Source: Xanthomonas theicola
GTDB lineage: Bacteria; Pseudomonadota; Gammaproteobacteria; Xanthomonadales; Xanthomonadaceae
Length of the DNA stretch: 64,000 nt
NCBI RefSeq assembly: GCF_014236795.1
Contig: NZ_CP049017.1
Location: 2,768,001-2,832,000 of the forward strand
Direction of reading: 5' to 3'
Shown: piece after piece, positions 1-64,000 of the stretch
Layout: each line of letters begins with the position of its first letter
How positions within the stretch are numbered: position 1 is the first letter of the stretch
Position numbers and translations under genes: made by a program
The notes under the pieces: model-generated
Seen by the model: the letters and a program-made list of their open reading frames with translations, nothing else
Database searches by the model: none
What the model was told of the DNA's origin: nothing

Positions 1-824
1 GCGGTGGCCGGCGTGCCCGATCCTTTCGACGCTTGCTGGCGATGAGCCGGATCCTGCGCAGCAGCGCCAGTACCAGCGGAGCCACGGGCGGCCGGCTCCC
101 CCATTGGCTTCGATGAACCGCCAGCAGTCCGCTCATGGCGACGACCATCATTGCCATGCGCATCGCGCGCGCCCGCTGAATTGGAAGCAATTTTCCGCCG
201 ATCGCATGGCTGCTTGCGATACATCAGATCATGCGCATCAGCCACGCTGCCGACAAAACCATCTCCCGCCTTTATTTCCATCAACTCCGATCTACGTCCG
301 TTGTTTATCGTCATCATCCTGGAGCCGCCGCTGGTCCTTATTTCCTCTATTACCACACCACCTTCATTCTTGATTTTTATCCTATTCGATGAACTTAGAA
401 CTCCCATCACCCCGCCGGTCACAGGTAACACACCGCCGCCGTGGTGCGTGGCAGATGGAAAGGAGGTGGCGGCTGGCATCGCCAAGGCAGACGTTATCAT
501 GTTCGATCCTTTATTTACCCGGGATATTTTCGCGAGGATGCGGATCGCGCTGGAGGCGATTGCCGAATTACCACGCAGCTTGAATTTATGCGATCCCTTT
601 GGAAAATCAATTCGACAAATCTAGAAATCCGACTTGCCGCAGCGCCAGACTATTCCATCGCCTGCACTTCGCGGGTCTCGCCTGCCGACCAACAACCCGG
701 GCCAGCGGTTCCCGTCCCGTGCAGTCACATGCGGAGCGGCCACGAACGGCCATCGCCCACATTTCGAGCAGCCCACCGCGCTACTGCGATCGGCGCGGCC
801 ACGCGCGCGGTCGCACCGCGCGGC
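1..824. other. Left-edge region without an assignable gene
   Basis: I could not assign a gene here. Bases 180-640 are visibly less GC-rich than the rest of the window, and the short open frames in them have no recognisable protein features. On the minus strand a frame is open from an ATG at 134-136 to the window edge. It reads as a short hydrophobic stretch followed by a basic patch and could be the start of a gene running off the window, but there is too little to judge. Confidence 0.4.
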
Positions 825-1262
825 TCAGCGCCGCTCGATGGTGAAGCCGCCGACCACCACGCCCAGGTCCCAGCCCTTGCCGGTGCCGGCCAGGGCCAAC
901 GAGATGTCGCCCTTGGTCATCACCTGCGCATCGGAAGACTTGACCACACCGGCATGCGCTTCGGCCCCCGCATAGGTGCCGAACAGATCGTTGAGCGTAT
1001 AGGCGCCGGTGAACCGGCCGCGGCCGTCGACGATCTTCGACTTGCCCACGCTCAACCCGCCGCCCTTGGCGCTGATCTTGACCGGAATCTTGGCGCCGTT
1101 GTCGCAGGTGATGGTGCCGGTGCCGGAGGCGGTCTTGTAGAACACCGACCAGCCGGACAGGTTGAAACGCAGCTGGCAATCGATGTTGCCGGCGGCATGC
1201 GCCTGCGGCATGAAGGCGAGGCCGGCGAGCAGCGCGACGGCGGTCAACAGTTTGTTGTTCAT
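825..1262 (-). CDS. Exported hypothetical protein, 145 aa
   Basis: A small secreted protein of unknown function. The N-terminus (MNNKLLTAVALLAGLAFM, then QAHA-A) is a clear Sec signal peptide with cleavage near residue 22. The mature part is glycine-rich with two cysteines (in IDCQLRF and TITCDNG) that could form a disulfide. It contains the phrases KISAKGGGLSVGKSKI and KGDISLALAGTGKGWDLGV, which look like a compact beta-sheet domain similar to exported DUF proteins seen across Xanthomonadaceae. I chose the ATG at 1262 with a GGAA about nine bases upstream; an in-frame GTG lies two codons earlier. It is probably a single-gene unit. I do not recognise a function. Confidence 0.75.
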   Translation of the reverse strand: MNNKLLTAVALLAGLAFMPQAHAAGNIDCQLRFNLSGWSVFYKTASGTGTITCDNGAKIPVKISAKGGGLSVGKSKIVDGRGRFTGAYTLNDLFGTYAGAEAHAGVVKSSDAQVMTKGDISLALAGTGKGWDLGVVVGGFTIERR

Positions 1263-1351
1263 GGCCACGTTCCGTGAATGGGAAACGGCGCGAGCGTAGC
1301 AGCGCGCCGCGCAAGATCACGTGTGGGAAACGGCCTGCGGCACGGCGCCGT

Positions 1352-2191
1352 TCAGCGATCGGCGTTGGGCACGCCCAGGGTGAAGGCATCGGCGTCGAGC
1401 ATGGCCGGGAAGCGCGCGCGGTGTGCGGCCAGCGCCGCCGCCGAGATCGTGGTGGTGACCACTTGCTCGCGTTCCCGGATCTCCACTTGCGGCTGGCCCA
1501 GGAAGTCGATCACCGCGCTGTGGCCGGCATAGTGCAGGCCGTTGCCGTCCACGCCCACGCGGTTGACCGCGGCCACGAAGCACAGGTTCTCGATCGCGCG
1601 CGCGCGCAGCAGGGTGCGCCACGGGTAGGCGCGCGCCGAGGGCCAGTTGGCGACGAACAGTTGCAAGTCGAAATCCAACTGACCGGGACGCTCGACGTCG
1701 TAGCGGTTGCGGCAGAACACCGGGAAGCGCAGGTCGTAGCAGACCTGCGGATTGATCCGCCAGCCCTTCCACTCCACGCACAGCCGCTCGCGTCCGGCGG
1801 CGTAGCGCTGGTGCTCGTTGGCGTAGCGGAACAGGTGGCGCTTGTCGTAGTGCTGCAGTTCGCCGTCGGGCGTGGCCCACAGCAGGCGATTGAAGACCTT
1901 CGCCGTCCCGTCCTCGCCGATCGCCCGCAACTGCGCGCTGCCGGTCATCGCCGCGCCCAGCCGCGCCGCCTGCGCGCGCATCCAGGCCACGCTCGGCCCG
2001 TCCATGCCCTCGGCCTGGTCCAGCGCCTCGTTGGAGAAGCCGCTGGTGAAGGTCTCCGGCAGGATCACCAGGTCGGTGGCGCCGGCCAGCGGCGCCAGCA
2101 GCGCGGCGTAATGCGCGCGGTTGCCGGCCGGATCGTGCCAGCGGGTGTCGCCTTGGATCAGGGAGATGCGGAGGTCGGGGGTGGGGGGCAT
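1352..2191 (-). CDS. Omega-amidase (YafV/Nit2-type nitrilase-superfamily hydrolase)
   Basis: A carbon-nitrogen hydrolase of 279 aa, expected to hydrolyse alpha-ketoglutaramate or alpha-ketosuccinamate to the 2-oxo acid and ammonia in the cytoplasm. The nitrilase catalytic triad is visible: Glu46 in ILPETF, Lys117 in YDKRHLF and Cys151 in NPQVCYDLRFP. Length and motifs fit the YafV branch rather than NAD synthetase or plant nitrilases. The next gene upstream on the same strand (2315-3463) encodes a YbdL-like aminotransferase. Such enzymes use glutamine or methionine as amino donor, and omega-amidase removes their product, so the two genes probably form one salvage step. A palindromic repeat fills the 123 bp gap between them. 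Confidence 0.85.
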   Translation of the reverse strand: MPPTPDLRISLIQGDTRWHDPAGNRAHYAALLAPLAGATDLVILPETFTSGFSNEALDQAEGMDGPSVAWMRAQAARLGAAMTGSAQLRAIGEDGTAKVFNRLLWATPDGELQHYDKRHLFRYANEHQRYAAGRERLCVEWKGWRINPQVCYDLRFPVFCRNRYDVERPGQLDFDLQLFVANWPSARAYPWRTLLRARAIENLCFVAAVNRVGVDGNGLHYAGHSAVIDFLGQPQVEIREREQVVTTTISAAALAAHRARFPAMLDADAFTLGVPNADR

Positions 2192-2214
2192 GGGAGTGTC
2201 CGGTTCGAAGTAGG

Positions 2215-2306
2215 CGGGACGCGGGACTGGGGACTCGATAAAGCGAGGGTCGCCGATTCGCGCTCTCGATTTTACGAGTCCCCCGTCCCCGGTCCCGAGT
2301 CCCGGC
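2215..2306. repeat. GGGAC-type intergenic palindromic element, copy 1
   Basis: The left arm has repeated GGGAC/GGGACT units (2216-2237). The right arm has the complementary CCCGTCCCC and GGTCCCGAGTCCC units (2275-2305), so the strand can fold into a long hairpin. A second element with the same arms but a different loop is at 6503-6601. Elements of this kind recur between genes in Xanthomonas. Here it separates the omega-amidase and aminotransferase genes. Confidence 0.7.
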
Positions 2307-2314
2307 GCGGCTCG

Positions 2315-3463
2315 TCAGAGCCGCTGCAGCCGCTCGATCGCCGCATCCAGCGTCGCCTCGTTCTTGGCGAAGCACAGCCGCGCCAGGCGCTGGCCGGTCG
2401 GCGGGGTCTGGTAGAACGGCGACAGCGGGATCGCGGCCACGCCCTTCTCGATGGTCAGCCGCTTCACGAATTCGGTGTCGGGCAGGTCGCTGACCGCCGA
2501 GTAGTCGACCAGTTGGAAGTAGCCGCCGGGTACCGGCAGCGGTGCGAGCCGGGTGCCCAGCAACTGTTCGCGGAAGCGGTCGCGCTTGGCCTGGTAGAAG
2601 GCGCCGAGCCGCTCGTCGTGCTCGGGTTCGTCGCGGATCATCGCGGCGAAGGCGTACTGGGCCGGGCCGAAGCTGGTGAAGGTGTTGTACTGGTGCACCT
2701 TGCGGAACTCGGCGCTGAGCGCCGGCGGCGCGATCGTGTAGCCGATCTTCCAGCCGGTGCAGTGGTAGGTCTTGCCGAAGCTGGAAACGACGAAGGCGCG
2801 TTCGCGCAGCTCCGGCCAGCGCAGCACCGATTCGTGGCGGCGGCCGTCGAACACGATGTGCTCATAGACCTCGTCGGAGACCAGGAAGATGTCGCTGCCG
2901 CGCAGCAGGTCGGCGATGGCCTGCAGGTCGTCGCCGCCGAGCATCGCCCCGGACGGGTTGTGCGGGCTGTTGAGCATCAGCAGGCGGGTGCGCGGGGTGA
3001 TCGCCGCGCGCACCCGTTCCCAGTCCACCGCGAAGGTCTGCGGGTCCAGCGGCACGTGCACCGCGCGCGCGCCGGCCAGGTCGATCGCCGGTTCGTAGCT
3101 GTCGTAGGCCGGATCCAGCACGATCACCTCCTCGCCGGGCCGCACCACCGCCTGGATGGCGTTGAACAGCGCCTCGGTGGCGCCGCTGGTGACGGTGACC
3201 TCGGTGTCGGGGTCGACCTGCGCGCCGTAGCAGCGCAGCGCCTTGCCGGCGATCGCCTGGCGCAGCGCCGGCACCCCGGTCATCGGCGGGTACTGGTTGT
3301 GGCCCTGGCGCATGGCCTGCGCGAGCACGTCGATCAGCCGCGCCGGCGCGGCGAAGTCGGGGAAGCCCTGGCCCAGGTTGACCGCGCCGTGCTCGGCGGC
3401 CAGTTGCGACATCACCGTGAAGATGGTGGTGCCCACCTTGGGCAGCTTGGTCTGCGGGAGCAT
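2315..3463 (-). CDS. Methionine/glutamine aminotransferase, YbdL-type (class I/II PLP enzyme)
   Basis: A PLP-dependent fold-type I aminotransferase of 382 aa. The opening LPQTKLPKVGTTIFTVMS followed by NLGQGFPDF matches the YbdL/kynurenine aminotransferase-like branch. The expected cofactor residues are visible: SGATEALF (phosphate binding), NSPHNPSG, SDEVYEH, and the Schiff-base Lys231 in SSFGKTYHCTGWKIG. The start is the ATG at 3463; frames further upstream are not convincing. The downstream omega-amidase gene on the same strand suggests a glutamine transaminase/omega-amidase pathway that re-aminates 2-oxo-4-methylthiobutanoate in methionine salvage. Family assignment is firm; the amino donor is inferred. 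Confidence 0.88.
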   Translation of the reverse strand: MLPQTKLPKVGTTIFTVMSQLAAEHGAVNLGQGFPDFAAPARLIDVLAQAMRQGHNQYPPMTGVPALRQAIAGKALRCYGAQVDPDTEVTVTSGATEALFNAIQAVVRPGEEVIVLDPAYDSYEPAIDLAGARAVHVPLDPQTFAVDWERVRAAITPRTRLLMLNSPHNPSGAMLGGDDLQAIADLLRGSDIFLVSDEVYEHIVFDGRRHESVLRWPELRERAFVVSSFGKTYHCTGWKIGYTIAPPALSAEFRKVHQYNTFTSFGPAQYAFAAMIRDEPEHDERLGAFYQAKRDRFREQLLGTRLAPLPVPGGYFQLVDYSAVSDLPDTEFVKRLTIEKGVAAIPLSPFYQTPPTGQRLARLCFAKNEATLDAAIERLQRL

Positions 3464-3685
3464 GCGTAGGCCACGGAAACGGGAAAGCGCGAAGTGTACG
3501 CAAAGCCGCTTGCCGGCAATGCGGCGGCGGCATGCAAAACAGCGTTCCCCGCACGGCACGCGGCGGCGTCGCCGGCATGCAGCCGCCGCCACTGCGCCCG
3601 CGCCAGGCGGCCGCATGCCGATACAATGCGCACCTCCCGCCGCCACCGTCTGCCGCCGCGCCCGTCCCGCTGCGGCCCTTCGCCG

Positions 3686-4333
3686 ATGACCGATCCGCTG
3701 CATTCCCCGCCGCCGCTGCTGGCCGCGCATGGGCTCACTTTCGCTCGCGACGACGACGCCGTGTTCGGTCCGCTGGATTTCCACCTGGACGCGGGCGAGG
3801 CGCTGCTGGTGCAAGGCGACAATGGCGCCGGCAAGACCACTCTGCTGCGGGTGCTGGTCGGGCTGCTGCGCGCCGAGGCCGGGCGCATCGAGATCGACGG
3901 CCGCCCGGTGCGCCGCGGCGACCGCGCGCGCTACATGGCCTACCTGGGCCATCTCGGCGCACTGAAGGCGGACCTGAGCACGCTGGAGAACCTGCACTAC
4001 CTGTGCGGCCTGCAGGGCCGCCGCGCCAAGCAGATGCCGGGCAGCGCGCTGGCCATCGTCGGCCTGGCCGGCTACGCGGACACGCTGGTGCGGCAGCTGT
4101 CGGCCGGGCAGAAAAAGCGCCTGGCGCTGGCCCGGGTGTGGCTGTCGCCGGCGCCGCTGTGGCTGCTCGACGAGCCCTACGCCAACCTCGACCTGGACGG
4201 CATCACCCTGGTCAACCGGATGATCGCCGCGCACCTGCGCAGCGGCGGTGCGGCGCTGGTCACCACCCATGGCGCCTACGCCGCGCCGCCGGTGCGCACG
4301 CGCATGCTGCGCCTGAGCGGGGTGGCCGCATGA
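3686..4333 (+). CDS. Heme exporter ATP-binding protein CcmA
   Basis: ABC ATPase subunit of the CcmABCD complex, which drives release of holo-CcmE in cytochrome c maturation at the inner membrane. The 215 aa product has Walker A (GDNGAGKT, residues 44-51), an ABC signature [13 protein letters not shown], Walker [13 protein letters not shown] and a late switch His in TTHGAY, all at normal CcmA spacing. It is the first gene of a nine-gene ccm operon. Its stop overlaps the ccmB start (ATGA at 4330-4333), which indicates translational coupling. The start at ATG 3686 gives a normal family N-terminus. Confidence 0.95.
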
Positions 4334-5025
4334 GCCCGGCCGCGCCGGTGCCCTCGTTGTGGCAGGCCACCGGCGCGCTGCTGCTGCGCGATCTGCGGCT
4401 GCTGTGGCGGCGCCGCGGCGATGCGCTGCAGCCGGCGCTGTTCGCGCTGCTGATCGTGGCGCTGTTCGCGCTGGCGATGGGCAACCAGCCGCGCCTGCTC
4501 GGCGAGGTCGCCGGCGCCGCGCTGTGGCTGGCGGCGCTGCTGGCCGGGCTGCTGGCGCTGGACAGCCTGTTCCGCGGCGACGCCGAGGACGGCTCACTGG
4601 AACAGTGGCTGCTGGCGCCGGTGCCGCTGGCCTGGCTGGTGCTGGTGCGGGTGCTGCTGCACTGGCTGACCACCGCGCTGCCGCTGATCCTGGCCACGCC
4701 GTTGCTGGGCGAATTGCTGCACCTGCCGCATGACCGCATGCCGGTGCTGCTGGCATCGTTGGCGCTGGGTACGCCGCTGCTGAGCCTGATCGGTGCGGTG
4801 GTGGCGGCGCTGACGGTGAGCATGAAGCGCGCCGGGATCCTGGTCGCGCTGCTGGCGCTGCCGCTGTACGTGCCGGTGCTGGTGTTCGGCGCCGGCAGCG
4901 TGGCCGCCGCGGCGCAGGGCCTGGACCCCGGCGGCGGCCTGCTGCTGCTGGCGGCCGGGCTGGTGCTGGGCCTGGTGCTGGCGCCGCTGGCGGCGGCGGC
5001 GGCGATCCGGATCGCGTTGAGCTGA
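4330..5025 (+). CDS. Heme exporter membrane protein CcmB
   Basis: Integral membrane subunit of the CcmABCD transporter, 231 aa with about six hydrophobic segments. The family features [19 protein letters not shown] near the N-terminus and [18 protein letters not shown] in the second third are present. It pairs with CcmA to form the ABC core needed for heme release to CcmE. The start codon overlaps the ccmA stop, and ccmC follows after 95 bp, the largest gap in the first part of the operon. Confidence 0.93.
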
Positions 5026-5120
5026 GCGTGCTGGCGCAGCGCGCGCCGTACCATCATGGTCTATCGTTGAACCGCTGTCGCCGCACCGAAGCACGCCTCC
5101 CGCCCGCTAGAATCCACCGC

Positions 5121-5870
5121 ATGTCCTCCGTCGTCCGCTGGTTCCACCAACTCGGCTCGCCCCCCGCCTTCGACCGCTTCGCCGCGCGCTGGACGCCGTG
5201 GTGCTACCTGGCCGCGCTGCTGCTGGCCGCGCCGGGGACCTGGCAGGCGCTGTTCGTGGTGCCGGCCGACCGCCTGCAGAGCGACGCCTTCCGCATCCTC
5301 TACATTCACGTGCCCAGCGCGTGGATGAGCCTGTTCGTGTTCGGGCTGATGGCGCTGTACGCGGCGATCGCGCAGGTGTGGCGGATCAAGCTGTGCGAGG
5401 TGCTGGCGATGGCCTGCGCGCCGATCGGCGCCGCCTTCACCGTGATCACCCTGCTGACCGGCAGCATCTGGGGCAAGCCGATGTGGGGCGCGTGGTGGGA
5501 CTGGGACCCGCGCCTGACCACCGAACTGATCCTGCTGTTCCTGTACATCGGGGTGATGGGCCTGTACCTGGCGATCGAGGAGCGCCGCAACGCCGCGCGC
5601 GCGGCCGGGCTGCTGGCCATCGTCGGCGTGGCGCTGCTGCCGGTGATCCGCTATTCGGTGGTGTGGTGGAACTCGCTGCACCAGGGCCAGACCATTCGCC
5701 TGTTCGGCCAGTCGAGCATGGACCCGAGCATGCTGCCGCCGCTGTGGCTGATGCTGGCGGCGACCAAGTTCTGGTTCGCCGGCTCGCTGCTGGCGCGTGC
5801 GCGCGCCGACAACCTGCGCCGCGAGGCCGGCAAGGACTGGGTGGCGAAACTGGCGGAGACGCGCGCATGA
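5121..5870 (+). CDS. Heme-handling protein CcmC
   Basis: Inner-membrane heme-handling protein that presents heme covalently to CcmE in the periplasm. The product has 249 aa, six predicted membrane helices and the tryptophan-rich [11 protein letters not shown] motif (near residue 125). Two flanking histidines that act as axial heme ligands in the family are visible in YIHVPSAW and WWNSLHQG. I chose ATG 5121, which gives the normal N-terminus; a longer frame from 5028 lacks family resemblance. The stop overlaps the ccmD start (ATGA at 5867-5870). Confidence 0.95.
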
Positions 5871-6040
5871 ACTACCTGCCCTATGTAGTCGGTGCCTATG
5901 CGGTGTTCGTCGGCGTGCTGCTGGCCGACTTCGTGCTGGCGCGGCTGCAGCTGCGCGGCGCATTGCGCGCGGCGCGGCGGCGCGCGCAGCGAAAACAGCG
6001 GCCCAAGGCCGATCCGGCCGCGCTGGACCTGAGCCGATGA
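5867..6040 (+). CDS. Heme exporter small subunit CcmD
   Basis: A 57 aa single-helix membrane protein ([20 protein letters not shown]) with a strongly basic cytoplasmic tail rich in Arg and Lys, as is usual for CcmD. In the family it holds CcmABC and CcmE together. It overlaps ccmC upstream and ccmE downstream by four bases each (ATGA), so the position in the operon supports the call even though the protein itself is poorly conserved. Confidence 0.88.
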
Positions 6041-6489
6041 CCCCGCAGCGCAAGCGCCGCCTGCTGCTGTTGATGGTGCTGGTGCTGGCCGCGGGGCTGA
6101 CCACCGCGCTGGTGGCGATGGCGCTGCAGCGCAACACCGCCTACCTGTACACCCCGGCCGAAGTGCTGGCCGGCAAGACCGGCGAACACGCCCGCTTCCG
6201 CCTCGGCGGCATGGTCGAGAAAGGCTCGTTCCAGCGCCCGCCCGGTTCGCTGCTGGCACGGTTCCGGGTCACCGACGGCGATGCGCAGCTGACCGTCAGC
6301 TACGATCGGATCCTGCCCGACCTGTTCCGCGAGGGCCAGGCGGTGGTGGCCACCGGCCGCATCCGCGATGGCGTGTTCGTGGCCGAGGACGTGCTGGCCA
6401 AGCACGACGAGACCTACATGCCCAAGGAACTGGAAGACAAGATGGGCAACGCGCATCGCAAGCACGATGTGGCGGAGGCGGTGCAGTGA
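6037..6489 (+). CDS. Cytochrome c maturation heme chaperone CcmE
   Basis: Periplasmic heme chaperone, 150 aa, anchored by an N-terminal helix (residues 9-29) after a basic start. The OB-fold domain contains [13 protein letters not shown] and the covalent heme site His123 in the HDETY motif ([13 protein letters not shown]), with Tyr127 as the expected heme ligand. It takes heme from CcmC and hands it to CcmF. The start overlaps the ccmD stop. A palindromic repeat fills the 120 bp before ccmF, splitting the operon into two blocks. Confidence 0.95.
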
Positions 6490-6502
6490 CTGGATGGAGG
6501 TG

Positions 6503-6601
6503 CGGGACGCGGGACGCGGGACGCGGGACGCGTAAAAGCCAACGTCCAGGCCGCGCGCAGTCCCGCTTTTCCGGGTCCCGCGTCCCGGGTCCCGAGTCCC
6601 G
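6503..6601. repeat. GGGAC-type intergenic palindromic element, copy 2
   Basis: Four tandem CGGGACG units (6503-6532) face complementary GGTCCCGCGTCCC and GGGTCCCGAGTCCC units (6574-6600), giving a long hairpin. It shares arms with the element at 2215-2306. It lies inside the ccm operon and ends nine bases before the ccmF start, so it could affect readthrough or ribosome access. No good ribosome binding site is visible between the repeat and ccmF. Confidence 0.7.
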
Positions 6602-6609
6602 GCGTCACC

Positions 6610-8544
6610 ATGCTCCCTGAACTCGGCCAACTCCTGCTGATCCTGGCGCTGCTCACCGCGCTGCTGCAGGCGGTCCTGCCGCTGGCCGGCGCGCAGCGCG
6701 GCCACGCGCGCTGGATGGCGGTGGCGCGGCCGGCGGCGTTCGCGCAGCTGGCGCTGGTCGCCGGCGCCTTCGCGGTGCTGGCCCATGCGTTCCTGGTGCA
6801 GGATTTCTCGGTGGCCTACGTGGCCGAGAACTCCAACTCGCTGCTGCCGCTGGTGTACCGCTATTCGGCGGTATGGGGCGCGCACGAAGGCTCGCTGCTG
6901 CTGTGGACGCTGATCCTGGCGCTGTGGACCGGCGCGGTGGCGCGGTGCTCGCGGCGCCTGCCGGCGCCGGTGATGGCGCGGGTGCTCGGCACGCTGGCGC
7001 TGGTCAGCCTGGGCTTCCTGGCGTTCCTGCTGTTCACCTCCAACCCGTTCGCGCGGCTGCTGCCGGCGCCGCTGGAAGGGCGCGACCTCAATCCGCTGCT
7101 GCAGGACCCGGGCCTGGTGATCCACCCGCCGCTGCTGTACGCCGGCTACGTCGGCTTCGCGGTGCCGTTCGCGTTCGCCATCGCCGCGCTGCTCGACGGT
7201 CAGGTCGATGCGCGCTGGCTGCGCTGGACGCGGCCGTGGACCAACGTGGCCTGGGGCTTGCTGACCATCGGCATCGCCCTGGGCAGCTGGTGGGCGTACT
7301 ACGAGCTGGGCTGGGGCGGCTGGTGGTTCTGGGATCCGGTGGAGAACGCCAGCTTCATGCCCTGGCTGGCCGGCGCGGCGCTGCTGCATTCGCAGGCGGT
7401 GACCGAAAAGCGCGGCAGCTTCGCCGCGTGGACGCTGTTGCTGGCGATCGCCGCGTTCTCGCTGTCGCTGCTGGGCACCTTCCTGGTGCGCTCGGGCGTG
7501 CTGACCAGCGTGCACGCGTTCGCCGCCGATCCCGGCCGCGGCCTGTTCATCCTGGTGTTCCTGAGCCTGGTCTGCGGCGGCGCGCTGCTGTTGTACGCGC
7601 TGCGCGGCGGCCGCCTCGGCGCCGCGGCCGGCGATCCGCGCCAGCGCTTCGCCGCGTCCTCGCGCGAGACCCTGCTGCTGGCCAACAACCTGCTGCTGAC
7701 CTGCGCCTGCGCGATGGTGCTGCTCGGCACGCTGTATCCGCTGCTGGCCGACGCGCTCGGACTCGGCAAGCTGTCGGTCGGCCCACCCTACTTCGGCACC
7801 CTGTTCGTGGTGCTGATGGCGCCGCTGGTGGCGCTGCTGCCGTTCGGGCCGCTGACCCGCTGGCAGCGCGAACAGCCGTCGCGGCCGCTGGCGTTGCTGG
7901 CGCCATGGGCCGGAGTGGCGCTGCTGGCCGGCGTGCTCGGCTTCTTCCTGGCGCCGCAGGGACCGTGGAAGACCGCCGCGGGCGTGGCTGGCGCGGCCTG
8001 GGTGCTGCTCGGCACCGCGCGCTTCGTGTGGAGCCGGCTGCAGCGCAAGGGCAGCCGCTTCACCGCCGAGATGCTGGGCATGACCCTGGCCCACGCCGGC
8101 ATCGCGGTGTTCCTGACCGGTGCGCTGCTGGTCGAGGCGCTGGACCAGCAGCGCGAAGTGGCGCTGGCGCCGGGGCAGAGCCTGCAGATGGGCCGCTACC
8201 GGTTCGAGTTCCAGCGCCTGGAGCAGACCCGCGGCCCCAACTACGTGTCTGACCGCGCGCACCTGCAGGTGCTGCGCGACGACCGCCCGCTGGCGCTGCT
8301 GCATCCGGAAAAGCGCGTCTATGCCAGCGGCGGCCAGAGCCTGAGCGAAGCCGGCATCCATCCCGGCCTGTTCGGCGACGTCTATATCGCGCTGGGCAAA
8401 CCGCTGGGCGGCAACGCCTGGGCGATGCGCCTGCATGTCAAACCGTTCGTGCGCTGGATCTGGCTGGGCGCAGCGCTGATGGCGCTGGGCGGCTTCGTCG
8501 CCGCCGGCGACCGGCGCTTCCGTCGTTCCCCGGAGAAGTCCTGA
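6610..8544 (+). CDS. Heme lyase CcmF
   Basis: Large membrane protein (644 aa, more than ten hydrophobic segments) that attaches heme to apocytochrome c together with CcmH and CcmI. The signature WGGWWFWDPVENASFMPW begins near residue 235. VYRYSAVWGAHEGSLLLW and LVIHPPLLYAGYVG supply the conserved histidines. The C-terminal part, with SLSEAGIHPGLFGD and a final membrane helix, matches full-length CcmF. The stop overlaps the dsbE start (TGATG at 8542-8546). Confidence 0.95.
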   Translation: MLPELGQLLLILALLTALLQAVLPLAGAQRGHARWMAVARPAAFAQLALVAGAFAVLAHAFLVQDFSVAYVAENSNSLLPLVYRYSAVWGAHEGSLLLWTLILALWTGAVARCSRRLPAPVMARVLGTLALVSLGFLAFLLFTSNPFARLLPAPLEGRDLNPLLQDPGLVIHPPLLYAGYVGFAVPFAFAIAALLDGQVDARWLRWTRPWTNVAWGLLTIGIALGSWWAYYELGWGGWWFWDPVENASFMPWLAGAALLHSQAVTEKRGSFAAWTLLLAIAAFSLSLLGTFLVRSGVLTSVHAFAADPGRGLFILVFLSLVCGGALLLYALRGGRLGAAAGDPRQRFAASSRETLLLANNLLLTCACAMVLLGTLYPLLADALGLGKLSVGPPYFGTLFVVLMAPLVALLPFGPLTRWQREQPSRPLALLAPWAGVALLAGVLGFFLAPQGPWKTAAGVAGAAWVLLGTARFVWSRLQRKGSRFTAEMLGMTLAHAGIAVFLTGALLVEALDQQREVALAPGQSLQMGRYRFEFQRLEQTRGPNYVSDRAHLQVLRDDRPLALLHPEKRVYASGGQSLSEAGIHPGLFGDVYIALGKPLGGNAWAMRLHVKPFVRWIWLGAALMALGGFVAAGDRRFRRSPEKS

Positions 8545-9146
8545 TGTCCACCCCCGTTCCGCGTCGCCTGCCGCTCGCCGCCATCGTGCTCGGCGTGTTG
8601 TTCTTCCTCGGCCTGCTGGCATTGCTGTTCCATGCGGTGCAGCGTTCCGGCATGGCCGATCGCGATGCGCTGCCGTCGGCGCTGATCGGCAAGCCGGCGC
8701 CGGCGTTCGAGCTGCCGGTGCTGCACGATGCGTCGATCCGCGTGCGCAGCGCCGAGTTGCGCGGCGCGCCGTACGTGCTCAACGTGTGGGGCAGTTGGTG
8801 CGCGGCGTGCCGCGAGGAGCACCCGGTGCTGACCCGCTTCGCGCTGACCAAGCGCGTGCGCGTGATCGGCTACGACTGGAAGGACACCCGCGAAGACGCG
8901 CTGCACTGGCTGGAACAGCTCGGCAACCCGTTCTTCGTGGTGCTGTCCGATCCGGACGGCCGCACCGCGATCGACTGGGGTGTGGCCGCCGCGCCGGAGA
9001 CCTTCCTGGTGGACGCGCACGGTGTGGTGCGCTGGAAACACTCCGGCGCACTGAGCGACCGGATCATCCGCGACGAACTGCTGCCGGCGCTGGTGCAGGC
9101 CGAACGCGATGCGCCTATCTCCAGACAGGGCCGGGCCACGCCGTGA
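8544..9146 (+). CDS. Thiol:disulfide interchange protein DsbE/CcmG
   Basis: Membrane-anchored periplasmic thioredoxin-like protein, 200 aa, that reduces apocytochrome c or CcmH in the maturation pathway. It has one N-terminal helix (residues 11-31), the family phrase LIGKPAPAFELP, the active site WGSWCAACREEHP (Cys86 and Cys89) and the acidic GYDWKDT segment plus APETFLVD typical of CcmG. The CAAC dipeptide is less common than the usual CPTC or CVPC. It is coupled by overlap to both ccmF and ccmH. Confidence 0.93.
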   Translation: MSTPVPRRLPLAAIVLGVLFFLGLLALLFHAVQRSGMADRDALPSALIGKPAPAFELPVLHDASIRVRSAELRGAPYVLNVWGSWCAACREEHPVLTRFALTKRVRVIGYDWKDTREDALHWLEQLGNPFFVVLSDPDGRTAIDWGVAAAPETFLVDAHGVVRWKHSGALSDRIIRDELLPALVQAERDAPISRQGRATP

Positions 9147-9598
9147 TGCACCGCCGGCGCGCGCAGTTGCTGCCGCTCCTGCTCCTGCTGGCAGGCGCAG
9201 GCCATGGCGGCGCGCAACCGCTCGCCGACCCGACGCCGCCTGCCTATCGCTCGGCGGCCGAGGAAGCGCGCTTCCATGCGCTGACAGCCGAACTGCGCTG
9301 CGTGCAGTGCCAGAACCAGTCGCTGGCCGACTCGCATGCGCAGATCGCGCTGGATCTGCGCCGCGAGGTGCTGGCGCTGATGCAACAGGGCCGCTCGGAC
9401 GCGCAGATCAAGCGCTTCCTGGTCGAACGCTACGGCGAGTTCGTGCTGTACCGGCCGCAGCTGGAATCGCGCACCTGGCTGCTGTGGTTCGGGCCGCTGG
9501 CGCTGCTCGGCGCCGGCGCGCTGGTCCTGGTCCGGATCGTGCGCCGCCGCGCGCCGGCCGGCGACGCGCCGCCCGCGCAGGACGAACAGGAATGGTGA
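9146..9598 (+). CDS. Cytochrome c maturation protein CcmH (CycL)
   Basis: Periplasmic thioredoxin-like oxidoreductase with a C-terminal anchor, 150 aa. It has a signal peptide (residues 1-23), the conserved LRCVQCQNQSLADS motif with redox Cys52 and Cys55, RYGEFVLYRP in the helical bundle and a transmembrane helix around residues 105-125. It keeps the apocytochrome CXXCH cysteines reduced for CcmF. The ATG at 9146 overlaps the dsbE stop by one base; a GTG one codon upstream is also possible. Confidence 0.93.
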   Translation: MHRRRAQLLPLLLLLAGAGHGGAQPLADPTPPAYRSAAEEARFHALTAELRCVQCQNQSLADSHAQIALDLRREVLALMQQGRSDAQIKRFLVERYGEFVLYRPQLESRTWLLWFGPLALLGAGALVLVRIVRRRAPAGDAPPAQDEQEW

Positions 9599-9602
9599 AG
9601 CG

Positions 9603-10658
9603 ATGCTGAGCTGGGGCATGCATGCACTTGCCGCGGTGCTGGCCGCGCTGCTGTTCGGTGCGATGCTGTGGCCGTTGCGGCGCCAGCGCGGCGGTAGCGC
9701 GCTGCTGGTCGTCGCGGTGCTGGCGCTGGGCGTGGCCGCCGCCGCGCTGTATGCGCTGGTCGGCACGCCGCGCGCGCTGCAGGCGCAGAACCGCGAGGCG
9801 CCACGCGATCTGGAAGATGGCGTGGCGCGGCTGCAGGCGGCGCTGGCCAAGGATCCCAATCGGGCCGACGGCTGGGCGCTGCTGGCGCGCTCGCAGATGT
9901 CGCTGGGCCGCCCCACCGAGGCCGCCGCCGCGTTCGCGCGCGCGGTGCAGCTGGCGCCGGACGAGGCGCAGTTGCTGGTGCAGGCGGCCGAAGCGCGCGC
10001 GCTGGCCACGCCACAGCGGCAGTTCGACGACCAGGGCATCGCCTGGCTGCGCCATGCCTTGCAGGTCGAGCCGCACGGCGAGCGTGCCACCTGGTTCCTG
10101 GGCATCGCGCAGCGCCAGCGCGGCCAGCACGCCGAGGCCGCCGCGACCTGGGAAGGGCTGCTGCCGCGCGTGGATGCGGCCACCGCCACCGCGCTGCGCC
10201 CGCAGATCGACGCCGCACGCGCCGATGCCGGCCTGCCGGCGCTGCCGGCGGCCGCGACGGCGCGCGGCCCGGCCGCAGCGGAGACCGCCGCCCAAGCGGC
10301 GCCCGCCTCCGCTACCGCGCTCACCGTCACGGTTGCGCTGGATCCGCAATTGGCCGCGCGTGCGCGCCTGCGCGGCAACGCCAGGGTGTTCGTGATCGCG
10401 CGCGTGCCCGGCGGCCCGCCGATGCCGGTCGCGGTGCAGCAGCACCCGCTGCAATCGCTGCCGCTGCGCGTCACCCTGAGCGACGCCGACAGCCCGATGC
10501 CGACGCAGAAGCTGTCGCAGCTCAAGCAAGTGCAGGTCCTGGCGCGGCTCTCCGACAGCGGCAACGCGATGCGCCAGGAAGGCGATCTGGAATCGGCGCC
10601 GGTGACGGTGACGCTGCCGGCGGCGACACCGGTGGAGCTGGTGCTCGGGAAGCGGTGA
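9603..10658 (+). CDS. Cytochrome c maturation protein CcmI (CycH), TPR domain
   Basis: Apocytochrome c chaperone of 351 aa and last gene of the ccm operon. Two N-terminal helices are followed by a periplasmic TPR region (ADGWALLARSQMSLGRPTEAAAAFARA and repeats) that binds the apocytochrome C-terminus. After an Ala/Pro linker (about residues 215-240) comes the C-terminal beta-rich domain typical of long CcmI proteins. It starts four bases after ccmH, preceded by GAAGCG. Family assignment rests on position and the TPR architecture. Confidence 0.88.
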   Translation: MLSWGMHALAAVLAALLFGAMLWPLRRQRGGSALLVVAVLALGVAAAALYALVGTPRALQAQNREAPRDLEDGVARLQAALAKDPNRADGWALLARSQMSLGRPTEAAAAFARAVQLAPDEAQLLVQAAEARALATPQRQFDDQGIAWLRHALQVEPHGERATWFLGIAQRQRGQHAEAAATWEGLLPRVDAATATALRPQIDAARADAGLPALPAAATARGPAAAETAAQAAPASATALTVTVALDPQLAARARLRGNARVFVIARVPGGPPMPVAVQQHPLQSLPLRVTLSDADSPMPTQKLSQLKQVQVLARLSDSGNAMRQEGDLESAPVTVTLPAATPVELVLGKR

Positions 10659-10844
10659 CGCGGGCGCGGCGGCGCGGCGGCCAACGCATTTGGCTTCCTG
10701 TAGTAGCGGCTGCAGCCGCGACGAACGCAGCGGCGCAGGCTGCGCCACTGGGTGCCGCCGGGACCGCTGGCGCGGGGCCACGCGCAGCGCGTCCTGTCCG
10801 CTGCAACGCGCAGGGCGGCGCAGGCGGCCGCCGCGAACCGCCGC

Positions 10845-11777
10845 TCAGCGCGGGCCCAGGTAGTTCTTCTCACCGGCGGTCACCGCCAGTTCCAGGCGGT
10901 TGCCGAGCGGCGCCAGCGGGCACACCACGTGCGCAGTGAACGCGCACGGCGGGTTCTGCGCCAGGTTGAAGTCCAGCACGATGCGTTCGCCCTGCGGCGG
11001 CGCGACGAACAGATAACGCGCACCGCCGTAACTCTCTCGGCCGCTGGTGCGGTCGGTGAACGGGAAGAACAGGCGCGCGCCGTCGTCCTCGCGCAACGCC
11101 TGCAGCCGATAGCGGCGGCCGCCGAAGGCGAATTCGGCGCTGCCGGCCAGCGCCAGCGGCTGCGGCGTGCCGACCGAGGTGAGCAGGACGATCGCGCGCG
11201 GTGCCGGCGCGGGACGCCAATCGGCGACCACGCGCCAGCGCGGATCGATCGGGAAATAGTCGATGCCGCGGAAACTGTCGCGTGCGGCCGCATGCGGGTC
11301 GCGGAAACGCCAGCCGAACAGGTTGCCGGTGCGCACCACGTAGAACTCCTGCTCGCCCAGCGTCAGTCGTGTCTGGGTCGCGTGCGCCGCATCGGTGCCC
11401 AGGCGGCCGGCGACGAACGGCTGCCCATGCACGCTCACTGCCGCGCCCTCCGCGACCTCGAAGGACACCTCGCCGTCGGTACCGACGTGCAGGCTGCCCA
11501 GATGCGCGGGGCCGGTCGGCAGTTGCACGCCGTTGCCCGCGGCGCTGCCCACCTGGTGCACGCCGCTGCGCAGGCGCCCGGAGCCGGTATAGCTGAGCCA
11601 GCCGGCCGCTGCGCGCAGCAGCGCCACGCGAGCCGCGCGGCGCTGCTCCACCGCCATCCGGTACTGCGCGCCGGACTGGGAACGCGGCGACGCGTCGGCA
11701 CCTGCGGCGCGCGGCCGCTCGCCGCAGGCAGCCAGGCTCAGCGCCACTCCCAGCAGCCACGCGCCACGCCACCGCAT
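10845..11777 (-). CDS. DUF1684 lipoprotein
   Basis: A 310 aa predicted lipoprotein. The signal sequence ends in a lipobox-like LSLAACGE. The rest matches the DUF1684 family: GWLSYTGSGRLRSG early, GWRFRDP and DYFPIDPRWRV in the middle, and the conserved C-terminal block with FPFTDRTSGRESYGGARYL, LDFNLAQNPPCAFTAH and CPLAPLGNRL. The biochemical role of the family is not known to me. It converges with the ccm operon and appears to be transcribed alone. I chose the ATG at 11777 because the lipobox then lies at a normal distance. Confidence 0.85.
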   Translation of the reverse strand: MRWRGAWLLGVALSLAACGERPRAAGADASPRSQSGAQYRMAVEQRRAARVALLRAAAGWLSYTGSGRLRSGVHQVGSAAGNGVQLPTGPAHLGSLHVGTDGEVSFEVAEGAAVSVHGQPFVAGRLGTDAAHATQTRLTLGEQEFYVVRTGNLFGWRFRDPHAAARDSFRGIDYFPIDPRWRVVADWRPAPAPRAIVLLTSVGTPQPLALAGSAEFAFGGRRYRLQALREDDGARLFFPFTDRTSGRESYGGARYLFVAPPQGERIVLDFNLAQNPPCAFTAHVVCPLAPLGNRLELAVTAGEKNYLGPR

Positions 11778-11833
11778 CGCCTCGGTCCTCGTACTCGCCA
11801 CCCGTGCCCCCTCGCCGCGCCTGCCCTGCCGGG

Positions 11834-12703
11834 CTAGCCGCCGGCGCGCGGCCGCGACGGATCGGCGATCCAGCCGCTCCACGATCCGGCATACACGCGC
11901 GCTCCGTGCAGGCCGGCGCGTTCCAGCGCCAGCAGCAGATGGCAGGCAGTCACGCCCGAGCCGCACATCACCACCACCTCGCGCGGATCGCGCCCGTGCA
12001 GCAGCGGTTCCAGTTCCGCGCGCAGTTCCTGCGGCGGGCGCAGGCGGCCGTCGCGCAGGTTCTGGCCCGACGGGCGGTTGATCGCGCCGGGCACGTGCCC
12101 GGCGAGCGGATCGATCGGCTCCGCCTCGCCGCGGAAACGTTCGCCGGCGCGTGCGTCCAACAGCCAGCCCGGCGCCTCGTGCAGGCGCGCCACGACCTCC
12201 TCCGCGGTGGCGATGCGGCTGGCGTCGAAGCGCTGCGGATACGGCGGCAGCGACGCTGGCGCGGCAACGGCCGGCGTTTCCGGCAGGCCCAGCCGGCGCC
12301 ACTCGGCCAGCCCGCCATCGAGCACCGCGGCACGGCGGTGCCCCAGCAGGCCCAGCATCCACCACAGCCGCGCCGCGGCCATGCTGCCGTCGCCGGCGTC
12401 GTAGACCACCACCTGGGTGTGCGGCGCGATGCCCCAGCGCCCCAGCGTCCGCGCGAACGCCGCGGCGTCGGGCAGCGGATGACGGCCCAGGCCACGGCGG
12501 CCGAGATCGGACAGGTCGGTGTCGAGATCGGCGTACGCCGCACCGGGCAGATGCGACTGCGCATGGCCCTGGCGCCCGGCGTGCGGATCGGCGAGCGCGA
12601 AGCGCGCGTCCACCACGCGCAGATGCGGATGGCCGAGCGCGGCGGCCAGCGCCGGCGCCTCGACCAGTTGCTGCCATTCGGGCAGCGGGTGCGATTCGCT
12701 CAC
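11834..12703 (-). CDS. sseA: 3-mercaptopyruvate/thiosulfate sulfurtransferase (tandem rhodanese)
   Basis: Two rhodanese domains in 289 aa. The inactive N-terminal one contains VVDARFALADP and YDAGDGSMAARLWWML. The C-terminal one carries the catalytic Cys247 in the VVMCGSGVTACH loop, where CGSGVTA is typical of 3-mercaptopyruvate sulfurtransferases. The enzyme moves sulfur from mercaptopyruvate or thiosulfate to an acceptor in the cytoplasm. It starts with GTG at 12703, overlapping the stop of the upstream Nudix gene (GTGA), so the two are translationally coupled. Confidence 0.88.
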   Translation of the reverse strand: MSESHPLPEWQQLVEAPALAAALGHPHLRVVDARFALADPHAGRQGHAQSHLPGAAYADLDTDLSDLGRRGLGRHPLPDAAAFARTLGRWGIAPHTQVVVYDAGDGSMAAARLWWMLGLLGHRRAAVLDGGLAEWRRLGLPETPAVAAPASLPPYPQRFDASRIATAEEVVARLHEAPGWLLDARAGERFRGEAEPIDPLAGHVPGAINRPSGQNLRDGRLRPPQELRAELEPLLHGRDPREVVVMCGSGVTACHLLLALERAGLHGARVYAGSWSGWIADPSRPRAGG

Positions 12704-13503
12704 GCGGTTTGCTCCAGTCGTCGGCGCAGGTTGAGCAGGATCGCCGCGGTCGCACCCCAGATCCGCTGCCCCGGCCAGCCGTACTCCAGCACCACCCGCG
12801 GCCGCCCGCGGTAGTCGGTCTGGATGCTGCGCAGGTTCTCCGGCGCCATCAGGTAGGCCAGCGGCACCTCGAACACGTCCGCCACTTCGCCGGGATGCGG
12901 CTGCGGCACGAATGCCGGATCGACCGCCGCCACCACCGGCGTCACCCGGAAACCGCTGATGGTCGCGAACGGATCCAGATAGCCCAGCGGTTCGACCTGC
13001 GCCGCGGACAGGGCGATTTCCTCCTCGCTCTCGCGGATCGCCGCGGCCACCGCATCGGCGTCGCCGGCTTCGATGCGGCCGCCGGGGAAACTGACCTGGC
13101 CGCCGTGGTGGCGCAAGCCGTCGGTCCGCCGGGTCAGCAGCACGCGGGTGCCGTCGGCGCGCGGCACCAGCGCGGCCAATACCGCGGCCTCGGCCGGCGC
13201 GCCGTCGGGCAGCAGATCCTGCAGCTCGTGGTGGTTCCAGCCTGGACCTTGCGGCGGCAGCTGCAACGGGTGCAGCGCGCGCAGCAGCCGCGAACGTTCG
13301 GCCAGGCGCTGCCCCGGCGACGGCGGCGACCAGCCGCGCGCCGGCAGCACGTCCTGCATGTAGCGCTGGCGCTCGGCGTCGCTCATGTTGCGCCAGCGCG
13401 CGATCTCGTCGCCGCTGCGCAGGCATCCCGCGCAATACCCCTGCGCGTCGAGGGCGCAGATACCGATGCAGGGCGTGAGCAGGGCATGGGGGACGGGATC
13501 CAT
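12700..13503 (-). CDS. DUF1289-Nudix fusion (CoA pyrophosphatase-like, NudL-type)
   Basis: A two-domain protein of 267 aa. Residues 6-50 form a DUF1289 domain with the four-cysteine pattern CIGIC...GYCAGC followed by RSGDEIARWRNMSDAERQRYM. Residues 85-265 form a Nudix domain of the CoA-pyrophosphatase branch, with LLTRRTDGLRHHGGQVSFPGG and a Nudix box GRIEAGDADAVAAAIRESEE, in which the usual EEIGL reads EEIAL. In the family the Nudix part cleaves CoA or acyl-CoA. The ATG at 13503 gives the expected N-terminus; an in-frame GTG lies at 13515. The two domains are usually separate proteins. The last bases overlap the sulfurtransferase start. Confidence 0.85.
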   Translation of the reverse strand: MDPVPHALLTPCIGICALDAQGYCAGCLRSGDEIARWRNMSDAERQRYMQDVLPARGWSPPSPGQRLAERSRLLRALHPLQLPPQGPGWNHHELQDLLPDGAPAEAAVLAALVPRADGTRVLLTRRTDGLRHHGGQVSFPGGRIEAGDADAVAAAIRESEEEIALSAAQVEPLGYLDPFATISGFRVTPVVAAVDPAFVPQPHPGEVADVFEVPLAYLMAPENLRSIQTDYRGRPRVVLEYGWPGQRIWGATAAILLNLRRRLEQTA

Positions 13504-13563
13504 CGGATTCGGCACCTCGCCAGCCTAGCGCGATTCGCGCGCGGCGGCACTTTACCTTGCCAC

Positions 13564-13596
13564 AAAAAAATTGCGCCGGCGTTGCCGCCGGCGCAA
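13564..13596 (-). terminator. Rho-independent terminator of the FKBP-like gene
   Basis: A perfect 11 bp stem (13571-13581 with 13586-13596) around a TTGC loop is followed on the minus strand by seven T residues (13570-13564). It lies 24 bp beyond the stop of the FKBP-like gene and separates it from the Nudix-sulfurtransferase pair. Confidence 0.92.
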
Positions 13597-13619
13597 TCGT
13601 CGTGCACTGGACGGCGCGC

Positions 13620-14321
13620 TTACTTGACGCTGACCAGCTTGATCTCGAACTGCACCGCCACGTTCGGCGGGAACGGCGTGCGCGGGTCGGCGCCATAGGC
13701 CTTGTCCGGCGGCAGGGTCACTTCCCACTTGGAACCGGCCGGCATCTGCAGCAGCGTGTCGCGCATGGCCTGCATCTCGACCTCGCTGACCTTGATCGAC
13801 GGGATCTGCTGCGCCGGGCGCGCCTGCGCCGGGCGCTGGCCGAACGGATACGGACCAGCCACTTCCAGATGCACAGTGCTGGCCTGGGTCGGCTTGGCGC
13901 CCTTGCCGGCTTCGATCACGCGGTACTGCACGCCGCTGGACAGCGTCTGCACGCCGGACTTGGCCTTGTTCTGCGCAATGAACTGGTCGCTCTTGGTCTT
14001 GTTCTCGGCAGCAGCCTTCTCGTAGTCGGCCTTGGCCTGCTGGGCGCGGGCCTGCTCGCGCTTCTGGAACGCTTCGACCGCCGGCTTCAACTGGTCGGCG
14101 CTGACTGCCGGCTGCTTCTTGGCGTAGGCATCCTGCAGGCCCTTCACCACCGCATTGATGTCGAGCTGCTCGCCGCGGCCGGACAGTTCGGCAAGATTGT
14201 TGCCGTAGTCGTAGCCGAAGTAATAGCTCAGTTTGCCTTTCTCGGACGAGGTGTCCTGGGCGAACGCATTGCCGCTCAGGGCGAGGGCCGCCACGGCGAC
14301 CGCAATAGAACGCAACTTCAT
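13620..14321 (-). CDS. FKBP-like/Mip-type periplasmic protein with a divergent PPIase domain
   Basis: A 233 aa exported protein built like Mip/FkpA: signal peptide (residues 1-22, FAQ-D), a helical dimerisation domain with KLSYYFGYDYGNNLA and a long Lys/Ala/Gln-rich helix, then a C-terminal FKBP domain. The domain edges are recognisable (SSGVQYRVIEAGKGAKPT at its start, AYGADPRTPFPPNVAVQFEIKLV at its end). The central part that normally carries DGT...FDSS and the VIxGW loop is replaced by a Pro/Gln-rich segment, so isomerase activity is doubtful and a chaperone role more likely. The start is ATG 14321 with GGAG upstream. A strong terminator follows. Confidence 0.82.
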   Translation of the reverse strand: MKLRSIAVAVAALALSGNAFAQDTSSEKGKLSYYFGYDYGNNLAELSGRGEQLDINAVVKGLQDAYAKKQPAVSADQLKPAVEAFQKREQARAQQAKADYEKAAAENKTKSDQFIAQNKAKSGVQTLSSGVQYRVIEAGKGAKPTQASTVHLEVAGPYPFGQRPAQARPAQQIPSIKVSEVEMQAMRDTLLQMPAGSKWEVTLPPDKAYGADPRTPFPPNVAVQFEIKLVSVK

Positions 14322-14482
14322 CAAACAATTCTCCAGGGTGGTGGCACAGGACGGCCCGTGCCGCCTGAGATGGCGCGTTAGGATAGCCCCCGCGGCGCAT
14401 AACCGCTACCGGCGGCGCAGGGTCTGACAGGCCGGCGTGCCCGGAGTTCCCTTCACTGCTTCTTTACACCTCAGGAATGGCC

Positions 14483-15265
14483 ATGTCCGGCGCACCGGTC
14501 GTCACCGATACCCAGGATGCGATCCGCATCATCACCGTGAACCGCGTCGACAAGCTCAACGCCTTGAATCGGCAGACATTACATGCCCTGGACGCGGCCT
14601 TCGCCGCGGCCGAGGCCGACTCCGGAATCCGTGTGGCGATACTGACCGGCACTGGCGAAAAGGCGTTCGTGGCCGGCGCCGACATCGCCGAAATGAACGA
14701 ACTGACACCGATGCAAGGCCGCGATTTCTCGCAGCTCGGCCAGCGCCTGATGCGCCGGATCGAGCGCATGCCCAAGCCGGTGCTGGCGATGGTCAACGGT
14801 TTCGCGCTCGGCGGCGGGCTGGAACTGGCCATGGCCTGCCACCTGCGGGTGGCGGCCGACAGTGCCAGGTTCGGCCAGCCGGAGATCAACCTCGGGCTGA
14901 TCCCTGGCTTCGGCGGCACCCAACGCCTGGCGCGGCTGGCCGGCCGTGCCGCGGCGCTGGAACTATGCCTGCTCGGCACGCCGATCGACGCGGCGCGCGC
15001 GCTGCAACTGGGCCTGGTCAACCGCGTGGCGCCCGCCGCCGAACTGCGCGAGGCCACGCTGCAGCTGGCGCGACAACTGGCCGGGGCCGCGCCGCTGGCG
15101 TTGCGCGGCATCCTCGACGCGATCCAGGTCGGCAGCGAATCGGCGCTCGAACAAGGCCTCGAGTACGAGACGGCGCAGTTCGGCCTCATGTTCTCCAGCC
15201 AGGACATGCGCGAAGGCACCCGTGCGTTCCTGGAGCGGCGCGCGCCGCTGTTCCGCAATCGCTGA
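14483..15265 (+). CDS. Enoyl-CoA hydratase/isomerase (crotonase) family protein
   Basis: A crotonase-fold enzyme of 260 aa, probably hydrating 2-enoyl-CoA in fatty-acid or branched-chain catabolism. The oxyanion-hole phrases KAFVAGADIAEM and VNGFALGGGLELAMAC are present, and both catalytic glutamates are visible, one in GGLELAMAC and one in QPEINLGLIPGFGGTQ. This is the pattern of active hydratases. The sequence AGGAATGGCCATG allows starts at 14477 and 14483. The AGGA lies eight bases before the second ATG, so I prefer 14483. It is divergent from the FKBP-like gene and is followed closely by a small gene and nth on the same strand. Confidence 0.88.
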   Translation: MSGAPVVTDTQDAIRIITVNRVDKLNALNRQTLHALDAAFAAAEADSGIRVAILTGTGEKAFVAGADIAEMNELTPMQGRDFSQLGQRLMRRIERMPKPVLAMVNGFALGGGLELAMACHLRVAADSARFGQPEINLGLIPGFGGTQRLARLAGRAAALELCLLGTPIDAARALQLGLVNRVAPAAELREATLQLARQLAGAAPLALRGILDAIQVGSESALEQGLEYETAQFGLMFSSQDMREGTRAFLERRAPLFRNR

Positions 15266-15275
15266 GCCGCGGCCG

Positions 15276-15638
15276 ATGCCCTCCTCGCCCTCCCCTGCAC
15301 CACCGCTGCAACTGCTGCGCTGGGTGCTCGACGACGATCTGGACGCGGCGATCGACGGCGGCCTGATGGACTATGCCGGCGACGCCGACGACGACCGGCT
15401 GGATCCGGCGCATCCGCAGTTGCGCGCGCAGCTGCTGGCCGCGCAACGACGCCTGCGCGAGGCCTGGGCCGCGCGCGAACGCTACCGCGCACGCAGCGCA
15501 CGCCTGGCGCGCCGCGCCGCCGCGCGCCAGGCCGGGCGCACGCCGCCGGCGACCGCCGCAGCCCCGGCGCTGCCGCCGGCGGCGGCGGCGATCCTGGCGC
15601 GGGCCAAGGCCAAGGCCGTCACACGGGATCCGAAATGA
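15276..15638 (+). CDS. Conserved small hypothetical protein, 120 aa
   Basis: A small cytoplasmic protein with an acidic first half (LDDDLDAAIDGGLMDYAGDADDD) and a very Arg/Ala-rich second half predicted to be helical (AQRRLREAWAARERYRARSARLARRAAARQ). There is no signal peptide and no recognised domain. It starts 10 bp after the crotonase stop, and its own stop overlaps the nth start (ATGA at 15635-15638). That coupling supports it as a real gene in a crotonase-orf-nth operon. Function unknown. Confidence 0.7.
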   Translation: MPSSPSPAPPLQLLRWVLDDDLDAAIDGGLMDYAGDADDDRLDPAHPQLRAQLLAAQRRLREAWAARERYRARSARLARRAAARQAGRTPPATAAAPALPPAAAAILARAKAKAVTRDPK

Positions 15639-16309
15639 GCGCACGCAGCGCCGCGGCGCGGCGCGGGTGCACGCTGAGCAAGGCCGAGATCCACGAACTG
15701 TTCTCGCGGCTGGCCGAACTCAATCCCACCCCGACCACCGAGCTGGACTACACCACGCCGTTCGAACTGCTGATCGCAGTGATCCTGTCGGCGCAAGCCA
15801 CCGATGTCGGCGTCAACAAGGCCACGCGCCGCCTGTATTCGGTGGCGAACACGCCGGCGGCGATCCTGGCGCTGGGCGAGGACGGCCTGAAGCGCTACAT
15901 CTCCAGCATCGGCCTGTTCAACGCGAAAGCCAGGAACGTCATCGCCACCTGCCGCATCCTGGTCGAGCAGTACGCCGGCGCGGTGCCGCGCGACCGCGCC
16001 GCGCTCCAGGCCCTTCCCGGCGTCGGCCGCAAGACCGCCAATGTGGTGCTCAACACCGCCTTCGGCGAACCGACCATTGCCGTGGACACGCACATCTTCC
16101 GCGTCGCCAACCGCACCGGGCTGGCTCCGGGGAAGGACGTGCGCGCGGTCGAGGACGGCCTGCTCAAGCGGGTCCCTGCGCCGTTCATGCACGACGCGCA
16201 CCACTGGCTGATCCTGCACGGCCGCTACGTGTGCAAGGCGCGCAAACCGGATTGCCCGCGCTGCGCGATCCGCGACCTGTGCCGGTTCGGGGACAAGCCA
16301 CTGGAGTGA
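15635..16309 (+). CDS. nth: Endonuclease III
   Basis: DNA glycosylase/AP lyase of base-excision repair acting on oxidised pyrimidines, 224 aa. The helix-hairpin-helix is LPGVGRKTANVVL with catalytic Lys133, the catalytic Asp151 is in IAVDTHIFR, and the C-terminal [4Fe-4S] loop has Cys200, Cys207, Cys210 and Cys216 with the normal C-x6-C-x2-C-x5-C spacing. The N-terminus is about ten residues longer than E. coli Nth. The start overlaps the preceding small gene. Confidence 0.95.
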   Translation: MSARSAAARRGCTLSKAEIHELFSRLAELNPTPTTELDYTTPFELLIAVILSAQATDVGVNKATRRLYSVANTPAAILALGEDGLKRYISSIGLFNAKARNVIATCRILVEQYAGAVPRDRAALQALPGVGRKTANVVLNTAFGEPTIAVDTHIFRVANRTGLAPGKDVRAVEDGLLKRVPAPFMHDAHHWLILHGRYVCKARKPDCPRCAIRDLCRFGDKPLE

Positions 16310-16383
16310 GGAGTGGCGCAGCTGCGGTCGCGTCCTCGACGGTCCTGCGGCGACCGGCCGAAGGCCGCGTGGAGAGGCTGGGG

Positions 16384-16590
16384 CCGCTCGTACAACAGCC
16401 CGCGAATCGCCGGCCGAACGCCCTGGCAGCGGTAACGTACAAGGTGGGGCTTCAGCCCCGGCGGCGGCGGACGCCGGTGATCCTGCCATTGTTCCTGTCG
16501 CGGTTGGAACCGCTCCTGCAACAGCCAGCGGAGCGCCGGCCGGGTGCCCTGTAAGAAGGGCTTCAGCCCCGACAGCCGCCGATGCCGGAG
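16384..16590. repeat. Two direct copies of a GGGCTTCAGCCC-containing unit
   Basis: Copy A begins near 16384 (CCGCTCGTACAACAGCC) and copy B near 16510 (CCGCTCCTGCAACAGCC), offset 126 bp. Both continue with CGCCGGCCG, GCCCTG, a short variable stretch, and then GGGCTTCAGCCCCG and GCCG-rich tails. The GGCTTCAGCC core also occurs near 31270, and a related GGCTGCAGCCGCGACG at about 10703. Related short intergenic repeats are common in Xanthomonas. Confidence 0.6.
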
Positions 16591-16699
16591 CACTCGCCTC
16601 CTCGCTCGTCGCAGCGCCGCCCGCAGCCGCACCGGCGCCCGGCCCGGATCGGCAGCCGGTGCAGCAGGACGATACGCACCGGGCTGCGCCGCGCGCTGC

Positions 16700-16960
16700 C
16701 CCTCCACGCGCCGATCCATTGCAGTCCACCACCAGCTCGCTGTCCCTGGCCGCGCCGTTGCGACTCCAGTCGCGCAGCAGTTCCAGGCAGGCATGGTCGA
16801 GGTGGTGTCGCCGCGCCAGGTCCAGATGCAGTTCGGTGTCGAGCGGCAGTTGCGCGAGGGTCCGCGCCACGGTCGGCACGCGCAGGAACGTGGCCGAGCC
16901 CTCCAACGACAGGCCCAACCAAGGCCAGCGGATCGCGGCCGAACGCGCCGCTGCGCAGAT
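16700..16960 (-). pseudogene. Remnant of a SulP-family anion transporter (STAS end)
   Basis: On the minus strand about 80 codons resemble the junction between the membrane domain and the STAS domain of SulP transporters: LSLEGSATFLRVPTVARTL, then LPLDTELHLDLARRHHLDHA, ending in CLELLRDWSRN and ELVVDCNG. There are no membrane helices upstream in any frame and no start codon in context, and the frame runs on into repeat sequence. I read it as a deletion remnant. The family call is from memory of the motif and is moderately secure. Confidence 0.5.
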
Positions 16961-17462
16961 GGGCGGCGAACGCGGAAGCGCCGGCATGGGATCGCCCTGT
17001 CATGCGTCGCATGCGCCACGCCTGCAGACCGCGACGTGGCGCAGGGCCGGCGCCAGCCGCGGCCGCGGCGTGGCCTCGGGAGGACGCCGGCCGTCTTCCG
17101 GCAGCGGCGGCACGAGGCGGCCCTGCTCGGCGTCGAGGGCGAGGTTCTCGGCGGCGCCGCACGCTGCGACGGCATCAGCACCGGCAGCGCGATCGACGAC
17201 AGCGCGGCGAGCATCGGCATGCAATTGCGGGCCTGCGTGTCCATGGCCTCGACGTACCCGGCCCGCGCGACGGCAAAGTGTTGCTTCACACAGAAACCCC
17301 AGGCGATGGCGCGGCGGCGAGACGATGCCGCGGTGTGCGACACGCATCGTGCGCCGCCGCGCGTGGCGTTCATCTGCACGCCATGGGAGCGCAACATGGT
17401 GCGCGTCCAATGCGCAGACGGCGCGGCGGCCTGCGTCCGGCTGCGCGGCCGATGCATCGCAA

Positions 17463-17500
17463 GTGTCACATTTACGCAATCTTCACATACTAGCCTGCGC
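17463..17500 (+). promoter_or_regulatory. Candidate promoter/Pho-box half-site upstream of the porin
   Basis: GTGTCAC at 17463-17469 followed by the AT-rich spacer ATTT resembles one Pho-box half-site, but the second half-site 11 bp on (ACGCAAT) is weak. CTTCACATACTAG at 17481-17493 could supply core promoter elements. Given the phosphate genes downstream, PhoB control is plausible, but the site is degenerate. Confidence 0.3.
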
Positions 17501-17525
17501 GCATCTTCCACCGTCCAGGCACTTC

Positions 17526-18776
17526 ATGAAACTGTCCCGCACCCTCCTCTCGGCAGCCGTCCTCGCTGCGATGTTCGCGCCTGCTGCGCACGCCGAAATC
17601 GCCATCGATGTGATCGGCGGCTCGGAAATCTCTTTCGAAGGTCTGGTCCAGGCCGACGGCAGTTGGTACGACAACGATGTGCAGGACCTCAACGGCACCA
17701 CCGGCAACAATGGCAAGAATTCCGACTTCGGCATCCGCCGCGCCGAGCTGGTCGCCAAGGGCAAGGGTCCAGGCAACCTCGAGTGGGTGGTGGGCTTCGA
17801 CGCCAGCACCCTGCGCGAGGCGTCCAACAACGGCACTACGGTGCGCAGCACCGGCAAGTTCCTGGACACCAACGTCAAGTACAAGTTCGGCGGCAACGCC
17901 AACAACTTCCTGCAGGTCGGCCAGTACAAGCAGCCCAACAGCCTGGAAGAACTGTCCAGCACCAAGAACAACGATTTCATCTCCAAGGCCTCGGTCACCA
18001 ACACCTACGCGGTGTCGCGGCGGCTCGGCGGCGCGGTCGGCTTCGGCGACAGCAACTGGAGCGTGGTGGGCGGCGCGTTCGGCCGCGAACTGACCCGCAA
18101 CCTGGCGCACGGCAGCGGCTACGGCGCGCGCGCCACCTTCGCGCCGGTCAACGCGTCGGGCAACGTCCTGCACCTCGGCCTGAGCTACGTGAACTACGAC
18201 ACCGACGCCGACACGCTGCGCCTGCGCGCGCGTCCGGACGCCGACCAGGCCTCGGTGCGGCTGGTCGACAGCGGCAACCTGACCAACACCGACCGCATCG
18301 GCGTGATCGGCGGCGAAGCGATGTGGGTCGCCGGCCCGTTCAAGGCGCAGGGCGAGTACTACAACGCCAAGGTCGAGCGCTACGGCGCCAGCGGCAACTA
18401 CAGCAGCAACGGCTGGTACCTGAGCGGCGTGTGGAACGTCACCGGCGAGACCTGGGGCTACAGGGCCGGCGTGCCGACCACCCCGCTGCCGACCGAACCG
18501 GCCAGCGGCATGTGGCAGTTGGGTGTGCGCTACGACGACATCGACCTGAACGACGGCGACGTGGTGACGCGTCCGGTCGGCGCCCCGCTGGTCGCCGGCG
18601 TGCTCGGCGGCAAGATGAGCACCTGGACGGTCGGCGCCAACTGGTACTGGCGTTCCAACTTCAAGCTGGCACTGAACTACGTGATGGTGGACAGCAGCAA
18701 GTACAGCAGCGCCGCGCGCGGCAACGTCAGTGACAAGCCGAACATCCTCGAGGCGCGCGCGCAGTTCTACTGGTGA
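17526..18776 (+). CDS. OprO/OprP-like phosphate/polyphosphate-selective porin
   Basis: An outer-membrane beta-barrel of 416 aa. The signal peptide (residues 1-23, AHA-E) is followed by ISFEGLVQADGSWYDND and FGIRRAELVAKGKGPGNLEW, which match the start of the OprO/OprP family. QVGQYKQPNSLEELSS is a second family hallmark. Alternating aromatic strands run to the end, and the protein ends in ARAQFYW; a terminal aromatic residue is the normal BAM sorting signal. It would form an anion channel for phosphate. Two pstS genes follow in the same direction, which supports the role in phosphate uptake. Confidence 0.88.
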   Translation: MKLSRTLLSAAVLAAMFAPAAHAEIAIDVIGGSEISFEGLVQADGSWYDNDVQDLNGTTGNNGKNSDFGIRRAELVAKGKGPGNLEWVVGFDASTLREASNNGTTVRSTGKFLDTNVKYKFGGNANNFLQVGQYKQPNSLEELSSTKNNDFISKASVTNTYAVSRRLGGAVGFGDSNWSVVGGAFGRELTRNLAHGSGYGARATFAPVNASGNVLHLGLSYVNYDTDADTLRLRARPDADQASVRLVDSGNLTNTDRIGVIGGEAMWVAGPFKAQGEYYNAKVERYGASGNYSSNGWYLSGVWNVTGETWGYRAGVPTTPLPTEPASGMWQLGVRYDDIDLNDGDVVTRPVGAPLVAGVLGGKMSTWTVGANWYWRSNFKLALNYVMVDSSKYSSAARGNVSDKPNILEARAQFYW

Positions 18777-18840
18777 TCCCGCTTCCCGGTGCGGGGCTGC
18801 GTCCTGCACCGGTGCCGCACCGCCGCACCGCATCATGTTT

Positions 18841-18880
18841 CCGTCATGCACCAGACCCGGCGCCGTCATCGAACGGTTAT
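18841..18880 (+). promoter_or_regulatory. Candidate Pho box upstream of pstS copy 1
   Basis: CCGTCAT occurs at 18841-18847 and 18863-18869, and CGGTTAT at 18874-18880. The spacings of 22 and 11 bp fit the 11 bp period of PhoB half-sites (consensus CTGTCAT). The 18 bp unit 18863-18880 alone has the layout of a standard Pho box. It lies 50 bp before the GTG start. Confidence 0.6.
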
Positions 18881-18930
18881 GCAATGGCCGTCTGCGGCGC
18901 CCCGCACATCACTCTCCAGGAGCCTACTCC

Positions 18931-19950
18931 GTGATCCTCTCGCTCAAGTCCCGCGTCGCCGCCGCCGCCGTCGCCGCGTCGTTCGTGTTCGCCGCCAATG
19001 CCGCCGACGTCACCGGCGCCGGCGCCTCCTTCATCTACCCGGTCATGTCCAAGTGGTCGGCCGACTACAACGCCGCCACCGGCAAGAAGGTCAACTACCA
19101 GTCGATCGGTTCCGGTGGCGGCATCGCCCAGATCAAGGCGGCGACGGTCGACTTCGGGTCCTCCGACGCGCCGCTCAAACCGGACGAGCTGGCCGCGTCC
19201 GGCCTGGCCCAGTTCCCGTCGGTGATCGGCGGCGTGGTGCCGGTGGTCAACGTGCAGGGCGTCGCTCCGGGCGCGCTGAAGCTGGACGGCAAGACCCTGG
19301 CCGACATCTTCCTGGGCAAGGTCAAGACCTGGAACGACCCAGCGATCGCCGGCCTGAATCCGGGGCTGAAGCTGCCCGACGCCAAGATCACCGTGGTGCA
19401 TCGCTCAGACGGCTCGGGCACCAGTTTCAACTTCACCAACTACCTGTCCAAGGTCAATGCCGACTGGAAGAGCAAGGTCGGCGAAGGCACCTCGGTGCAG
19501 TGGCCGATCGGCATCGGCGGCAAGGGCAACGAGGGCGTGGCCGCCTACGTCAAGCAAATCAGGGGCGGCATTGGCTACGTCGAACTGTCCTATGCATTGC
19601 AGAACAGGATGTCCTACACCGCGATGAAGAACGCCGCCGGCAAGTTCGTGCAGCCCAGCGACGAGAGCTTCGCCGCCGCGGCCGCCAGCGCCGACTGGGC
19701 CGGCGCCAAGGACTTCTACCTGGTAATGACCAATGCACCGGGCGAGGCCTCGTGGCCGATCACCGCGACCAACTTCATCCTGGTCCACAAGCAACCGAAG
19801 AACCCGGCCGGCGCCAAGGCCGCCAAGGACTTCTTCAAGTGGATGTACGCCAATGGCGACGCGCAGGCCAAGCAGTTGGACTACGTGCCGCTGCCGGACG
19901 CGCTGGTCAAGCAGATCGACGCCTACTGGAGCGCCAACCTGAAGTACTGA
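18931..19950 (+). CDS. pstS: Phosphate ABC transporter substrate-binding protein PstS (copy 1, soluble)
   Basis: Periplasmic phosphate-binding protein, 339 aa. The signal peptide ends at FAANA-A and the mature protein starts with DVTGAGASFIYPVMSKW, the classic PstS opening. The phosphate-binding residues are seen in GAGASF, YQSIGSGGGI, DFGSSDAPL and HRSDGSGTSFNFTNYL. The start is a GTG at 18931 preceded by CAGGAG; no ATG in frame gives a proper signal peptide. It is followed by a strong terminator, so it is a separate unit from the second pstS. It closely resembles the copy at 20324-21424 over the mature domain. Confidence 0.93.
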   Translation: MILSLKSRVAAAAVAASFVFAANAADVTGAGASFIYPVMSKWSADYNAATGKKVNYQSIGSGGGIAQIKAATVDFGSSDAPLKPDELAASGLAQFPSVIGGVVPVVNVQGVAPGALKLDGKTLADIFLGKVKTWNDPAIAGLNPGLKLPDAKITVVHRSDGSGTSFNFTNYLSKVNADWKSKVGEGTSVQWPIGIGGKGNEGVAAYVKQIRGGIGYVELSYALQNRMSYTAMKNAAGKFVQPSDESFAAAAASADWAGAKDFYLVMTNAPGEASWPITATNFILVHKQPKNPAGAKAAKDFFKWMYANGDAQAKQLDYVPLPDALVKQIDAYWSANLKY

Positions 19951-19980
19951 CCGGCACGCTCCACCGATCGCTGCTTGGAC

Positions 19981-20011
19981 GCGGGCCCTGCACACGGGGC
20001 CCGCGTTTTTT
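19981..20011 (+). terminator. Rho-independent terminator after pstS copy 1
   Basis: The stem GCGGGCCC (19981-19988) pairs with GGGCCCGC (19997-20004) and is followed by six T residues (20006-20011). It lies 30 bp after the pstS stop and should uncouple this gene from the next. Confidence 0.93.
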
Positions 20012-20323
20012 CTGCTTCCATCGGCAGAAGGGGCTCCGTGCCTGGCATGAGCGGCGCACGGAAGCGGCCGGGGCGCGGCAAGAACAGGCGCGGGGCCGGA
20101 TGCCGCAAGCCAATGCCGGCGGGACGGGCGGGCCGAACCGCGCGCCGCGCCGCGTCGCCCTCCCGCCGCGGCCCGCCCGGCACCACCGGCAGCTATGCAC
20201 AAACCGCTGTTTTTCTTGATGAATTTCACGCATGGACGACGCCGTCATGAGGATGTAACAAAAACATCATTTCATAACCTGCATCCGCCGGATCGATCGG
20301 CCCCCTTCGCTACGGAGTGACCC
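20012..20323. other. Intergenic region between the two pstS genes
   Basis: No gene is visible. The first 200 bp are GC-rich without features. The last 90 bp turn AT-rich and hold the Pho-box-like half-sites listed separately, followed by a stretch suitable for a core promoter. Confidence 0.5.
20242..20270 (+). promoter_or_regulatory. Candidate Pho box upstream of pstS copy 2
   Basis: Three half-sites with 11 bp spacing are visible: CCGTCAT (20242-20248), ATGTAAC (20253-20259) and the weaker ACATCAT (20264-20270), separated by GAGG and AAAA. The arrangement fits PhoB binding and lies 54 bp before the pstS start. Confidence 0.6.
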
Positions 20324-21424
20324 ATGAACCTGCAGCCGGCACGCTTTGCCGCCCTGACCCTGGCCCTCGCCTTCGCCGTCACTGCCTGCCAGCCCGGCAA
20401 TGGCGACAAGCCGCAGGAGACGGCCGATGCGGCAGGCGGCGCGCCCGCGGCCGCTCCCGCCGACGGCGCCAGGACCGCCGCGGAGATCTCCGGCGCCGGC
20501 GCCTCTTTCATCTATCCGCTGGTGTCCAAGTGGTCGGCCGACTACCACAGCGCCACCGGCAACAAGATCAACTACCAGTCGATCGGTTCCGGCGGCGGCA
20601 TCGCCCAGATCAAGGCCGGCACGGTCGATTTCGGTTCCTCCGACAAGCCGCTGTCCAGCGAAGAGCTGGCCCAGGCCGGCCTCGGCCAGTTCCCTTCGGC
20701 GATCGGCGGCGTGGTGCCGGTGGTCAATCTGGAGGGCATGGCAGCGGGCAAGCTGAAGCTGACCGGCACGCTGCTCGCCGACATCTTCCTCGGCAAGGTC
20801 ACCACCTGGAACGATCCAGCGATCGCCGCACTCAATCCCGGCACGCCCCTGCCCGGCGGCAAGATCAACCTGGTGCACCGCTCCGACGGCTCGGGCACCA
20901 GCTTCAACTTCACCAACTACCTGTCCAAGGTCAGCCCGGAGTGGAAGAGCAAGGTTGGCGAAGGCACCTCCGTGCAGTGGCCGGGCGGCGTCGGCGGCAA
21001 GGGCAACGAGGGCGTGGCCTCGTACGTGCAGCAGATCAAGGGCTCGATCGGCTACGTCGAACTGGCCTACGCGCTGCAGAACAAGATGCCGTACGCGTCG
21101 CTGCAGAATGCCGCCGGCAACTGGGTCCAGCCCAACGCCGACAGCTTCGCCGCCGCCGCCGCGTCGGCGGACTGGTCCAACGCCAAGGACTTCAACCTGA
21201 TCATCACCAATGCCGCCGGCGCGCAGGCATGGCCGATCACCGCCACCAACTTCATGCTGATGCACAAGCAGGCCAAGGACCCGGCGCGCAGCAAGGCCAC
21301 CCTGGAGTTCTTCAAGTGGGCGTTCGAGAAGGGCCAGTCGCAGGCCAGCGATCTGCACTACGTGCCGCTGCCGCCGGAGCTGGTGCAGCAGATCGAGGCT
21401 TACTGGGGCAAGGAGTTCAAATAA
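20324..21424 (+). CDS. pstS: Phosphate-binding lipoprotein PstS (copy 2)
   Basis: A second phosphate-binding protein, 366 aa, predicted to be a lipoprotein. The signal peptide ends in the lipobox VTACQPG, followed by an Ala/Pro-rich linker (about residues 28-52), and then the same PstS domain (ISGAGASFIYPLVSKW, YQSIGSGGGI, HRSDGSGTSFNFTNYL). It sits upstream of pstC and is the likely partner of the transporter. Membrane tethering differs from copy 1 and suggests that the two proteins work at different places or phosphate levels. The two genes look like a tandem duplication. Confidence 0.93.
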   Translation: MNLQPARFAALTLALAFAVTACQPGNGDKPQETADAAGGAPAAAPADGARTAAEISGAGASFIYPLVSKWSADYHSATGNKINYQSIGSGGGIAQIKAGTVDFGSSDKPLSSEELAQAGLGQFPSAIGGVVPVVNLEGMAAGKLKLTGTLLADIFLGKVTTWNDPAIAALNPGTPLPGGKINLVHRSDGSGTSFNFTNYLSKVSPEWKSKVGEGTSVQWPGGVGGKGNEGVASYVQQIKGSIGYVELAYALQNKMPYASLQNAAGNWVQPNADSFAAAAASADWSNAKDFNLIITNAAGAQAWPITATNFMLMHKQAKDPARSKATLEFFKWAFEKGQSQASDLHYVPLPPELVQQIEAYWGKEFK

Positions 21425-21623
21425 TTAAGCGCAGCAGCGCCGGCGCAGGCGTCCGCGCGGGCGCGGTCGCGTGCCGGGCATGCGACTGGCGGCACCACGT
21501 AACACGCCGACTTCCGGGTTCCCGCCAGCGCGGGAGCGACGCAGCCACCCTCCGCGCGCGGCCTATCCCCGCGACGGCCACGATTGGATCGCGCCGCCGC
21601 GCGATCCGGCGAAAACCGAGCCC

Positions 21624-22598
21624 ATGAACGCCACTGCCATTCCCGAAGCGATAACGGCGCCGCGCGGACGCGACCTGCGCGATGCCCGTGCCGACCGCCT
21701 GTTCCGCTGGACGCTCACCGCCACCGTCGTATTCGTCCTCATCGCGCTGACCGGCGCGGCGCTGTCGATGCTGTGGGGCGGCCGCCATGCCCTGCAGATG
21801 CAGGGCCTGAGCTTCTTCTATTCCAGCGAATGGAATCCGGTGGAGAACAAGTACGGCGCGCTGGCGCCGATCTACGGCACCCTGGTCACCGCGCTGATCG
21901 CGATGCTGATCGCGGTGCCGGTGAGCTTCGGCATCGCCTTTTTCCTCACCGAAGTGGCGCCGCGCTGGCTGCGCGGCCCGGTCGGGACCGCGATCGAACT
22001 GCTGGCCGGCATCCCGTCGATCATCTACGGTATGTGGGGTCTGTTCGTGCTGGTGCCGGTGATGACCGAATACGTCACGCCATGGCTCAACGACCACCTG
22101 GGCACCCTGCCGCTGATCGGCCCGATGTTCCAGGGCCCGCCGCTGGGCATCGGCCTGCTCACCGCCGGCTTCGTGCTGGCGATCATGGTGATCCCGTTCA
22201 TCTCCTCGGTGATGCGCGAAGTGTTCCTGACCGTGCCGACGCGGCTGAAGGAATCGGCCTACGCGCTGGGTTCCACGCGCTGGGAAGTGAGCTGGGACAT
22301 CGTGCTGCCGTACACCCGCTCGGCGGTGATCGGCGGCATCTTCCTCGGCCTGGGCCGCGCCCTTGGCGAGACCATGGCGGTGGCGTTCGTGGTCGGCAAC
22401 ACGGTGCGGCTGTCGCCGTCGCTGCTGGAACCGGGCACCACCATCGCCGCGCTGATCGCCAACGATTTCGGCGAGGCGACGGAAACTTACCGCTCGGCGC
22501 TGCTGCTGCTGGGCTTCGTGCTGTTCATCGTCACCTTCGTGGTGCTGGCGATCGCCCGCCTGATGCTGCAGCAGCTGTCGCGCCGAGAGGGCAACTGA
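21624..22598 (+). CDS. pstC: Phosphate ABC transporter permease PstC
   Basis: Inner-membrane permease, 324 aa with about six helices. The first helix is at residues 30-50 and is followed by a large periplasmic loop (GLSFFYSSEWNPVENKYGAL). The PstC hallmark EVAPRWLRGPVGTAIELLAG precedes IPSIIYGMWGLFVLVP, and the EAA loop is LKESAYALGSTRWEV. I chose ATG 21624 because upstream codons lack any membrane-protein character. The gap of about 200 bp after pstS copy 2 shows no terminator, so the genes may be co-transcribed. Confidence 0.93.
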   Translation: MNATAIPEAITAPRGRDLRDARADRLFRWTLTATVVFVLIALTGAALSMLWGGRHALQMQGLSFFYSSEWNPVENKYGALAPIYGTLVTALIAMLIAVPVSFGIAFFLTEVAPRWLRGPVGTAIELLAGIPSIIYGMWGLFVLVPVMTEYVTPWLNDHLGTLPLIGPMFQGPPLGIGLLTAGFVLAIMVIPFISSVMREVFLTVPTRLKESAYALGSTRWEVSWDIVLPYTRSAVIGGIFLGLGRALGETMAVAFVVGNTVRLSPSLLEPGTTIAALIANDFGEATETYRSALLLLGFVLFIVTFVVLAIARLMLQQLSRREGN

Positions 22599-22599
22599 C

Positions 22600-23466
22600 A
22601 TGGCCGCCAACGTCGCAGAGCACCTGTACAACCGCCGCCGCGTGGTCAACCTCTTCGCGCTGCTGCTGTCCTGCCTCACCGCACTGTTCGGGCTGGGGTT
22701 CCTGGGCTGGATCCTGTGGACGCTGCTGGCCAAGGGCATCGCCGGCATCGGTCCGGACCTGTTCACCCGCATGACCCCGCCGCCGGGCGGGGAAGGCGGC
22801 CTGGCCAACGCGTTCTTCGGCAGCGCGGTGATGTGCGGCCTGGCGCTGCTGATCGGCACCCCGCTGGGCGTGGCCGCCGGCACCTGGCTGGCCGAATACG
22901 GCAATGCGCGCAAGACCGGCCAGGTGGTGCGCTTCGTCAACGACATCCTGCTGTCGGCGCCGTCGATCGTGCTCGGCCTGTTCGTGTACACGCTGTACGT
23001 GATGCAGACCGGCGGGCGCTTCTCGGCGATGGCCGGCGCGCTGGCGCTGGCCTTCATCGTGCTGCCGGTGGTGGTGCGCACCACCGACGAGATGCTGCGC
23101 CTGGTGCCGGGGCAGATGCGCGAAGCGGCGCTGTCGCTGGGCATCCCGCAATGGAAGGTGACGATGCAGGTGCTGTACCGCAGCGCCTCGGCCGGCATCG
23201 TCACCGGCGTGCTGCTGGCGCTGGCGCGGATCAGCGGCGAGACCGCCCCGCTGCTGTTCACCGCGTTCGGCAACCAGTACTGGAACAACAACGTGATGCA
23301 ACCGATGGCGAGCGTACCGGTGGTGATGAACTCCTTCGCCGGCAGCCCCTACCCGAGCTGGCAGCTGCTGGCCTGGTCCGGCGCGCTGGTGCTCACCGCG
23401 TTCGTGCTGCTGGTCAGCCTCGGCGCGCGCGGCCTGCTGCGGCGCTACAAGACCTCCAACGATTGA
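22600..23466 (+). CDS. pstA: Phosphate ABC transporter permease PstA
   Basis: Second permease, 288 aa with six hydrophobic segments. The phrases GIGPDLFTRMTPPPGGEGGLANAF (start of the transport domain) and LLSAPSIVLGLFVYTLYV are typical of PstA, and the EAA loop is MREAALSLGIPQWKV. It forms the membrane channel with PstC. It begins two bases after the pstC stop and is followed by pstB after a gap of a few bases. Confidence 0.93.
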   Translation: MAANVAEHLYNRRRVVNLFALLLSCLTALFGLGFLGWILWTLLAKGIAGIGPDLFTRMTPPPGGEGGLANAFFGSAVMCGLALLIGTPLGVAAGTWLAEYGNARKTGQVVRFVNDILLSAPSIVLGLFVYTLYVMQTGGRFSAMAGALALAFIVLPVVVRTTDEMLRLVPGQMREAALSLGIPQWKVTMQVLYRSASAGIVTGVLLALARISGETAPLLFTAFGNQYWNNNVMQPMASVPVVMNSFAGSPYPSWQLLAWSGALVLTAFVLLVSLGARGLLRRYKTSND

Positions 23467-23484
23467 TTTCCTATGGAACCGGCC

Positions 23485-24315
23485 ATGAACGATCACCGCA
23501 ACGCCGCCGCACCGATGCATCGCATCGCCATGCCCATCGGGCACACCGCGCTGGCGCCGTCGCCGGTCAAGGTGGCCGCGCGCGGCCTGGATTTCCACTA
23601 CGACAAGTACCACGCGCTGAAGGGCATCGACCTGGAAGTTCCGGAAAAGCGCGTCACCGCGCTGATCGGCCCGTCCGGCTGCGGCAAGTCGACCCTGCTG
23701 CGCATCTTCAACCGCATCTATGCGCTGTATCCCAAGCAGGAGGCGCGCGGCGAAGTGCTGCTGGACGGCGAGGACATCCTCTCGCCGAAGTACCCGATGA
23801 ACCGCCTGCGCAGCAAGGTCGGCATGGTGTTCCAGAAGCCGGTGCCGTTCCCGATGACCATCTTCGAGAACGTCGCCTACGGCATCCGCCACCACGAGAA
23901 GCTGTCCAAGGCCGACATGGCCGGCCGCGTCGAGCAGGCGCTGCGCCAGGGCGCGCTGTGGGACGAGGTCAAGGACAAGCTCGGGCAGAGCGCGCTGGGC
24001 CTGTCCGGCGGCCAGCAGCAGCGCCTGTGCATCGCCCGCGCGGTGGCGCTGCGCCCGGACGTACTGCTGCTCGACGAGCCGACCTCGGCATTGGATCCCA
24101 TCTCCACCAGCCGCATCGAGCAGCTGGTCGAGGAACTGAAGAACGACTACACCATCGTCATCGTCACCCACAACATGCAGCAGGCCGCGCGCGTGTCCGA
24201 CTACACCGCCTTCATGTATCTGGGCGACCTGATCGAGCACGACCGCACCGAAATCATCTTCTCGCAGCCCAGCAAGCAGCAGACCGAAGACTACATCACC
24301 GGCCGCTTCGGCTGA
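23485..24315 (+). CDS. pstB: Phosphate ABC transporter ATPase PstB
   Basis: ATPase of the Pst importer, 276 aa. Walker A is GPSGCGKST, the PstB-specific FNRIYALYP follows, the Q-loop is [13 protein letters not shown], the signature is [14 protein letters not shown], Walker B is [13 protein letters not shown], and the switch His is in [14 protein letters not shown]. Two starts are possible. The ATG at 23473 has no ribosome binding site, while the ATG at 23485 has GGAA seven bases upstream, so I prefer the latter. PstB also takes part in signalling to PhoR with PhoU. Confidence 0.95.
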
Positions 24316-24332
24316 TCGACAAGGGATACCTG

Positions 24333-25043
24333 ATGAACAACCAGCCCAATGAACACATCGTGAAGAGCTACGATGAAGAACAACAGCGCCTGGTCGCCGA
24401 GATCGTGCGCATGGGCGAGACCGCGGTGGCGCAGTTGGAGGCGGCACTGGACGTGGTCGAGCGCCGCGACGACAACGCCGCGCTGCGCATCGTCGTCAAC
24501 GACGAGGCGATCGACGCGCTCGAGCATTCGATCAGCCACGACGTGATGCGCCTGGCGCTGCGCGGGCCGATGGCGCGCGACCTGCGCGAGATCCTGGCCG
24601 GCCTGCGCATCCCGGCCGACATCGAGCGTATCGGCGACTACGCCGCCAACGTGGCCAAGCGCTCGATCACGCTGAACATGTCGCCGCCGATGCCGCATAC
24701 GCTGGGCCTGCGCCAGCTGGGCATGCTGGCCGCGCAGCAGGTGCGCGAAGCGCTGGCCGCCTACCGCAGTGGCGATGCCGACGCGGCACTGCGGATCCGC
24801 CAGGGCGATGCGCTGCTGGACGCGCAGTACACCGCGCTGTTCCGCGAGCTGTTGACCTACATGATGGAGGATCCGCGCAACATCACCCCGTGCACGCATC
24901 TGCTGTTCATGGCCAAGAACCTGGAACGGATCGGCGACCATGCCACCAACATCGCCGAGAACGTATGGTTCTTGGTGCACGGCGACCAGCCGTTGCCGCC
25001 GCGCGACAAGCGCGACGAGACCAGCACCACCGCCGGCCTCTAG
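24333..25043 (+). CDS. phoU: Phosphate transport regulator PhoU
   Basis: Negative regulator of the Pho regulon, 236 aa, all-helical with two PhoU repeats. Each repeat has the metal-binding E/D signature: LRIPADIERIGDYAANVAKR and MAKNLERIGDHATNIAENVWF. It signals phosphate sufficiency from the Pst transporter to PhoR. The start has AAGGGA upstream at good spacing. It is the last gene of the pstC-pstA-pstB-phoU operon. The phoB and phoR genes are not in this window. Confidence 0.95.
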   Translation: MNNQPNEHIVKSYDEEQQRLVAEIVRMGETAVAQLEAALDVVERRDDNAALRIVVNDEAIDALEHSISHDVMRLALRGPMARDLREILAGLRIPADIERIGDYAANVAKRSITLNMSPPMPHTLGLRQLGMLAAQQVREALAAYRSGDADAALRIRQGDALLDAQYTALFRELLTYMMEDPRNITPCTHLLFMAKNLERIGDHATNIAENVWFLVHGDQPLPPRDKRDETSTTAGL

Positions 25044-25141
25044 CCACGGACTCACGCGGCCTCGACGCAGCGGAGATGCGGCACCCCTATCGATACATGC
25101 AATCCACTGAATATCCTAGGGATTTTAACGAAAATTCATCG

Positions 25142-25162
25142 ACCGACAGCTAGCCTGTCGGT
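25142..25162. promoter_or_regulatory. Perfect inverted repeat upstream of the RcnB-like gene
   Basis: ACCGACAG (25142-25149) and CTGTCGGT (25155-25162) flank a CTAGC spacer, just downstream of an AT-rich stretch (25115-25139) that could hold a promoter. There is no T run. It could be an operator or a 5' UTR hairpin of the following gene; which of these is open. Confidence 0.45.
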
Positions 25163-25200
25163 CCCGTGGAGCCGCTCTCCACCGACCACCCAAGACACAT

Positions 25201-25551
25201 ATGAAGCGCATCGTCGGTTCGGTCCTCGCACTGTCGCTGCAGGCCTGCGGCGGCGCATTCGCCGCCGGCCAGGACGACCACGATCGCGACCCGCACAGGC
25301 AGCGCAAGAACCAGCGCGACGACCATGGCCCGCAGCAGGCACGCCATCCCGATCGCCACGACGACCCGCGCCGCCACCAGCGCGGCAAGCGCCTGGCGGT
25401 GAGCGAGCGCAGCGACCACATGCCGGACTACCGCAGGCACGGCCTGAAGGCACCGCCGCGTGGCCACGAATGGCGCCGGATCGACGACCCGTACGTGCCG
25501 ATCGCCGTCGCCACCGAGCTCATTACCAGCGCCATCGCCCACAGCCGCTGA
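25201..25551 (+). CDS. RcnB-family exported protein
   Basis: A 116 aa secreted protein. The N-terminus (MKRIVGSVLALSLQACGGAFA) is a signal peptide; a lipobox reading (LQAC-G) is possible. The middle is extremely rich in His, Asp and Arg (residues 25-70), as expected of a metal-associated periplasmic protein. The C-terminus GLKAPPRGHEWRRIDDPYVPIAVATELI matches the RcnB domain. RcnB of E. coli modulates nickel/cobalt export with RcnA, but no rcnA is visible here and many family members are general envelope proteins. It is followed by a terminator. Confidence 0.72.
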   Translation: MKRIVGSVLALSLQACGGAFAAGQDDHDRDPHRQRKNQRDDHGPQQARHPDRHDDPRRHQRGKRLAVSERSDHMPDYRRHGLKAPPRGHEWRRIDDPYVPIAVATELITSAIAHSR

Positions 25552-25574
25552 CGTCGGCGCACGCCGCAGACAAG

Positions 25575-25599
25575 GTCCCGCTTCGGCGGGGCTTTTTTT
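25575..25599 (+). terminator. Rho-independent terminator after the RcnB-like gene
   Basis: The stem CCCGC (25577-25581) with GCGGG (25586-25590), extended by flanking pairs around a TTCG tetraloop, is followed by seven T residues (25593-25599). Confidence 0.93.
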
Positions 25600-25705
25600 G
25601 CGCGGCGCTGCGCCGCATACAGCGGGCCGCGGCAGCGGATACGCTTGGCGCTCACCGTCGGCGTGGCGACGCCGGCGCCACGTCCGCCCCACCTGGAGAG
25701 CCTGT

Positions 25706-26075
25706 ATGTCCATTCCTTCGCGTCCGTCCCCCGTCCTTGCCGGCGCCGTCCTGCTCGGCGGGCCCGGCATGCCCGCTTCCGCGCTGGCGGTGACCGAACT
25801 GGCCCAGGGCTATGCGCTCGGCGCGCAGGCCGCGCCTGCGCCCAGCGCGGCCGCAACGCCAGCCCAGCAGCCCCAGGCCGACACCGAGACCAAAGCCAAG
25901 GCCGCCGCTGCCGGCGACGCCAAGGCGGCCGCAGGCACGCGCGGCGGCCGCGCGTAGGACGCCACGCCGGCCAAGGCGGACGCTTCCGCCGCCGCCGCGC
26001 AGCGCGAGGACAAGGCGATGGCCGAAGGCAAGTGCGGCGAAGGCACGTGCGGTGGCGGCGGCCGATTGCTCGCCA
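25706..26075 (+). pseudogene. hvfA: Bufferin/HvfA-type RiPP precursor, disrupted
   Basis: The reading frame starts at ATG 25706 with a signal peptide and the family phrase [12 protein letters not shown], followed by an Ala/Lys-rich region. A TAG at 25955-25957 stops it at 83 codons. Reading on in the same frame gives 37 codons that end in the family core [13 protein letters not shown], with the two cysteines expected to be modified. The frame has then lost its own stop codon and runs into the next gene. So the precursor carries a nonsense mutation and a damaged 3' end. Members of this family bind copper after modification by the DUF692/DUF2063 enzyme pair encoded next. Readthrough of TAG cannot be excluded but is unlikely. 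Confidence 0.75.
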
Positions 26076-26921
26076 CAGCCGTTGGCGGCGGCGAGCGCCG
26101 TCGGCCTGCGCCGCCGCCTGCTGCCGGAGCTGCTGCAGGCGCCGCCAGCGGCGTTCGACTTTCTGAAGTGCGCGCCGGACAACTGGATCGGCGTCGGCGG
26201 CCGCCTGGGCGCGATGCTGGACACGCGGGCCGCGCGCCATCCGCTCAGCTGCCATGGCCTGTCGCTGTCGCTCGGCCGCATGGCGCCGCTGGATACGCTG
26301 CTGTTGCGGCAGACCCGGCAGTTCCTGGAACGGCACCGGGCCGCGCTGTACAGCGAACACCTGAACTACAGCGCCGACGCTGGGCGGCTCTACGAATTGC
26401 TGCCGTTGGCGTTCACCGACGCGGCGGTGCGCCATGCGGGCGCGCGCATCGCCCAGGCGCAGAATGCGCTGGGCCGGCGCATCGCGGTGGAGAACGTGTC
26501 CTACTACGCCGCGCCGGGCCAGGCGCTGAGCGAGGCCGAGTTCGTCGCCACGGTCCTGGCCGAAGCCGACTGCGACCTGCTGCTGGACGTCAACAACGTC
26601 TGCGTCAATGCCGCCAACCATGGCGACGATGCCCTGGCCTTCCTCGCCGCGATACCGAGCGCGCGCATCGTCTGGCACCACGTCGCCGGGCATCACGACG
26701 ATGCCGCCAGCGCGCTGAAGATCGACACCCATGGTGCGGCGGTGGCGGCCGACGTCTGGCAACTGCTCGACGCCGCCTACCGCCTGCACGGCGTGCGCCC
26801 GAGCCTGCTGGAACGCGACAGCCAGTTCCCACCGCTGCCCGAGTTGCTGCACGAGCTGCAGCGCATCCGCGACGCGCAGGCGCGGGCCATGCCGGCGGCG
26901 CAGGCGGCGGCGCATGACTGA
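26052..26921 (+). CDS. hvfB: DUF692 (HvfB/BufB-type) multinuclear iron enzyme, N-terminus uncertain
   Basis: Partner enzyme of the RiPP precursor, 289 aa if it starts at GTG 26052. The DUF692 metal-site motifs are present: [69 protein letters not shown] and [12 protein letters not shown]. The family converts cysteine in EGKCG motifs into thiooxazole/oxazolone-type groups. Two things are odd. There is no ATG near the expected start, so only GTG or TTG inside the hvfA remnant is available. An acidic residue usual in the first motif is replaced (FLKCAPDNW). The frame is otherwise intact and its stop overlaps the hvfC start. Confidence 0.75.
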
Positions 26922-27725
26922 GCCGCTGCACGCACAACAGCTGGCGCTGGCCCTGCACCTGCGCGATCGGCAGCGGCATGCGCCGCCGGCGGACATGAGC
27001 CGCGGCGCCTGGCGGTGTACCGCGCGCTGTGCTTCGACAACATCGCGCAGCTGCTCGCCGCGCATTTCCTGGTCTTGCGCGCGAGCGTGGGCGATGCCGC
27101 GTGGCAAGCGCTGCTGCGCGCGTTCTGCGCCGAACACCGGGCGCGCACGCCGCTGTTCCCGCGGATGGGCGGCGAGTTCGTGCGCTTCCTGCAACAACGC
27201 GCCACCGATCCGCAACGGCCCTGGCTGGCCGAACTGGCGCACTACGAGACGGTGGAGCTGGAGGTACGGATCGACAATGCCGCGCTGCCGCCGCACGATG
27301 CCCGCGGCGACCTGCTCGACGGCGTTGCGCAGCTGTCGCCATGGCTGCGCCTGCTGCGCTACCGCTGGCCGGTGCAGCGCATCGGTCCTGCGCGGCGGCC
27401 GGGCGAGGCGCCGCCACGGCCGACCTGTCTGCTGGCACGCCGCGACGCCGACGGCCAGGTGCGCTTCGCCGAACTGGCGCCGCTGGCCTACCGACTGCTG
27501 GCGCTGCTGCACGATGCCCGGCACAGCCGCCGCACGCTGCTGCTGCGCCTGGCCGCCGAGCACGGCAGCGACGCCGGCGCGCTACTGCAGGAAGGCGCCG
27601 CGCTGCTCGAGCGCCTGCGCGAACAAGACAGCGTCCTCGGCACTCGCCGGCCGCCTGACCCGCGCAGCGCGGCGCATGCGGCCAGTTGCACGGGCACCTC
27701 CCGTCGCGACGCGGGAAGCCGCTGA
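26914..27725 (+). pseudogene. hvfC: DUF2063 (HvfC/BufC-type) protein, frameshifted
   Basis: The partner protein that recruits the precursor to the DUF692 enzyme. The start ATG 26914 overlaps the hvfB stop, and the first 29 codons read as expected ([13 protein letters not shown]...). At about 27001-27003 one base is missing: continuing in the next frame restores [18 protein letters not shown] and then the whole family domain ([48 protein letters not shown]) to a stop at 27723-27725. A GTG at 27015 in the second frame could only give an N-terminally truncated product. With the nonsense mutation in hvfA this suggests locus decay. Confidence 0.78.
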
Positions 27726-27900
27726 ATCGGCAGGCGCACGCCGCGGTCGGGAGCGGCCGCCATGGCGCCCGGCAGCAGCGCCTGCCGCGGTCGGGCCGCC
27801 GCCTCGACGCCCTCCGGCGCCTGCATTCCCGGCATTCCCCAGTCACCGCACCGCGGACTGCCGCGGCCGGCGTTTAGCGGCGCTCTGCTACCCTTTGCGG

Positions 27901-28545
27901 ATGAACGATCCCCTCGACAGCCCCTCCCAGCCGCTTGCCATCACCCCGATGTCGCGGCGTTTCCGCGGCTATCTGCCGGTGGTGGTGGACGTGGAGACCG
28001 GCGGTTTCGACTGGAACCGGCATGCGCTGCTGGAGATCGCCGCGGTACCGATCGAGATGGACGATTTCGGCCGGCTGCATCCCGGCGCCACTACCAGCGC
28101 GCACGTGGTGCCGGCGCCCGGCACCGCCATCGACCCGAAGTCGCTGGAAGTCACCGGCATCATCCTCGACCATCCGTTCCGCTTCGCCAAGCCGGAACGC
28201 GAGGCGCTGGACCACCTGTTCGCGCCGGTGCGCACGGCGGTGAAGAAGTACGGCTGTCAGCGCGCGATCCTGGTCGGGCACAACGCCCACTTCGACCTGA
28301 ACTTCCTCAACGCCACGGTGGCGCGCTGCGGCCACAAGCGCAACCCGTTCCACCCCTTCAGCGTATTCGACACCGTGACCCTGGCCGGCATCGCCTACGG
28401 ACAGACCGTGCTGGCGCGCGCGGTACAGGCGGCCGGCTTCGACTGGAACGCCGCCGACGCGCACAGCGCGGTCTACGACACCGAGCAGACCGCGCGCCTG
28501 TTCTGCAGGATCGCCAACGCCTGGCCGGCGCCGCTGATCGGCTGA
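27901..28545 (+). CDS. rnt: Ribonuclease T
   Basis: DEDDh 3'-5' exoribonuclease that trims tRNA CCA ends and other RNA 3' ends, 214 aa. Exo I is [11 protein letters not shown] (Asp30, Glu32), Exo II is [13 protein letters not shown] and Exo III is [14 protein letters not shown] with the catalytic His. The basic substrate-binding patches [10 protein letters not shown] and [16 protein letters not shown] are in their usual places. Length is normal for the family. It stands alone between the bufferin remnant and a non-coding stretch. Confidence 0.93.
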
Positions 28546-28936
28546 ACGCGCCTCGCGCGGCCGGGGCCGGCCATCCCGAAAATGCAGCTGCGCTGCGCCG
28601 GCCCGCGGCACGCACGCAGCGTCGGGCGTCAAGCGGGATCGAAGGTGCTTGCGCGGACACATCTCGGCACAGCCGAGTCAGATCGCGCTCGCAGCGCATC
28701 GTCCGAGTTGAGCAGCGCGTTCATCGTATCGGCGCGCGGCGCCGCCCCGCGCCCGGCATGGCCGTGCACTCCGCGTCCCGCAACTTGTGGCACACTCGGC
28801 CGCGGCAACGGTGCCGAAGCGCACGTTTGCGACATCCCGTCGGTTCGGCCACTGGCCGCCCAGCCTCCGATGCACGCCGACACCGCGTCCCGGCACGAAT
28901 GACTCGGGCGTCAGCCCTTCCAACAAGGAGAATCGC
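28546..28936. other. 391 bp without a recognisable gene
   Basis: GC-rich sequence with only short frames lacking family features. The promoter of the GvpU-like gene should lie near its right end; a good Shine-Dalgarno sequence (AAGGAG at 28925-28930) is the only clear signal. Confidence 0.5.
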
Positions 28937-29398
28937 ATGGCCAATCGAGATGAAAGGCAATCCAACTCGGAAGAGATCAAACTGTCGTTCGACGGCCAGA
29001 GCGTCGATTGGTACTTGCAGAAGCTCGTCACGATCGTCAATACCTCGGCCGTGCAGTTCGGCATCACGCTATTCGTCGAAGGGGCCATTGTTTCCGGCCT
29101 GCTGGTCGGCGGGAAAAAATATTTCGAAACATTCGCGCAAGAATTTTCCGCCGCCTACCCCGGCGATGCCGAAGGCAAGGAGAGCATTCGCCAAGCCTTT
29201 GCCAGCCATGCCACCATCTACGACGCTGCGGAAGACCAGCAAGCCACGTCTCCTCCGCAGTTCGTTCACTTGATCGATTCGCGCTGCTTCTCTCTTGCCG
29301 GCCAGCCCGTGCCGAACAACCGCGGCGTGCTTTGGCGCGGCAAGATAAATGCCATTTCAGGCTTCAGCCTGGGATCGCTGTCGGCCGAACAAGCTTAG
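28937..29398 (+). CDS. gvpU: GvpU-like gas-vesicle accessory family protein (orphan)
   Basis: A 153 aa cytoplasmic protein that resembles GvpU over its full length: WYLQKLVTIVN near residue 28, FGITLFVEGAIVSGLLVGGKKYFETFA in the middle, and QFVHLIDSRCFSLAGQ with NNRGVLWRGKINAISGFSLGSL at the end. No gas-vesicle structural gene (gvpA, gvpN, gvpF and so on) is anywhere in the window. The ATG at 28937 has AAGGAG at ideal spacing, so translation should be efficient. The gene is less GC-rich than its neighbours and lies at the edge of a region full of mobile-element remnants, which suggests horizontal gain. Family call fairly firm; function unknown. Confidence 0.75.
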   Translation: MANRDERQSNSEEIKLSFDGQSVDWYLQKLVTIVNTSAVQFGITLFVEGAIVSGLLVGGKKYFETFAQEFSAAYPGDAEGKESIRQAFASHATIYDAAEDQQATSPPQFVHLIDSRCFSLAGQPVPNNRGVLWRGKINAISGFSLGSLSAEQA

Positions 29399-29539
29399 CG
29401 ATCGGTCCAGGTCGGCATCGCTGGGCCTGGATTCTTCCCCTGGCCGGGCACGCCAACGACGCGCATGACGGCAGGGACGATCCACCGTCGCGGGTGCGGC
29501 GCCGCGCGCGCCCAGCCCACTGCGCTCAGCCCCGGCGCG

Positions 29540-29800
29540 GTGGCGCCGGCCAGTGCAGCCTTCGCGCAGGTTGCGCAGGCGCAGCGCGGCGCCGTCCTTC
29601 TCGGCCAGCGCGCGGGCGATGGTCAGGCCCAGGCCGGCGCCGCCGGTCTGGCGCGAGCGCGAGGTCTCCAGCCGCACGAACGGGGCGAACACCGTCTCCA
29701 ACGCGCCCTCGGCGATGTCAGGACCGCGGACGCGCATGCGCACGCTGAGCGCACCGTCGGCATCACGCTCGGCGGCCAACACCTTGTCGGCGCGTGTCCA
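29540..29800 (-). pseudogene. Histidine kinase HATPase fragment
   Basis: About 85 codons on the minus strand match the end of a sensor kinase: ALETVFAPFVRLETSRSRQ followed by the G-box TGGAGLGLTIARALAEKDGA and LRLRNLREG. The sequence then leaves the family through a probable frameshift. The N-box, dimerisation and sensor domains are absent, so it cannot encode a working kinase. Confidence 0.65.
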
Positions 29801-29805
29801 GTCGC

Positions 29806-29936
29806 AAACGCAGGTGGCGTCGGCGCAGCAATCCTTCGACGCCGCGCGCGACGTGGAGCGCATGTACGAAGTCCGCTACCGCAGTGGCGCCACCGACCTG
29901 CGCACCTGGCTGGACGCGCAGCAGACGCGGAACTGA
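29806..29936 (+). pseudogene. Outer-membrane efflux protein (TolC/NodT-type) fragment
   Basis: About 40 codons on the plus strand read QQSFDAARDVERMYEVRYR and SGATDLRTWLDAQQTR, the last helical repeat of an RND or Emr outer-membrane factor. A stop follows at 29934-29936, and continuing in another frame gives a few more family-like residues. The IS element begins about 30 bp further on. Only the C-terminal end is left. Confidence 0.6.
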
Positions 29937-29966
29937 CCCTGCGCCAGGCCAGGCGCGACCAGCTCA

Positions 29967-31038
29967 GAGCCTGTTCAAAGTCGTTCCTGATTCCCCACAT
30001 CATGCATCCGGCGTTGCCCTTGGATACGGCAGCGGTGGCGTAGGCCCCGCCGCGAAGATCCATCGCCGCACCATGGCGGCCAAGTCCAAGGGCCGGTTGA
30101 AGCGGCAGCACAATTCGGACAGGCAGCGCTGCAGGTCCTTGGGCCGCCGTGCATGATAGGTGCCATGCAAGGCGCTTTTGACGTTGCCCAGCTAAGGTAT
30201 TGACCCAGGCCAAGGCCGGCTCGGTCGGCCCCCCCGCTGCCGGTGACGATGGCCGTGCGCAGGCAGCGGGCCTGGGTAATCGCCGCAACGCTGCGCAGCC
30301 GGTCGGACGCCCCGCGGCTACCGGGCAGCAGCGCGCGATTGGCCCAAGCGGCCAGGTGGGTTGTGCGGAAACCGGCCAGCCGGTCCATGCGCATGGCGAT
30401 CGGATGGCCTTCAGGGCTGCACTGCACGGCCGCCACGAAGGGCGTCTTGCCCGGACTGGCCCGGCCGCGGCCCTGTCCGCGACGCTCGCCGCCCCGGTAG
30501 GCGTGGTGCAACCGGATATCGCCTTGCAAGGGCCGGTCGGCATCGCGCTCGACCATAGACCTGCATCAGGTTGTGCTTGAGCAACCAGGCGGTGTTGTCG
30601 CCGCCGCCCAGTTGCCGGCGCAAGGCCAGGGCCGAGAGGCCCTTCTTGTGCTGGGCGAGCAGGGACATGGCCAAGAATCAGGTCCGCGGCGGCAGTTTGG
30701 CGTCGGCCAGTACCGTGCCAGGGGGGGGAGCGAGGTCGGGTGCTTGCCGCGATGGCGCTGGAACACATCGCGGCCATGCCGGCGGCAATGACGGCGATGC
30801 CCGCAGGCAGGGCAGACCAGCCCCTGGGGCCATCGTTGCGCGAACAATGCCTGTCGGCATGGCGCCTGCTGGCCGTAGCGCTCCAGAAACGCCGGCAGAC
30901 TCAGGCCCGCCTGGAACCGGATCAGGTGCTTTTTCCTCCCCATGGCCCCGGCCTGTTGTGGATCAGACAGATGCAGCTTTGCAGACGCCTGGATCAAGGG
31001 ATGCGACTGGTGGGGAATCAGGAACGAATCAACAGCAC
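29967..31038 (-). mobile_element. IS1595-family (ISXo5-like) element, decayed
   Basis: An 18 bp sequence, TCGTTCCTGATTCCCCAC, at 29981-29998 is repeated exactly in inverted orientation at 31010-31027, with partial matches beyond, marking both ends of a roughly 1.05 kb element. The minus strand encodes a transposase broken by frameshifts. Its start is MGRKKHLIRFQAGLSLPAF (near 30945) with a zinc-ribbon phrase CPACGHRRHC. Later pieces are KGLSALALRRQLG, the DDE region GDIRLHHAYRGGERR with KTPFVAAVQ, and IVTGSGG. Boundaries are approximate because the outermost bases of the repeats are imperfect. Confidence 0.78.
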
Positions 31039-31227
31039 CCTCAGCAACATCGACGCCGAACTGATGCTGCCATGGCGGCGCACCATGGCGCGGCAATCAC
31101 GTGCAGCCCGCTCCCAGCCCGCTGGAAGCAGGCGCTCCACCACTTCCCACGCTGGCCGGTCCGTCTCCAGATCGCCCAGATCCCACCAGCCCTTATCCCA
31201 TTGAACCTGTGCTTGCTCGTCTCCCAT
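31030..31227 (-). pseudogene. IS4-like transposase, N-terminal fragment
   Basis: From an ATG at 31227 the minus strand encodes about 60 codons resembling the N-terminal domain of Xanthomonas IS4-family transposases (WDLGDLETDRPAWEVVERLL, PAGWERAARDCRAMVRRHG, ASMLLRVLLI). The frame is cut where the IS1595-type element begins. No remaining part of this transposase is seen on the other side of that element, so the region was also rearranged. Confidence 0.5.
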
Positions 31228-31437
31228 AAGGTCGGAAGTTCGCCACCACGTTGGGCAAAGGTTAGCGCTTATGGGCTGAAGCCCCCTCCTACAGCGCACC
31301 CAGCCAGCGCGCCACAAGTCACTGTGGCAGCGACTCCGGGTGGCCTTGGGCCATGCGTCGCGACGAATGCAGCGTCAGACCTGGCAAGACCGACACCGTC
31401 GGAACTCCGCGACACGCATGCGCACGCGCGCAGCGCT

Positions 31438-32184
31438 TCACCCCATGCGCTGCCGCACCGCCTCGAACAGGGTCACCCCGGTCGCCACCGACACGTTGAG
31501 GCTCTCGATGTCGCCCGGCATCGGGATCCCGACCAGGCCATCGCAATGCTCGCGGGTCAGCCGGCGCAGGCCGTCGGATTCGCCGCCCAGCACCAGCGCG
31601 ACATTGCCGCGCAGGTCCTGCGCGTACAGCGAGGTCTGCGCCTCGCCGACCAGGCCGTAGATCCACACGCCCTGCTTCTGCAGGTCGCGCAGGCAGCGCG
31701 CCAGGTTGGTGACCGCCACGATCGGGATGCGGTCGGCGGCGCCGGCCGAGGTCTTGCGCACGGTGGCGTTGACCGGCGCCGACTTGTCCTTCGGGATCAC
31801 CACCGCGGTGGCGCCGGCCGCCGCGGCGCTGCGCAGGCAGGCGCCGAGGTTGTGCGGATCCTGCACCGCGTCGAGCACCAGCAGCAGCGCGCGGCCCTCG
31901 GCGGCGGCGATCAGGCCCTCCAGCTCGTTCTCGCCCCAGGTGCGCGCCGCCGCATAGCGCGCGGCCACGCCCTGGTGCCGCACCGAGCCGCCGACCCCGT
32001 CCAGCGCCTGGGTGTTCACCCGCCGCACCTCGATGCCCTTGCGCCGCGCGTTCTCCTCGATCTCCAGCAGCCGCGGGTTCTTGCTGCCCGCCTCGACCAG
32101 TACCTCGCGCACGTTGTCGGCGTCGTTCTCGATCGACGACGCCACGGCGTTGACGCCGACGATCCACTGGTTCTGCTTGCTCAT
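31438..32184 (-). CDS. rlmB: 23S rRNA 2'-O-methyltransferase RlmB (G2251)
   Basis: SPOUT-class (TrmH/SpoU) methyltransferase, 248 aa, that methylates G2251 of 23S rRNA with SAM. The N-terminal substrate-binding domain starts WIVGVNAVASSIEND. The SPOUT motifs are LLVLDAVQDPHNLGACLRSA, VALVLGGESDGLRRL and IPMPGDIESLNVSVATGV, the last forming the trefoil knot. Start ATG 32184. It lies downstream of rnr on the same strand, as in many proteobacteria, here with one GFA-family gene in between. Confidence 0.94.
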   Translation of the reverse strand: MSKQNQWIVGVNAVASSIENDADNVREVLVEAGSKNPRLLEIEENARRKGIEVRRVNTQALDGVGGSVRHQGVAARYAAARTWGENELEGLIAAAEGRALLLVLDAVQDPHNLGACLRSAAAAGATAVVIPKDKSAPVNATVRKTSAGAADRIPIVAVTNLARCLRDLQKQGVWIYGLVGEAQTSLYAQDLRGNVALVLGGESDGLRRLTREHCDGLVGIPMPGDIESLNVSVATGVTLFEAVRQRMG

Positions 32185-32302
32185 GAGGCGAGGGCTGCGA
32201 GGAAGGAAGGCGGGAATGGTAGGCGTTGCCGGCGCTCGCGTCACATCGCCTGCGCCGCAGTGCCGGCCGCGACCGGTTTGCCGGGTTCCGGCCGCAGCCG
32301 GC

Positions 32303-32773
32303 TCAGCCGGGCCAGCGCTCGGTGTCGTGGTCCGGATGCTGGTGCGACACCAGCTGCGCCAGGAACGGCGCCGCGTCCAGGTCGGCTTCGGTGCGGATCG
32401 ACGGCAACCGGTGCAGGCCGTCCACGAACGGCAGCTTGCCTTCCAGCCCGTACTGGATCCGCGGCGGCAACGCCGCCGGAGCGTCGAACGCACCGGCGGC
32501 CACGGCGACGCCGTCCGGCGCCTCGTAGGTCAGCGGCGTGCCGCAGTCGGCGCAAAAGCCGCGCCGCACCAGGTTGGAAGATTGGAAATGCTTCGGCGCG
32601 CCACGCGTCCACACCAGTTCCGCGCCGCGCGTGGACACCAGCGGCGCGTAGTAGGCGCCGAACGCCTTCTGGCACATCCGGCAATGGCAGATCGAGGCGT
32701 CGTCGAGCCGGCCGCGCACCCGGAAGCGCACCGCACCGCACTGGCAACCGCCGCTGTAGTCGTCATGCTCCAT
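32303..32773 (-). CDS. GFA-family (glutathione-dependent formaldehyde-activating-like) zinc protein
   Basis: A 156 aa protein of the GFA/CENP-V fold. The zinc-binding cysteines are in the usual order: GGCQCGAVRF (CxC), ICHCRMCQKAFGA (CxxC with an added Cys) and GFCADCGTPLTYE (CxxC). The family includes S-hydroxymethylglutathione synthases, but most members have no proven reaction. It lies between rnr and rlmB on the same strand, with about 110 bp on each side. A hairpin after rnr may reduce readthrough. Confidence 0.85.
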   Translation of the reverse strand: MEHDDYSGGCQCGAVRFRVRGRLDDASICHCRMCQKAFGAYYAPLVSTRGAELVWTRGAPKHFQSSNLVRRGFCADCGTPLTYEAPDGVAVAAGAFDAPAALPPRIQYGLEGKLPFVDGLHRLPSIRTEADLDAAPFLAQLVSHQHPDHDTERWPG

Positions 32774-32841
32774 GTCTGCTCTCCGCTGCGAACCGCATCG
32801 CGCAGGCAGCGCCCCATGCGCTGCGCGCAGGGGACGAACGA

Positions 32842-32871
32842 TCGCGGCGGCCGCCAAGCGGGCCGCCGCGA
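32842..32871 (-). terminator. Hairpin after rnr (possible weak terminator)
   Basis: TCGCGGCGGCC (32842-32852) pairs with GGCCGCCGCGA (32861-32871) over an 8-base loop, 10 bases beyond the rnr stop. There is no T run, so it is more likely an RNA-stabilising or partial attenuation structure than a strong terminator. Confidence 0.45.
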
Positions 32872-32881
32872 CGCTGCGCCG

Positions 32882-35335
32882 TCAGTACTTCTTTTTCTTG
32901 CGCTTGGCCGGCTGGCCGCGTTCCGGCGGCGGGGGCATATCGGTCATCGGCTCGCCCTCCTCGACCAGGCGGAAGTCGATCTTGCGCTCTTCCATGCTGG
33001 CCTTCAGCACCAGGATGCGGACCCGGTCGCCGAGCCGGAACTGGCGACCGCGGCGCTCGCCGGACAGGGTCTTGCGCACCGCGTCGAACTGGTAATAGTC
33101 CTGCGGCAGCTGGGTCACGTGGATCAGGCCGTTGACCTTGGACTGGTCCAGCTCCACGAACAGGCCGAAGCTGGTGACGCCGCTGACCACGCCGTCGAAC
33201 TGGCCGCCGACGTGCTTTTCCATCCACGCCGCGCGGTAGCGCTCGTCGACCTCGCGCTCGGCCTCGTCGGCGCGGCGCTCGCGCTCGGAGCACTGCAGCG
33301 CCAGCGCCGCCATCTGGCGCGGCGAATACAGGGACTTGTCCGGCGCGCCGCGGGTCAGCGCGTACTTGATCGCGCGGTGCACCAGCAGGTCCGGATAGCG
33401 GCGGATCGGCGAGGTGAAGTGCGCGTACGCCTGCAGCGCCAGGCCGAAATGGCCGGCGTTGTCCGGCGAGTACACCGCCATGCTCTGGCTGCGCAGCAGC
33501 ACCGACTCCAGCAACGCCGCGTCAGGGCGCTCGCGCACCTTCTTCAGCAGCTTGGTGTAGTCGCCCGGCGCCACCTTGTTCCACGGCGGCAGACTCAGCT
33601 TGAACTCCTTCAGGAACTCCAGCAGGTCGGCGTACTTGGACTCCGGCGGCCGCTCGTGCACGCGGTACGGCGCCGGGACACGCGCCTCCAGCAGGTGCCG
33701 CGCCGCGGCCACGTTGGCGGCGATCATGCATTCCTCGATCAGCTTGTGCGCATCGTTGCGCACCAGCATGCCGGCCTGGGCCACCTCGCCGGTGTTGTCG
33801 AGCACGAAGCGCACTTCCGAGGTCTCGAACTCGATCGCGCCGCGGCGCGCACGCGCCTTGGCCAGCACATGGTAGAGCTGGTACAGGCGCTCAAGCTGCG
33901 GCAGCACCGCGGCCACGTTCTTGCGCACCTGCTCGTCTTTCTCGCCCACCGCCTGCCACACCTGCTCGTAGGTGAGGCGCGCGTGCGAGTTCATCACCGC
34001 CTCGTAGAAGCGCGCGCCGGTCGCCTCGCCCTGGCGGTCGATCTGCATGTCGCAGACGAAGCACATGCGGTCGACCTTGGGGTTGAGCGAGCAGATGCCG
34101 TTGGACAGCGTCTCCGGCAGCATCGGCACCACGAAACCGGGGAAGTACACCGAGGTCGCGCGGCGGACCGCCTCCACGTCCAGCGGCGTGCCCGGACGCA
34201 CGTAGTGCGACACGTCGGCGATCGCCACCACCAGGCGGAAGCCGTCCGCGTTCGGTTCGCAGAACACCGCGTCGTCGAAATCCTTGGCGTCGGCGCCGTC
34301 GATGGTCAGCAGCGGCGTCTGCCGCAGGTCCACGCGGCCCTCGATCGCCGCCGGCTCCACCGTCAGCGGCACCGCCGCGGCTTCGTCGAGCACCGCCTGC
34401 GGGAATTCGTAGGGCAATTCGCGGCCGTGGATCGCGGTCTCCACCACCAGCGACGGGGTCAGCTTGTCGCCGAGCACGGCGATGATCTTGCCGATCGGCG
34501 GGCGGCGCCCGTCCGGCGTGGAGGTGAGTTCGCACACCACCAGCTGGCCGTCGCGCGCCTCGCCCGTCGCATCCGGCGGGATCTGCACGTTGCGCTGGAT
34601 GCGCTTGTCGTCCGGCGCCACGTAGGCGATGCCGCCCTCCATGCTGAAGCGGCCGATCAGTCGGCTCAGGCCGCGCTCCAGCACCCGTGCGATGCTGCCT
34701 TCGCGGCGACCGCGGCGGTCGATGCCGGTGACGTTGGCCAGCGCGCGGTCGCCATGCAGCACCTTGCGCATCTCGTAGGGCGGCAGGAACAGGTCGTCGC
34801 CGCCCTCGTCCGGACGCAGGAAGCCGAAGCCGTCGGGATTGGCGATCACCACGCCGGGGATCAGGTTGGTCTGCTGCACCGGCGCATAGCCGCCGCGGCG
34901 GTTCTGCACCAGCTGCGCCTCGCGCAGCATCGCGCCCAGGCGCTTGCTCAGCGCCTCCGTGCGCGAAGGCTCGGTCAGGCCGAGCTGCGCGGCCAGTTCC
35001 TCCAGCGTCTGCGGGCCGTCGCAGCGGTCGAGCAGTTGCAGGATCGCCTCGCGGCTGGCGATCGGCTCGGCATAGCGCTGGGCCTCGCGCGCGGCGAACG
35101 GATCGGCGACGGCGGCCGGCTTGCGCGACGGCGCGGACCTGGGTTCGGGCGGATGCAGCGGTTGCAGCGGCGGCTTGGGGCTGCGCCGCAGGAAACTGGG
35201 CAGGCTGGGCATCCACGACGGCAGCTTGGATTTCTTCGGCGGCGGCGCAGCGGCCGGGGCGGCGGCCTTGCCGGCGGGGGCGTCGTGGGATGCGGGCTTG
35301 CCGGATTTGCCGGACTTGCTTTTTCTGTTGGTCAT
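32882..35335 (-). CDS. rnr: Ribonuclease R
   Basis: RNase II-family 3'-5' exoribonuclease that degrades structured RNA, 817 aa. A basic N-terminal tail is followed by an HTH domain (about residues 90-145), two cold-shock domains (GVVIANPDGFGFLRPDEGG), the RNB catalytic domain with TIDGADAKDFDDAVF (metal-binding aspartates) and HFTSPIRRYPDLLVHRAI, and a C-terminal S1 domain (FDGVVSGVTSFGLFVEL). It ends in a lysine-rich tail, KRKKKKY. The start is ATG 35335. It heads the rnr, GFA-family, rlmB gene row; a tRNA-Leu gene lies upstream on the same strand. Confidence 0.95.
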   Translation of the reverse strand: MTNRKSKSGKSGKPASHDAPAGKAAAPAAAPPPKKSKLPSWMPSLPSFLRRSPKPPLQPLHPPEPRSAPSRKPAAVADPFAAREAQRYAEPIASREAILQLLDRCDGPQTLEELAAQLGLTEPSRTEALSKRLGAMLREAQLVQNRRGGYAPVQQTNLIPGVVIANPDGFGFLRPDEGGDDLFLPPYEMRKVLHGDRALANVTGIDRRGRREGSIARVLERGLSRLIGRFSMEGGIAYVAPDDKRIQRNVQIPPDATGEARDGQLVVCELTSTPDGRRPPIGKIIAVLGDKLTPSLVVETAIHGRELPYEFPQAVLDEAAAVPLTVEPAAIEGRVDLRQTPLLTIDGADAKDFDDAVFCEPNADGFRLVVAIADVSHYVRPGTPLDVEAVRRATSVYFPGFVVPMLPETLSNGICSLNPKVDRMCFVCDMQIDRQGEATGARFYEAVMNSHARLTYEQVWQAVGEKDEQVRKNVAAVLPQLERLYQLYHVLAKARARRGAIEFETSEVRFVLDNTGEVAQAGMLVRNDAHKLIEECMIAANVAAARHLLEARVPAPYRVHERPPESKYADLLEFLKEFKLSLPPWNKVAPGDYTKLLKKVRERPDAALLESVLLRSQSMAVYSPDNAGHFGLALQAYAHFTSPIRRYPDLLVHRAIKYALTRGAPDKSLYSPRQMAALALQCSERERRADEAEREVDERYRAAWMEKHVGGQFDGVVSGVTSFGLFVELDQSKVNGLIHVTQLPQDYYQFDAVRKTLSGERRGRQFRLGDRVRILVLKASMEERKIDFRLVEEGEPMTDMPPPPERGQPAKRKKKKY

Positions 35336-35408
35336 GCGCCCATGGTACTCGCTGGGCCGCCAACGCAGGCCAACCCGTGCAGCCACGGGCCGCGAGGTCT
35401 CCTCCAGA

Positions 35409-35441
35409 AACGACGAGGCCCGCGTCGGCGGGCCGGTCGTT
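35409..35441 (-). terminator. Likely terminator of the minus-strand tRNA-Leu
   Basis: An imperfect hairpin (AACGAC...GTCGTT outer stem, AGGCCCGC/GCGGGCC inner stem) is followed on the minus strand by TTTCTGG, only a short T run. It lies about 35 bp past the tRNA 3' end and before the rnr start. Confidence 0.45.
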
Positions 35442-35473
35442 GCGGGAGTTCAGCGCTCCCGCGTTGCTGCATG

Positions 35474-35560
35474 TGGTGCCCAGGAGAGGACTCGAACCTC
35501 CACGAAGTTGCCCCCGCTAGCACCTGAAGCTAGTGCGTCTACCAATTCCGCCACCTGGGC
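35474..35560 (-). tRNA. tRNA-Leu (anticodon CAG), minus strand
   Basis: The minus strand folds into a class II tRNA with acceptor arms GCCCAGG/CCTGGGC, a D-loop with GGTAGACGC, anticodon stem CTAGC/GCTAG around the loop TTCAGGT (anticodon CAG), a variable arm, and the T-loop GGTTCGAGTCC. The terminal CCA is encoded (35474-35476). It differs by a single base in the variable arm from the plus-strand copy at 36703-36789. Confidence 0.95.
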
Positions 35561-36156
35561 GCTGAAGGCCGCGAATTTTGCGGGCGGCGCGCGCCGTTGT
35601 CAACGCCGGCGCGCGTCAAGCCGCCGGCGGCGGCGCGGCGGCGCGGCGGCGAGCGCGCACGGCGTTTCCGTCAATCCCGGCCGAGCATGCCTGCGGGATG
35701 GCGGCGATCGCGGCGAAGCCGAAGGCGATCCGGACGCGCCATGCACTCCACGCATTCCCGCCATCGGTGATGCCCTGCAGCCACCGTTTCACCGCGCTCG
35801 CCGGGACCGCCCCCCCGTATCGGCAGCGGTACGCTCGATCGCGATCGCCGCCCACGCAAGGCGTCGAGGCACGCGAGGCACGACACATCATTGCCGATCG
35901 CGATTGCCGATCGCGGGAAAGCGCCGATCGTGCGTTGGCGGCGGCGTGCAGGGCCGGCGCGCAGTCGGCGCAAAACCGCGCCTGCCGCGCACAATTTCGC
36001 ACAATGTCGGATCCATGGCGCGGGCACCGGACCTGCTTCGAACAAGCGCTGTGATGCAACCGGGGAATCGCGATTTTGTCGGTTGACCGCGCATCGCAAA
36101 GGATTAGCGTGCATGCGGCGAATCCCCCTCGTCCCCCCACGCTCCGGAGCTCCCCA
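35561..36156. other. 596 bp between tRNA-Leu and the VirK-like gene
   Basis: No convincing gene. A 13 bp unit, ATTGCCGATCGCG, is tandemly duplicated at 35890-35915 with a partial third copy just after. The last 100 bp before the VirK-like gene become less GC-rich and probably contain its promoter. Confidence 0.5.
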
Positions 36157-36594
36157 ATGACGTCCCTACCCGCCTCGCTGCTCGCCGCCTCGCTGCTCGC
36201 CTTCGCCCATCCTGCCAGTGCCGCCACGCCGCTCCATTCGCTCGCCGAGATCGAACGCGCGCTGGACACCGGCGCGACTGTGGCGGTCGCGGTCGACCTG
36301 AGCCAGTGCACGCCCGCTTCCGCCGGCGCCACCCCGACCCAGACCCGCGGCGGCCTGCGCATCGGCGCATACCGGGTGATCGCCGACGGCACCCTGTCCT
36401 TCGCCGACGAGCACTTCACCGTGGGCCGCGACGGCAAGCCGATCCAGCAGTTCCTGCGCTACCAGGTGCGCCCGGACGGCAGCATCGACTTCACCATGGC
36501 GGTGTTCGCCCTGCCCGGCTACCAGCAGATCGGCGCCACGCTTGGCTACCGCTGCGCGATCGACCAGGGCCTGCACTTCACCGCCCCCCACTGA
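36157..36594 (+). CDS. VirK-family exported protein
   Basis: A 145 aa secreted protein with a signal peptide (residues 1-22, ASA-A) and the VirK domain: HSLAEIERALDTGATVAVAVDLSQC at the start, GGLRIGAYRVIADGTLSFADEHFTV in the middle, and a conserved second cysteine in LGYRCAIDQG. VirK was first named in Agrobacterium, where its molecular role is unclear; the family is common in plant-associated bacteria. It lies between the two inverted tRNA-Leu genes and appears to be transcribed alone from ATG 36157. Confidence 0.75.
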   Translation: MTSLPASLLAASLLAFAHPASAATPLHSLAEIERALDTGATVAVAVDLSQCTPASAGATPTQTRGGLRIGAYRVIADGTLSFADEHFTVGRDGKPIQQFLRYQVRPDGSIDFTMAVFALPGYQQIGATLGYRCAIDQGLHFTAPH

Positions 36595-36702
36595 AGGCCG
36601 GCGTTGCGCGCGCCGCCGGCACGGCGCGCGCAGGCCGGCATGCGCATGAAAAGCGCCGCTTGACAGCGGCGTGCGCAACCGACAAAATCCCCGGCCTGTA
36701 TC

Positions 36703-36789
36703 GCCCAGGTGGCGGAATTGGTAGACGCACTAGCTTCAGGTGCTAGCGGGGGCGACTTCGTGGAGGTTCGAGTCCTCTCCTGGGCACCA
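36703..36789 (+). tRNA. tRNA-Leu (anticodon CAG), plus strand
   Basis: A second tRNA-Leu(CAG), identical to the copy at 35474-35560 except for one base in the variable arm (GGGGGCGACTTC against GGGGGCAACTTC). CCA is encoded at 36787-36789. The two copies are in opposite orientation 1.1 kb apart and form a large inverted repeat. Confidence 0.95.
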
Positions 36790-36821
36790 TCGATACAGCG
36801 AAAGCAGTCAAGCAGTTAAAG

Positions 36822-36846
36822 AAAAACCCGCTTCGGCGGGTTTTTT
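36822..36846 (+). terminator. Rho-independent terminator after tRNA-Leu (plus strand)
   Basis: AAAAACCCGC (36822-36831) pairs with GCGGGTTTTT around a TTCG tetraloop, giving a U-rich 3' end. It lies 33 bp after the tRNA CCA. Confidence 0.93.
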
Positions 36847-36958
36847 GTCGTCTGCGCGCCACCGGCCGCGGCGCCGCGTGCCGGATGGCGCCGCGGCGGC
36901 AGGCACGGCACTGGCCGCCGTGCCGCGCACGGCGCGCCGCGCATCGCGACGGCCCGAC

Positions 36959-37156
36959 TCAGCGGTCCCGCCGCCGGAAGGCGCCGATGTCCACGCGCAC
37001 GCCGCCGACCCACACCGCCACCATGTAGGCCCGATGGCCCGGATTGTGGCGCTCGGCGGCGCGTGCGGCCAGGTACGCATTGGCGGCATGCACCAGCACG
37101 TACAGCGCCGGCTCCAGTTGCCCGACACGCCGCAGCTTCACTTCGTAGGTGGGCAT
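36959..37156 (-). CDS. Small hypothetical protein, 65 aa
   Basis: A 65 aa protein without a signal peptide: MPTYEVKLRRVGQLEPALYV, then HAANAYLAARAAERHNPGHR and MVAVWVGGVRVDIGAFRR. The amino-acid composition and alternation look like a real small alpha/beta protein. I do not recognise the family. It is divergent from the XRE regulator at 37450, which might control it. Confidence 0.5.
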   Translation of the reverse strand: MPTYEVKLRRVGQLEPALYVLVHAANAYLAARAAERHNPGHRAYMVAVWVGGVRVDIGAFRRRDR

Positions 37157-37449
37157 GCCGCACCCTGCGGCGCGACCGCATGCCTGGCTCCAACGGCTCC
37201 CGCTGCCTGGTGCGGGACCGCGCCGCACCGGGGCGCCGTTGCCGCCATCGCAGGCACCGCGATCGATAATGGACACAGCATCGCCGCCCTCCTGGTCGTC
37301 CCTGTCCGCCATGCGAACCATCACGCATCGACGCGACCCGTACCGCCAGAGTATTCGATTTCCGAACATATAGAGTCAAGCGTGCCTGTACGACAAGGCG
37401 ATGGATGCTCCATATCTTGGTAGGCCCCGTCTGCGCAAGGCCCACCGCG

Positions 37450-37800
37450 ATGAAAAGCTTCGGCGACCGCTTGCGCGAAGCCAGGAAGGCCGCGGGGCTG
37501 ACCCAGGAACAACTGGGGTTCGCGCTGGGCGTGACCAAGTCGTCGGTGTCGGCCTGGGAGAACGATCGCGAGACGCCGGGCTTCCGCCTGTTGCCGAATC
37601 TGCGCGGCGTGCTCAAGCGCTCGTTGGACGAACTGATCTGCGGCCAGGTGCAGGGCGCTGCGCGCGTCCACGATGCGTCCGCGGACTACGTGCTGCAGGC
37701 GCACGATGCGCACGAGAAGGCGCTGCTGACCCGCTACCGCAATCTGCCGGCACGGCGCCGCGAAGCGGTGCTGGAACTGCTCAAGCCGGACAAGGGCTGA
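37450..37800 (+). CDS. XRE-family transcriptional regulator
   Basis: A 116 aa Cro/C1-type regulator. The helix-turn-helix is in residues 4-57: FGDRLREARKAAGLTQEQLG, FALGVTKSSVSAWENDRETP and LLPNLRGVLKRSLDELICG. The C-terminus (HDAHEKALLTRYRNLPARRREAVLELL) is the helical tail seen in phage-type repressors. The start at ATG 37450 fits the domain. No phage genes are nearby. It lies upstream of the pilus region but transcribes toward the usher stop. Confidence 0.85.
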   Translation: MKSFGDRLREARKAAGLTQEQLGFALGVTKSSVSAWENDRETPGFRLLPNLRGVLKRSLDELICGQVQGAARVHDASADYVLQAHDAHEKALLTRYRNLPARRREAVLELLKPDKG

Positions 37801-38038
37801 GACGCGGCGCCGCCGGCGCCCGCCGAACTGCGCGGGCGCGCCGGGCATGCGGCCACGCAAGCATTCGGCGGCCAGCGCCCACTCCGAACCGGAGCGCATC
37901 GCGCCGGGCGCGGGCGTGCCCGGCGGAATCGGCGGCCCGACGCGCCTGCACGGCGCGCCGGCGATGGCGTCGCCCGCGGCCATGCCGGCGCCGCCGCCAT
38001 CGCCCCGGCAGCGCCCGGGACCGTCCTGCCGGCGGCGC

Positions 38039-40753
38039 TCAATCGGCGCGGGCGATCGGCATCAACTGCAACACGCGCTGGGCGCGCGGCTCGCGCAGCA
38101 GCGACGCGGGAACGGCGCGCTTGCTGGACGCCTCGCATTGGACCACGCCGATGTTGCGCACCATCGCGTGCAGGTCCTGGACCCGCACCGGGCAGCGGTA
38201 CAGTTCGCCCTGCTTGATCACGTACAGGGCGTCCGGCACGCGATCCAGCTCGCCCATGAACAGGCCGCCGTCGCCGATCGGCGGCACCTCGCCATTGAGC
38301 ACATAGCCGCCGTCGAGCAGATGCTCGCCATGCACCTGCAGCGTGCCGAGGTAGGTATGCAGCACCCGCGCATCGAGCGTGTGCACGGCGAGCTTGCCCG
38401 GCAACAGGAACCAGTCGAAGTCGCCGGTGCCGCCACCCAGCTGCATGGTCTGGCTGGTCACCGCCTCCGGCTCGCCGATATGCGTCCTGAAGGTCCGGTA
38501 GCTGTCGGCGCGCAGCAGCAGATGCTGCCCCTGGCGCAGGCGCTGGCGCCCCTGCATGGCGCTCAGGTCCACCTGCGCCCTGTCGTCGGCATCGCCGGGA
38601 TCGGCCGGCGCATCGAGCGTGAAGCCGACCGCGGCCGGCAGCGAGCTGCGCAGCGGGTCGCGCCCCACGAACACGCCCTGGCGGCCGATCGCCAGCGTGG
38701 AGGCGTAGCTGCCGCTGAACGCGGGCGTGTGCTCGCCGGCGCTGTAGTAGTCGTTGACGGTGGCGGCGACGTCGCCCCAGCGGCCATCGACGATGCCGCT
38801 GACGCCGGCGGACTGCGCCCCGCCGCCGCCGGCCAGGTGGACTTCCAGCTGGCGGTAGTCGCCGGCGTCCCAGGTGCGCGTCTGGCTGTAGTCGTAACCG
38901 GCGCCCCTGGCGGCGTTGCCGCCGCGCTCCCAGCGCAGGTTGGCGCGATCCAGCACGCTGCGCTGGTTGGTGCTGTCGTTGCGGTAGCGCGACGCGGTCA
39001 CGGTCAGGTAGCCGCCGCGGTCCACGCCGCCGGACTCGCGGGCGCGGTACACGCTGGCGTTGGCCAGCAGATCGACCGGACCGATCCGCCAGCTGCGGTT
39101 GGCCGACAGGCTGAGGCTGCGCAGCAGGCTGCGCTCGCGCGTCCACGCCGGCACGTCCCAGTCCTGGCCCGGCAGCGGCGACGGCGCGGCGCCTAGCGTC
39201 CAGCCGGCGCCGGCGGCCGGCCAAAACCCGGCGGGCGCCTGCCAGTAGGCGGAACGGCTCTGCCGATAGCCCAGCGCATAGCTCACCTTGCCCCATGCGG
39301 CGCTGAACGTCGCCGACTGGCTCGCGTAGCAGGACCCGGCCCCCCCCCGCCCGCAGTCCGGGGCGTCCAAGCGGTAATGCGAGAGGTTCACGCCGATCCC
39401 CTGGCCATACCAGGACAGCAACGCCGAGTCGCCGCGCGCGCCATGGCTGCCGGCGTAGGCGCTGAGGTCGGCGCTCACCTGGCTGCGGGTGAAGGCATGA
39501 GCCCAGTCCAGCCGCGCCTCGCCATACACGCGCCCGTCCTGGCGGGCCATGCCCAGGGCCGCGCTCAGGGTTTCGTCGAGGTTGTACTTGATCGCCGCCT
39601 CGGCGGCGACGCCGCGGCCGTCGCCAACGCCGTCGCCGCCGAAGCCGTCGCGGCGGACGCGCCCGGCCTGCGCGAACCACTCCCAGCTGCGCGCCTGGCC
39701 GGCGCTGGCGCCGGTGGAATACGGCACGGTCTGGCTGCGCGCCAGGCGGCCGTCCTCGTAGATGCACAGGGTGACCGGGTAACTGCCCGCCGGGAAGCCG
39801 ACGGTGCCGAACTGGACGATGCCCGCGCCCAGGTAGGCGCTGCCCAGCAGCTGCTGGCCGCGATAGGCGTCCACCCGCGCCGGACGCGGCAGGATCACCT
39901 CCAGCGGACGCCGCCGCGCGGCGGGATCGTCGTTGCGGTACGCCTGGGTGGTGCCCACGCGCACGCCGTCGAGCAGGCCCTGCGGCAGCATCTGGAAGCC
40001 ATAGCTGCCGCCCAGCGCCCCGGTCAGGTCCGCCGCGTCCATGCGCCCGGCCTGCAGGTAATGGCGGCGCCCCAGGTCGTGGCGGTAGAACGCCTGGTCC
40101 AGCGACAGCCGCTGCGATGCGTCGCCGCCGCCGTGGTTGCTCAGGTAGCGCCAGTCCACGCCCAGATAATCGGCCGCGCCCACGCCCAGCGCGGCGCGCC
40201 CGTCCACGGCCACGCTGCGATAGCCGCGCCCGCCGCTGACGTCGATCTGCTGGCTGTGGACCAGGGCGTTGCGCGCGTCGGCGCTGGGCGTGAACCAGCC
40301 GTCCGCCGGATGCCACTGCGCGCGCGCCAGCCAGTCCGGCCGCACGAACAGCGCCAGCGTCTGCCGGGCTTCGTCGTAGATGACCCCGACCGGGTCGGGA
40401 TCGGGCAGGTAGCCGCAGGCCGGGGAGAGCCGCGGGTCGCAGGCCAACTGGCTGTTGCGCGGCAATGGCGCGGCCAGCGCCGCGCGCAGCGCGGCCAGCT
40501 GTTGCGCATCCAGGTCCTGGCGCAGCGGCAGCGCCGCCAGCAGCGGCGCCGCGTCGGCGAGCACGACATGCGCGTCATCGACCTGGAACGGGTAGTCGCC
40601 CAGCGGCTTGCCCAGCAGCGAGGTGCTCAGGATTTCCGGATGCGACTGCACCAGATCCTCGAAACCGGCCGGCACCCCGCCGGCCCAGGCGGAGGCGCTC
40701 ACGCCGAGCAACAGACCCAGCGCCACGGACAACGGGTGTTTACGCTTGGACAT
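38039..40753 (-). CDS. CS1-type (class 5) fimbrial outer-membrane usher
   Basis: Outer-membrane usher for an alternate chaperone-usher pilus, 904 aa, of the CooC/CfaC type. The signal peptide (SASAWA-G) is followed by FEDLVQSHPEILSTSLLGKP and an N-terminal domain with a cysteine pair (LACDPRLSPACGYL). The translocation barrel holds many Tyr/Gly/Ser-rich strands (LSNHGGGDASQRLSLDQAFY, GGSYGFQMLPQGLLDGVRVG) and a mid plug region (SYPVTLCIYEDGRLARSQTV). The C-terminal domain with VNGEVPPI-like text (LNGEVPPIGDGG) and RCPVRVQDLHAMVRNIGVVQC ends the protein. The pilins and chaperone lie upstream on the same strand. Confidence 0.85.
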   Translation of the reverse strand: MSKRKHPLSVALGLLLGVSASAWAGGVPAGFEDLVQSHPEILSTSLLGKPLGDYPFQVDDAHVVLADAAPLLAALPLRQDLDAQQLAALRAALAAPLPRNSQLACDPRLSPACGYLPDPDPVGVIYDEARQTLALFVRPDWLARAQWHPADGWFTPSADARNALVHSQQIDVSGGRGYRSVAVDGRAALGVGAADYLGVDWRYLSNHGGGDASQRLSLDQAFYRHDLGRRHYLQAGRMDAADLTGALGGSYGFQMLPQGLLDGVRVGTTQAYRNDDPAARRRPLEVILPRPARVDAYRGQQLLGSAYLGAGIVQFGTVGFPAGSYPVTLCIYEDGRLARSQTVPYSTGASAGQARSWEWFAQAGRVRRDGFGGDGVGDGRGVAAEAAIKYNLDETLSAALGMARQDGRVYGEARLDWAHAFTRSQVSADLSAYAGSHGARGDSALLSWYGQGIGVNLSHYRLDAPDCGRGGAGSCYASQSATFSAAWGKVSYALGYRQSRSAYWQAPAGFWPAAGAGWTLGAAPSPLPGQDWDVPAWTRERSLLRSLSLSANRSWRIGPVDLLANASVYRARESGGVDRGGYLTVTASRYRNDSTNQRSVLDRANLRWERGGNAARGAGYDYSQTRTWDAGDYRQLEVHLAGGGGAQSAGVSGIVDGRWGDVAATVNDYYSAGEHTPAFSGSYASTLAIGRQGVFVGRDPLRSSLPAAVGFTLDAPADPGDADDRAQVDLSAMQGRQRLRQGQHLLLRADSYRTFRTHIGEPEAVTSQTMQLGGGTGDFDWFLLPGKLAVHTLDARVLHTYLGTLQVHGEHLLDGGYVLNGEVPPIGDGGLFMGELDRVPDALYVIKQGELYRCPVRVQDLHAMVRNIGVVQCEASSKRAVPASLLREPRAQRVLQLMPIARAD

Positions 40754-41081
40754 GGGAGAACGCCTCGAATGGAATGAAAAGGGAACACACAAACACCGCC
40801 ATGCCCGCACCGGCATGCGGCGCAGCATCGGCAATCGATGTCGGAAAAACTTGTGGCGAGATCGCCGCTGCGTGCACCGCCGCCAGAAACGCGCGCAGGT
40901 CGAGGCGGCACATTCGGCAGGACACGATGCGAGGTGCACGCAATCATCGATGCAGGGCGAGCGTACCGAAGCAGGCGGCTACATCATTCAAACATCCACC
41001 TGCCGGCGCATGCGTGCCGGCAGGAGGACAAGCGAGCGGGAAGCAACCCGCTCTATTACAGCGTCATCGGCGAATCCAGCC
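40754..41081. other. 328 bp between pilin 2 and usher, with a hairpin
   Basis: No gene is visible. It contains the hairpin at 40999-41024 listed separately. The remainder is ordinary leader sequence; no clear second promoter for the usher can be named. Confidence 0.5.
40999..41024 (-). terminator. Hairpin between pilin 2 and usher (possible attenuator)
   Basis: CCTGCCGGC (40999-41007) pairs with GCCGGCAGG (41016-41024), 57 bp after the pilin 2 stop on the minus strand. Only a short T-rich run (GATGTTTGAATG) follows. In pilus operons a hairpin here typically lets most transcripts stop after the major pilin and keeps usher expression low. Confidence 0.5.
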
Positions 41082-41585
41082 TCAGGCGCCCTGGGTGATG
41101 CTCAGCGCGATGGTGCCGGAATAGTCGCCCGCCGGCAGCCCACCATCCAAAATTTCTTTACTAGGCTTAACACCAACTTTGAAATCCAATGGCAGGAATT
41201 TAACACTATCCCAGTATTCAGACGGAGTAAAATTGACCCGATTACCAACAGCTATTTCCTTACCTCCAAGATAAACATAAAGATCGTGCTTTTCAGTTCT
41301 TTTTGCATCTTCAATATCCATCTTCGTAGGCGTGACGATGATGTTCTTGGTCATATCGTTCGTATAAAATATAACCGTTTCATATGAATAATAACGATGT
41401 TTCTTGCCAGAATTATCATTCTTGAGCTCGATATTATCAAAAATAGAGCCGTCACTCTTCTTCAGTACGACATCCGATTCAACTGTCAGATTGACAGCGA
41501 TATTCTGATCGGTCGCGAGAGCGGGAGCCGCCAACAGCACGGTCGACGCCAGAGCGGCGCTATAGACTATTGCATTTATTTTCAT
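41082..41585 (-). CDS. CS1-type fimbrial major subunit, pilin 2
   Basis: A 167 aa pilin of the CooA/CfaB type. The signal peptide (residues 1-24, ALA-T) is followed by DQNIAVNLTVESDVVLKKSDG, the donor-strand N-terminus typical of class 5 pilins. The C-terminus LPAGDYSGTIALSITQ is the closing strand. No cysteines are seen, which fits the class. The coding DNA is strongly AT-rich for this genome except for its last 60 bases. It is a paralogue of the pilin at 41884-42384. AAGGA lies upstream of the ATG. Confidence 0.85.
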   Translation of the reverse strand: MKINAIVYSAALASTVLLAAPALATDQNIAVNLTVESDVVLKKSDGSIFDNIELKNDNSGKKHRYYSYETVIFYTNDMTKNIIVTPTKMDIEDAKRTEKHDLYVYLGGKEIAVGNRVNFTPSEYWDSVKFLPLDFKVGVKPSKEILDGGLPAGDYSGTIALSITQGA

Positions 41586-41883
41586 TATATTACAATCCTT
41601 ATTCCAGAGAAATTATATGAACTGTATAGAAGCCACTACAGGCGAGGAAACACACCGCACAAGTCGATGAGGTCGCAGCCCCCGTGCCAGGCACCCTCAA
41701 CCAAGTGAGTAGCGAGCGAAGCAGATAGTCAACCCACTCCATGACAACAAGCGATGCTGAATGTTCTCTCGGGCAGACTGAGTAATGCACAGTAGAATGG
41801 TGCCGATATGGCCACCGGCCGGGGGAAGCCTCGCTGAGTAACCAGAACCGCCGCCAATCCGAAGAAATACGGCGAATCCAGCC

Positions 41884-42384
41884 TCAGGTGGATTGCGTGA
41901 TGCTCAGCGCGATGGTGCCGGAATAGTCGCCCGCCGGCAGATTTTGGGCATAGCTAGCGGTACTCGGATCAAGTATAGCAACAGCGAAATCCATAGAAGT
42001 GAAAGCAGTCGCCCCGTGATATTCAGAAGAAGAAAAAGTAGTTGGCTTATTGAGGGTCAAATCCTTTCCACCAATAATAACCCTTAGATTATAATTTTCC
42101 GAGCTATTGTGACCTGAAATATTCATTTCAGAAGGCGTCACAACAATATCGTGATTGACGTCATTTGTATTGAATACAACCGGGGTTTCTGCAGCGTATT
42201 TAATATATTGGCCAAATGGCACTTTCTTAAGTTCGATTTCTTTAAAAAGAGTACCATCCTGATTATTGATGGAGACATTAGATGCAACTTTCAATTTAAC
42301 TTCAATATTTTGGTCTGCAGCGAAAGCAGGAGCCGTTGCCAACATCATTGCAACCGCACTGACAGCGAGAGCATTGAACTTCAT
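41884..42384 (-). CDS. CS1-type fimbrial major subunit, pilin 1
   Basis: A 166 aa pilin. The signal peptide (AFA-A) is followed by DQNIEVKLKVASNVSINNQDG, then INNQDGTLFKEIELKKV, TNDVNHDIVVTPSEMNISG and the conserved end LPAGDYSGTIALSITQ. It shares this framework with pilin 2, while the middle has diverged, so both could be structural subunits or one could be a variant. The ATG at 42384 has AAGGAAA upstream; an in-frame ATG at 42417 would spoil the signal peptide. The gene is AT-rich except at the 3' end. Confidence 0.85.
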   Translation of the reverse strand: MKFNALAVSAVAMMLATAPAFAADQNIEVKLKVASNVSINNQDGTLFKEIELKKVPFGQYIKYAAETPVVFNTNDVNHDIVVTPSEMNISGHNSSENYNLRVIIGGKDLTLNKPTTFSSSEYHGATAFTSMDFAVAILDPSTASYAQNLPAGDYSGTIALSITQST

Positions 42385-42438
42385 AATTTTTCCTTTTTCA
42401 TTTTCGATGGATGGCATGAACTATCGTCATTGCCGATT

Positions 42439-43185
42439 TTATAGAGCCGCTGGCTCTAATACTTTCCGCATCACCGCGCTGTCCTCGTCGCGATAGTGCA
42501 CGACCCAGGTCCGCATCGATGCCGGACGCTCCGGCAATGCGATGACCTGCCCTGGATAGATGTTGCGCTTGAGCTCCACCGACCGGCATTGCTCCCCGGC
42601 CGCGGCGGTCGGGCAATACTCGATCGTCTCCAGGCGGGCACGGCTGGTGCCGGCGTTGCGCAGCGACTTGCCGGCGTCGGCCAGCTCCAGCTGGATGCTC
42701 GGCTGCCTGGCCTTGACCAGCGCCAGCACGCCCCAGGTGATCGAGACGCCCACCTTCGCCTGCACGCCGGCGCTGGCGGTATCGCCCGCCGCCGGCAGGT
42801 CGCTGTCCGGCGACTGCACCGGCTGTACGTACACACGGTAGACCGCGTCCTGTTCCGGCAGCGCCTGGGCGGCCAGCCGCACCATCCGCGTCGCGCCGGC
42901 CGGCAGCACCAGCCGCTGCGGCATCGCCACCAGGTCGCGGCCGTTGGTCGGGGTGGCGTCGACCTCGTGCTCGTCCGCCCTCCCTGGCGACTCCACGCGG
43001 CGGACATAGACCTTCAGATACTGGGTGGCGTCGGATTGGGACACGACCTCGAACTTGCCGACCCCCTTGCTGTCGGCCGCCAGCGTCACCGACATCGGCG
43101 TGACCTGGATCGCGGCCTGCGCCGCGCCCGCCGCCAATACCCCGAGCACCAGCAACAACACGCGACGCCTATGGAAACTAGACAT
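42439..43185 (-). CDS. CS1-type periplasmic pilus chaperone
   Basis: Periplasmic chaperone of an alternate chaperone-usher system, 248 aa (CooB/CfaA type). The signal peptide (AAQA-A) is followed by an Ig-like domain IQVTPMSVTLAADSKGVGKFEV and the subunit-binding strand LPAGATRMVRLAAQALPEQDAVYRVYVQPV. The second domain contains GVSITWGVLALVKARQPSIQLEL. Two cysteines (IEYCPTA and GEQCRS) are close enough for a disulfide. GGAG lies upstream of the ATG at 43185. It is the first gene of the minus-strand pilus operon; pilin 1 follows after 54 bp. Confidence 0.88.
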   Translation of the reverse strand: MSSFHRRRVLLLVLGVLAAGAAQAAIQVTPMSVTLAADSKGVGKFEVVSQSDATQYLKVYVRRVESPGRADEHEVDATPTNGRDLVAMPQRLVLPAGATRMVRLAAQALPEQDAVYRVYVQPVQSPDSDLPAAGDTASAGVQAKVGVSITWGVLALVKARQPSIQLELADAGKSLRNAGTSRARLETIEYCPTAAAGEQCRSVELKRNIYPGQVIALPERPASMRTWVVHYRDEDSAVMRKVLEPAAL

Positions 43186-43665
43186 GACTATCTCCAGAAA
43201 ATTGATGAGCGACGGCGCCAGTCCGGATCTGCGCCGGATGTCGCCTGCGGGATGCGGCGACCGGACACGCATCGAGCGTGGTGGCTGTGCCGGACTCGCC
43301 TGGCACGTCCCTCGAAGCGAGGCAGACTGTAAGAGTTTTCCAGGGAGGGGTTAACTGGATTTTTCTGGAAACGGCGCTGCGCAGGCGCATGCCGGGCCAG
43401 GCGCTAGCCGATCGACGCCGTGGCCGGAGGCTGGCCGGACCTCCACCACCAAGCCACCCGGCACGCCTGCGCCAGGCGCGCAGGGCCGGGCGCGCGCAGG
43501 GCGCGGACGGCCTGCCGCCGGCTTACTCCGCTGCGTCGCCGCTGCGTCGCGGGCGTCGGAAGTCGCCCGACGCGCGGCCGGGGCGTCTTCGCAGACGCGC
43601 TCGCGCGCCGCGCCACGCGCGATGGCGCCACGCGGCCGGGACCCGGCCGCGCGCCACGCCCCCGC
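43186..43665. other. 480 bp between chaperone and sensor kinase genes
   Basis: The part nearest the chaperone (43186-43371) holds its leader and a likely promoter with repeated CTGGA motifs, listed separately. The rest, 43372-43665, is GC-rich sequence downstream of the kinase stop with no gene I can support. Confidence 0.5.
43326..43371 (-). promoter_or_regulatory. Candidate promoter and regulator sites of the pilus operon
   Basis: On the minus strand a TTAACC (-35-like) is followed 17 bp later by TACAGT (-10-like, 43331-43326). TTTCCAG and CTGGAAA form an inverted repeat (43337-43343 and 43365-43371) around the -35 element, and a further CTGGA lies 10 bp from the second arm. One-turn spacing of such motifs at a -35 element is what a LuxR-type response regulator would use. 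This is inference from layout. Confidence 0.4.
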
Positions 43666-46600
43666 TCACAGCGCGAACTGCTGGCGCAATTGCCGTTCGA
43701 AGGCGTGCAGCCCCGGTTCGATGCCCGGCTGGTCGGCGGCCAGCGCCTCCAGCAGCGCGCGCGCCTGTGCGGACAGTCCGCGTTCGCCCAGCACCGCCAG
43801 GCCGCCGCCGATCTTGTGCAGACTGTCGCGGGCGCCGCCGCGATCGCCGGCGGCCATGGCCTGGTCCAGTGCGCCCAGGTCCTTGGCGGTCTCGTCGACG
43901 AACGCCTGCCGCATCGCCGCACGCACGCCGTCGCGCACGCTCTGCGCCGCCGACGCCAGCGGCTCCGGCGGGCCCAGGTAGCGTCGCAGCACCGCTTCCA
44001 GCTGTTCCAGGCCGATCGGCTTGAGCAGCAACATGTCCATGCCCGCGGCGCGCGCGCGTTCCTGCTCCTCCGGCAGGGTGCTGGCGGTCATGCCGACGAT
44101 CGGCAGGCGCTGGCCGGCGGCTTCGCCGGCACGGATCAGCTCGGTCATGCGGTAGCCATCCATGCCGGCCATGTAGCAATCGCTCAGGACCAGGGCGAAG
44201 GATTGCGCGGCGAGCGCCGCCATGCCATCGCGGCCGCTGCCGACGATCTCGTGCATGCATTGCAGTTCGATCAGCTGCTGGCGCAGCAGGATCTGGTTGG
44301 TGGGATGGTCCTCCACCACCAGCACGCTGCCGTACTCCAGGAATCCGGAACGCGGCGCCGGCGCGGGCGCCGCCACCGGGCCGGACGGCGCGCGCGGCAG
44401 CAGGCGCCCGAGCACCTGCTGCAAGGCCTTGCGGCTCAACGGATTGACGCTCAGCAAGAGGCGGCCGGACGGCTCGGCGTAGCCCAGCGTCAGCGGCTCG
44501 TCGACCACCCATGCGCAGGGCACCCCGGGCACCTGCGCCGCAGCCTCGTCCAGCAGCCATAGCGCGACCGGCGCGGCGGGCGATGCGGCGCCATCGACCG
44601 GCTCCACCCCCAGCGCCAGCAGCTGCTGGCGCACGTCCTCGCGCCGCGACGGCTCGCCCAGCGCCAGGCCGACGCGCGGCGCGCCGGCCGACGGCGGCGG
44701 CGACGCTTCCACGCACGGCATGCGCACCGCGAAGGACACCGCGGTGCCCTGGCCATGCACGCTGTGCATGGCGATGTCGCCGCCCATCAGCCGCACCAGG
44801 CGCCGGCAGATCATCAATCCCAGGCCCGAACCGCCGTATTGGCGGGCGATCGCATCGTCGGCCTGCGAGAACGGCTCGAACAGTTTTTCCAGCTGCGCCG
44901 GGGTGATCCCGATCCCGGTGTCGCGCACCTCGAAGCGGATGGTCTGCAACGGGCCCTGCTCTTCCTCCACCTGCAACGCGACGCGGATCTGCCCGTGATG
45001 GGTGAACTTGATCGCATTGCTGATCAGGTTCATCAACACCTGGCGCAGCCGGATCACGTCCAGCTGCAAGCGCCGCCCGACCCGCCGATCGACATGGCAG
45101 CGCAGCCGCAGGCCCTTGTCGTGCGCGCGATGGCCGATGGTGGACAGCACGTTCTCCAGCATCGCCACCAGGTCGGCCGGCTCGGTCACGATCTGCACCT
45201 GGTCCGATTCCAGCCGGGACAGGTCCAGGATGTCGTCGAGGATGTGCTGCAGCGAGCGCGCCGACTGCATCACCGTGGACAGCATGGCGCCGGCTTCCTC
45301 CGGCAACGGCGAGCGCGACAGGATTTCCAGCAGGCCCAGCACGCCGTTCATCGGCGTGCGGATCTCGTGGCTCATGGTGGCCAGGAAGTTGGCCTTGCTG
45401 CGCGCGGCCACTTCGGCCAGCGCGGTGGTGCGCGCCAGTTCGGACTCGTATTCGCGGGCCTTGGTGATGTCCGAGCAGACCCCGCTCCAGGCCAGCGTGC
45501 CGTCCTCCTCGCGCCGTGGCGCCGCCTCGGTGCGCAGCCACTTCCCGCCGCAGTGCGCCGCGACCTGGAATTCCAGCGACAGCGGCCGCATCCGCGCGGC
45601 CGACAGCGCGAAGCGGCGCCTGGCCCTGCGATGGTCGGCCGCCGACAGGCAGGTGGCCGGCCACTGCGGTTCGGCGGCCAGCCGCTCGCTGGACTGGCCG
45701 AACAGCTCCTCGACGTTGCCGGCCACGTAGCTGAAACAGAACGCGCCATCGCCATCGGCGCGGATCTCGAACACCGTGGCCGGCAGGTTGGCGGTGATGC
45801 GCGAGAGCATCGACTCCAGGCGCCGCGCCTTCTGCTCGGCCTCGCGGATGCTGGTCAGGTCGATGAAGGTGCTCAGCACGCCGGCGCTGGTCGCGCCATC
45901 CAGGCGATAGGGCTGGATCAGGTTCAACCAGATCCTGCGGCGGCCGTGGCGATCGGGCACGACGTATTCGCGCCGATTGGGCTCGCCGCTGGCCAGCGCC
46001 TCGCCGGTGGCCGCGATCACGCGTTGGCGCAGGTCCGGAGCGTAGTGCGACACGTCCTGCATGCGTTGTCCGACCAGGCCCTGCTCGCTGACGTCGAACG
46101 CGTCCTGGTAGGCGCGGTTGACCCGCACGTAACGCTGCTGGCCATCCTTCACCGCCACCGGCAACGGGTAGGCGTCCAGCAGCAGGCTGTTGAAGTGCAG
46201 CTGGCCGGTCAGGCGCTGCTCGGCGACCTGCAGCGCGCGCGTGCGCCTGCGCGATGCCAGGTACAGTCGCAGCACCAGCGCGATCACCAGCACCGATGCC
46301 AGGATGCTGCCGCCCACCAGCGCGAACACCCGCCGCTGCGAGACGCCGAACTGGTAGGAATTGCGCAGCCAGTGGTCGTCGATCCGGCGCCGCTGCTGCC
46401 GGGGCATGGCGTCGATCAGGTTGTCGATGATCGGGACAAGCTCGGCATGGGAGGGGGAGACGGCGATGAGCAGCCCCATCGAGATATCGGTGGGCGCGAC
46501 CACCTTGAGCCGCCCGGAGAACTCGCGGGCGATCAGCGCGTCCACCACCGCGAGGTTGCCGACATAGCCCTGGACGTGCCCGTCGAGCACCATCTGCAAC

Positions 46601-47847
46601 CCTTGCCGGTCGTTTCCCGCCGGCGCCAGCCGGCTGTGCGGCAGGCGCCTGCCCAGTACGCGGCGCAAGGTCGGATGGTCGGGCACCGCCAGGGCGGCAT
46701 GGTCCAATCCTTCCAGTGCCGAATAGGTGAGCGCGTCCGCACGCGCCACCACCACGTAGGTCACGGTGGTGAAGGGCTTGGTATAGGCCCAACCGGGTAC
46801 GCGTTCGTCCATCGCCTCCAATGGCATCAGCATGTCCAGTTCGCCGCGCTCGGCACGCGCCCGTGCCTGCGCCGAACCGCTGACCGGCACCGGCTCCACC
46901 TGCAACCCGGTTTGCCGCGTCAGATAGTCGAGATAGCCCGACGCGATCCCCTGCGGGGCGCCGTCGTCGTCCAGGAAGCCGATCGGCTGCGCGCTCGGCA
47001 CGAATCCCAGCCGCAGCGGCGCCTGGCGCTGCAGCATGGCGCGCTGCCCGGGCGTGATGGTGTCGGCGGCCGTGCGCGACTGCACGGTCCGCTGATCCAG
47101 CCAGTGCGCTTGCAGCCGCGCCAGTTCGCCCGGCGGCATTGCCGCCATCGCCGCGTCCAGACGCGCGCGCAATGCCTCCGCGCGCCAGGAGAGCGCGAAA
47201 TGCAGACCCGCATCGTCGTAGATGGACTGCGGGCGGACCTGCAGGTCGGAAAAGCCGGAACGCTTGAACACGCCGTCGAGTTGATAGGGCTCTCCCAGAT
47301 ACGCGTCGGCCCGCTTCTCCTCCACCGCCGCCAGCGCGGCGCGGGTGTTCTCCACCAGCAACGGCGGCACCGGTCCGGGCCATTGCGCCAGCCATTGCGC
47401 CACCGCCTGTCCGCGTTCGGCGACGAAACGGAATGTCCGCCAGTTGTCGCCGGTGATCGGCGCCGTTGCATTGCGCGTCACCAGCACCGGTCGCGAGTCG
47501 AGATAGCGGGTGGTGAAGATCAGGCAGCGGCTGCGCTGCTCGTTGACGATCACGTCCGGGACGATGTCGATCTCGCCCCGGCACAGCGCATCCAGGCTGT
47601 CCTGGAACGTGGGATAGCTGCGATAGGCCAGTTGCCACCCGGCGGACTGGGCCAGCCGGCGCAGGTAGTCGATGCTGTAGCCGGTCGCTCCATGCTCGCT
47701 GGGATGCGCCAGCGGCGCCAATCCCTGCCGCGAAAACCCCACCACCAACGGCGCTTGCGTTCCAGGCTGCTGTGCCCGCGCCGTGGACGGCGCCATGCAG
47801 AGCACCGTCCAGCCGACGAACAGCGTCCACAACAGCCTGGCCGTCAT
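43666..47847 (-). CDS. BvgS/EvgS-type hybrid sensor histidine kinase
   Basis: A 1393 aa unorthodox sensor. Order: signal peptide, two periplasmic solute-binding (Venus flytrap) domains (about residues 35-265 and 270-500), a membrane helix near 515-535, two PAS domains (about 565-690 and 695-810), the HisKA domain with His827 in SHEIRTPMNG, HATPase with GGSGLGLMICRRL, a degenerate receiver-like stretch, an active receiver with Asp1223 in LSDCYMAGMDGY, and an HPt domain with His1344 in HKIGGGLAVLG. This supports a His-Asp-His-Asp phosphorelay to the adjacent regulator. I chose ATG 47847, with GGAGG at the end of the upstream regulator gene as ribosome binding site; an earlier ATG at 47862 lies before that site. 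Confidence 0.9.
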   Translation of the reverse strand: MTARLLWTLFVGWTVLCMAPSTARAQQPGTQAPLVVGFSRQGLAPLAHPSEHGATGYSIDYLRRLAQSAGWQLAYRSYPTFQDSLDALCRGEIDIVPDVIVNEQRSRCLIFTTRYLDSRPVLVTRNATAPITGDNWRTFRFVAERGQAVAQWLAQWPGPVPPLLVENTRAALAAVEEKRADAYLGEPYQLDGVFKRSGFSDLQVRPQSIYDDAGLHFALSWRAEALRARLDAAMAAMPPGELARLQAHWLDQRTVQSRTAADTITPGQRAMLQRQAPLRLGFVPSAQPIGFLDDDGAPQGIASGYLDYLTRQTGLQVEPVPVSGSAQARARAERGELDMLMPLEAMDERVPGWAYTKPFTTVTYVVVARADALTYSALEGLDHAALAVPDHPTLRRVLGRRLPHSRLAPAGNDRQGLQMVLDGHVQGYVGNLAVVDALIAREFSGRLKVVAPTDISMGLLIAVSPSHAELVPIIDNLIDAMPRQQRRRIDDHWLRNSYQFGVSQRRVFALVGGSILASVLVIALVLRLYLASRRRTRALQVAEQRLTGQLHFNSLLLDAYPLPVAVKDGQQRYVRVNRAYQDAFDVSEQGLVGQRMQDVSHYAPDLRQRVIAATGEALASGEPNRREYVVPDRHGRRRIWLNLIQPYRLDGATSAGVLSTFIDLTSIREAEQKARRLESMLSRITANLPATVFEIRADGDGAFCFSYVAGNVEELFGQSSERLAAEPQWPATCLSAADHRRARRRFALSAARMRPLSLEFQVAAHCGGKWLRTEAAPRREEDGTLAWSGVCSDITKAREYESELARTTALAEVAARSKANFLATMSHEIRTPMNGVLGLLEILSRSPLPEEAGAMLSTVMQSARSLQHILDDILDLSRLESDQVQIVTEPADLVAMLENVLSTIGHRAHDKGLRLRCHVDRRVGRRLQLDVIRLRQVLMNLISNAIKFTHHGQIRVALQVEEEQGPLQTIRFEVRDTGIGITPAQLEKLFEPFSQADDAIARQYGGSGLGLMICRRLVRLMGGDIAMHSVHGQGTAVSFAVRMPCVEASPPPSAGAPRVGLALGEPSRREDVRQQLLALGVEPVDGAASPAAPVALWLLDEAAAQVPGVPCAWVVDEPLTLGYAEPSGRLLLSVNPLSRKALQQVLGRLLPRAPSGPVAAPAPAPRSGFLEYGSVLVVEDHPTNQILLRQQLIELQCMHEIVGSGRDGMAALAAQSFALVLSDCYMAGMDGYRMTELIRAGEAAGQRLPIVGMTASTLPEEQERARAAGMDMLLLKPIGLEQLEAVLRRYLGPPEPLASAAQSVRDGVRAAMRQAFVDETAKDLGALDQAMAAGDRGGARDSLHKIGGGLAVLGERGLSAQARALLEALAADQPGIEPGLHAFERQLRQQFAL

Positions 47848-47851
47848 TCGA

Positions 47852-48484
47852 TCAACCTCCATGCAGTTCGCGGAAGTACTGGAACAACTGCGCGTCGGAG
47901 GCCACGCCCAATTTGCGCTTGGCCGAGATCTTGGCCCAGCTCACGGTCTTGATGCTGCGGCTGAGCGCCTGCGCCACTTCCGCCGGAGAACTGCCCTGCG
48001 CCAACAGGCGTATGACCTCGATCTCGCGGCCGGTCAGTTCCACCTGGTTGCTGAGGCGCTGGGCATCGGCCTGCAGCAGGCGGTCCTGTATCCGCGCATC
48101 GATGTAGCGCCGCCCGAAGAGCAGCGCGTTGGCCGCGTTGGGAAGCTCCATGATATCGCTGGACTTGTGCATGATCCCGATGTTGTCCAGCTCCAGCACC
48201 TGGGTGATGAGCGCCACGTTGTCCAGCGCCGAAAACAGCAGCATCGGCAGCATCGGATGGCGCCGCCGCAGCAGCTTGAGCAGTTGCATGCCGTCGCCCT
48301 CCTTGTCGGGCATGTTGTAGTCGACGATCAGCAGGTCGCAGCGGACCGTCGTCAGCACCTGCAGCAACTCGGGCCCGTTGGCCGCGGTCGCGACGACGTC
48401 ATAGAAGCCGTCGACGCCGAGCACGAAACGACATCCCTGGACCACCGCCGGATGGTCGTCGGCCACCACCACTCGTCTCGTCAT
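47852..48484 (-). CDS. LuxR/NarL-family response regulator (RcsB/BvgA-like)
   Basis: A 210 aa response regulator. The receiver domain has acidic residues in VVVADDHPAVV, phosphoacceptor Asp55 in LLIVDYNMPDKEG and Lys107 in GIMHKSSDI. The LuxR-type HTH spans about residues 148-205: LTGREIEVIRLLAQGSSPAEV, then LSRSIKTVSWAKISAKRKLGV. The SIKTVS and KLGV spelling is close to RcsB and BvgA. GGGAG precedes the ATG at 48484. The kinase start follows just past its stop, so the two are translationally coupled. It is the likely activator or repressor of the pilus genes on both sides. Confidence 0.9.
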   Translation of the reverse strand: MTRRVVVADDHPAVVQGCRFVLGVDGFYDVVATAANGPELLQVLTTVRCDLLIVDYNMPDKEGDGMQLLKLLRRRHPMLPMLLFSALDNVALITQVLELDNIGIMHKSSDIMELPNAANALLFGRRYIDARIQDRLLQADAQRLSNQVELTGREIEVIRLLAQGSSPAEVAQALSRSIKTVSWAKISAKRKLGVASDAQLFQYFRELHGG

Positions 48485-48779
48485 GCATGTATCTCCCAGC
48501 GTCCTTGATATTGCAGCGCATGCCGGCTGCATGCCTGAACTATATCAACCGGCAAAGGCCCAACAAGCATGCATTCCCCGTAAACGGCAAATCCGGAATT
48601 TTCCAGTTCGCCTCGCGCGCGCGGCGCGGCATCATCCACGCATTCAAAAGCAGCAGCCGCCATGGGCTCCTCCACCCGGAGGAGCCTGGTGGGCGTCCGT
48701 ACGCCGACGCCCGCCGCGCTGCCCCATCCACCGCATGTCCTGTGGCTGCAGAGGCACATGCACACACACAGCCGCCATC
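48485..48779. promoter_or_regulatory. Divergent promoter region between regulator and tip-adhesin genes
   Basis: This 295 bp gap serves the regulator-kinase pair on the minus strand and the adhesin-EAL pair on the plus strand. Its left part is the less GC-rich (TGATATTGCAG, AACTATATCAACC). The heptamer TTTCCAG (in GGAATTTTCCAGTTCG, about 48599-48605) is the same as in the chaperone promoter region, which would let one regulator bind both. No exact promoter can be fixed by eye. Confidence 0.35.
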
Positions 48780-49823
48780 ATGAAAACGCCCACCCACATT
48801 GCTGCACTCTCGCTGGCCGCCCTGCTGTCCGCCCATGCCGGCGCCGCAGCGGCGCAAACCCCTGCGCCCGGCGGCACGCGGCAGGTGAGGCTCAGCGCCA
48901 GAACCCACATGAGCCAGGACCTGGTGATCGCCGAGAACCAGGTGTTCGCGCGTCTGGACCCGCAGGCGCAGGCCCCGGCGACATGGCTGGCCTGTGCGCC
49001 CGGCAACAGCCCGGCCACTGGCGCGTGCCCGGACAAGCACACCGACCAGCGCGACGCCGCCACCCCCATCGGCCTGACGTTCACCGACCAGAACGGCCAC
49101 AGCGTCCCGCTGCAGCTGCTCGCCTGGAGCAGTTGGGCCGACCCGGCCGGCAGCGGCGGCGGCCAGCTCAAGATGGCATTGAATTCCACGGCGCCGCCGC
49201 CGGCCGGGGCCCAGGTGGCCGCGCGCACCTACTCGATCCGCCTGCCGGCCGGCAGCGTCAACGCGCTGCCGGCCGGCACCTGGCACGCCACGCTGCGACT
49301 GGACGCGCGGCAGGCCGCCGGTGCAATGGCCACGTATGGCTACGACATCACCCTGGACATCGACGACGATGGCGCCGCCATCTATTTTCCGAAGGGACGT
49401 TCCATGCCCTTGCGCAGCCGCGCGGCCGGCGCGCCGCCGAGCGGCGAGATCGCGCTGTGCCTCTACGATGGCCGGGGCCGGGAGCCAATGGACTACGAAT
49501 TGCAGTTGCTGGACCCCGAATCCGGCAACGGCCGCTTCGAACTGCACAACGCCGTGGACAACACACCGATCGCCTACCAAGTGCTGAGCAGCGCTCCCGG
49601 CAGCGACGGCGCGCGCGATATCGCATGGCAGTACGGCCAGATCAAGCGCTTCGCTCGCATCGATGCGCGGTTCAAGCGCACGACGCGTATCCCGGGACTG
49701 CCCATGGACGTGACCTGCGCACCATGGACCCTGCGAGTGAAAGTCTCTCCCCAGGATTACGCGAGCAAGCCGGCCGGCCGTTACAGCGGCGTCCTGCGGG
49801 TCCATTTCACCCCCTCCACGTGA
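48780..49823 (+). CDS. CS1-type pilus tip adhesin/minor subunit (CooD/CfaE-like)
   Basis: A 347 aa exported protein with a signal peptide (AAAA-Q) and the two-domain layout of class 5 tip adhesins. The N-terminal domain has LSARTHMSQDLVIAENQVFA and a cysteine pair (WLACAPGN, TGACPDKH). The C-terminal pilin domain has a second pair (IALCLYDGRGREP, MDVTCAPWTLRVKVSPQDY) and ends in KPAGRYSGVLRVHFTPS, as CfaE and CooD do. The tip adhesin starts pilus assembly at the usher. It is placed away from its operon, on the opposite strand, past the regulatory genes. The EAL gene follows after 7 bp. Confidence 0.78.
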   Translation: MKTPTHIAALSLAALLSAHAGAAAAQTPAPGGTRQVRLSARTHMSQDLVIAENQVFARLDPQAQAPATWLACAPGNSPATGACPDKHTDQRDAATPIGLTFTDQNGHSVPLQLLAWSSWADPAGSGGGQLKMALNSTAPPPAGAQVAARTYSIRLPAGSVNALPAGTWHATLRLDARQAAGAMATYGYDITLDIDDDGAAIYFPKGRSMPLRSRAAGAPPSGEIALCLYDGRGREPMDYELQLLDPESGNGRFELHNAVDNTPIAYQVLSSAPGSDGARDIAWQYGQIKRFARIDARFKRTTRIPGLPMDVTCAPWTLRVKVSPQDYASKPAGRYSGVLRVHFTPST

Positions 49824-49830
49824 GCCACGC

Positions 49831-50712
49831 ATGCTGAACGACCTTCACGCCGCGCCCATGCCGCGCTGGCGCCATGCCCGCATGGAAAGACCCGCCGCGC
49901 CGGCCCAGGCCGACGCGGCGCTCGTCGATGCGGACGGCCCCTGCGTCGGCCAGGACATCGCCGCGCTGCACCTGCGCTACCAGCCGATCTACCGCACCGA
50001 CGGCGGCCTGCACAGCATCGAGGCGCTGTTGCGCGAGAAGGAGCCGCGGCGTGGCGCATGTTTCCCACGCGCGCTGGTGGCCGGACTGCGCAGCCAGCGA
50101 CGCCTGGCCGAACTGGACTGCCATGTGCTCGACCAGGCGAGCAAGGCACTGTGCCTGCTGGAACAGGCGCACGGGCAACCGATGCCGCTGTCGGTCAATG
50201 TCGCGATGGAATCGCTCGACGATGACGGCTTCCTGCGCGAGCTGGAACGCGCGCAGAACCGCCTGAGCGGGCAGCTGACCCTCGAATTGCTCGAAACATC
50301 GGCCGGGCGGCCGAGCCGATCGCTGAAACAACGGATGCAGGCGCTGCGCGGCAACGGCCTGCGTCTGTCCCTGGACGATTACGGCACCGGCCACTCCTCG
50401 CTGCTGCGCCTGCTCGACTTCGCGACCTTCAGCGAAATCAAGCTGTCCAGCGAACTGACCCACGACTGCGCCAACGACCCGATGCGGATGACGCTGATCA
50501 GGCACAGCTACCAGCTGGCCCGCGAACTGGCACTGGACTTCGTGCTGGAAGGCATCGAATCGGCCGACGCACTGCGCATGCTGGCCACGCTGGACATGAC
50601 CCGCGCAACCGCCATCCAGGGCCATGCGCTGTGCCGGCCGGTGCCTTATGCGCAGCTGCGCGTGCTGTCCAGGCACGGTCACCTGCACCACTGCTGGCAC
50701 GCGATCAACTGA
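49831..50712 (+). CDS. EAL-domain c-di-GMP phosphodiesterase
   Basis: A 293 aa protein with a single EAL domain and a short N-terminus (about 45 residues) that has no receiver or membrane segment. The signature is IEALLRE (Glu64). Other catalytic positions are present: Asn123 in SVNVAME, a glutamate in LTLELLETS, Asp182-Asp183 in LSLDDYGTGHSSL, Lys204 in SEIKLSS, a glutamate in VLEGIES and Gln263 in AIQGHALCRPVP. So hydrolysis of c-di-GMP is likely, although several flanking residues are unusual. It is expressed with the tip adhesin (7 bp gap). Confidence 0.88.
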   Translation: MLNDLHAAPMPRWRHARMERPAAPAQADAALVDADGPCVGQDIAALHLRYQPIYRTDGGLHSIEALLREKEPRRGACFPRALVAGLRSQRRLAELDCHVLDQASKALCLLEQAHGQPMPLSVNVAMESLDDDGFLRELERAQNRLSGQLTLELLETSAGRPSRSLKQRMQALRGNGLRLSLDDYGTGHSSLLRLLDFATFSEIKLSSELTHDCANDPMRMTLIRHSYQLARELALDFVLEGIESADALRMLATLDMTRATAIQGHALCRPVPYAQLRVLSRHGHLHHCWHAIN

Positions 50713-50779
50713 TCCGCACCGGGGCCGCAGGCTGGCGCGCTCCACCCTCACGATCGCCGGCCAACCCGGTGCGCCGCCG

Positions 50780-50808
50780 CCACGCCGCCGGCGCGAGCGG
50801 CGGCGTGG
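50780..50808. terminator. Hairpin between convergent EAL and emrB genes
   Basis: A perfect 11 bp stem, CCACGCCGCCG (50780-50790) with CGGCGGCGTGG (50798-50808), around a 7-base loop lies just beyond the emrB stop and 67 bp after the EAL stop. There is no T run, but its place between convergent genes suggests a shared 3' boundary. Confidence 0.55.
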
Positions 50809-50809
50809 C

Positions 50810-52390
50810 TCAGTGCCCGCCGGCGGCGGCCGCTCCGCCGCCGCCGGCGAACGGCGGCCTGGCCAGCCACAGGAAAAAGATGATGCCCAGGAACACCCAG
50901 CCCAGCAGGTAGAAGATGTCGTTGAAGCCCATCTGCGAGGCCTGGTGGTTGATGGTGTTGTTGAGGAAGGCCGCGCCGGTCTGCAGATCGCCCTGCCCCA
51001 TCGCCTGCACCTGCTCCTGCATGCCCGGGGTGTAGATCGAGATGTGCTCGGTGAGGTGCGCGTGGTGCATCTGCGTGCGCTTGGCCCAGAAGTAGGTGGT
51101 CAGCGAGGCGGCGAAGCTGCCGCCCAGCGTGCGCAGGAACGTGGCCAGGCCGGAGCCGGCCGCGATCTCGCGCCCGTCCAGATCCGACAGCAGGATCTGC
51201 AGCACCGGCATGAAGAACAGCGCCACGCCCACGCCCATCAGCAACTGCACCCCGGCCACGTGCGCGAAGTCGACCTGCAGGTTGAAGTCCGAACGCATGA
51301 AGCTGGTCGCGGCCATGAAGATGAAGGCGATGCTGGCGAGCAGGCGCAGGTCGAAGCGCGGGGCGTACTTGCCGACGAACGGGGTCATGATCACCGGCAG
51401 CACGCCGATCGGCGCGGTGGCCAGGCCGGCCCAGATCGCGGTGTAGCCCATGTCGCGCTGCAGCCACTGCGGGATCAGCAGCGACACGCTGAAGAACGCG
51501 GCGTAGGCCACGATCAGCGCCAGGGTGCCGGCGCGGAAGTTGCGGTGGCGGAACAGCCGCAGGTTGACGATCGGGTCCTTGTCGGTCAGTTCCCAGATCA
51601 GGAACACCGCCAGCGCCACCACCGAGACCGCGGCCAGCACCACGATCTTGTCCGAGCTGAACCAGTCCTCGTCGTTGCCCAGGTCCAGCACCAGTTGCAG
51701 GCAGCCCACGCCGATGACCAGGGTGATCAGGCCGACGTAGTCCATGCGCGGGCGCTCGACCGGTTCCGGGCGGTCGCGCAGCTGCGCGCCGACCACGATC
51801 GCGGCGATGATGCCCAGCGGCACGTTGATCAGGAAGATCCATTCCCAGCTGTAGTTGTCGGTGATCCAGCCGCCCAGGATCGGACCGGCGATCGGCGCGA
51901 CCACGGTGATCATCGCCAGCAGCGCCAACGCCTGCCCGCGTTTCTCGCGCGGGTAGATCGACACCAGCAGGCTCTGCGTGATCGGATACATCGGCCCGCA
52001 CACGAAGCCCTGGATCGCACGCGACACCACCAGCATGCCCATGCTCTGCGCCAGGCCGCACAGCAGCGAGGCGATGGTGAACGCCAGCGTCGCCCACACG
52101 AACAGCTTGGTCTCGCCGAAACGCCGGCTCAGGAAGCCGGTCAGCGGCAACGCGATCGCGTTGCTGACCGCGAACGAGGTGATCACCCAGGTCGCCTGCT
52201 GCGCACTGGCGCCGAGGTTGCCGGCGATGGTCGGCAGCGAGACGTTGGCGATGGTGGTGTCGAGCACCTGCATGAACGAGGCCATCGCCAGGCCCACCGT
52301 GCACAAGGCCACGCTGGGCGGGCGGAACCCGGCGGCGGCCGGTACGCCCGGAGCCCCGGGCGCGGCAGGAATGGCAGCTTGGTTGGACAT
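50810..52390 (-). CDS. emrB: EmrB-type MFS multidrug efflux permease (DHA2, 14 TM)
   Basis: Inner-membrane drug:proton antiporter, 526 aa with about 14 hydrophobic segments. The DHA2 signatures are seen: QVLDTTIANVSLPTIAG in helix 1, FLSRRFGETKLF in the loop 2/3 motif, and AIAGPILGGWITDNYSWEWIF in motif C and the following loop. With EmrA (periplasmic adaptor) and the EmrC outer-membrane factor encoded upstream it should form a tripartite pump across both membranes. It is the last gene of the emrR-emrC-emrA-emrB row, starting 8 bp after emrA. Confidence 0.93.
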   Translation of the reverse strand: MSNQAAIPAAPGAPGVPAAAGFRPPSVALCTVGLAMASFMQVLDTTIANVSLPTIAGNLGASAQQATWVITSFAVSNAIALPLTGFLSRRFGETKLFVWATLAFTIASLLCGLAQSMGMLVVSRAIQGFVCGPMYPITQSLLVSIYPREKRGQALALLAMITVVAPIAGPILGGWITDNYSWEWIFLINVPLGIIAAIVVGAQLRDRPEPVERPRMDYVGLITLVIGVGCLQLVLDLGNDEDWFSSDKIVVLAAVSVVALAVFLIWELTDKDPIVNLRLFRHRNFRAGTLALIVAYAAFFSVSLLIPQWLQRDMGYTAIWAGLATAPIGVLPVIMTPFVGKYAPRFDLRLLASIAFIFMAATSFMRSDFNLQVDFAHVAGVQLLMGVGVALFFMPVLQILLSDLDGREIAAGSGLATFLRTLGGSFAASLTTYFWAKRTQMHHAHLTEHISIYTPGMQEQVQAMGQGDLQTGAAFLNNTINHQASQMGFNDIFYLLGWVFLGIIFFLWLARPPFAGGGGAAAAGGH

Positions 52391-52398
52391 GGCCGGAC

Positions 52399-53592
52399 TC
52401 AGTTCGCCTTGGACGCGTCGGGCAGGTTGGCGTGGATGATCTGCGCGATGGCGGCGTCGGCCTGGCCCAGCTGCTGCGCGTAGACGTCGGTGCCCAGCAG
52501 CGTGCCGGTGGCGAACTTGGTCGGCAGCACGCCGCCGTTCTGCTGGTGCAGGTTCACGTCCACCTTCATCGACAGGCCGATGCGCAGCGGGTTCTGCGCC
52601 AGCTGCTTGGGATCGACGGCGATGCGCACCGGCACGCGCTGCACGATCTTGATCCAGTTGCCGCTGGCGTTCTGCGCCGGCAGCAGCGAGAACGCGCTAC
52701 CGGTACCCAGGCCCAGGCTCTGCACCGTGCCCTGGTAGCGCACCGCACCGCCGTACAGGTCCGACTCCAGCTCCACCGGCTGGCCCAGGCGCATGTGCTT
52801 GAGCTGGGTTTCCTTGAAGTTGGCTTCCACCCACACCTGCTCCAGCGGCACCACCGCCATCAGCGCCGCGCCGGGCTGCACGCGCTGCCCGACCTGCACC
52901 GAGCGCCGCGCGACGTAGCCGGAGACCGGCGCGACGATCGCGCTGCGGGCGTTGTTGAGGAAGGCCTGGCGCACCTGCGCGGCGGCGGCCTGCACGTCGG
53001 GCTGGCGGGCCACGCCGTTGTCGTCGATCAGCGCGCGGTTGCGCGCCACCGTCTCGCGCGAACCGCTGACCGCGGCCTCGGCGGCGGCCAGCTGGTCGCG
53101 CGCATGCGCCAGTTCCTCGGCGGAAATCGCCCCGCTGGCGACCAGGCTGCTGCGGCGGGCGACGTCGGCGCGGGCGCGCTGCAGCGTCGCCTGCTGCGAC
53201 GACAGTTCGGCCTGCGCGCCTTCCACGCTGCGGAACAGGCCGCGCACCTGGCGCACGCTGCGCGCCAGGTTGGCCTCGGCCTGCTGCAACGCGACCTGGG
53301 TGTCGGCCGGATCCAGCTTGACCAGCAACTGGCCGCGCTCCACGCGCATGCCGTCGTCGGCGCCGATGCCGACCACGGTGCCGGCGACCATCGGCGTGAT
53401 CTGCACCAGGTTGCCCTGCACGTAGGCGTCGTCGGTGTCTTCGTGCCAGCGGCCGGAGACGAAGTACCAGATCGCCAGCGCGACCAGCACCAGCACCACC
53501 ACCACGGCCAGGCCGCGCAGCAACCGGCCGCGCCGGCTGCGGCCGGGGGCGGGGCCGGGGGCGGAGGAATCGGGAGTCGTTGTCTGGTTCAT
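52399..53592 (-). CDS. emrA: EmrA-type periplasmic adaptor (membrane fusion protein)
   Basis: A 397 aa HlyD-family adaptor. An N-terminal cytoplasmic tail and one membrane helix (residues 27-46) are followed by DTDDAYVQGNLVQITPMVAGTVV (lipoyl half), a long coiled coil (about 90-215), AFLNNARSAIVAPVSGYVARRSVQVGQRV (second lipoyl half), WVEANFKETQLKHMRLGQPVELESD and a beta-barrel domain. It links EmrB to the outer-membrane factor. It begins 10 bp after emrC. Confidence 0.93.
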   Translation of the reverse strand: MNQTTTPDSSAPGPAPGRSRRGRLLRGLAVVVVLVLVALAIWYFVSGRWHEDTDDAYVQGNLVQITPMVAGTVVGIGADDGMRVERGQLLVKLDPADTQVALQQAEANLARSVRQVRGLFRSVEGAQAELSSQQATLQRARADVARRSSLVASGAISAEELAHARDQLAAAEAAVSGSRETVARNRALIDDNGVARQPDVQAAAAQVRQAFLNNARSAIVAPVSGYVARRSVQVGQRVQPGAALMAVVPLEQVWVEANFKETQLKHMRLGQPVELESDLYGGAVRYQGTVQSLGLGTGSAFSLLPAQNASGNWIKIVQRVPVRIAVDPKQLAQNPLRIGLSMKVDVNLHQQNGGVLPTKFATGTLLGTDVYAQQLGQADAAIAQIIHANLPDASKAN

Positions 53593-53602
53593 TGCAGCGG
53601 TC

Positions 53603-55096
53603 TCAGGAATGCGAAACGGAAGAGGTCGACGGCGCGTCGGCCGCGGGGGTGGCGTCGTAGCCGCCGCCCAGCGCCTGGTTCAGGCGCACCGACACCAGGA
53701 TCTGGTTGGATTGCAGCACGGCCAGGCGCTGCTGCGCCTCGAGCAGCGGCTGCTGCACGCTCAGCACCTCCAGGTAGTTGCCGATGCCGGCCCGGTAGCG
53801 CTGCTGCGCCAGGTCGAAGGCGGCCTGCGCGGTGCCCACCGCCTGCGCCTGCTGCTGCGCCTGCTGCGCCAGCGAACGCGCCGCGTTGGCCTGGTCGGCC
53901 ACCTCGCGCAGCGCCGCCACCAACGCCTGGTTGTAGCTGGCCACGGCCAGGTCGTATTGCGCGTCGCGCTCGGCCAGCTGGCTGCGCAGGCGGCCGCTGT
54001 CGAACAGCGGCAGGCTCAGGCTGGGCGCGAACACGCCGAGCAGCGCATCGTGCTTGAACAGGTCGCCGAGGTCGGTGGCGGCCACACCGCCGAGCGCGAG
54101 CAAGTTGATGCTGGGGTAGAACTGCGCCTTGGCCGCGCCGATGCCCTGCGCCGCCGCCTCGGCCCGCCAACGCGCGGCGACCACGTCGGGCCGGCGCCCG
54201 AGCAGGTCGCTCGGCAGCACCGACGGCAGCTGCACCGTCACCGGGTCGAGCGGGCGCGGGCGCGCGATCTGCAGGCCGCGGTCCGGACCGCGGCCGAGCA
54301 AGGCCGCCAGCGCGGTGCGCGCCTCGTCGATCTGCTGCTGCGCCGCCTGTTGCTGCTGGCGCGCCGCCGGCACCCGCGCCTGCGCCTGGCGCAGCTGCAG
54401 GTCGCTGTCGATGCCGGCGTCGCGACGTTGCTGCACCAGCTTCAGGCTGTCGTTCGAGCGCGCCAGTTCCTCGCCGGCCAGGTCGTACAGGCGCCAGGCG
54501 TAGCCGAGCTGCGCATAGGCGCGGGCCACGCCGGCCGACAGGTCCAGGCGCGCGGCCTGCGCATCGACTTGCGCCGCATGCGCCTGATCCACCGCCGCTT
54601 CCCAGGCGGCGCGCTTGCCGCCCCACAGGTCCAAGCCGTAGCTGAAGTCCAGCAGCGCCTGCTCGTTGTGGATGTACTTGCCGCCGATCTTGTCGCCGGC
54701 CAGCCCCTTGGGCAGCTGCAGCCCGGTGTAGCCGGCCGACAGCGACAGCTTGGCGCCGCGGTCGGCGTTGGCCGCGCCGGCCTGTGCCTGCGCCAGGCGC
54801 AGGCGCGCGTCGGCCGCCTCCAGGTCCGGGGTGCCCTGCAACGCTTCGGCGATCAGCGCGTCGAGCTGCGGGTCGCCCAGCGCGGTCCACCAGTCCTGCT
54901 GCGGCCAGGCGGCCGGCGCCAGCCGGTCGGCGGCCAGGGTCTTGCCGGCCTGCAGTTGCCGGTCGGGGTCGAGCCGGCGGCCCTGCGGCTCCAGGCCGCG
55001 GCTGCTGGCGCAGGCGGCCAGCGCCAAGGTGAATGCCGCGGCCGCGAACGGGCGCAGGCGATGGGACGAAGCGGAGAGATTCATGAGCGGATTCAT
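53603..55096 (-). CDS. emrC: EmrC-type outer-membrane efflux lipoprotein (NodT/OprM family)
   Basis: A 497 aa outer-membrane factor. The signal peptide ends in the lipobox LALAACASS. Two OEP repeats follow: [31 protein letters not shown] opens the first, and [23 protein letters not shown] with [25 protein letters not shown] marks the second. It forms the trimeric exit duct for EmrAB. The ATG at 55096 overlaps the emrR stop (ATGA), so I prefer it over the ATG at 55084. A dedicated outer-membrane gene in the emr operon is typical of Stenotrophomonas and Xanthomonas. Confidence 0.9.
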
Positions 55097-55542
55097 GGCG
55101 AATTGAGGGAGTCGCGGACGCGGGTCAACAGCGACGTGAGGTGCTCGCGCTCGGCGGCGGAGAGGTCGCGCAGCGCGCTGGCGATGGCCTCGTCGCCGCG
55201 TTGCTTGAGCTGCTGCCACAGCGCGCGGCCTTCGTCGGTCAGCACGATCTGCAGCGCGCGGCGGTCCTGCGCATGCGCTTCACGGCGCACCCAGCCCAGG
55301 TCCTGGAACTTGTCCAGCAGGCGGGTGACCGCGCTGGGGTTCTGGTCGATGGCCTGGGCCAATTCGTTGGCGGTGCATGGCGACATGTGCGCCAGCGCCT
55401 TCATGCCGAGGTAGTGACCGAAGCAGAGATCGAGCTCCAGTTCGGCCATGGACCGATCGAGGCAGCGCATCAGGCCGTCGCGCACCTGCCGCAGCAGCAA
55501 ACCGAACGATGGGGGGCCAGGGGGGGAGGAGGCAGTGGTCAT
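55093..55542 (-). CDS. emrR: MarR-family regulator EmrR
   Basis: A 149 aa winged-helix regulator, expected to repress its own operon until a drug or uncoupler binds. The fold is visible: [24 protein letters not shown], then [31 protein letters not shown] (recognition helix) and the wing [22 protein letters not shown] chose ATG 55542. An ATG at 55560 lies inside the predicted promoter, and no ribosome binding site precedes either, so the transcript may be leaderless. The stop overlaps emrC. Confidence 0.9.
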
Positions 55543-55548
55543 GGCCGC

Positions 55549-55577
55549 AATTATTTTCATTTGCAAATATATGTCAA
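55549..55577 (-). promoter_or_regulatory. Promoter and operator of emrR-emrC-emrA-emrB
   Basis: On the minus strand a perfect TTGACA (55577-55572) is followed after 16 bp by AATAAT (55555-55550), a good sigma70 pair. The spacer contains the 10 bp palindrome ATTTGCAAAT, a natural MarR-type operator that would block RNA polymerase. Transcription would begin near 55543, next to the chosen emrR start. Confidence 0.7.
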
Positions 55578-55866
55578 GGAAATATACCGAATCCAAGTGA
55601 ATGCTGCGTTGCAGCAGCGCAACGCTGGCGGCACCCCCCTCGCCGCGACGGCGGATCGCACTGCGGCGCGGTCCGATCGCCGAGCCGGCCTACCCCGTGG
55701 GCCGTCGTACGCGGGCGGCTTGCTCCCCGGCGCCGTCGTCGACGCCTTGCGCGCCATTCGCGCGCCAGCGCGACGCGCGGCTTGGCATCGCCGGCCGCAT
55801 CCGGATAATCGACCGGCTGACCTGCGGCACCCGCCGCCGCGTTCCCCCCATAGGTGTTCCCTGCGC
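55578..55866. other. Intergenic region between emrR and parC
   Basis: 289 bp separating divergent emrR and parC. The emr side is AT-rich; the rest is GC-rich and has no gene. No clear ribosome binding site precedes parC (TTCCCTGCGC before the ATG). Confidence 0.5.
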
Positions 55867-58110
55867 ATGACCGATCTCGCCCGCCCCGCCTTCCATGGTT
55901 TCGAACAGCTGCCGCTGCGCGAATACGCCGAACGCGCCTACCTCGACTACTCCATGTACGTGGTGCTGGACCGCGCCCTGCCGTTCCTCGGCGACGGCCT
56001 GAAGCCGGTGCAGCGGCGCATCGTCTATGCGATGAGCGAGCTGGGCCTGAACGCGGCGGCCAAACCGAAGAAGTCCGCGCGCACCGTCGGCGACGTGATC
56101 GGCAAGTACCACCCGCATGGCGACAGCGCCTGCTACGAAGCCCTGGTGCTGATGGCGCAGCCGTTCTCGTACCGCTACCCGCTGATCGAGGGCCAGGGCA
56201 ACTTCGGCTCCACCGACGATCCCAAGTCGTTCGCGGCGATGCGCTACACCGAATCCAAGCTGACCCCGATCGCCGAGGTGCTGCTCGGCGAGTTGGGCCA
56301 GGGTACGGTGGACTGGTCGCCGAACTTCGACGGCACCCTGGACGAGCCGACCTGGATGCCGGCGCGGTTGCCGCACCTGCTGCTCAACGGCACCACCGGC
56401 ATCGCCGTGGGTATGGCCACCGACGTGCCGCCGCACAACCTCAACGAGATCGTCGCCGCGCTGATCCACCTGCTCGACGATCCGGACGCCAGCGTCGCCG
56501 ACCTGTGCGAACACGTGCGCGGCCCCGACTACCCGACCAGCGCCGAGATCATCACCCCGGCCGCCGACCTGCGCGCGCTCTACGAGACCGGGCACGGCAG
56601 CGCGCGCGCGCGCGCCACGTTCCAGAAGGAACACGCCAACATCGTGGTCACCGCGCTGCCCTACCAGGTGTCGCCGTCGAAGGTGATCGAGCAGATCGCG
56701 CAGCAGATGCGCGCCAAGAAGCTGCCGTGGCTGGAGGACATCCGCGACGAGTCCGACCACGCCAACCCGGTGCGGGTGGTGCTGGTGCCGCGCTCCAACC
56801 GGGTCGACGCCGAGCAGTTGATGGGCCACCTGTTCGCCACCACCGACCTGGAGCGCAGCTACCGGGTCAACCTCAACGTGATCGGCCTGGACGGCCGCCC
56901 GCAGGTCAAGAACCTCAAGACCCTGCTGGAGGAATGGCTGCGCTTCCGCAGCGACACCGTGGTGCGCCGGCTCAACCATCGCCTGGAGAAGGTGGAGCGG
57001 CGCCTGCACCTGTTGCAAGGCCTGCTGGTCGCGTTCCTCAACCTGGACGAAGTGATCCGCATCATCCGCGGCGAGGACGAGCCCAAGCCGGCGCTGATCG
57101 CGCGCTTCGGGCTGAGCGAGGAACAGGCCGACTACATCCTGGAAACCCGCCTGCGCCAGCTGGCGCGGCTGGAGGAGATGAAGATCCGCGGCGAGCAGGA
57201 CGCGCTGGCCAAGGAGCGCGAACAGCTGCAGGCGGTGCTGGCCAGCAAGACCAAGCTGAAGAAGATGATCAAGGACGAGCTGGTCGCCGACGCCAAGAAG
57301 TTCGGCGACGCGCGGCGCTCGCCGTTGGTGCAGCGCGGCGCGGCGCAGGCGATCGACGAGACCGAGCTGGTGCCGAGCGAGCCGATGACCGTCGTGATGT
57401 CGGAGAAGGGCTGGATCCGCGCGGCCAAGGGCCACGACGTGGATCCGGCCGGCCTGTCCTATCGCGACGGCGACAGCCTGCTGGCGGCGGTGCGCGGGCG
57501 CAGCACGCAGCAGGTGGCGTTCCTGGATTCGGAAGGCCGCGCCTACTCCACGCTGGCCCATACCCTGCCCTCGGCGCGCGGCAACGGTGAGCCGCTGACG
57601 GGGCGCTTCTCTCCCGCGTCCGGCGCGTCGTTCCAGGCCATGGCCAGCGGCGACAACGACAGCCGGCTGGTGCTGGCGTCCTCGCACGGCTACGGCTTCG
57701 TCACCCGCTTCGAGAACCTGACCAGCCGCAACAAGGCCGGCAAGGCGATGCTCCACCTGACCCCGAACGCGAAGGTGCTGCCGCCGGCCTCGGTCGGCAA
57801 TGCCGCGACCGACCGCATCGTCGCGGTGACCAGCGCCGGCCACCTGCTGGCGTTCCCGATCGCCGACCTGCCCGAGCTGGACAAGGGCAAGGGCAACAAG
57901 CTCATCGACATCCCCAAGGCCAAGCTCGGCACCGAGCGGGTGGTGGCGATCGCCGCGGTCGCGCCGGGCAACACGCTGCTGGTGAAGAGCGGCCAGCGCA
58001 CCATGTCGCTGTCGTTCAAGGACCTGGACGCGTACCTGGGCGCGCGCGCCAGCCGCGGCGGACTGCTGCCGCGCGGCTGGCAGAAGGTGGACGATCTGGC
58101 GGTGGAGTGA
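55867..58110 (+). CDS. parC: DNA topoisomerase IV subunit A
   Basis: DNA-cleaving subunit of topoisomerase IV, 747 aa, which separates sister chromosomes with ParE. The catalytic Tyr127 is in [10 protein letters not shown]. The quinolone-resistance region reads [13 protein letters not shown], with Ser87 and Glu91 at the positions equal to E. coli Ser80 and Glu84, so no classical resistance change is seen. The C-terminal domain (after about residue 500) has degenerate pinwheel repeats such as [16 protein letters not shown] and [15 protein letters not shown], and no GyrA box, which separates it from gyrA. The length fits ParC. Confidence 0.95.
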
Positions 58111-58111
58111 T

Positions 58112-58167
58112 CAGGGAGCCGGGATTCGGGATTGGTGACGGCCAATCGGCCCTTTCGGGCCGATTGG
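58112..58167. terminator. Repeat and bidirectional hairpin between parC and bfr
   Basis: A short GGGATTCGGGATTGG repeat (about 58121-58135) is followed by an 11 bp perfect stem, CCAATCGGCCC (58142-58152) with GGGCCGATTGG (58157-58167), around a TTTC loop. It lies between convergent genes and probably ends both transcripts, though T runs are short. Confidence 0.65.
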
Positions 58168-58194
58168 TCTACTTGGCAGGACGCTCGCGGGCCG

Positions 58195-58677
58195 TCACTC
58201 CGCTACCCCGGCGCCGATCTTCGAAGTCTGGTACAGGGCCAGGCCGATGCGCCTGATCAGGCCCAACTGCTGTTCCAGCCACCAGGCGTGGTCTTCCTCG
58301 GTATCCTGCAACTGCTCAAGCAGGATGTCGCGGCTGACGTAGTCGCCGTGCCGCTCGCACAGCGCCATGCCCGCCGCCAGGTTCGCGCGCACCTCGTATT
58401 CGACCTGCAGGTCCTTTTCCAGCATGTCCTCGACCGTGCGGCCCGGCGCGAACGCGTGCGGGCGCATGTCCGGGTCGCCTTCCAGGAACAGGATGCGCCG
58501 CAGCAGCGCGTCGGCGTGCTCGGTCTCCTCTTCCATCTCGTGGTGGATGCGCGCGTACAGCACCTGCAGGCCCTGGTCCTCGTAGCGCCGCGAATGGATG
58601 AAATACTGGTCGCGTGCGGCGAGCTCGCCGCGCAGCAGGTCCTTGAGGCATTGCACAACGTCAGGGTGTCCCTTCAT
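58195..58677 (-). CDS. bfr: Bacterioferritin, lacking the heme-ligand methionine
   Basis: Iron-storage protein of 160 aa that forms a 24-mer shell and oxidises Fe(II). The ferroxidase ligands are in place: Glu18 ([13 protein letters not shown]), Glu51 and His54 ([10 protein letters not shown]), Glu93 (DLQVEYEV), and a Glu/His pair in [14 protein letters not shown]. The residue equal to E. coli Met52, which binds heme between subunits, is Thr52. So this Bfr probably does not bind heme the normal way, unless it co-assembles with another chain. The start at [11 protein letters not shown] matches the family; an upstream ATG at 58710 adds an unlikely tail. Confidence 0.9.
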
Positions 58678-58835
58678 CGGGGCAGGCTCCGTGTCATCCG
58701 AGACGGCCATAATGCCCGAGCCGCGCGCGCGACGTTCCAATCGGAATCATTAGCATCCCGGTTCCCGCGCGCGGCGACGCGGAAGCGACACGCAGCCGCG
58801 CCTACACTTCAGGATTGGCCGACGGAGAAGCGCGG

Positions 58836-61214
58836 ATGCGGAACAGGCGGGCACGATGGGGGCGATGGCTGGCGGCGCTGGCGATCGCGGCGGTGCTGCT
58901 GCTGTGGCTGCTGCTGCGCGGCAGCCTGGCCACACTCGACGGCCAGGCCGATCTGGACGGCTTGGCGGCGCCGGTGCGGATCCAGCGCGACGCCCTCGGC
59001 GTGGTCGGCATCGACGCCGGCAGCGAAGCCGATGCAATGCGCGCGCTCGGCTACGTGCATGCGCAGGAGCGCTACTTCGAAATGGACCTGATGCGCCGCG
59101 CCGCCGCCGGCGAGCTGTCCGCGTTGCTCGGCAACGCCACCCTCGCCACGGACCAGCAGCGCCGCGTGCACCGTTTGCGCGCGCGCGCCACCGCGCAACT
59201 GGCCGGCTTCGGCGGCAGCCATGGCGCGGCATTGCGGGCCTACAGCGCCGGCGTCAATGGCGGCCTGCACGCGCTGCGGGTGCGGCCGTGGCCGTATCTG
59301 CTGCTGTTCAAGGCCCCGCGCGCATGGCAGCCGGTGGACTCGGCACTCGCCGGCGAGGCGATGTATTTCGACCTGCAAGGCACGCAATCCGGCCGCGAAC
59401 TGGGGCTGTACCGCCTGCAGCAGCACTTGCCGGCAGCGCTGTTCGCGCTGCTGCGCCACGACGGCAGCAGTTGGGACGCCGCCCTGCACACGCCGGCACG
59501 CGGCGACGCGGTCCTGCCCGACGCCAGCCAGGTCGACCTGCGCCACCTGCCGGACGCCGCGCCCAGCGGCGGCGTCCAGGAGCCTGCCGCACCCGGCAGC
59601 AACAACTGGGCGATCGCCGGCAGCCGCAGCAAGGACGGCCGCGCCATCGTCGCCAACGACATGCATCTGCGGCTGGGTGCGCCCAGCCTGTGGTTCCGGG
59701 TGCGGCTGCGCTACGCCGACGCGCAGGCGCCGGGCGGCCGCGTGGATGTCGCCGGCTTTTCGCTGCCGGGCCTGCCGGCGGTCGTCGTCGGCAGCAACGG
59801 CCATGTCGCCTGGGGCTTCACCAACAGCTATGCCGACACCTCCGACTGGTACCGGGTGAGCCCCTGCGCCGCCAGGCCGCAACCCGGCTGCACGGCGGTC
59901 GTCCGTCACCGCGAACGGATCGAGGTGGCCGGCGGCGCGGAGGTCGCGCTGGAAGTGGAAGACACCGTGTACGGTCCGATCCTGCGGCACGAGCCGGACG
60001 GCAGCGCGCTGGCGCAGCGCTGGGTGGCGCACCTGCCCGGCGCGCTGAACCTGGGGCTGGCCGATCTGGCCCGCGCCGATTCCCTCGCCGGCGCCTTCGC
60101 CAGCGCGCAGCACATCGCCACGCCTGCGCAGAACCTGGTGCTGGCCGACGCGGCCGGCCGCATCGGCTGGCGCGTGCTCGGCGCGCTGCCGGTACGCGGC
60201 GCCGACTGCGCGGTCGACGAACCGGTCCACGACGTCCGCGCGACGGTACCGCCGGCACGGCGCTGCGCACCCTGGCCGATCTCCACCGTGCACTCGCCAC
60301 AGCGGATCGACCCCGCCGATGGACAGCTGTGGACCGCCAATGCGCGCGTGGTCGGCGGCGACGAACTGGCGCTGCTCGGCGATGGCGGATACGCGCTGGG
60401 CGCGCGCGCGCGGCAGATCCGCGACGACCTGCGCCTGCGCCAACAGCACGACGAGCGCCAATTGCTGGCGATCCAACTCGATGACCGCGCGCTGCTGCTG
60501 CAGCGCTGGTGGGCGCTGCTGCAACGACACGACAATGCCGCCGCCACGCCCGCGCTGCACGCGCTGGCGCAGGCCAGCAAGCACTGGGAAGGCCACGCCG
60601 GCACCGATTCGGTGAGCTACCGGCTGGTGCGCGCCTGGCGCCTGGCGCTGCTGGCGCGGATCCGCGACGGCCTGACCGCCCCGGCCCGCGCCCGCTCGGG
60701 CGCGGATGAGGCGATGCCGCCGCTGCCGCAGTTGGAGGCGGTGGCATGGCCGCTGCTGCAACAGCAGCCGGCGCATCTGCTGCCGCGCCGCTACGGCAGC
60801 TGGCAGGCGTTGCTGGAAGACGCCGCAGTCGAGGTCCGCGACACGCTCGGCCAGCACGGTCCGCTGGCGCAGCGCAGTTGGGGCGAACAGAACACCGCCG
60901 CGATCTGCCATCCGCTGGCACGATCGCTGCCTGCGTTGCTGCAGCGCTGGCTGTGCATGCCGGCCGCGCCGCTGGCGGGCGACAACGACATGCCGCGGGT
61001 GCAGCGTCCGGACTTCGGCGCCTCCGAGCGCATGGTGGTGGCGCCTGGACACGAGGCCGACGGCATCGTGCACATGCCCGGCGGCCAGAGCGGCCATCCG
61101 CTGTCGCCGTTCTGGGGCGCCGGCCACGAGGACTGGGTGCGCGGCCGCGCCTCGCCGTTCCTGCCCGGCCCCGCGCGCTACACGCTGACATTACGGCCGC
61201 CTGCGCGACAATGA
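58836..61214 (+). CDS. Penicillin acylase-family N-terminal nucleophile amidase
   Basis: A 792 aa Ntn hydrolase, anchored or exported by an N-terminal hydrophobic segment (residues 11-28). The alpha part contains ALGYVHAQERYFEMDLMRRAAAGELS, the usual substrate-pocket region. The spacer ends before APGSNNWAIAGSRS, where Ser255 would become the N-terminal nucleophile of the beta chain after self-cleavage. The beta part has ANDMHLRLGAPSLWF, VVGSNGHVAWGFTNSYADTSDWY and MPGGQSGHPLSPFWGAGHEDWV. Substrates of the family range from penicillins to acyl-homoserine lactones and cannot be read from sequence. I chose ATG 58836 with GGAG upstream. Confidence 0.88.
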   Translation: MRNRRARWGRWLAALAIAAVLLLWLLLRGSLATLDGQADLDGLAAPVRIQRDALGVVGIDAGSEADAMRALGYVHAQERYFEMDLMRRAAAGELSALLGNATLATDQQRRVHRLRARATAQLAGFGGSHGAALRAYSAGVNGGLHALRVRPWPYLLLFKAPRAWQPVDSALAGEAMYFDLQGTQSGRELGLYRLQQHLPAALFALLRHDGSSWDAALHTPARGDAVLPDASQVDLRHLPDAAPSGGVQEPAAPGSNNWAIAGSRSKDGRAIVANDMHLRLGAPSLWFRVRLRYADAQAPGGRVDVAGFSLPGLPAVVVGSNGHVAWGFTNSYADTSDWYRVSPCAARPQPGCTAVVRHRERIEVAGGAEVALEVEDTVYGPILRHEPDGSALAQRWVAHLPGALNLGLADLARADSLAGAFASAQHIATPAQNLVLADAAGRIGWRVLGALPVRGADCAVDEPVHDVRATVPPARRCAPWPISTVHSPQRIDPADGQLWTANARVVGGDELALLGDGGYALGARARQIRDDLRLRQQHDERQLLAIQLDDRALLLQRWWALLQRHDNAAATPALHALAQASKHWEGHAGTDSVSYRLVRAWRLALLARIRDGLTAPARARSGADEAMPPLPQLEAVAWPLLQQQPAHLLPRRYGSWQALLEDAAVEVRDTLGQHGPLAQRSWGEQNTAAICHPLARSLPALLQRWLCMPAAPLAGDNDMPRVQRPDFGASERMVVAPGHEADGIVHMPGGQSGHPLSPFWGAGHEDWVRGRASPFLPGPARYTLTLRPPARQ

Positions 61215-61282
61215 GCGATCGGCGCGCCGGCGGCGCGCGGCGCCGCGACGATCCCTCCTCCCCCAAGCGGAGCCTGTACCCG

Positions 61283-62326
61283 ATGAATCCACGCCCCCTG
61301 CTCGCCCTGTTGTTGCCGCTCGCCGCCTGCCTGAGCAGCGGCCGCGCCACGGCAGCCACGCCCGCGCCTGCCGCGGCCACCGCCTGCAGCGTGCGCGCCG
61401 AACCGGGCGACGACCTGCAGGCCGCGGTCGACCGCGTACCCAACGACGGCAAGCCGGCCACGGTCTGCCTGAGCGCCGGCGACTTCCACGTGACCAAGCT
61501 GCTGTCGATCCAGCGCGACGGCCTGCGCCTGCGCGGCCAGGGCGATGCCACGGTGCTGCGCATGCGCGACGGCGTGCAGCAGCCGGTCATCGTGGTCGGC
61601 GACTACCAGAACGAACGCCCGCAGCGCCCGATCCGCGACGTCGGCATCGAGCAATTGCAGATCGTCGGCGGCAGCGCCGACCAGGAATTCATGCCCGAAC
61701 GCCCGTACCTGAGCAACAGTCTGGTGGTGGTGCGCGCCGGCCAGAACATCCGCCTGTCCGGACTGCGCGTGAGCAAATGCCGCAGCGCCTGCCTGCTCAG
61801 CGAGTACGACAGCCGCGACCTGCTGATCGAGCGCAACGACGTGTCCGGCGCGATCTGGGACGGGGTCTCATTCAACCGCAGCGCCAAGGTCAGGCTGATC
61901 GACAACTACATCCACGACAACGTGGCCGCCGGCATCACCACCGAACACCTGGAAGACAGCGAGATCCGCAACAACCGCCTGGAGCGCAACGGCAGCCAGG
62001 GCGTGTACCTGGCCGATGCGCGGCGCAACCTGTTCGTCGGCAACCAGTTCACCGACAACAAGGGCGCCGGCATCTACCTGGCCTGCTCGATCCGCCAGCG
62101 CACCCCGGAAATCCTGTGCTGGGACAACAGCATGAGCCAGGACAACACGTTCGATGGCAACATCTTCAAGGGCAATCCCTACACCTACATGATCGGCGTG
62201 GATCGTGCAGCCAACTGCACCGGCGCAGACTTCCGCCCCAACCTGTGGCGCAGGAACAACCAGGCCGACGCCTCCGGCATCGACATCCAGCCCGAGCGCT
62301 ACGGGCGCTGCGTGCGCTTCGAATAG
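61283..62326 (+). CDS. Exported parallel beta-helix protein
   Basis: A 347 aa protein with a signal peptide that could be a lipobox (LPLAACLSS) or a type I site (RATA-A). The mature part is a right-handed parallel beta-helix of pectin-lyase-like repeats: GIEQLQIVGG, NIRLSGLRVSK, DLLIERNDVSGAIWDGVSF, VRLIDNYIHDNVAAGI, DSEIRNNRLERNGSQGVYL and NLFVGNQFTDNKGAGIYL. Such proteins may bind or modify polysaccharide; no catalytic signature is certain. It starts 69 bp after the amidase in the same direction, with GGAG upstream of the ATG. Confidence 0.78.
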   Translation: MNPRPLLALLLPLAACLSSGRATAATPAPAAATACSVRAEPGDDLQAAVDRVPNDGKPATVCLSAGDFHVTKLLSIQRDGLRLRGQGDATVLRMRDGVQQPVIVVGDYQNERPQRPIRDVGIEQLQIVGGSADQEFMPERPYLSNSLVVVRAGQNIRLSGLRVSKCRSACLLSEYDSRDLLIERNDVSGAIWDGVSFNRSAKVRLIDNYIHDNVAAGITTEHLEDSEIRNNRLERNGSQGVYLADARRNLFVGNQFTDNKGAGIYLACSIRQRTPEILCWDNSMSQDNTFDGNIFKGNPYTYMIGVDRAANCTGADFRPNLWRRNNQADASGIDIQPERYGRCVRFE

Positions 62327-62489
62327 GCGCCGTCGCGGCCGCGAGCCGCCCTCGCGCGGTTGCGGGCATCGAAAGCGGACCGTCCCCGGCGCAAGCAGCC
62401 ACGCCGCCGTCCTGCACGGTCGCGGCGGCGGCGTGGCACGGACGATCCAGCCGCAGCCGACAGCGGCCTCGCCAGCCGCGCGACGGCGC

Positions 62490-64000
62490 TCACGCCAAGG
62501 CCTGGTCGTGCACGCCGGCCACCGCGCGGCCGGACGGATCGGCCATCGTCGCGAAGCTCGCATCCCAGGCGATCGCCGCCGGCGAGGAACAGGCGATCGA
62601 CTTGCCGCCGGGCACGGTCTCGGCCGCGGCGGGGGTGGGGAACGCGCGCTCGAACAGCGTGCGGTAGTAATAGGCTTCCTTGGTCTGCGGCGGGTTGACC
62701 GCGAAGCGCTTGTCGGCCGCGGCCAGTTCGCGGTCGCCGACCTGCGCCTGCGCCTGCGCCTTCAGCCCGTCGATCCAGCCGTAGCCGACGCCGTCGCTGA
62801 ACTGCTCCTTCTGCCGCCACAGGATCGACTCGGGCAGATGGCCCGCGAACGCCTCGCGCAGCACCGCCTTCTCGATGCGCTTGCGGCCATCGGCGCCCAC
62901 CCCCGCCATCTTGTACTGCGCGTCCATGCGCATCGCCACGTCCAGGAACTCCACGTCCAGGAACGGCACGCGCGGCTCCACGCCCCAGGCCATCATCGAC
63001 TTGTTGGCGCGCAGGCAGTCGTAGTTGTGCAGCGCATCCAGCTTGCGGACCAGCTCCTCGTGGAACTCGCGCGCGTTCGGCGCCTTGTGGAAGTACAGGT
63101 AGCCGCCGAAGATCTCGTCGCTGCCCTCGCCGGACAGCACCATCTTCACCCCCATCGCCTTGATCCGCCGCGCCAGCAGGAACATCGGCGTGGACGCGCG
63201 GATGGTGGTGACGTCGTAGGTCTCGATGTGCCGGATCACCTCCGGCAGCGCGTCCAGGCCTTCCTCGAAAGTGTACTCGAAGCCGTGGTGCACGGTGCCC
63301 AGGGCCTCGGCCGCGATCGCCGCGGCGGCCAGGTCGGGCGAGCCGTTGAGGCCGATCGCGAACGAATGCAGGCGCGGCCACCAGGCCTCGGCCTGGTCGT
63401 TGTCCTCGATGCGCTTGCGCGCGAAACGCGCGGCCACCGCCGCCACCAGCGACGAATCCAGGCCGCCGGACAGCAGCACGCCGTACGGCACGTCGGTCAT
63501 CAACTGGCGGTGCACGGCGCGCTCGAACGCCTCGCGCAGTTCCTGCTTGCCCACCTCCACGCCCTGCACCGCCGCGTAGTCGCGCCACGGCTTGTGGTAG
63601 TACTGCAGCAGCTCGCCGCTGGCGCCATCGTAGTAGTGGCCGGGCGGGAACTGGGCGACGTCGGCGCAGCTGTCGGCCAGCGCCTTCATCTCCGAGGCCA
63701 CCCGCAGCCGGCCCTGGGCGTCGTGGCCCCAGTACAGCGGGCACACTCCCATCGGATCGCGCGCGAGCAGCACGCGGCCGGCGGCCTTGTCCCACAGCGC
63801 GAAGGCGAAGATGCCGTTGAGCCGGTCGAGCAGCGCGGCCGGCGCGTCCTCGCGGTACAGCGCATTAATCACCTCGCAGTCCGAGCCGGTCTGGAACGCG
63901 TAGGGCCTGGCCAACTGCGCCTTCAGTTCGCGGTGGTTGTAGATCTCGCCGTTGACCGCCAGCGCCAGCTGCCCGTCGGCGGACAGCAGCGGCTGCGCGC
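62490..64000 (-). CDS. asnB: Asparagine synthetase B (glutamine-hydrolysing), 5' end beyond window
   Basis: Partial gene: the stop is at 62490 and about 503 residues are visible, with roughly the first 60 codons beyond position 64000. AsnB makes asparagine from aspartate, ATP and glutamine. The end of the glutaminase domain is seen (VNGEIYNHRELKAQL, then LNGIFAFALWDK and LLARDPMGVCPLYWG), followed by the synthetase domain with the PP-loop VLLSGGLDSS, the SGEGSDEIFGGYLYFHKAP stretch and VEPRVPFLDVEF. The N-terminal catalytic cysteine is outside the window. It converges with the beta-helix gene. Confidence 0.93.
   Translation of the reverse strand, partial: AQPLLSADGQLALAVNGEIYNHRELKAQLARPYAFQTGSDCEVINALYREDAPAALLDRLNGIFAFALWDKAAGRVLLARDPMGVCPLYWGHDAQGRLRVASEMKALADSCADVAQFPPGHYYDGASGELLQYYHKPWRDYAAVQGVEVGKQELREAFERAVHRQLMTDVPYGVLLSGGLDSSLVAAVAARFARKRIEDNDQAEAWWPRLHSFAIGLNGSPDLAAAAIAAEALGTVHHGFEYTFEEGLDALPEVIRHIETYDVTTIRASTPMFLLARRIKAMGVKMVLSGEGSDEIFGGYLYFHKAPNAREFHEELVRKLDALHNYDCLRANKSMMAWGVEPRVPFLDVEFLDVAMRMDAQYKMAGVGADGRKRIEKAVLREAFAGHLPESILWRQKEQFSDGVGYGWIDGLKAQAQAQVGDRELAAADKRFAVNPPQTKEAYYYRTLFERAFPTPAAAETVPGGKSIACSSPAAIAWDASFATMADPSGRAVAGVHDQALA

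What the first reader, a model, noticed from the sequence alone, without database searches (positions are those of the whole stretch)
38039..50712. A CS1-type pilus module with a built-in phosphorelay and a c-di-GMP phosphodiesterase
Seen: chaperone, two pilins and usher on one strand; tip adhesin plus EAL protein on the other; between them a BvgS/EvgS-type hybrid kinase and an RcsB/BvgA-like regulator that are translationally coupled. Known: class 5 pili are usually four-gene operons without local regulators, while in Pseudomonas the Roc and Rcs/Pvr systems join a BvgS-like sensor, a LuxR-type regulator and an EAL protein to control cup fimbriae. Inference: this locus has reached the same logic with a different pilus class, and the EAL protein lacks the receiver domain found in RocR/PvrR. 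It could be an undescribed surface-attachment switch.
Basis: partly seen in the sequence, partly recalled or inferred. Interest (0 to 1): 0.75.

Follow-up and report, generated by a model that had tools for sequence, protein, structure and literature searches.

The report
Pilus gene set with own signalling
A stretch of bacterial DNA carries the genes for a class-5 surface pilus together with its own sensor kinase, regulator and a likely c-di-GMP-degrading enzyme; a sensor-controlled class-5 pilus is already known from Burkholderia, but the version with the enzyme was seen here in only two distantly related bacteria and looks like a separate variant.

Summary
In detail: usher, two pilins, chaperone, BvgS-type hybrid kinase, LuxR-type regulator, CblD-family tip adhesin and a stand-alone EAL protein fill 38039-50712. 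A class-5 pilus under a local hybrid-kinase phosphorelay is not new: Burkholderia cable pili have CblS/CblT/CblR, and that layout is visible in two Burkholderia plasmid records. What is unusual is the EAL gene directly behind the tip gene. Of 34 class-5 loci compared, 2 show an EAL gene in the fetched stretch: the window and Pseudomonas poae DSM 14936, which carries chaperone-pilin-usher-tip-EAL plus kinase and regulator. The two regulators fall in one clade (99/97), apart from CblR-type and Roc/Pvr-type ones. The locus is accessory: the tip gene was found in 1 of 20 genus genomes, and in 6 of 6 relatives fetched 1.8-1.9 kb stands between the same flanks. Best reading: a phosphorelay-switched class-5 pilus with a c-di-GMP phosphodiesterase as brake. 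Function untested. New variant of a known kind.

The parts
38039..40753 (-). class-5 (alpha) usher, TcfC/CblC type
   Evidence: Pfam Usher_TcfC 3.2e-44, TcfC 4.9e-15; best plasmid matches two Burkholderia records, 31.6-32.9% over 96%, one annotated CblC
41082..41585 (-). pilin 1
   Evidence: TcfB 1.8e-8, below the model's cut-off; no pilin Pfam match even at 10
41884..42384 (-). pilin 2
   Evidence: TcfB 1.4e-6, cable_major 2.4e-4, both below cut-off; CS1 pilin Pfam 0.0091, below cut-off
42439..43185 (-). alternate-family chaperone, TcfA/CblB type
   Evidence: TcfA 6.9e-24, below cut-off; a homologue in each of the 34 class-5 loci compared
43186..43665 (.). probable pilus operon promoter region (480 bp between kinase stop and chaperone start)
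   Evidence: gap between the genes; inverted repeats above shuffles but G+C-rich and nested, unproven
43666..47862 (-). BvgS/EvgS-type hybrid kinase: SBP_bac_3 twice, PAS domains, HisKA, HATPase, REC, Hpt
   Evidence: Pfam; phosphorelay motifs at residues 831, 1224, 1348
47852..48484 (-). RcsB/BvgA-like response regulator (REC + LuxR HTH)
   Evidence: Pfam, NCBIfam best RcsB 8e-37, below cut-off; clade with Xanthomonas axonopodis and Pseudomonas proteins 99/97
48485..48785 (.). divergent promoter region between regulator and tip gene (301 bp)
   Evidence: gap between the genes; inverted repeats above shuffles, unproven
48786..49823 (+). CfaE/CblD-family tip adhesin
   Evidence: Pfam CblD 8.6e-31
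49831..50712 (+). stand-alone EAL protein, probable c-di-GMP phosphodiesterase, no receiver domain
   Evidence: Pfam EAL 1.9e-37 only; acidic, Asn, Lys and Gln motif residues kept, KxD is KxS and ExTE is ExLE

Best explanation
An accessory, probably horizontally acquired class-5 (alpha) chaperone-usher pilus module with its own signalling. Shown: gene content, conserved phosphorelay motifs, tip and EAL genes 7 nt apart, the same gene set in Pseudomonas poae, and a regulator clade shared by the two. Inferred: the kinase senses a periplasmic ligand with its two SBP domains, passes phosphate His832 -> Asp1228 -> His1349 -> regulator Asp, and the regulator switches the pilus operon and the divergent tip-EAL pair. 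The tip adhesin starts pilus assembly (known of CfaE/CblD proteins, recalled). The EAL protein, made together with the tip, lowers c-di-GMP and so limits attachment or resets the switch, as PvrR does for cupD and STM0551 for Salmonella type 1 fimbriae. Because it lacks a receiver, its activity would be set by transcription rather than by phosphorylation.
For: Gene set and domains. P. poae has chaperone-pilin-usher-tip-EAL on one strand with kinase and regulator adjoining. Regulators of both loci in one clade, 99/97. The EAL gene follows the tip gene in both. EAL residues E64, N123, E152, D182, D183, K204, E240, Q263 kept. A 79% relative of the EAL protein and further contigs with the same EAL protein and regulator exist in the protein database. 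Precedents: RcsB activates and PvrR opposes cupD (abstract); STM0551 deletion derepresses type 1 fimbriae (abstract); CblSTR controls cable pili (passages).
Against: No expression, binding or enzyme data. The EAL protein departs from consensus at two motif sites. The two EAL proteins are 28% identical and the EAL tree does not tell whether they share an origin; the kinase sister relation is unsupported (74/52) and the usher one weak (85, quick tree). Gene order differs between the two loci. Only two complete loci were seen; P. poae was reached by searching with a relative of the window's regulator, and two more weakly matching Pseudomonas loci fetched with it (L157, L158) have kinase, EAL and regulator but no usher in the stretch. 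No regulator site was established.
Confidence: 0.55

Rival explanations
1. Ordinary cable-pilus type system: the phosphorelay controls the class-5 pilus as CblSTR does, and the EAL gene is a passenger that tunes general c-di-GMP levels, with no special link to the pilus.
For: Regulator and kinase without EAL occur beside class-5 pili in Burkholderiaceae. No EAL gene was found in 32 of 34 class-5 loci.
Against: EAL follows the tip gene in both the window and P. poae, and both regulators are in one clade apart from the CblR-type one.
Confidence: 0.25
2. The EAL protein is a non-catalytic c-di-GMP receptor or binding partner, for instance of the regulator or kinase, rather than an enzyme.
For: Substitutions at two motif positions and a very long branch.
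Against: Acidic, Asn, Lys and Gln motif residues are kept; the P. poae protein has KxD and ExTE.
Confidence: 0.12
3. The kinase-regulator pair mainly controls genes elsewhere and sits beside the pilus through shared transfer.
For: BvgS-like pairs of this kind also occur without a detected usher nearby, e.g. L019, L021, L031, L035.
Against: Relatives of this regulator lie in the fetched stretch of 15 of 34 class-5 loci, and PapC-type ushers in 22 of 85 regulator loci, one of the 22 being the source of the usher query.
Confidence: 0.08

Closest known systems
Cable pilus cblBACD with CblS/CblT/CblR (Burkholderia)
   Same: Class-5 pilus of chaperone, pilin, CblC usher and CblD tip with nearby BvgS-like kinases and a LuxR-type regulator.
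   Different: Two kinases there, one here; no EAL gene found in L097/L098 or in 12 further Burkholderiaceae places; the L097, L098 and L172 kinases form a separate 100/100 clade; holding the two groups of regulators together gave AU p 0.03.
cupD with RcsCB/PvrSR, and cupB/cupC with Roc (Pseudomonas aeruginosa)
   Same: Sensor kinase, LuxR-type activator and EAL protein linked to a chaperone-usher cluster (abstract, passages).
   Different: Two sensors there, and PvrR is a response regulator with EAL; the window's EAL has no receiver and its usher is TcfC-type. Regulators and kinases of loci that I read as Roc/Pvr-like by gene order (L055, L060, L078) fall in other clades. That cup ushers are PapC-type is recalled.
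Salmonella fim cluster with FimZ and STM0551
   Same: Regulatory genes and an EAL phosphodiesterase inside the fimbrial cluster (abstract).
   Different: Type 1 fimbriae; no kinase among the genes that the abstract names; STM0551 is given as 11.4 kDa, here 293 aa.
BvgAS / EvgAS phosphorelays
   Same: Kinase architecture SBP-SBP-PAS-HisKA-HATPase-REC-Hpt with a LuxR-type regulator (BvgS architecture recalled).
   Different: Scores far below the EvgS equivalog cut-off (249.7 against 1995 bits).

Membership tests
Class-5 (alpha) chaperone-usher pilus | TcfC/CooC-type usher | tested here: met
   Usher_TcfC 3.2e-44, TcfC 4.9e-15; CooC_C 1.4e-4 is below its cut-off
Class-5 (alpha) chaperone-usher pilus | CfaE/CblD tip adhesin | tested here: met
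   CblD 8.6e-31
Class-5 (alpha) chaperone-usher pilus | CS1-type major pilin | tested here: inconclusive
   PF04449 0.0091 for one pilin, below cut-off, none for the other; TcfB/cable_major weak; the P. poae pilin matches PF04449 at 1.1e-23
Class-5 (alpha) chaperone-usher pilus | one operon chaperone-pilin-usher-tip (usual, not universal: the usher-tip-chaperone order in L109-L113 and L115 differs too) | tested here: not met
   window: chaperone-pilin-pilin-usher on minus, tip on plus 5.6 kb away; P. poae keeps the usual order
CblSTR-controlled cable pilus | two kinases, hybrid CblS and unorthodox CblT | tested here: not met
   one kinase in the window locus; two in L097/L098
CblSTR-controlled cable pilus | regulator descended with CblR | tested here: inconclusive
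   separate place in the tree, AU p 0.03 against joining; the group was partly named after the quick tree was seen
Roc/Pvr-Rcs system | receiver-EAL protein | tested here: not met
   EAL domain only; for comparison the L158 protein has REC+EAL
Roc/Pvr-Rcs system | PapC-type cup usher | tested here: not met
   TcfC-type models match, the Usher model PF00577 is not among the matches at 0.001
BvgS/EvgS-type phosphorelay | SBP domains, PAS, HisKA, HATPase, REC, Hpt | tested here: met
   motif residues; the membrane span was read by eye only
EAL c-di-GMP phosphodiesterase | catalytic motif residues | tested here: inconclusive
   eight key residues kept, two motif substitutions; roles recalled
EAL c-di-GMP phosphodiesterase | hydrolysis of c-di-GMP | not testable with these tools
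   needs an enzyme assay

The most novel reading that the evidence does not exclude
A lineage of signalling class-5 pili separate from CblSTR and from Roc/Pvr, shared between Xanthomonas-like bacteria and Pseudomonas by transfer, in which a receiver-less c-di-GMP phosphodiesterase is made together with the tip adhesin, so that each round of tip production also sends an intracellular detachment signal.
Probability: 0.3. Interest if true: 0.68.

Novelty: new variant of a known kind. Interest (0 to 1): 0.5.

Why it matters
A compact module that carries the pilus, its sensor, its regulator and a phosphodiesterase behind the tip gene would let the link between pilus making and c-di-GMP be studied as one transferable unit. 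It would also show that class-5 pili have come to stand beside local phosphorelays more than once.

Tried and rejected
Window-only hypothesis rejected: P. poae carries the set. Fixed genus trait rejected: tip in 1 of 20 genomes; with the kinase at E 1e-60 or better 5 of 20 genomes match, the own one at 100% and four others only partly at 33-42%. Wide spread rejected: CblD family in 2 of 369 genomes of the class. Descent from CblSTR not supported. An EAL tree to decide between one and two EAL captures was unresolved, with very long branches. Promoter words: 12 shared near-12-mers between the two promoter regions against 0-10 in 15 shuffles, and 8 and 20 inverted repeats against shuffle means of 1.8 and 6.5; they exceed the shuffles but are overlapping G+C-rich words, so I keep them as a lead only. 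Promoter scan: 5 promoter-like sites against 1.2 expected, all in the A+T-richer pilin stretch 41412-42387; 3 terminator-like sites against 5.6 expected. Rfam at gathering scores on 36000-51000: one tRNA. Protein-database search with the tip found only itself (only the 7997 candidates sharing most words were scored). Of 31 Pseudomonas places matching P0005 at 1e-45 or better I fetched 3; one is P. poae, the other two have no usher in the stretch. Literature: among the titles and abstract starts listed (lists cut at 8 to 15 papers where more matched; one search matched none) none told of a class-5 pilus with a local EAL protein; the two Tomich and Mohr papers are not held. Structure prediction was not run.
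Full report
What is there. The window lies in one 4.79 Mb genome. Between 38039 and 50712 stand, on the minus strand, a usher, two pilins, a chaperone, a hybrid kinase and a response regulator, and on the plus strand a tip adhesin and an EAL protein. Pfam gives Usher_TcfC and TcfC for the usher, CblD for the tip, EAL alone for the last gene, REC+GerE for the regulator, and for the kinase SBP_bac_3 twice, PAS domains, HisKA, HATPase, REC and Hpt. Pilins and chaperone have no Pfam match at 0.001 but match TcfB, cable_major and TcfA models weakly, below the curated cut-offs. The pilins are 42% identical over the 108 residues compared. Apart from the window's own, the closest regulator in the protein database is from Xanthomonas axonopodis at 87%, so I take it to be Xanthomonas or close kin (inference). 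The same database holds the regulator and the EAL protein on further contigs, and an EAL relative at 79% on a 9.7 kb contig, so the locus is not confined to one assembly.

Details of the observation. Regulator and kinase frames overlap by 11 nt if the kinase starts at 47862; an ATG five codons further would leave 4 nt between them (read). Tip and EAL genes are 7 nt apart. The phosphorelay motifs are present in kinase and regulator. The EAL protein keeps E64, N123, E152, D182, D183, K204, E240 and Q263 but has L for T in ExTE and S for D in KxD; which residues bind metal is recalled, not tested. It has no receiver domain.

Accessory nature. The tip gene is found in 1 of 20 genomes of the genus and in 13 of 299 of the order, the own genome and 12 of one other genus that are only distantly alike. 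The CblD family rings in 2 of 369 genomes of the class. The flanking transporter gene is in 20 of 20 genus genomes. In 6 of 6 relatives fetched, the window's flanks up to about 37.8 kb and from about 50.8 kb stand 1.8-1.9 kb apart instead of 13 kb. In the two of these six that I read as ORFs (L186, L189) that space holds a gene with GDSIT motifs, which looks by eye like an SGNH hydrolase; the own genome has no close copy (best 30% over part). The simplest reading is that the 13 kb block replaced that gene. None of the eight genes of the block is an integrase or transposase. A passage in PMC3542200 says that Xanthomonas genomes sequenced to its date have another chaperone-usher pilus, with spore coat U domain subunits in X. 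albilineans; the window's class-5 pilus is not that one.

Comparison of class-5 loci. I compared 34: the window; P. poae; 12 of one other Xanthomonadaceae genus; 3 further Pseudomonas (usher at 1e-30 or better in 4 of 298 genomes of the genus including P. poae; fetched); 12 places in the 11 Burkholderiaceae genomes that matched among 180 searched; and 2 Burkholderia and 3 enteric plasmid records, chosen from 106 plasmid records with a usher match. Records of one species were not weeded out. Under one uniform scan a regulator of this kind (E 1e-9 or better) is present in 15 of 34: window, P. poae, 2 of 12, 0 of 3, 9 of 12, 2 of 2, 0 of 3. A kinase matching at 1e-30 or better is in 9 of 34: window, P. 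poae, 5 of 12 Burkholderiaceae places and 2 of 2 Burkholderia plasmids; weaker kinase matches (5e-4 to 1e-18) are in 5 more (L108, L118, L164-L166). An EAL gene (11 EAL queries, E 1e-3) is in 2 of 34: window and P. poae. Most stretches were about 20 kb, some shorter or longer, and not centred alike, so distant genes may have been missed. P. poae was reached because a relative of the window's regulator (P0005) was used as query in Pseudomonas: 30 of 298 genomes matched at 1e-45 or better, 31 places; I fetched three of the places. P. poae was the best match by far (63% identical to P0005); the other two fetched (L157, L158; 45-46%) have kinase, EAL and regulator but no usher in the stretch. The regulator match was thus selected for; the pilus and EAL neighbours were not.

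The P. poae locus. L159 reads chaperone 14445-15158, CS1 pilin 13854-14381, usher 11045-13759, CblD tip 8916-10067, EAL 7929-8756, all minus, then the kinase ORF 3381-7910 on plus, and the regulator at L156:9672-10331 minus (starts are the first possible ones, so the kinase truly begins later). The EAL protein there too has only the EAL domain. Chaperone, pilin, usher, tip and EAL run in one direction with EAL last. In the window the order differs: the regulatory pair stands between the chaperone-pilin-usher block and an inverted tip-EAL pair.

Descent. In a tree of 55 regulators the window's, X. axonopodis P0003, P. poae, P0004 (Pseudomonas sp. AMR01), P0005 (P. syringae pv. actinidiae) and P0007 form one side of a branch at 99/97; in the larger quick tree of 110 the same six stand together at 93. 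Joining them with the CblR-type regulators of L097, L098 and L172 was disfavoured (AU p 0.03; the group was partly named after the quick tree had been seen). The kinases of window and P. poae are sisters in the best tree but without support (74/52), and lie outside the 100/100 clade of the kinases of L097, L098 and L172. The usher tree puts window and P. poae in one weak group with two Burkholderiaceae rows (85, quick tree, with a long-branch warning). The EAL tree decides nothing. So the regulators share descent; for the other parts this is open. The neighbourhoods of P0003, P0004, P0005 and P0007 were not seen.

Known systems. CblS, CblT and CblR control cable pili by a phosphorelay; I read passages about them in PMC3842833 and PMC4866733; the original papers are not held. 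The B. ambifaria plasmid record shows cblA, cblC and a CblD tip with a regulator and two SBP-containing kinases, one with Hpt. RcsB and PvrR act oppositely on cupD (abstract of PMC2696094). STM0551, a small EAL phosphodiesterase in the Salmonella fim cluster, represses type 1 fimbriae (abstract of PMC3487979). A review of fimbrial regulation searched by terms holds no word beginning with cbl, cable or EAL (PMC9820224, passages). Among the titles and abstract starts listed, lists cut short, none told of a class-5 pilus with a local EAL protein.

Mechanism. The anatomy fits a switch in which the periplasmic signal drives the phosphorelay, the regulator turns on pilus and tip-EAL genes, and the EAL protein limits the attached state by lowering c-di-GMP. 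The first part follows BvgS (recalled) and CblSTR logic, the last part PvrR and STM0551. The sign of regulation, the targets and the enzyme activity are inferences; a search for a shared regulator site gave only G+C-rich words above shuffles. What sets this locus apart is that the EAL protein lacks a receiver and is placed behind the tip gene in two distant bacteria.

Verdict. The finding is real and its parts are well read. The headline idea of a class-5 pilus with a built-in phosphorelay is already known from Burkholderia. The phosphodiesterase link is the new element and recurs once among the loci I could see. I rate it a new variant of a known kind.

Noticed in passing
window 41069-41081 and 41871-41883: The same 13 bases (GGCTGGATTCGCC on the minus strand) follow directly behind the stop of each pilin gene, as if the pilin gene and its 3' flank were duplicated.
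   Followed up: no
window 40900-42700: G+C falls to 0.48-0.51 over the pilin genes against about 0.70 around them.
   Followed up: no
window 35474-35560 and 36703-36789: Two tRNA-Leu (CAG) genes in opposite directions lie within about 2.5 kb of the left end of the inserted block.
   Followed up: no
window 37820-50805: Relatives L186 and L189 have a gene that looks like an SGNH hydrolase where the window has the block; no close copy was found in the own genome.
   Followed up: partly
L108 14287-14886 and L110 5275-5880: Two class-5 loci of another Xanthomonadaceae genus have a regulator of this family beside the usher but no strongly matching kinase in the fetched stretch.
   Followed up: partly
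L157 and L158: Pseudomonas loci with a hybrid kinase, an EAL protein (receiver-EAL shown for L158) and a regulator, with no usher found in the fetched stretch.
   Followed up: no
L136 5777-11552: A BvgS-like kinase and divergent regulator beside a GGDEF-EAL protein in a relative of the window's family.
   Followed up: no
L172 and L184: Burkholderiaceae class-5 loci with three regulators of this family around one pilus operon; in L184 the usher is in two pieces.
   Followed up: no
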